DNA of 17,413 nucleotides from Actinomycetales bacterium (GTDB taxonomy: Bacteria > Actinomycetota > Actinomycetes > Actinomycetales > Cellulomonadaceae). Below, in pieces: positions 1-17,413 of this stretch. The stretch covers positions 1 to 17,413 of the forward strand of contig JAATES010000118.1 in assembly GCA_015655615.1 (NCBI GenBank), written 5' to 3'. The first letter of the stretch is position 1. Each line of letters begins with the position of its first letter. The translations under genes and the position numbers were made by a program. The notes under the pieces are model-generated. The model searched no databases. It was not told the origin of the DNA and saw nothing but the letters and a program-made list of their open reading frames with translations.

Positions 1-3000
1 GCCGCACCGAAGTCATGGACGCTGTCCGGCTCTCAGAATGGAACCGATTGGACGGTGCTCGATACCCGCACGGACGAGGCCTTCCGGTGGGCGACGCAGA
101 CGCGACCGTTCCAACTCGACACGCCGGCTACGTACGCGCAGTATCGGCTGAGCATCTCCGCGACCAGCGACGGCAACCCCGCCAAGGTGGCAGAGTTCGA
201 GCTGCTCGCGGGGCAGATCTCGGATGCCGACCTGACGGTGTACCCGTCCTCGGTCAGCGCTCGGATCGGCACCGCGGTGACGGGGTCCTACGCACTCATC
301 GCGGGAGGTTCCTCGACTGACGTGTCGGACTACACGGCGACGGCCGACTTCCTGGACGGCAACGGCCCGCAGGCGGCTACGGTCACCTCAAGCGGTCTGG
401 GCCTGCAGGTCAAGCTGCCGCACACGTTCACGGCACCAGGCGCCCACTCCGTGCTGATCGCGGTGACCGAGGATGGAGAGACGGCGACTGGCACCTCAGT
501 CGTGACGGTCACCCGGGACCAGACTCTTGTGGGGCAGTTCAACAACGCCTGCCTCAGCGAGCTGGGTGTCGCCGCCAACTGTGACGGACTGGGCTACTCC
601 TACGACAAGGCGCAGCTCGCCACGGCGGACAACGGTGCTCTGGTCCAGGGCGTCGAGCACACCGTACCGGGCACGAGCCTCACGTTCACGCTCCCGGTCA
701 TCCCGAGTGGGAGCCCCGACAACATCCTCGGTGAGGGACAGACCGTCCGTCTGAACGTCGGGACGGGCGCCACCCAGTATGCGTTCATCGGCACGGCCAA
801 CGAGGGCGACCAGGGCGGCAACGCGACGGTCACCTACTCGGACGGCACGACCGACACGATCTCGATCCAATTCGGGGACTGGGTGGGCAAGTCTGGTGCT
901 CCGGCCTTTGGGAACGTCGTCGTCGCCAAGATCCAGACGCGGCTTGCCGGCACCGGTGTCGAGGGTGCCAACAAGACGACGGCCATCTACTCGACGGCAC
1001 CGATCCTCATCCCGTCCGGCAAGACGCCGGTCTTCGTGACGCTGCCGAACAAGGAAGGCGGGCTCAACCAGGGCAAGGTCCACGTCTTCGCTGTGGCGAC
1101 CGATGGGACCGTCGCAGCGACGCCGGCTCTGGTCGCGACACCGTCGACCGCGACGGTGCCGAACGCCTATGCGGGTTCTCCTGTCACAGCCCAACTGGCC
1201 ACCGTCACCGGTGGCGACACGGTCGTCCCGGTGACGGCCTCGGTCAACTGGGGGGATGAGACCGCAGTCGCCGGCGGCACGATCACCGAGGGCACGGTCT
1301 CCGGTACGCACACGTACTCCGAACCGGGGACGTACACGGTGACGGTGACTGTCGACGATGGAGTTCACTCCACCGTCACGACTCGCACGATCACCATCCT
1401 CGACAAGGTCGATCCCACGGTGAGCGTCACCGGCCCGTCGACCTCGCCGACAACGACGAACACGTTCGCCCTGACGGCCACGGTGCCGAACGACGCGACG
1501 GGCTCGGTGCAGTTCTTCGATGGTGCGACCTCGCTGGGAAGCGCTCCGATCTCCTCGGGAGTCGCAACCCTGGCCGCGGTCGGCCCATTGACTGCAGGCA
1601 GTCATGCGGTGACAGCGGTCTACGCCGGTGATGCCAAGTACAACTCGGTCACCTCGGCGGCCACCACGGTGTCCGTGGTCAAGACGTCGAGCGCAGTCGT
1701 GCTGTCGGCCACCCCGGCGACCCCGGTGGTGAGTGCGGACTTCACCTTGACCGCCACGGTCACGGCAGGGGCCACGGGTACGGTGACCTTCTACTCGGGC
1801 ACCGTCGCCGATGGCAATCAGGTCTCCTTGGGCAGTGCGGCGATCACGAGCGGCGTCGCGACACTGTCGGTGACTGCACCAGGAACAGTCGGAGCCAAGA
1901 AGTACTCGGCCAGCTACGCCGGGGATGCGACCTACAACTCCTCGGAGTCGTCGGTCCTGTCCGTGAACTTCGCCAGCGCGCCGGCATCGATCAACCTGAC
2001 GACGACGGCGACGACGGCAACCCCGGTGTCGACTGTCACGGCTACGGTGCAGCTCAGTGCGGGAGCAACGGGCTCTGTCGAGTTCTTCGACGGTACGCAG
2101 TCGCTCGGCACCGTGGCAGTGGATGGGGCGGCCAAGGCAGTCACATCGTTGACGGGACTCACCGTCGGCAGCCACTCGATCAAGGCCGTGTACTCGGGTG
2201 ACTCCGCCTTCGGAGGCGGGACGTCGAACGTGGTGGTGATCGTGTCCAGTCTTGCAAGCTCCACCACAGCGCTGGCGACGTCGGCGAGCACGGCCACGAC
2301 GACTGAGTCGGTGACCCTGACGGCGACATTTACCGGACCGACCACGGGTGCCGTCGAGTTCTTCGACGGGGCTGAATCGCTGGGCACGGCCACAGCGACG
2401 GGCGGAACGGCGACGAAGGTCGTCGGCTCGCTGAGCGCAGGATCGCATTCATTCACGGCGGCATTCGTGGCGAACTCCTCCTATGCGGCCAGTACGTCGG
2501 CGGTCACGATCGTGACGGTCACTAAGACGTCGACCACGACCACCCTGACCTCCAGCGAGTCGTCCCTGACGACACTGGGATCGGCCACCTTCACCGCCGT
2601 CGTGCCGGCGGGCGCCAGCGGCACCGTGCAGTTCCTCGACGGCGTCACGGTGCTGGGCACGCTTCCGGTGTCGGCCTCGGTCAACTCGGTCCAGCAGAGC
2701 GTGACCGGTCTGGCCTCGGGTTCGCACACCATCACCGCGGTGTACTCTGGCGATGCCGTCTATACCGGCAGCACGTCGGCTGGCGTGGTGGTCACGGTGA
2801 CCAAGGCGTCCTCAAGTCTCACCGTCGTCCCGGATGCCTCGGAACGACCAGCCATCGGCTCGAGTGTCCTCACGGCGCATTTCGGTGATACTGGGGCGAG
2901 CGGCTCGGTCGAGTTCTTCGACGGGACCGCCACGCTCGGCACGGCGGCCATCGGAGCCGGAATCGCCACGCTCAACGTAGGGGACCTGACCACCGGAGCG

Positions 3001-3984
3001 CACTCGATCACGGCGGTCTTTGCCGGGGACGAGAAGTATCTCGGTTCCACGTCGGCCGCGGTCGTGGTGACCGTGACGGCCTCCATCGCCCCGGTCGCTC
3101 TGTCCACGTCGGCGACGACCCTCACGGATGCGGGCTCAGTCGAACTCGTGGCGACCGTCCCGGTGGCCGCGACCGGTACCATCGAGTTCCTCGACGGGAC
3201 CACACCCCTCGGTTCCGTGCCGGTCACGGCGGGGGCGGCGACCTTCACGGCCGTCCGCCTGGCGGTGGGGACGCACTCCATCACGGCGTCGTACTCCGGC
3301 GACGGGCACTTCGCCGCAGCCGTATCGACTGCGGCGGTGATGACCGTGACCAAGAGCGACGTTCCCAAGGGCAAGGTGACGCTGGCCAGGCCGGTCTTCT
3401 CCGCGTCCAGCCAGGTCTACAACACGACCAAGGCGGTCTCGGTCTCCACCACGGTCACCGGAGCCACAGCGGGGAGCGTCACCTTCAAGAGCGGCTCGAT
3501 CGTGCTCGGTACTGCCCCCATCAAGGCAGGCAAAGCCACACTGAAGCTCGCCGCAAAGCTCCGGATCGGTCGGTACGCCGCGGTGGCCACCATCGCTGAG
3601 GGCGATGCCACGGCTGCGGCGGTGTCGGTGACGTCGGCGACGTTCTCGGTCAAGAAGGCCACGCTGTCCACGCTCAAGGTGACGGGCAAGCCGTACACCA
3701 AGGGCAAGAAGTCCAAGGTCACCGTCATCGCATCGAAGACGCTGACCAACGGACGCAAGGCTGGTGGCACCGTGAAGGTGTCCGTGGGCAGGAAGGTCGT
3801 CAAGACCATCAAGACGTCGACACTGCGTAAGCATCATGGCAAGTACTCGGTCACTGTCCCGGCGAAGTTCGCCAAGGGCAAGTCGCTCAAGGTCACGGCG
3901 AAGTTCACGCCGAAGGCGAAGTCCAAGGCGACGACCACGACCAAGAAGGCGAAGACCCTGAAGCTCAAGGCAGCCAGACGCTGA
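1..3984 (+). CDS. Large secreted multidomain protein with discoidin-like, PKD and repeated bacterial Ig-like domains (5'-truncated)
   Basis: The reading frame is open from base 1 to the TGA at 3982-3984, so the start lies upstream; 1327 residues are visible. Residues 1-69 look like the end of an F5/8 type C (discoidin) carbohydrate-binding domain (GSQNGTDWTVLDTRT, then YRLSISATS). Residues 70-170 are an Ig-like domain. Residues 178-365 open with QFNNACLSELG, a domain often carried by actinobacterial secreted glycosidases such as GH92 types. Residues 380-467 are PKD-like (VNWGDETAV, HTYSEPGTYTVTVTVDDG). Seven Big_3-type Ig repeats of about 92 residues follow (469-1117), each with a (V/I)xFxDG-like core and a YxGDxxYxxSTS end; repeat 2 has FYSG in the core. 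An eighth, degenerate repeat covers 1118-1217. The last 110 residues are lysine-rich. No LPXTG or terminal membrane anchor is seen, so the basic tail may hold the protein to the wall electrostatically. The missing N-terminal part probably carries the signal peptide and a catalytic domain (inferred). Confidence 0.88.
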   Translation, partial: AAPKSWTLSGSQNGTDWTVLDTRTDEAFRWATQTRPFQLDTPATYAQYRLSISATSDGNPAKVAEFELLAGQISDADLTVYPSSVSARIGTAVTGSYALIAGGSSTDVSDYTATADFLDGNGPQAATVTSSGLGLQVKLPHTFTAPGAHSVLIAVTEDGETATGTSVVTVTRDQTLVGQFNNACLSELGVAANCDGLGYSYDKAQLATADNGALVQGVEHTVPGTSLTFTLPVIPSGSPDNILGEGQTVRLNVGTGATQYAFIGTANEGDQGGNATVTYSDGTTDTISIQFGDWVGKSGAPAFGNVVVAKIQTRLAGTGVEGANKTTAIYSTAPILIPSGKTPVFVTLPNKEGGLNQGKVHVFAVATDGTVAATPALVATPSTATVPNAYAGSPVTAQLATVTGGDTVVPVTASVNWGDETAVAGGTITEGTVSGTHTYSEPGTYTVTVTVDDGVHSTVTTRTITILDKVDPTVSVTGPSTSPTTTNTFALTATVPNDATGSVQFFDGATSLGSAPISSGVATLAAVGPLTAGSHAVTAVYAGDAKYNSVTSAATTVSVVKTSSAVVLSATPATPVVSADFTLTATVTAGATGTVTFYSGTVADGNQVSLGSAAITSGVATLSVTAPGTVGAKKYSASYAGDATYNSSESSVLSVNFASAPASINLTTTATTATPVSTVTATVQLSAGATGSVEFFDGTQSLGTVAVDGAAKAVTSLTGLTVGSHSIKAVYSGDSAFGGGTSNVVVIVSSLASSTTALATSASTATTTESVTLTATFTGPTTGAVEFFDGAESLGTATATGGTATKVVGSLSAGSHSFTAAFVANSSYAASTSAVTIVTVTKTSTTTTLTSSESSLTTLGSATFTAVVPAGASGTVQFLDGVTVLGTLPVSASVNSVQQSVTGLASGSHTITAVYSGDAVYTGSTSAGVVVTVTKASSSLTVVPDASERPAIGSSVLTAHFGDTGASGSVEFFDGTATLGTAAIGAGIATLNVGDLTTGAHSITAVFAGDEKYLGSTSAAVVVTVTASIAPVALSTSATTLTDAGSVELVATVPVAATGTIEFLDGTTPLGSVPVTAGAATFTAVRLAVGTHSITASYSGDGHFAAAVSTAAVMTVTKSDVPKGKVTLARPVFSASSQVYNTTKAVSVSTTVTGATAGSVTFKSGSIVLGTAPIKAGKATLKLAAKLRIGRYAAVATIAEGDATAAAVSVTSATFSVKKATLSTLKVTGKPYTKGKKSKVTVIASKTLTNGRKAGGTVKVSVGRKVVKTIKTSTLRKHHGKYSVTVPAKFAKGKSLKVTAKFTPKAKSKATTTTKKAKTLKLKAARR

Positions 3985-4016
3985 CCTGAGCGATCAGGGC
4001 GCACCCGGAGGCCATG

Positions 4017-4061
4017 GACGGGGTCGGACGAGTCTGCGACGCAGGCCCGCCCGGCCCCGTC
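4017..4061. terminator. Candidate bidirectional terminator hairpin between convergent genes
   Basis: GACGGGGTCGG (4017-4027) pairs with CCGGCCCCGTC (4051-4061) over 11 positions, with one G-U wobble. A smaller CTGC/GCAG stem (4034-4037 with 4041-4044) fits inside the loop. It sits 33 bases after the stop of the Ig-repeat protein and 9 bases past the stop of the convergent sulfurtransferase, where a shared terminator would be expected. There is no clear T run on either strand, so function is uncertain. Confidence 0.4.
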
Positions 4062-4069
4062 GGCGTCAG

Positions 4070-5359
4070 CTAGGCGTCGATCACGGGTTTTCCGGGCTCC
4101 GCTCCCGTGGCGACCGGGCGACCAGGCGTGTTCGACCACTGCGACCAGGATCCGGGATAGAGGGCGGCATCGACCCCTGCGATGGCGAGCGCGAGGATCT
4201 CATGCGAGGCGGTCACTCCGGACCCGCAGTAGACCGCGACCGGGTGGTCACCCGATGCGCCCAGTGAGGCGAACCGGGCGCGCAGGTCCGCGGGCGGAAG
4301 GAATCTGCCGTCCGGACCGACGTTGTGTGCTGTCGGCGCACTGAGCGCGCCCGGGATGTGTCCGGCGCGCGGATCGACCGGCTCGTCCTCGCCCTGATAC
4401 CTAGCCGCAGCCCGAGCATCCAAGAGCGTGCCGATCAGGGGGAACGCTGCTGCGCCGTCAGCGTCGATCACTCGTGCCGAGCCGTAGCCGGGCAAGGTGA
4501 CCCCACCGGACTCGGGGATCTCGTCCTCGGTGGACAGCGGCCTCCCGGCCGCCTGCCAGGCGGCGAGTCCGCCGTCGAGGACCCTGACGTTCTCCAGCCC
4601 CGCATGCCGTAGCAGCCACCAGCCGCGGGCCGCGGAAAGTCCTGGACCCGCGTCATACACCACCACCGCATCGCCGTCATTGAGGCCCCAGCGGCGAGCG
4701 GCCTGTTGCAGTCGATCGAGCGGCGGGAGCGGGTGCCGGCCTTCGCCTGGGTCGCCGATCGATGCCAGCTCGCCATCCAGGTCGACGTACGTGGCACCCG
4801 GGATGTGTCCGGCACGGTAGTCGGCATGCCCGTCGGGGCGATCAAGTGACCAGCGTACGTCGAGCAGCCGCAACGGCGGTCCGCTATGCGATGCCAGATC
4901 GGTTGCAGTGATCAACGGTGAAGCGGCGATCGCGGGGGCATCGGTGTCGGCATGAGGCCCTGCAGGCTCGGCGCGGTCGAGGGGGAGGCCTGCCGCGCGC
5001 CAGGCGGGGAAGCCACCCGCCACATGCTTCACATTCGTGAAGCCCCGGGCGACCAGCGCGGCGGCGACAGGACCCGAGCCGTTCACGGAGCCGCAGATCA
5101 CGATGAGCGAGCGGTCGCGCGTGTCAGGGTCATCGGCCTGCGAGAGGTCGAGCGAGTCTTCTAGGTGATAGCGGTCTGCAAGCACTGCCCCGGGAATCAG
5201 TCCATCATGGTCCCTTGAGTGATGTCCGCGTACGTCCAGGAGCAGGGATCCCGCTTTGATCCGGGCTGCTGCGGCGGGTGCGGAGATCAGCGGGGCCAAG
5301 GCGCCTGCCTCCTCCTCGCTGAGTTCGGTCGCCGGGGCCGTGTTCGTCAACTGCGGCAT
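4070..5359 (-). CDS. Three-domain rhodanese sulfurtransferase
   Basis: Rhodaneses move a sulfane sulfur from a donor such as thiosulfate or 3-mercaptopyruvate to an acceptor through a cysteine persulfide. This 429-residue protein has three rhodanese units. Residues 33-127 (LLLDVRG, then ICGSVNGSG) have a loop cysteine at C89. Residues 150-275 (LLDVRWSLDRPDG, GHIPGATYVDLD, VVVYDAGPG) are the usual inactive domain with Asp236 in place of cysteine. Residues 300-420 (LLDARAAARY, GHIPGALSAP, VAVYCGSGVTAS) carry the catalytic C378 in the CGSGVTA loop of thiosulfate/3-mercaptopyruvate sulfurtransferases. The common family form has only the last two domains (about 280 residues); the extra N-terminal unit with its own cysteine is unusual. 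The ATG at 5359 was chosen over an in-frame start at 5443 because AGGGAG lies about 7 bases upstream and the longer start would overlap the regulator gene. No signal peptide, so cytoplasmic. It follows the GntR gene by 31 bases and is probably cotranscribed with it. Both cysteines in the protein are the two active-site ones. Confidence 0.92.
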   Translation of the reverse strand: MPQLTNTAPATELSEEEAGALAPLISAPAAAARIKAGSLLLDVRGHHSRDHDGLIPGAVLADRYHLEDSLDLSQADDPDTRDRSLIVICGSVNGSGPVAAALVARGFTNVKHVAGGFPAWRAAGLPLDRAEPAGPHADTDAPAIAASPLITATDLASHSGPPLRLLDVRWSLDRPDGHADYRAGHIPGATYVDLDGELASIGDPGEGRHPLPPLDRLQQAARRWGLNDGDAVVVYDAGPGLSAARGWWLLRHAGLENVRVLDGGLAAWQAAGRPLSTEDEIPESGGVTLPGYGSARVIDADGAAAFPLIGTLLDARAAARYQGEDEPVDPRAGHIPGALSAPTAHNVGPDGRFLPPADLRARFASLGASGDHPVAVYCGSGVTASHEILALAIAGVDAALYPGSWSQWSNTPGRPVATGAEPGKPVIDA

Positions 5360-5390
5360 GGTGTGCTCCCTGAGTCTGAGTTCTGGTCGT

Positions 5391-6071
5391 TCACTGGAGT
5401 CCGTATGCGCCAGACTCCGCGATCGCACGTAGTCGTAGATCACGGGTTCGGCCCAGATGCGCGGTCATGAGCGTCCCCGCCGCATCGGCGTCATGTGCCG
5501 CGATGGCCTCGACGATCTTCGCGTGTTCGTCATAGGTCTGTGAGATGACCTCCCGACGGGCGACGGGGATGTTGTCCAACAGCCGGATCTGCAGCAGCAG
5601 CCCCGACAGGAGCGTGTCCAGGCTCGCGTTGTGCGCGGCTGCTCGCACCAGGCCATGGAAGGCGTCGTTGGCGGCGAAGTTCTTCGCGGCATCGTCTTGT
5701 TCCCCGGAAGAAGGCGGTTGCACCGCGTCGAAGAGTCGGGTGAGGTCGATCTCGTCACGACGTTGTGCCGCACTCCGGGCCGCGGTCGCCTCCAGAGCGA
5801 TGCGTACCTCGTAGATGTCGAGGATCTCCGCCGGGGTCGCTTCACGGACGCGATAGGAACGCCCGGAGCGGATCACCAAGCCGTCGGTCTCCAATCGTTG
5901 CAGAGCTTCGCGTATGGGGGTCCGCGATACTCCGAAACGTTCGCTGATGATGCTCTCGACCACCGGTTTGCCCCGGGGCACCACTCCGGAGACGATCTCC
6001 TCTCGTAAGCGGAGATAGGGCGAGGTGGCCTCGGGCGGCGAGGAGTCGTCGAGAAGCGATGTCACTGGCAC
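5391..6071 (-). CDS. GntR-family transcriptional regulator, FadR/FCD subfamily
   Basis: 226 residues, the normal length for this subfamily. Residues 17-77 form the winged helix-turn-helix; the recognition part ERFGVSRTPIREALQRLETDGLV is the hallmark GntR signature. The C-terminal FCD domain (about 82-215) holds the ligand and has the usual metal-site residues: N135/D136 with H139 (NDAFH), H183 (YDEH) and H205 (TAHL). The start is GTG at 6071, with AGAAGG 5 bases upstream; a second GTG two codons later is possible. FCD regulators are usually repressors released by an organic acid. It is transcribed away from the nine-gene catabolic operon across a shared control region, so it is probably the local regulator of that operon and of itself plus the sulfurtransferase behind it. 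The effector is unknown; a sugar acid or 2-oxo acid from the pathway is a reasonable guess. Confidence 0.93.
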   Translation of the reverse strand: MPVTSLLDDSSPPEATSPYLRLREEIVSGVVPRGKPVVESIISERFGVSRTPIREALQRLETDGLVIRSGRSYRVREATPAEILDIYEVRIALEATAARSAAQRRDEIDLTRLFDAVQPPSSGEQDDAAKNFAANDAFHGLVRAAAHNASLDTLLSGLLLQIRLLDNIPVARREVISQTYDEHAKIVEAIAAHDADAAGTLMTAHLGRTRDLRLRAIAESGAYGLQ

Positions 6072-6294
6072 AAGAACCTTCTTACACGATGTCCGGGCGG
6101 ACTGCGGGTGCGAACTGGCTGAGTCCTAGAATGTGGACGTTCTGCTGGTTGAGTATGCAGAGTCAGCTCACAGTATGCGATTGCACACGGTTGCGGCGGC
6201 TTCGGTATACGTAGAGTGGTGTTAGCACGCAGAACATCGCTTAGGTCCACAATATGAGATCTTCGCACACGATGTTTCGGTTCCGCCGCAGCAC

Positions 6295-6303
6295 TGATCT
6301 ACT
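6295..6303 (+). promoter_or_regulatory. Candidate extended -10 promoter giving a leaderless short ORF
   Basis: TGA-TCTACT (6295-6303) resembles an extended -10 element (TGn followed by TATAAT, 4 of 6 matches). The hexamer ends 6 bases before the A of the ATG at 6310, so transcription would begin at or next to the start codon and give a leaderless mRNA. No convincing -35 is seen (TTTCGG at 6275-6280, spacer 17). There is also no Shine-Dalgarno sequence at useful spacing before the ATG, which agrees with leaderless translation. Confidence 0.4.
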
Positions 6304-6309
6304 ACGAGC

Positions 6310-6375
6310 ATGGAAGCCACCGCCACCGCCACTGTCACGGTCAGCGTCACGCCTCGCTGCTGTTGTTGTCGCTAA
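6310..6375 (+). CDS. Cysteine-rich leader peptide (polycysteine short ORF)
   Basis: ATG at 6310 opens a 21-codon ORF that begins MEATATA, runs through a Thr/Val-rich stretch and ends TPRCCCCR before TAA (6373-6375). The four Cys codons are TGC TGT TGT TGT (6358-6369). An in-frame TGA at 6295 fixes the ATG as the only start. There is no Shine-Dalgarno sequence, and a -10-like element is placed for a leaderless transcript. Short leaderless ORFs with consecutive cysteines near the stop are known in actinobacteria, best studied in mycobacteria, as cysteine-responsive attenuators of sulfur-acquisition operons. A ribosome stalled on these codons when Cys-tRNA is scarce changes the downstream RNA fold. 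The same role is inferred here from layout: it precedes the nine-gene operon, and alternative stems follow it. A chance origin from a TGT repeat cannot be excluded. Confidence 0.65.
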   Translation: MEATATATVTVSVTPRCCCCR

Positions 6376-6520
6376 CGTGCGGGGTCGGCAGAGCTAGCTC
6401 CGCCCCCGGATGGCTGTCCCTGGCAGGCGGATGTGCTCGGCACTCGTGAGACCGATGTGCTCCTCTGGCCAGAGCCGGTCCCGCCTCGATCCGCCCCAGG
6501 GGGCGCCGAGCCCTTTGTTC
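6376..6520 (+). promoter_or_regulatory. Candidate cysteine-responsive transcription attenuator
   Basis: Hand folding finds four segments in the order of a classical attenuator. Segment 1 (GGGGTCGG, 6381-6388) pairs with segment 2 (6401-6407, CGCCCCC) to form a stem starting six bases after the leader-peptide stop. Segment 2 is perfectly complementary over 7 bases to segment 3 (GGGGGCG, 6499-6505). Segment 3 can instead pair with segment 4 (GCCCTT, 6510-6515, with two G-U pairs), a small stem running into TTTGTT (6514-6519) like a terminator. A ribosome halted on the Cys codons at 6358-6369 would cover segment 1 and leave segment 2 free to trap segment 3. A local alternative, CGCCC/GGGCG (6492-6496 with 6501-6505), also exists. 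No energies were computed. Confidence 0.4.
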
Positions 6521-6598
6521 CCATCCCAGCAACCTCTGATCGGCCCGCAGTCGCGATGACGACAGGCGGGGACGTCACTGCAGAAAGGCACCCGCGAC

Positions 6599-7411
6599 AT
6601 GTCACTGTCACTCGCGCACCTCACGGTGCTCGACGCTCGCACCGAGGATCTGATCCCGGCCGCGGCCGCGGGGGGATTCGATGGGGTGGGTGTGCGGATC
6701 TTTCCAGGGTCGAACCCGCCGTACGTGCGCCAGATCGTCGGAGACCGGGCACTGATCTCCACGCTGGTCGCCCAGAGCGATGACCTCGGCGTCCCGGTCA
6801 CGGACGTCGAGTCCTTCGTCATCGGTGAGTCCATCGACCGGGACCGGTTCGAGGCCGGACTGGAGACCGCTGCGGCACTGGGCGCGAAGCGGCTCCTTGC
6901 GGTCTCGTACGACCCGCAGCCAGATCGCTTGGTCGACTCGCTCGGCTGGCTGGCGCAACGGGCGGCGACCTACGGGGTGCGAGTCGGCCTGGAGTTCATC
7001 CCGTACTCGCAGCTGCGGACCCTTCCCGAGGCTCTCGCCGTGCTCGCAGCGGTGGATGATGCGAATGCCGCCCTGATCATCGACAGCCTGCACCTGAGCC
7101 GATCCGGAGGCTCACCCGGTGATCTGGCGGGATTGACCGCTCAGGACTACGCATTCGTCCAGATCAGCGACGCGAGGGCGGAAATCCCCTGGCGGGAGGA
7201 CCTGCCTGCGGAAGCTCGCACGGACCGCCTGCTGCCCGGCGACGGCACCTTGTGGTTGGACGCCTTGCTCGCGGCGCTTCCGGCCGGCGTGCCGCTCTCA
7301 CTCGAGGCACCGGTTCAGGAGCTGTCAGCGCTCCCTCCCCTCGAGCGCGCCCGGACCGCTGGACGACGTACTCGAGAGTATCTGGCCGCTCGGGGCGGCG
7401 ATCCGGCATAG
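6599..7411 (+). CDS. Sugar phosphate isomerase/epimerase family TIM-barrel protein
   Basis: 270 residues, typical of the xylose-isomerase-like (AP_endonuc_2) TIM barrel. Members isomerise or epimerise sugars and ketoses, or dehydrate related compounds, using one divalent metal. The metal-site residues are visible: E132 (GLEFIP), D162 and H165 (IIDSLHL), Q188 (VQISDA), R210 in the R..PGDG motif, and E236 (LSLEAP). ATG at 6599 has AAAGG 10 bases upstream. There is no signal peptide, so it is cytoplasmic. It is the first gene of the operon and lies directly after the leader. It contains no cysteine and no methionine beyond the initiator. The substrate cannot be read from sequence. A sugar, inosose or sugar-acid intermediate made next to the dehydrogenase gene is likely; myo-inosose isomerase/dehydratase-like and 3-keto-sugar enzymes are alternatives within the family. 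Confidence 0.88.
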   Translation: MSLSLAHLTVLDARTEDLIPAAAAGGFDGVGVRIFPGSNPPYVRQIVGDRALISTLVAQSDDLGVPVTDVESFVIGESIDRDRFEAGLETAAALGAKRLLAVSYDPQPDRLVDSLGWLAQRAATYGVRVGLEFIPYSQLRTLPEALAVLAAVDDANAALIIDSLHLSRSGGSPGDLAGLTAQDYAFVQISDARAEIPWREDLPAEARTDRLLPGDGTLWLDALLAALPAGVPLSLEAPVQELSALPPLERARTAGRRTREYLAARGGDPA

Positions 7412-7481
7412 GCATTCCACCAGATCTCTCCGCTCTCTCCACACCCGCGAGCCAGACCAGATAAGGACACCCAGCACCACC

Positions 7482-8297
7482 ATGACAACCATCGCCATCA
7501 CTGGGGCAGCCGGAGCAGTCGGCAGGCTGCTGACCCGGGAACTGAGCTCCGACTACGACCTGATCCTGTCCGACATCGTCCCGCTGCCGGATGGTGGGGA
7601 CAGCGGCTTCCCGTTTCACCTGACCGATGTCTCGGACTTCGACGCCGTGCGCCGGGCGCTCGACGGCGCGGATGCCGTCATTCACCTAGGGGGGCTGTCC
7701 TCGGAGGCCTCGTTCGAGGAGACCTTGCAGGCGAACATCGTGGGTACCCGCAACGTGTTCGAGGCGAGCCGCCAGCTGGGCATCGAGCGGGTGGTCTTCC
7801 CCTCCTCCAATCAGGCTGTCGGCTTCTACCGCAAACAGCGCGACCTCGGAACCGACATCACCGTGCGGCCCAGCGGGTGGTACGGCGTGTCCAAGGCCTT
7901 CGGGGAGTCAGTCGGTGCGTTGTACGCGGACAAGTTCGGCTTGCGGGTCTTCGTGATCCGCATCGGCCGTCATGCCCCGCTGCCGGAGAACATTCGCGGG
8001 CTGTCGATCTGGATCAGCGAAGAGGACCTCGTCCAGCTGGTTCGCATCGGACTGGAGCACCCGGATGTCCACTACGAGATCGTCTACGGCGTCTCAGACG
8101 ACGTCCGCAGCTACTTTCGCAACGATCGTGCGTATGAGCTCGGCTACCGTCCGGTCTCCCGCGCCGAGGATCACGTCGATCACGCGTACGCCCACGAGAA
8201 CGACCGGCCACCGATCGGCCCGGTCGGTGACCGCTACATCGGCGGGCGCCTGCCGGCAATGGACTATGTGGGCGATCCGAACCGTTCCGGCCGCTGA
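7482..8297 (+). CDS. NAD-dependent epimerase/dehydratase family protein, uronate dehydrogenase-like
   Basis: 271 residues with an N-terminal Rossmann fold (TGAAGAVG, residues 7-14; acidic D31 ending strand 2, favouring NAD over NADP) and the short-chain dehydrogenase catalytic pair Y134/K138 (YGVSKAFGES). Landmarks shared with bacterial uronate dehydrogenases are HLGGLS (68-73), PSSN (107-110) and ENIRGLSIWIS (169-179), whose R172 matches the arginine that grips the substrate carboxylate. In those enzymes RIGS carries a substrate-contacting serine; here it is RIGR (R163), so the substrate may differ. Uronate dehydrogenase oxidises glucuronate or galacturonate at C1 to an aldarolactone. The gene follows the isomerase after a 70-base gap. 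The best ribosome site, AAGGA at 7463-7467, is 14 bases from the ATG, which is long, but the conserved N-terminus fixes this start. There is no cysteine, and only two methionines. Family assignment is firm; uronate as substrate is tentative. Confidence 0.88.
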   Translation: MTTIAITGAAGAVGRLLTRELSSDYDLILSDIVPLPDGGDSGFPFHLTDVSDFDAVRRALDGADAVIHLGGLSSEASFEETLQANIVGTRNVFEASRQLGIERVVFPSSNQAVGFYRKQRDLGTDITVRPSGWYGVSKAFGESVGALYADKFGLRVFVIRIGRHAPLPENIRGLSIWISEEDLVQLVRIGLEHPDVHYEIVYGVSDDVRSYFRNDRAYELGYRPVSRAEDHVDHAYAHENDRPPIGPVGDRYIGGRLPAMDYVGDPNRSGR

Positions 8298-8319
8298 GAG
8301 GACGCCGGTCGGCGTCCTC
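8298..8319 (+). other. Perfect intercistronic hairpin
   Basis: GAGGACGCC (8298-8306) and GGCGTCCTC (8311-8319) form a perfect 9-base stem with a GGTC loop, beginning at the base after the dehydrogenase stop codon. No T run follows, so a simple intrinsic terminator is unlikely. Its place just upstream of the substrate-binding protein gene suits an RNA-processing or stability element that sets the amount of that highly needed protein apart from the enzymes before it. Confidence 0.55.
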
Positions 8320-8368
8320 CGCGACACGCATCACCACGCCTCATCCCCACCAAGGAGAGATATTCCCC

Positions 8369-10006
8369 ATGATCACCCAGACCAGGGCGGCACGACGTCC
8401 CGCCCGCGTTCGCACCCGACTAGCTGCCGTAGCGGCCTCGGCCGCCGCCATCGCACTGCTGGCGGCGTGCGGATCAGGTAGTACCGCCGGCTCGAGCACG
8501 TCCTCATCAGCGGCCGCACCGGTGGCGGGCGGGACCTACGTGCATGCCATCGAGGGCCTCGTCACGTGCCTCGATGGAGCGCAGCAGGCGAACCACTGGA
8601 ATCTCAATGTGATTCGCCAGCTCGTCGACTCCCTGGTGGACGTCGACCCGGACACCGGGGAGATCGTCCCCTGGATCGCCGAGAGCTGGGACATCTCAGA
8701 CGATGCCAGCGAATTCACCTTCCACCTTGTCGACGGTGCCACGTTCAGCGATGGCACGGCCATCGACGCCGACGCGGTGGTGGCGAACTTCGCGCGCATC
8801 GCCAAGCTCGGCGCCCAGGCGAGCGGCGCCAGCCCCTGGTTCTCCGACTACAAGGATTCAGAGGCCGTCGACGCCTCCACGGTGAAGGTGACGTTCTCGC
8901 GGCCCAACGCCCAGTTCCTCGAGGCGGTCGCCAACTCGTGGTTCGGATTGATCTCACCGGCGGACCTCAAGGTCAAGACGCCTGAGCAGCTCTGCGCCGG
9001 CGACTATGCAGGGTCGGGTCCGTTCGTCCTGGACAACCTGGTCGAGAACCAGGAGGTCGATCTGGTCAAGCGCACGGGCTATGACTCCCCTTCCTCACTC
9101 GCCAAGCATGAGGGTGACGCCTACCTCGACAAGCTCGTCTTCAAAGAGGTGACGGAGAGCAGCGTCCGCGCAGGTCTGGTGACGTCGGGGGAGGCGAACT
9201 CCGCCTCCGCCATCGCCTGGCAGGACGAGCAGACCGTCGCGGCGTCCGGTTCGCTGCTCACTGCGAATCAGCCCGGCATCACTGAGACCTGGATCGTCAA
9301 TCAGGAGTCCTGGCTCTATGACGACGAACCCGTCCGGCAGGCGATCAAGTATGCGATCAACAGCCAGGAGGTCATCGACACCGTCTACGGGCCGACCTTC
9401 AGCCCCCGTAGCAGTGTCATCACCAAGACGACACCCGGGTATACAGATCTGAGTGCGGATCTGGCCTTCGACCCCGACAAGGCGAATCAGTTGCTGGACG
9501 CGGACGGCTGGGCCAAGGGAAGCGACGGGGTCCGGACCAAGAACGGCACCCGGCTCTCGGTCAACGTGATCGCAGTGACCACGGATCTGGAGATCCTGCA
9601 GCAGCAGTTGGCTGCGGTGGGGATCGAGTACAAGATCCGCCAGCTCGACGGTGCCAGCTACGGCGAAGCACAGAAGTCGGGTGACTACGACATCATCGCC
9701 TGGACCATGACGCGCGCAGATCCGTCCGTGCTCGCTGCGGCCTTCGCCTCCGGAGATGGTGCGTTGAGCTGGGCGAATGCCAAGCCGTCGGACTTCGACG
9801 ATGTCCTGGCGACTCTGCAATCCACCGTTGACCAGACCAAGCGAGCCGAGATCGCGGCTGCCGCCCAGAAGTACCTGATCGAGAACGCCTGGGCGATTCC
9901 GATCGTCGACCGCGCTTGGACCTATGGCCTCGCCAAGACCTCGCAGGGCCTGCGGCTGGACGGTGAGACCCGCTTGGTGTTCTACGACACCTCGGTCAGC
10001 AAGTGA
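8369..10006 (+). CDS. Family 5 (oligopeptide/nickel-type) ABC transporter substrate-binding lipoprotein
   Basis: 545 residues, the normal length for SBP_bac_5 proteins. The N-terminus is a lipoprotein signal: arginine-rich residues 1-17, a hydrophobic stretch, and the lipobox LAAC with C34 to be lipidated, then a Ser/Gly/Ala linker. Typical family segments follow: LVDVDPDTGEIVPWIAESWD, FHLVDGATFSDGTAIDADAV, GSGPFVLDN, DEPVRQAIKYAIN and the PIVDRAW C-terminal part. AAGGAGA (8352-8358) lies 10 bases before the ATG, the clearest ribosome site in the operon. Its stop overlaps the next gene's start (GTGA). It captures the substrate outside the membrane for the permeases encoded next. Family 5 proteins bind peptides but also oligosaccharides, opines, nickel chelates and glutathione-like thiols, so the name 'peptide-binding' should not be taken literally. 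Beyond the lipobox there are only two cysteines and one internal methionine. Confidence 0.94.
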   Translation: MITQTRAARRPARVRTRLAAVAASAAAIALLAACGSGSTAGSSTSSSAAAPVAGGTYVHAIEGLVTCLDGAQQANHWNLNVIRQLVDSLVDVDPDTGEIVPWIAESWDISDDASEFTFHLVDGATFSDGTAIDADAVVANFARIAKLGAQASGASPWFSDYKDSEAVDASTVKVTFSRPNAQFLEAVANSWFGLISPADLKVKTPEQLCAGDYAGSGPFVLDNLVENQEVDLVKRTGYDSPSSLAKHEGDAYLDKLVFKEVTESSVRAGLVTSGEANSASAIAWQDEQTVAASGSLLTANQPGITETWIVNQESWLYDDEPVRQAIKYAINSQEVIDTVYGPTFSPRSSVITKTTPGYTDLSADLAFDPDKANQLLDADGWAKGSDGVRTKNGTRLSVNVIAVTTDLEILQQQLAAVGIEYKIRQLDGASYGEAQKSGDYDIIAWTMTRADPSVLAAAFASGDGALSWANAKPSDFDDVLATLQSTVDQTKRAEIAAAAQKYLIENAWAIPIVDRAWTYGLAKTSQGLRLDGETRLVFYDTSVSK

Positions 10007-10974
10007 CATCGGTCCTTGCCTACTCCGGAAGGCGGCTCCTCGCGGCGGCGTTCGTCGTGTGGGCCGCCTTCACGGTGTCCTTTGTGATCCTCTATGCGTT
10101 ACCCAGCGACCCCGTCCAGATGATGCTCGCACGCGGGGGCGATGCCAGCCTCGACGAGTCGGCCGTCCAGGCGGTGAGGCATGAGTATGGCTTCGATCGA
10201 CCGGTGATCGTGCAGTACTTCGCGAGGTTGGGTGCGGCGGTCACGGGAGATCTTGGCACGTCGATGCAAACCGGGCGGTCGGTGCTCGTCTCGATCGGCG
10301 ATGCGCTGCCGCAGACGCTCGCTCTGGCCGGGCTGGCGCTGGCCATCGCCATCGTGGTCGCCCTGCTGGTCTCCTGGGCGGCGACGCTGGCTCCGTTCGC
10401 GGTGCTGCGCGAGCTGGCGCTGGGGCTGCCGCCGCTAGGCCGAGCGGTTCCCAGCTTCTGGCTCGGACTGGTCCTGTTGCAGATCTTCGCCTTCCAGCTG
10501 GGATGGTTCCCCGCGACCGGGAACACGGGGTGGCGATCCCTGGTGTTGCCGGCGGTCAATCTGTCGGTTCCCGTGGCAGTTGTGCTGGCTCAGGTCATGA
10601 TCCAGTCGTTCCGTAGTACCTGGACCGCCCCGTTCGTCGAGGTCCTGCGGGCCAAGGGCCTACGGCAGTTCCGGATCCAGGTACGACACATCATGCGGCA
10701 CAGCCTCGCCCCGACTCTCACTGTCCTCGGCGTGGTGACCGGTGCCATGCTGGCGGGTTCGATCGTCACGGAGACGGTGTTCTCTCGCAGCGGCGTCGGC
10801 CAGCTGACCCAGCAGGCGGTCACGAGCCAGGACCTACCGGTCATTCAGGGGGTCGTCGTGCTGTCCGCGGTGGTGTTCAGCGTGGTCAATCTGGCCGTGG
10901 ACCTGGTGCACCCGCTGATCGATCCACGGGTCCTGTCGCGTCCGCTGGGACGGAGAAGGCCGGTGGCCGTATGA
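10003..10974 (+). CDS. ABC transporter permease, DppB/OppB type
   Basis: 323 residues. It has an N-terminal membrane helix (LLAAAFVVWAAFTVSFVILY), then a periplasmic part with the DppB-family pattern ALPSDPVQMMLARGG and HEYGFDRPVIVQYF, then the BPD_transp_1 core with about five more helices. The cytoplasmic EAA loop that docks on the ATPase is at FVEVLRAKGLRQFRIQVRHIMRHSLAPT. The family motif GxxxxETVFSRxGVGQL is seen as GSIVTETVFSRSGVGQL. The GTG start at 10003 overlaps the previous stop, and the end overlaps the next start as ATGA, so translation is probably coupled. With the partner permease it forms the membrane channel of the importer. It contains no cysteine. Confidence 0.94.
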   Translation: MTSVLAYSGRRLLAAAFVVWAAFTVSFVILYALPSDPVQMMLARGGDASLDESAVQAVRHEYGFDRPVIVQYFARLGAAVTGDLGTSMQTGRSVLVSIGDALPQTLALAGLALAIAIVVALLVSWAATLAPFAVLRELALGLPPLGRAVPSFWLGLVLLQIFAFQLGWFPATGNTGWRSLVLPAVNLSVPVAVVLAQVMIQSFRSTWTAPFVEVLRAKGLRQFRIQVRHIMRHSLAPTLTVLGVVTGAMLAGSIVTETVFSRSGVGQLTQQAVTSQDLPVIQGVVVLSAVVFSVVNLAVDLVHPLIDPRVLSRPLGRRRPVAV

Positions 10975-11879
10975 CTGGTGACGTCACGTCTGCCGAGGAG
11001 GCCCGACCTGAGCCAGAGCCGGACGACACCGGCCGATTCCGCCCTGCCCGCCGGGGCAGCCGTCGGCTGTCGTTCCGCCTCGACGTCTGGACCGCGGTCC
11101 TCTCCTTCGCGATCGTGCTCGTCGTCCTGTGCTGGATCGTGCTTCCGGGGCTGTTCGCCTCGGGATCGCCGATCACCGCGGTCCCGCATGATCGCCTCCT
11201 TGAACCCTCCTGGGCACACCTGTTCGGCACCGACTCGTTGGGGCGGGACCTCTTCACGCGTGTGGTGCACGGGGCACGGACCTCGTTGAGCGCGGCTGGT
11301 CTGGCCGTTGCCATCGGCCTGGTGATCGGATCTGTCACCGGAATCGTCTGCGGGTTCTTCGGCGGTCGTCTCGACGCCGTGGTGATGCGGGTTGTCGATG
11401 TCCTCCTGGCCATCCCTGATCTTCTCTTGGCTATGGCCCTCGTCGCGGCACTGGGATTCGGCACGGTGCAGGTCGGCGTGGCAGTCGGGGTGTCCTCGAT
11501 CGCGTCCTTTGCCCGTCTGTCACGTTCGGAGGCACGGCGTGTGAGCGCCTCGACCTACGTCGAGGCCGCAAGGGTGGGAGGGGTGCGTCCCAGCGGGGTG
11601 CTGTGGCGACACGTGCTGCGAGGCTCCCTCGGTCCGGTCCTGGCGCTGGGAGCCCTGGAGATCGGCAGTGCGATCCTCGCTGTCGCAGCGCTGAGCTTTC
11701 TGGGCTACGGGACGCCACCTCCGACGCCGGAGTGGGGAACGCTGATCTCCGATGGGCGCAACTACATCTCAAGCGCCTGGTGGCTGACCGTGCTCCCTGG
11801 CCTGGTCATCATGTTGCTGGTCCTCTCCGTCAACCGGCTGAGCAGACTGCTGGACCGCCAGATCGGAGTACGCAGATGA
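10971..11879 (+). CDS. ABC transporter permease, DppC/OppC type
   Basis: 302 residues. A basic, proline-rich cytoplasmic N-terminus of about 35 residues precedes the first membrane helix (VLSFAIVLVVLCWIVLPGLF). The DppC hallmark FGTDSLGRDLFTRVVHGARTSL follows, then the transport core with the EAA loop at YVEAARVGGVRPSGVLWRHVL and the conserved end LSFLGYGTPPPTPEWGTLI. ATG at 10971 overlaps the preceding TGA, and its own TGA overlaps the ATG of the ATPase gene. It pairs with the upstream DppB-type protein. There is nothing unusual in length or motifs. Confidence 0.94.
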   Translation: MTGDVTSAEEARPEPEPDDTGRFRPARRGSRRLSFRLDVWTAVLSFAIVLVVLCWIVLPGLFASGSPITAVPHDRLLEPSWAHLFGTDSLGRDLFTRVVHGARTSLSAAGLAVAIGLVIGSVTGIVCGFFGGRLDAVVMRVVDVLLAIPDLLLAMALVAALGFGTVQVGVAVGVSSIASFARLSRSEARRVSASTYVEAARVGGVRPSGVLWRHVLRGSLGPVLALGALEIGSAILAVAALSFLGYGTPPPTPEWGTLISDGRNYISSAWWLTVLPGLVIMLLVLSVNRLSRLLDRQIGVRR

Positions 11880-13522
11880 CGTCAGCCCACCTGAAGACTT
11901 CCACGGAGGTGCTCTCCGTCCGTGGCCTGGCCGTGGACTACCAGACCCGTGCCGGAACGACGACCGCGCTGCGGGGTGTGGACCTTCACGTGCATCGCGG
12001 CGAGGTCGTCGCACTGGTGGGAGAGTCCGGTTCTGGCAAGTCGACGCTCGGGAGAGCGGTGATCGGGCTGCTGGCGGCCAATGCCGCTCCAGCGCAGGGC
12101 GCTGTGGACTTCGAGGGCACGGCCCTGCTGGGGTTGTCCGAGCGGAAGCTGTCCCGCATCCGGGGGCGTCGCATCGGATTCGTCCCGCAGGACCCGTCCG
12201 TGTCGCTGGACCCGCTCAAGCGGGTGGGGGAGCAGGTGGCCGAGACGCTGCGAGTCCATGGGGTCGCTGATCGCCGTCAGGCACGAGACCAGGCGGTGCA
12301 GGTTCTGGAGAGGGCAGGCGTGGACCGTCCGGGTCTGCGGGCGGGTCAGTACCCCCACGAGCTCTCCGGCGGGATGTGCCAGCGTGTCTTGATAGGCATG
12401 GCGCTTGCCTGCGAGCCGACTCTGGTCATCGCAGATGAACCGACCTCGGCGCTCGACGTGACCGTCCAGCGGGTGATCCTTGACTACCTCACCGAGGCGG
12501 TCGCGCAGCACGAGGCTTCGTTGCTTCTGGTCACCCACGATCTCGCAGTCGCGGCCGAGCGTGCGGACCGGATCGTGGTCATGCAGGGCGGTCTCGTCGT
12601 AGAGACGGGCACGAGCCGGCAGATCCTGACCGATCCCCGCGAGCCTTACACGCGCCGGCTGCTGGAGGCGGCCCCATCCTTGGGACGTGCACGTGCACGC
12701 ACCCGGTCGGTCGCATCCGGGACAGCTGCCAGGGGACTGGTCCCAGCGGAACCGGCCGTCGTCCTCGGCACGGTGGGGTTGTCGAAGACCTTCGGTGCAG
12801 GAGACCACGCCGTCCACGCCGTCACGGACGTGGCCATCGGGGTGCGCCGCGGGCAGACCAGAGCCGTCGTGGGCGGCTCCGGTTCCGGCAAGACCACTCT
12901 TGGCCGGCTGATCCTGCGCCTTGTCGAGCCGACGTCCGGCGCGATTCTGGTCGATGGTGACGACATCAGCGGGGTCGAGGGCGCTGAACTCCGCCGGTTG
13001 CGTCGCCGGATCCAGCTGGTGTACCAGAACCCCTTCTCATCTTTGAGCCCCTTCCTGGACGTCGAGCGGATGATCGAGGAGCCGCTGCGCGCGTTCGGGA
13101 TCGGCAGCAGGCGGGAACGTGCGCAACGGGTCGCGGAGGCCCTCTCCCGGGTGGCACTGCCCCAGCAGGTGCTCCGCCGGAGGGCAGCAGAGCTCTCCGG
13201 GGGGCAGCAGCAACGGGTCGCCATCGCCCGTGCCTTGATCGTGGACCCGGAGGTGATCGTGCTCGATGAGCCGACCTCGGCCCTCGACGTCTCAGTGCAG
13301 GAGCAAGTCCTCCAGCTGCTCACGAGCTTGCAGGATGACAGTGGTCTGAGCTATCTGTTCATCTCGCACGATCTCGCGGTCGTGCGGCAAGTGGCCCACG
13401 ACGTCAGCGTGATGCACCTCGGGAGGATCGTCGAGGAGGGCCCGACGGATCAGATCTTCGACTCCCCTGCCCATCCCTACACCCGCGAACTGCTGGATTC
13501 CCTCCCACGGTGGGAGCCATGA
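11876..13522 (+). CDS. Fused two-domain ABC transporter ATPase (DppD-DppF type)
   Basis: 548 residues with two complete nucleotide-binding domains in one chain, replacing the separate D and F subunits of classical dipeptide importers. Domain 1 has Walker A GESGSGKST (49-57), signature LSGGM (163-167), Walker B LVIADE (183-188) and the switch VTHDL (219-223). Domain 2 has GGSGSGKTT (333-341), LSGGQ (440-444), VIVLDE (460-465) and ISHDL (496-500). Each domain ends with the oligopeptide-type tail (PREPYTRRLLEAAP at about 254-267; PAHPYTRELLDSLP at 531-544). The ATG at 11876 overlaps the previous stop as ATGA. The frame stays open upstream to 11603 but that part lies inside the permease gene and is not coding. 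It powers the importer from the cytoplasmic side. Fused forms are common in actinobacteria. Confidence 0.95.
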   Translation: MTSAHLKTSTEVLSVRGLAVDYQTRAGTTTALRGVDLHVHRGEVVALVGESGSGKSTLGRAVIGLLAANAAPAQGAVDFEGTALLGLSERKLSRIRGRRIGFVPQDPSVSLDPLKRVGEQVAETLRVHGVADRRQARDQAVQVLERAGVDRPGLRAGQYPHELSGGMCQRVLIGMALACEPTLVIADEPTSALDVTVQRVILDYLTEAVAQHEASLLLVTHDLAVAAERADRIVVMQGGLVVETGTSRQILTDPREPYTRRLLEAAPSLGRARARTRSVASGTAARGLVPAEPAVVLGTVGLSKTFGAGDHAVHAVTDVAIGVRRGQTRAVVGGSGSGKTTLGRLILRLVEPTSGAILVDGDDISGVEGAELRRLRRRIQLVYQNPFSSLSPFLDVERMIEEPLRAFGIGSRRERAQRVAEALSRVALPQQVLRRRAAELSGGQQQRVAIARALIVDPEVIVLDEPTSALDVSVQEQVLQLLTSLQDDSGLSYLFISHDLAVVRQVAHDVSVMHLGRIVEEGPTDQIFDSPAHPYTRELLDSLPRWEP

Positions 13523-13559
13523 GCAGCCCGGCAGGTACCAACCAGAATTGGAGGACATC

Positions 13560-14615
13560 ATGACGCGCTACGTGATCATCGGAGCCGGGGGAGTGGGGAC
13601 GTCGTTGGCCGCGCAATTCGCCCTCAGCGGTGTCCCTTATGTGCTGGTGGCCCGGCCGCCGGGCAGTGCGATCCTGCGGGAGCGGCCCCTGGAGTACCGG
13701 CAGCCGCACGGGGTGACGCACGTCCCTGTGGAGGTCGCCGAGGGGCCTCATGACGTGCAGCTGACCGACGATGACGTGCTGGTGCTCGCCACGAAGGCGC
13801 AGGACGTCGAGGCGGTGTTGCGGGACTGGGCGTGGCAGCCGGTGACGGGCACCGTCGGTGGGGATGCCAGTGCACTGCCCATCGTCCTGCTGCAGAACGG
13901 CCTGGATGCCGAGCGTGCAGCGCTGCGCCGGTTCGAGACCGTGATCGGCGGCTCGGTGCGCACACCGGCGAGGTACGTGGAACCAGGTGTGGTCGACGTG
14001 GCCGCCTCGCACCCGGTGGCGGCCATTCTGCTGGGGAGGTACCCGCAGGGAGCCCACCCGGCGGTCGACACGGTGGCTGCGGACCTCAGGCGCGCGGACT
14101 ATGCGGTGCAGACCACGCAGGAGATCCAGCGGTGGATGGCAGAGAAGCTACTGCGCAGTGTCACGCTAGCGCTCGATGTGTTCCCCGGGGCGGACGCGGC
14201 GCGTGGCGCGCTCGGCTCATTGCTGACCGCGGAGGCCGCGGCGGCACTGCAGGCCGCCGGGATCTCGCCGCAGTCTCCTACGTCGTTGACAGCGGAAGCA
14301 CGCAGCTATGCGATGGTCCCTGGTACGGGATACCAACCCGGCCAACGCTCGACGTGGCAGAGCGTTGCCCGGGGCTCCGGGTCGGTGGAGACGGACTATC
14401 TCAATGGCGAAGTGGTGCTGCTGGGACGTCTGCACGGAATCCCGACCCCGGCCAACTATGTCATCCAGCGGGCGCTCGGAGCTTTGGTGCGGGACGCTGC
14501 GGCCGGATTCGACCGACAGCGCACTGAGGTGGGCATCCTGTTCGAACGCGCCACCGCGAGCACGAGTGCGGTCTCCGTGAGCTCATCCGAGCAGACACAG
14601 GAGGCATCCCTGTGA
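13560..14615 (+). CDS. Ketopantoate reductase-family (ApbA/PanE-like) 2-oxo acid reductase
   Basis: 351 residues. The N-terminal Rossmann motif is IIGAGGVG (6-13), followed by ATKAQD (77-82) and LLQNGL (110-115), the standard cofactor and substrate elements of the 2-dehydropantoate 2-reductase family. The C-terminal helical domain has the catalytic lysine K196 (MAEKLLRS) and the conserved stretch ETDYLNGEVV with E277, plus S264 and GIPTPAN (293-299). The usual KLxxN asparagine is Ser200 here. GGAGG (13550-13554) lies 5 bases before ATG 13560; an in-frame TTG at 13548 would place the ribosome site inside the gene and is rejected. A 37-base gap follows the ATPase gene, and the stop overlaps the esterase start. 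A role in pantothenate synthesis is unlikely in this setting. Reduction of a 2-oxo acid or oxo-sugar-acid of the pathway is more plausible (inferred). No cysteine. Confidence 0.87.
   Translation: MTRYVIIGAGGVGTSLAAQFALSGVPYVLVARPPGSAILRERPLEYRQPHGVTHVPVEVAEGPHDVQLTDDDVLVLATKAQDVEAVLRDWAWQPVTGTVGGDASALPIVLLQNGLDAERAALRRFETVIGGSVRTPARYVEPGVVDVAASHPVAAILLGRYPQGAHPAVDTVAADLRRADYAVQTTQEIQRWMAEKLLRSVTLALDVFPGADAARGALGSLLTAEAAAALQAAGISPQSPTSLTAEARSYAMVPGTGYQPGQRSTWQSVARGSGSVETDYLNGEVVLLGRLHGIPTPANYVIQRALGALVRDAAAGFDRQRTEVGILFERATASTSAVSVSSSEQTQEASL
14599..14604 (+). promoter_or_regulatory. Ribosome binding site fixing the GTG start of the carboxylesterase
   Basis: AGGAGG, a perfect consensus, sits 7 bases before GTG 14612, which overlaps the TGA of the reductase gene. 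It decides the start because GTG is the only start codon at suitable spacing. Confidence 0.8.
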
Positions 14616-16096
14616 CGGAGGGGCCTCTAGGACGACAGAGCGTCAGGGCCACGACACGGGTCCGGGTGGCCCAGGGCGTGCTCGATGGGGTGACGGAGGG
14701 CGGTGTCCAGACGTTTCTCGGCGTGCCCTATGCGGCAGCGCCGGTGGGCGATCGCCGCTTCCTGCCACCCGAGCCTGCTCCGGCATGGCCGGGGTCGCGT
14801 GAGGCGACCCGGCCTCCGGCTCCTGCGATGCAGCCCCGGTTGATCGCAGGAGTACCTCCGGCTTCCGAGGATTGCCTCTACCTCAACATCTGGGCACCGG
14901 AAGCTCCCGGAAGCTACCCCGTGCTGGTGTACTTGCACGGCGGGGGCAACTATTTCGGCTATAGCTTGTCCGACGACCAGCCGGGGGTCTCCTTCGCCCG
15001 CGACTCCGTGGTCTGCGTGACGGTGGGTTACCGCCTGGGAGCCTTCGGGTTCCTGGAGCTGGGCTCGATTCTGGGTCCGCGATACCGGGGATCGGCCAAC
15101 AACGGGCTGCGGGACGTCCTGGCTGCACTCACCTGGGTACACGACAACATCACGGCCTTCGGCGGTGACCCGTCCCGGGTCACCCTCGGAGGGATCTCGT
15201 CAGGAGCGTTCAACGTCTGCTCCTTGCTCAGCTCTCCGCTGTCGACGGGCCTCTTCCAGCAGGCGATCGCCCAAAGTGGCGGCGGACATGCCGTGTTCGA
15301 CCTCGCAGAGGCCGATGCGGCGGCCGCTCAATTCGTCGCCGGGCTGGCAGCCGAGGATCTGGGACCCGCCGATCTGCTGCGTGTCGACGCCGCGCGGCTG
15401 ATCGCCGTGCATGACGGCAACGTCGGGCACGGCGTCATCGACGGCGAGGTCCTGACCGGCATTCCTGCCGCTGAGGTGGCGTGGGGAGCAGGCAGGGAGG
15501 TGACCTTGCTCATCGGTTCGACTCGGGACGAGATGGCCTCCCTGGGGGGGAGCGGCGAGATCGGGGAGTACGAGGAGGATGTCGCTGCCTTGTACGAGCG
15601 TGTCGCACCCCATCTCGATGCCTCAAGCCGGGAGCAGGCCGTCCTCGAGTTCGTGTCCGCGCTGCGGCATGGGGCGTCCTCCTTCGTCGTCGGGCACGCG
15701 CACGCCGCCGCTGGCGGAACGAGCTTCGTCTACCGCTGGGAGCATGAGGCCGACTCCGGTCCGTATGCAGGACTCGCCGCCCACGGAAGCGAGCAGCCCT
15801 ATGTGTGGAGCAGCTCCGCGTCCGAGGAGGGCGGAGCCTCGCCCCGGTCGCTCGCACGACGCGTGCATCGTCGCTGGACGGACTTCGTGACGCAGGGCTC
15901 ACCGGGGGATGACTGGCCGAGGTGGCTTCCGGAGGATCGCGGCTACTTGTCGATCGCGCAGGACGATGGGGTGCGCAACTATCCCGGCGGCCTCCTGGAC
16001 GTGTGGCTGTCCACGCCTGACGCGTTACGGCCCAAGGTCCGGTTCAGTGGCGCCTGGCTTCCCCCTCGCAAGCCTGCAGCGACCAGGGCTCGCTGA
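14612..16096 (+). CDS. Type-B carboxylesterase (alpha/beta hydrolase)
   Basis: 494 residues, the usual length for bacterial carboxylesterase/p-nitrobenzyl-esterase proteins. Family landmarks: FLGVPYAAAPVGDRRFLPP (35-53), SEDCLYLNIWAP (85-96), the oxyanion loop HGGG (109-112), GYRLGAFGFL (139-148) and NNGLRDVLAALTWVHDNITAFGGDP. The triad is Ser196, Glu307 (STRDEMAS) and His391 (HGSEQPYVW). The nucleophile elbow reads GGISSGA instead of the common GESAG, so the Glu before the serine is Ile. There is no signal peptide, so it acts inside the cell, cutting an ester, or less likely a lactone, of the imported compound. That fits a pathway where an ester-linked conjugate enters through the ABC importer and is split before oxidation. 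Overlapped start suggests coupling to the reductase gene. The exact ester is unknown. Confidence 0.92.
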   Translation: MTEGPLGRQSVRATTRVRVAQGVLDGVTEGGVQTFLGVPYAAAPVGDRRFLPPEPAPAWPGSREATRPPAPAMQPRLIAGVPPASEDCLYLNIWAPEAPGSYPVLVYLHGGGNYFGYSLSDDQPGVSFARDSVVCVTVGYRLGAFGFLELGSILGPRYRGSANNGLRDVLAALTWVHDNITAFGGDPSRVTLGGISSGAFNVCSLLSSPLSTGLFQQAIAQSGGGHAVFDLAEADAAAAQFVAGLAAEDLGPADLLRVDAARLIAVHDGNVGHGVIDGEVLTGIPAAEVAWGAGREVTLLIGSTRDEMASLGGSGEIGEYEEDVAALYERVAPHLDASSREQAVLEFVSALRHGASSFVVGHAHAAAGGTSFVYRWEHEADSGPYAGLAAHGSEQPYVWSSSASEEGGASPRSLARRVHRRWTDFVTQGSPGDDWPRWLPEDRGYLSIAQDDGVRNYPGGLLDVWLSTPDALRPKVRFSGAWLPPRKPAATRAR

Positions 16097-16156
16097 CCCA
16101 GAGCGCAGATCAAGGGCGCCGACACCGTGCGGACCCGGAATGTCAGAGAGATATCT

Positions 16157-16163
16157 GGAGGAG
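16157..16163 (+). promoter_or_regulatory. Ribosome binding site supporting a TTG start for the FAH-family gene
   Basis: GGAGGAG lies 6 bases before TTG 16170. The alternative in-frame ATG at 16140 has only a poor CCGGA-like sequence before it, so TTG is preferred. Confidence 0.6.
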
Positions 16164-16169
16164 ATCACG

Positions 16170-17030
16170 TTGGTACAGGTGGGTAGCGCATCAGGACGTC
16201 TGGTCGCGAGCCTGGGTGGTCAGTGGGCCGATGTCGCGAGGCTCAGTGGAGGTCGCTTCGGGCCGGATCCGCAGGCGCTCTATGCGCGCTGGGACGAATT
16301 CACCACATGGTGGTCGTCCATGAAGCCGGAATCAGGTGAGGGCGACGAGGACCTGGCCGGAGTGCCGGACAGCAATCCGCTCCCCGGGGCCCGCCAGGTC
16401 CTGGCGGTCGGAATGAACTTCGGGAACAAGCGGGAGCGGCAGGCCGTCGACACTCCTCACGATGTCGCCGGCGCCGTCAAGCTGCTGTCCTCGCTGACCG
16501 GTCCAATGGATCGGATCGGCATCGACAGCGATGACGTCGTGCTGGATGCTGAAGTCGCGGTCGTGGTCAAGGCCCCGATCGAACGCGCACGGGAACGGGA
16601 TGTGACCGATCTCATCGCGGGCCTGGTCCTCGGGCTCGACCTCGTCGACCGTCGGTCGGTGGTGCGTCTCGATATGGGTGCGGGCGTGGTCTCCTACCTC
16701 AATCCCGGGAAGTCCCGGCCGGGCTTCACGCCGCTCGGACCCTACGTCGTGGGGCTCGATGAGGTCCCAGACCTCGACGACGTGGATTTCTTCCTCGACA
16801 TCAATGGCCGGCGAGTGCAGCAGGGCAGCACCAGCGACGCGTTGTTCAGCCCCCTCGAGGTGGTGGCCAGGCTCAGCCGCAAGATCACCCTGTTGCCCGG
16901 AGACGTCATCCTCCTGGGAGGAGGAGGCAATCTGCCGGGCGTGACTGTCCCTCCGCTCGCGGTCGGGGACGTGCTCACCGCTGGCTCGTCGCTGCTCGGC
17001 AATCAGCGTCATGTGATCGTGTCAGCATGA
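16170..17030 (+). CDS. Fumarylacetoacetate hydrolase (FAH)-family protein with altered active-site residues
   Basis: 286 residues from TTG 16170 (316 if started... at ATG 16140, 10 residues longer, 296). FAH-fold enzymes cleave, hydrate or decarboxylate 2-oxo and beta-diketo acids with Mg2+. The core is clear: VLAVGMNFGNKRER (78-90), SSLTGP, DAEVAVVV (126-133), LGLDLVDRR (154-162), GKSRPGFTPLGPYVV (180-194), INGRRVQQGSTSDALFSPLEVVARLS and LLPGDVILLGGG. Metal ligands appear as D126/E128 (usual ExE) and D157. Two changes stand out: the usual NYxxH has Lys87 in place of the His, and the usual TGTP is LGGG (249-252). Activity may be changed. It follows the esterase by 73 bases and is the last gene of the operon. 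It probably handles a late 2-oxo-acid intermediate (inferred). No cysteine. The exact start is less sure than the gene itself. Confidence 0.88.
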   Translation: MVQVGSASGRLVASLGGQWADVARLSGGRFGPDPQALYARWDEFTTWWSSMKPESGEGDEDLAGVPDSNPLPGARQVLAVGMNFGNKRERQAVDTPHDVAGAVKLLSSLTGPMDRIGIDSDDVVLDAEVAVVVKAPIERARERDVTDLIAGLVLGLDLVDRRSVVRLDMGAGVVSYLNPGKSRPGFTPLGPYVVGLDEVPDLDDVDFFLDINGRRVQQGSTSDALFSPLEVVARLSRKITLLPGDVILLGGGGNLPGVTVPPLAVGDVLTAGSSLLGNQRHVIVSA

Positions 17031-17031
17031 G

Positions 17032-17049
17032 GGAGCATTCGACAGCTCC
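17032..17049 (+). terminator. Weak candidate terminator after the operon
   Basis: GGAGC (17032-17036) and GCTCC (17045-17049) form a 5-base stem with an 8-base loop, one base after the last stop codon of the operon. No T run follows, so support is positional only. Confidence 0.25.
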
Positions 17050-17086
17050 GGTCACGCGCGCATAGACCTTCGACAAGCGGATCAAC

Positions 17087-17111
17087 CACCGGAATTCCCA
17101 TGATCCCGGTG
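17087..17111. terminator. Candidate hairpin between the operon end and the tRNA cluster
   Basis: CACCGG (17087-17092) and CCGGTG (17106-17111) pair perfectly around a 13-base loop. On the minus strand it begins 6 bases past the 3' end of tRNA-Val, where the tRNA transcript should end. It could also serve the convergent operon. There is no T tract, so Rho-dependent ending or processing is equally possible. Confidence 0.3.
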
Positions 17112-17117
17112 ACATTG

Positions 17118-17192
17118 TGGTGGGCGATACTGGGATCGAACCAGTGACCTCTTCCGTGTCAGGGAAGCGCGCTACCGCTGCGCCAATCGCCC
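17118..17192 (-). tRNA. tRNA-Val (anticodon GAC), CCA encoded
   Basis: On the minus strand, the acceptor strands GGGCGAT and ATCGCCC pair over 7 bases. The D-arm has GGCGCAGCGGTAGCGC, the anticodon stem-loop is CTTCC-CTGACAC-GGAAG with GAC, and the T-arm is CTGG-TTCGATC-CCAG. The discriminator is A, and the CCA end is encoded (17118-17120). It is the last tRNA of the cluster in transcription order. Confidence 0.96.
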
Positions 17193-17220
17193 AAAGCAAC
17201 CTGCCTCAATGCCAACTGCG

Positions 17221-17291
17221 AGGTGGAGACGGGATTCGAACCCGTGTGTACGGCTTTGCAGGCCGCTGCCTCGCCTCTCGGCCACTCCACC
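17221..17291 (-). tRNA. tRNA-Cys (anticodon GCA)
   Basis: On the minus strand, the acceptor strands GGTGGAG and CTCCACC pair fully. The anticodon stem-loop is GGC-CTGCAAA-GCC within the full arm, giving GCA. The T-arm is ACGGG-TTCGAAT-CCCGT. The discriminator is T, the known identity base of tRNA-Cys. CCA is not encoded (CGC follows). 71 bases. Confidence 0.96.
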
Positions 17292-17343
17292 GTGAGACTC
17301 TCACCGGATTGTCATCTCGACGAACCAGGGGAGTGTGCCTCCG

Positions 17344-17413
17344 AGCGGACGACGGGATTCGAACCCGCGACCCTCACCTTGGCAAGGTGATGCTCTACCA
17401 CTGAGCCACGTCC
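17344..17413 (-). tRNA. tRNA-Gly (anticodon GCC), cut by the window edge
   Basis: On the minus strand the D-arm (GTGGCTCAGTGGTAGAGC), the anticodon stem-loop CACCT-TGCCA-AGGTG region with anticodon GCC, the T-arm GCGGG-TTCGAAT-CCCGT and the 3' acceptor strand CGTCCGC with T discriminator are all present. The first two bases of the 5' acceptor strand lie beyond 17413. CCA is not encoded. It is the first tRNA of the visible Gly-Cys-Val cluster. Confidence 0.94.

Follow-up and report, generated by a model that had tools for sequence, protein, structure and literature searches.

Short open reading frames (ORFs) that are rich in cysteine codons are known from several Actinobacteria. Polycysteine leaderless short ORFs were described in mycobacteria by Canestrari et al. 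2020, according to passages in the papers that cite this work (PMC9094748, PMC9031893, PMC13236596). Leaders with runs of Cys codons were also reported by Seliverstov et al. 2005 (PMC1262725) before cys operons (Mycobacterium, P. acnes) and before cbs (B. longum); for the cys operons, that work put forward shielding of the RNA behind the leader from Rho. In Table 4 of PMC8079986, the metL leader of Streptomyces lividans (MSTTSDRTPATEATTTPGARCMCRRMCAF) is taken as Met/Thr-dependent; its peptide has three Cys close to the end, and a role as a cysteine leader is conceivable.

Here, we describe a candidate cysteine leader ORF in a member of the Cellulomonadaceae. The stretch of DNA analyzed, referred to as the window, is 17,413 nucleotides long and contains the ORF upstream of an operon with an ABC transporter and sugar-acid-type enzymes. 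The ORF probably encodes the leader peptide in a control region that responds to cysteine, and the transporter of the downstream operon would import a sulfur-bearing compound. The main reason to take the ORF as a probable cysteine leader is that transporters of this clade are preceded by independent cysteine leaders in other genera.

The candidate leader ORF

The ORF (6310..6375, + strand) is composed of 21 codons and encodes MEATATATVTVSVTPRCCCCR followed by a stop. ATG 6310 is the sole possible start; the same frame is shut by TGA 6295-6297, 12 nt 5' of the ATG, and the complete open frame around the ORF is STTSMEATATATVTVSVTPRCCCCR. The end of the ORF (6358..6375) is Cys4-Arg-stop, TGC TGT TGT TGT CGC TAA, with the Cys codons at 6358-6369, the Arg codon at 6370-6372, and the stop TAA at 6373-6375. 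It is co-directional with the operon, and 223 nt lie between its stop and gene 1 (6599). The earlier note had described a 21-codon ORF with four Cys codons, an Arg codon and a stop, a single ATG, and no Shine-Dalgarno (SD) sequence, and the sequence agrees with this description in full.

How often such an ORF arises was estimated with dinucleotide shuffles of the intergenic region (6072-6598). A Cys4 ORF with at most two codons after the run was found in 0 of 20,000 shuffles, and one with at most ten codons after the run appeared once in 20,000. Three Cys codons with at most five codons to the stop occurred in 0.2% of shuffles, and a run of four of any residue beside the stop in 1.3% of 3,000. 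The position of the Cys run beside the stop and the 20,000 shuffles support the claim that the ORF resembles a polycysteine leader.

On the scale of genomes, the pattern is less striking. The window's own genome shows no enrichment of Cys4 codon runs, with 19 matches compared to 25 for the reversed pattern that served as a control. In 200 genomes of the family, CCCC-R-stop was found 21 times, and 19 of these are inside called genes; outside called genes, it is found only in the window and at L084 (G480:C124:7103-7120), which is a 28-codon ATG ORF. In the window's genus, a Cys3-stop pattern has 37 matches versus 35 for the control, and no further Cys-run leader was found among the 30 of these 37 sites that were inspected. 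A Cys3-stop ORF on a contig of G267 was dropped as a leader candidate. A Cys4-stop ORF is rare at a given place, and a few are expected among hundreds of genomes; therefore, the context must carry the leader claim.

The main alternative is that low-complexity GCCACC/GTCACG units followed by TGT units produced the ORF by chance and that the divergent GntR regulator alone controls the operon. The lack of enrichment of Cys4 runs in the genome favors this explanation, as does a look-alike Cys3-stop ORF in the same genome (L206, MGGMHSTAHCEAVVDDVASVRGAGAPSCCC), which lies before a gene that, as judged by eye, is ileS and no sulfur gene. Moreover, the finding was chosen as striking among an unknown number of windows. 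The shuffles of the region speak against chance, and a chance ORF would also have to coincide with a transporter clade that independently bears cysteine leaders in ten genera. We consider a chance origin unlikely and the ORF a probable cysteine leader.

The operon and its divergent neighbors

The nine genes of the operon are all on the + strand. Gene 1 (6599..7411) encodes a xylose-isomerase-like TIM barrel (AP_endonuc_2), and gene 2 (7482..8297) an NAD-dependent dehydrogenase whose nearest solved relatives are uronate dehydrogenases (3rft, E 1.9e-49). Gene 3 (8369..10006) encodes an SBP_bac_5 solute-binding protein that is TIGR04028-like (304.1 bits, cut-off 468.5). This is followed by two permeases, gene 4 (10003..10974) and gene 5 (10971..11879), and by a fused two-domain ABC ATPase, gene 6, for which the listed ORF is 11603..13522 and the true start is probably at ~11.88 kb. 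The remaining genes encode a ketopantoate-reductase-like protein (ApbA; gene 7, 13548..14615), a member of the carboxylesterase family (gene 8, 14612..16096), and a member of the FAA hydrolase family (gene 9, 15909..17030, true start probably ~16.1 kb). Solved relatives of gene 9 include the HpcE-like 6v77 and the L-2,4-diketo-3-deoxyrhamnonate hydrolase 8gsr. The count of nine given in the earlier note holds if the fused ATPase is counted once, and the gene families and solved relatives bear out its remark that the enzymes look like sugar-acid catabolism.

On the opposite strand are a divergent GntR/FCD regulator (5391..6071) and a triple-rhodanese sulfurtransferase (4070..5443) whose ORF overlaps that of the regulator. 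The sulfurtransferase is 3-mercaptopyruvate-sulfurtransferase-like (153 bits, cut-off 250), and its third rhodanese domain carries CGSGVTA. Elsewhere in the window, 55-3984 (+) codes for a large surface-type protein that contains eight Big_3_5 Ig-like stretches, and three tRNA genes (17121-17413, -) lie at the opposite contig end from it.

The genome has a second locus of interest. Here, a rhodanese (60% identical), a LysR regulator, two FMN monooxygenases, and a binding protein of the same kind are found in a row; one monooxygenase is SsuD-like, and the other scores above the NtaA/DmoA family cut-off. On contig C4, an ORF with two single Cys (MPHAPQTPRASLAAAAACRPRLPRRPTAPARCLPQG, L043:3387-3497) starts 7 nt after a TACTCT, a leaderless-like arrangement, and is located ahead of this rhodanese/monooxygenase/binding-protein locus.

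None of the other genomes searched was found to have the operon. For gene 1, a search of 59 relatives gave a best match of 35%; for gene 7, 200 family genomes were searched, and the best match (48%) is a second copy in the window's own genome. Gene 3 was looked for in genomes of the order (396), the class (394), and the family (221), and no operon orthologue was obtained. Nearer homologues are known from short contigs, a gene-1 relative at 65% (P0122, contig of 1,893 bases) and a gene-3 relative at 82% (P0002, contig of 3,166 bases). When the genome contigs were scanned for gene 3, a single-sequence scan gave no match, and an alignment scan gave five loci, all with the transporter and none with other window genes. 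The best gene-3 orthologues in the genomes searched are from Cellulomonas (60-63%) and are alone or beside monooxygenases, with the rest of the operon absent. No ORF with two Cys was found upstream of these orthologues, and L039 has upstream just an ORF of 23 codons that contains one Cys. That these orthologues of the binding protein have no cysteine leader is a further point in favor of a chance ORF. The earlier note's refuting case, a related genome with the operon and no in-frame Cys run, is not represented by them because they lack the operon.

Cysteine leaders before relatives of the binding protein

Cysteine leaders precede the transporter clade of gene 3 in many genera. Short Cys ORFs were found upstream of 18 of 59 gene-3 relatives (L147 was left out as too short), where shuffles predict 5.5; before distant control binding proteins, 3 of 20 loci had one, and 2.2 were expected. 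A similar picture emerged when ORFs were required to have an SD and were counted by residue at 74 loci: 17 were found for Cys, four for Met, one each for His, Phe, and Glu, and none for Trp, Tyr, Lys, Asn, Gln, or Asp. One of the 17, L043, was discounted because its short Cys ORF sits inside a monooxygenase gene. The distant controls had SD-led Cys ORFs at 2 of 20 loci, and these two, which belong to a single genus, encode an identical nonapeptide. The two genomes (L121 and L126, g52) carry an SD-led MCAALCERA before a distant SBP_bac_5 protein, which may be a cysteine leader in its own right.

Among 36 loci from the window's own family, 11 have a Cys leader ORF, and all 11 are SD-led compared to 0.1 expected with an SD; at the other 25, none was found. 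These 36 are from 38 stretches, two of which (L293 and L302) were left out because of their short length. By genus, five leaders are from g6, three from g23, two from g16 (identical), and one from g9. Across both sets, which share four cases under different locus ids, SD-led cases occur in ten actinobacterial genera (g63, g38, g139, g189, g155, g138, g9, g23, g6, and g16). The leaders of the own family end in CCR-stop, ACR-stop, or SCR-stop, and a distance of 172-310 nt separates their ends from the binding-protein match, comparable with the 223 nt in the window. In the three g23 genomes, the leader drifts in its middle part and CTGTTGTCGCTGACAC (CCR-stop) is invariant, which is close to CTGTTGTTGTCGCTAAC in the window. 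The exact Cys-Arg-stop end of the window's ORF is also present in 11 of the 28 distinct accepted leaders of relatives. A point against the leader reading is that, in the window's operon, the gene for the binding protein comes third and not first.

Several leaders of relatives match the NCBIfam models NF042934, NF042936 (Ms4527A), and NF042933 (Ms5788A), and 3 of 10 are above the NF042934 cut-off; none of seven Cellulomonadaceae leaders matched an NCBIfam model. The leaders of g23 (L303, L304, and L271) and g6 (L270, L274, L277, L284, and L305) form two unannotated Cellulomonadaceae cysteine leader families that are unrelated to the NCBIfam models, and those of g6 come after a CCTATC...GATAGG inverted repeat that has the appearance of an operator. 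At L098 (5260-5361), the leader MNRGPLLTSARWVDLLRVSSACC is found before an SsuD-like monooxygenase and scores 24.2 bits with NF042934, slightly below the cut-off. In Propioniciclava flava (L040), MTVIAHRLAAVLAPTMLSMPCCRCC (8374-8451, ending PCCRCC-stop, SD AGGAG) precedes an aminotransferase, whose frame is apparently split, and a binding protein. A hairpin at 8474-8488 with a 6-bp G+C stem and then a T-rich stretch are located 3' of this leader. The terminator scan did not call the hairpin, and L040:8374-8505 resembles a classical cysteine attenuator.

Link of the transporter clade to sulfur

The neighborhoods of the gene-3 clade point to sulfur. An FMN monooxygenase is near the binding protein in 21 of 29 clade regions and in 9 of 20 regions around distant SBP_bac_5 controls. 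With a threshold of at least 380 bits, an L039-type monooxygenase is found in 17 of 29 clade regions (including L039, the query) compared to 1 of 20 controls. By genus, the contrast of the strong L039-type matches is small (4 of 10 clade genera and 1 of 8 control genera).

The sulfur role of the operon thus rests on the transporter clade and on the rhodanese neighbor. The earlier note had proposed that the operon serves sulfur supply. A link to sulfur is supported for the transporter, given the cysteine leaders of its clade in ten genera, the FMN monooxygenases, and the divergent triple-rhodanese gene; for all nine genes, whose enzymes are sugar-acid-like, a role in sulfur supply is what we infer. 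A broader and more tentative proposal is that the TIGR04028-like clade could be a widespread, uncharacterized importer of organic sulfur in Actinomycetota. This importer would be under cysteine leaders of unrelated sequence that converge on Cys-(Arg)-stop, and here it would be joined to a uronate-dehydrogenase-type pathway and scavenge sulfur from a sugar-acid-like compound.

Translation start signals

The start signal at ATG 6310 is the weakest point of the leader reading and counts in favor of a chance ORF. No SD precedes this ATG, and no TANNNT or GANNNT hexamer ends 5-9 nt upstream of it. The earlier note's term 'leaderless' is not supported: the sole hexamer at leaderless spacing, TCTACT (6298..6303, +), 12-7 nt before the ATG, is a poor -10 element that lacks the conserved A at position 2 and failed the consensus test. 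TANNNT occurs in 6072-6598 only at 6127, 6212, and 6373. Transcription may therefore begin far upstream, at 6212, in which case the ORF would depend on an unusual start. Neither form of recognizable start signal, SD or leaderless promoter, was thus found at ATG 6310 by a consensus scan that could miss an atypical start. Among leaders of relatives, 13 of 15 checked have an SD or a leaderless hexamer.

Possible mechanisms of control

The untranslated leader from the ORF stop to the first gene is 223 nt (6376..6598, +). Within it, GCGATGACGACAG (6553..6565, +) pairs in the predicted RNA with the Cys codons (6360-6372) at probabilities of 0.80-1.0. The predicted helix has 13 bp, of which ten are Watson-Crick and three are G-U, and its duplex energy of -23.7 kcal/mol is equalled by 3.2% of 2,000 shuffles. 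AGAAAGG (6582..6588, +) is the probable SD of gene 1. The predicted fold of 6310-6640 does not exceed shuffled sequences in stability (z 0.58). In 14 relatives, base pairing between Cys codons and downstream RNA is no common feature (fractions 0.087-0.96), and Cys-codon/SD pairing as a general mechanism is not borne out in them. A terminator scan of 6072-6598 gave one weak site (0.2 expected), inside the ORF, with a stem at 6342-6359 of five pairs only, then CTGTTGTTGT, so that the Cys codons are the tail. That the TGT run acts as RNA, either as the U-rich tail of this hairpin or as an arm of the helix with 6553-6565, is favored by this single site and by long-range pair probabilities near 1, but is highly improbable given the five-pair stem, the unexceptional fold of the whole region, and the relatives, which keep Cys codons before stops and not the pairing with downstream RNA.

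For the leader reading, a mechanism can be proposed. When Cys-tRNA is scarce, the ribosome would slow on the four Cys codons just before the stop, and the slowed ribosome would permit expression of the operon. Two outputs are conceivable: the parked ribosome may shield the RNA just after the stop codon from Rho, or it may free the ribosome-binding region of gene 1. In the tna operon of E. coli, a parked ribosome hides the RNA just past the stop codon from Rho. Shielding from Rho fits the window at least as well as pairing because the Cys run touches the stop codon. Translation, stalling, the dependence on cysteine, the substrate, and a choice between the two outputs are what we infer from the sequence.

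If the leader reading is true, an orphan transporter clade annotated merely as peptide/nickel uptake would be tied to sulfur supply, and a sulfur-bearing substrate would be predicted for an operon that resembles plain sugar-acid catabolism. The comparison also shows that cysteine leaders are quickly replaced by one another; thus, a search for Cys codons before stops, below the level of weak sequence similarity, can assign function where profile models find nothing.

Comparison with known leader systems

A classical transcription attenuator has an intrinsic terminator with a competing antiterminator; in the window, the scan gave one weak terminator-like site within the ORF itself, and the fold is unexceptional. 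The window peptide was compared with the NCBIfam leader models NF042933, NF042934, and NF042936, and no family was matched at E values up to 10 or reached the cut-off. NF042934 is a cis_reg_atten putative leader of the RRHVDL type that, in other families, is found before members of the same binding-protein clade. Among 61 family genomes, a profile search found it in 20 at E <=0.01, with 12 above the cut-off. In contrast, the RRHVDL core is absent from the window peptide, and the model was found in none of four genomes of the window's genus. The RRHVDL codon pattern in the 61 family genomes is above the control, yet all 30 loci examined are inside called genes, and it was not taken as leader evidence.

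The mycobacterial polycysteine ORFs (NF042933, Ms5788A; NF042936, Ms4527A) are likewise short, have Cys near the stop, and are located before a sulfur-tied operon, as the window's ORF probably is, and leaders of the same transporter clade give weak matches to their models. The window differs from them in operon content and in having no clear leaderless promoter. The leaders described in PMC1262725 are also alike: they are short ORFs whose Cys codons lie close to the stop, an obvious terminator is absent, and Rho was proposed. They precede cysteine biosynthesis genes, whereas the window has an oligopeptide-type ABC transporter and sugar-acid enzymes. The ORF is best read as a leader of a known kind that senses cysteine, with a new sequence and a new operon.
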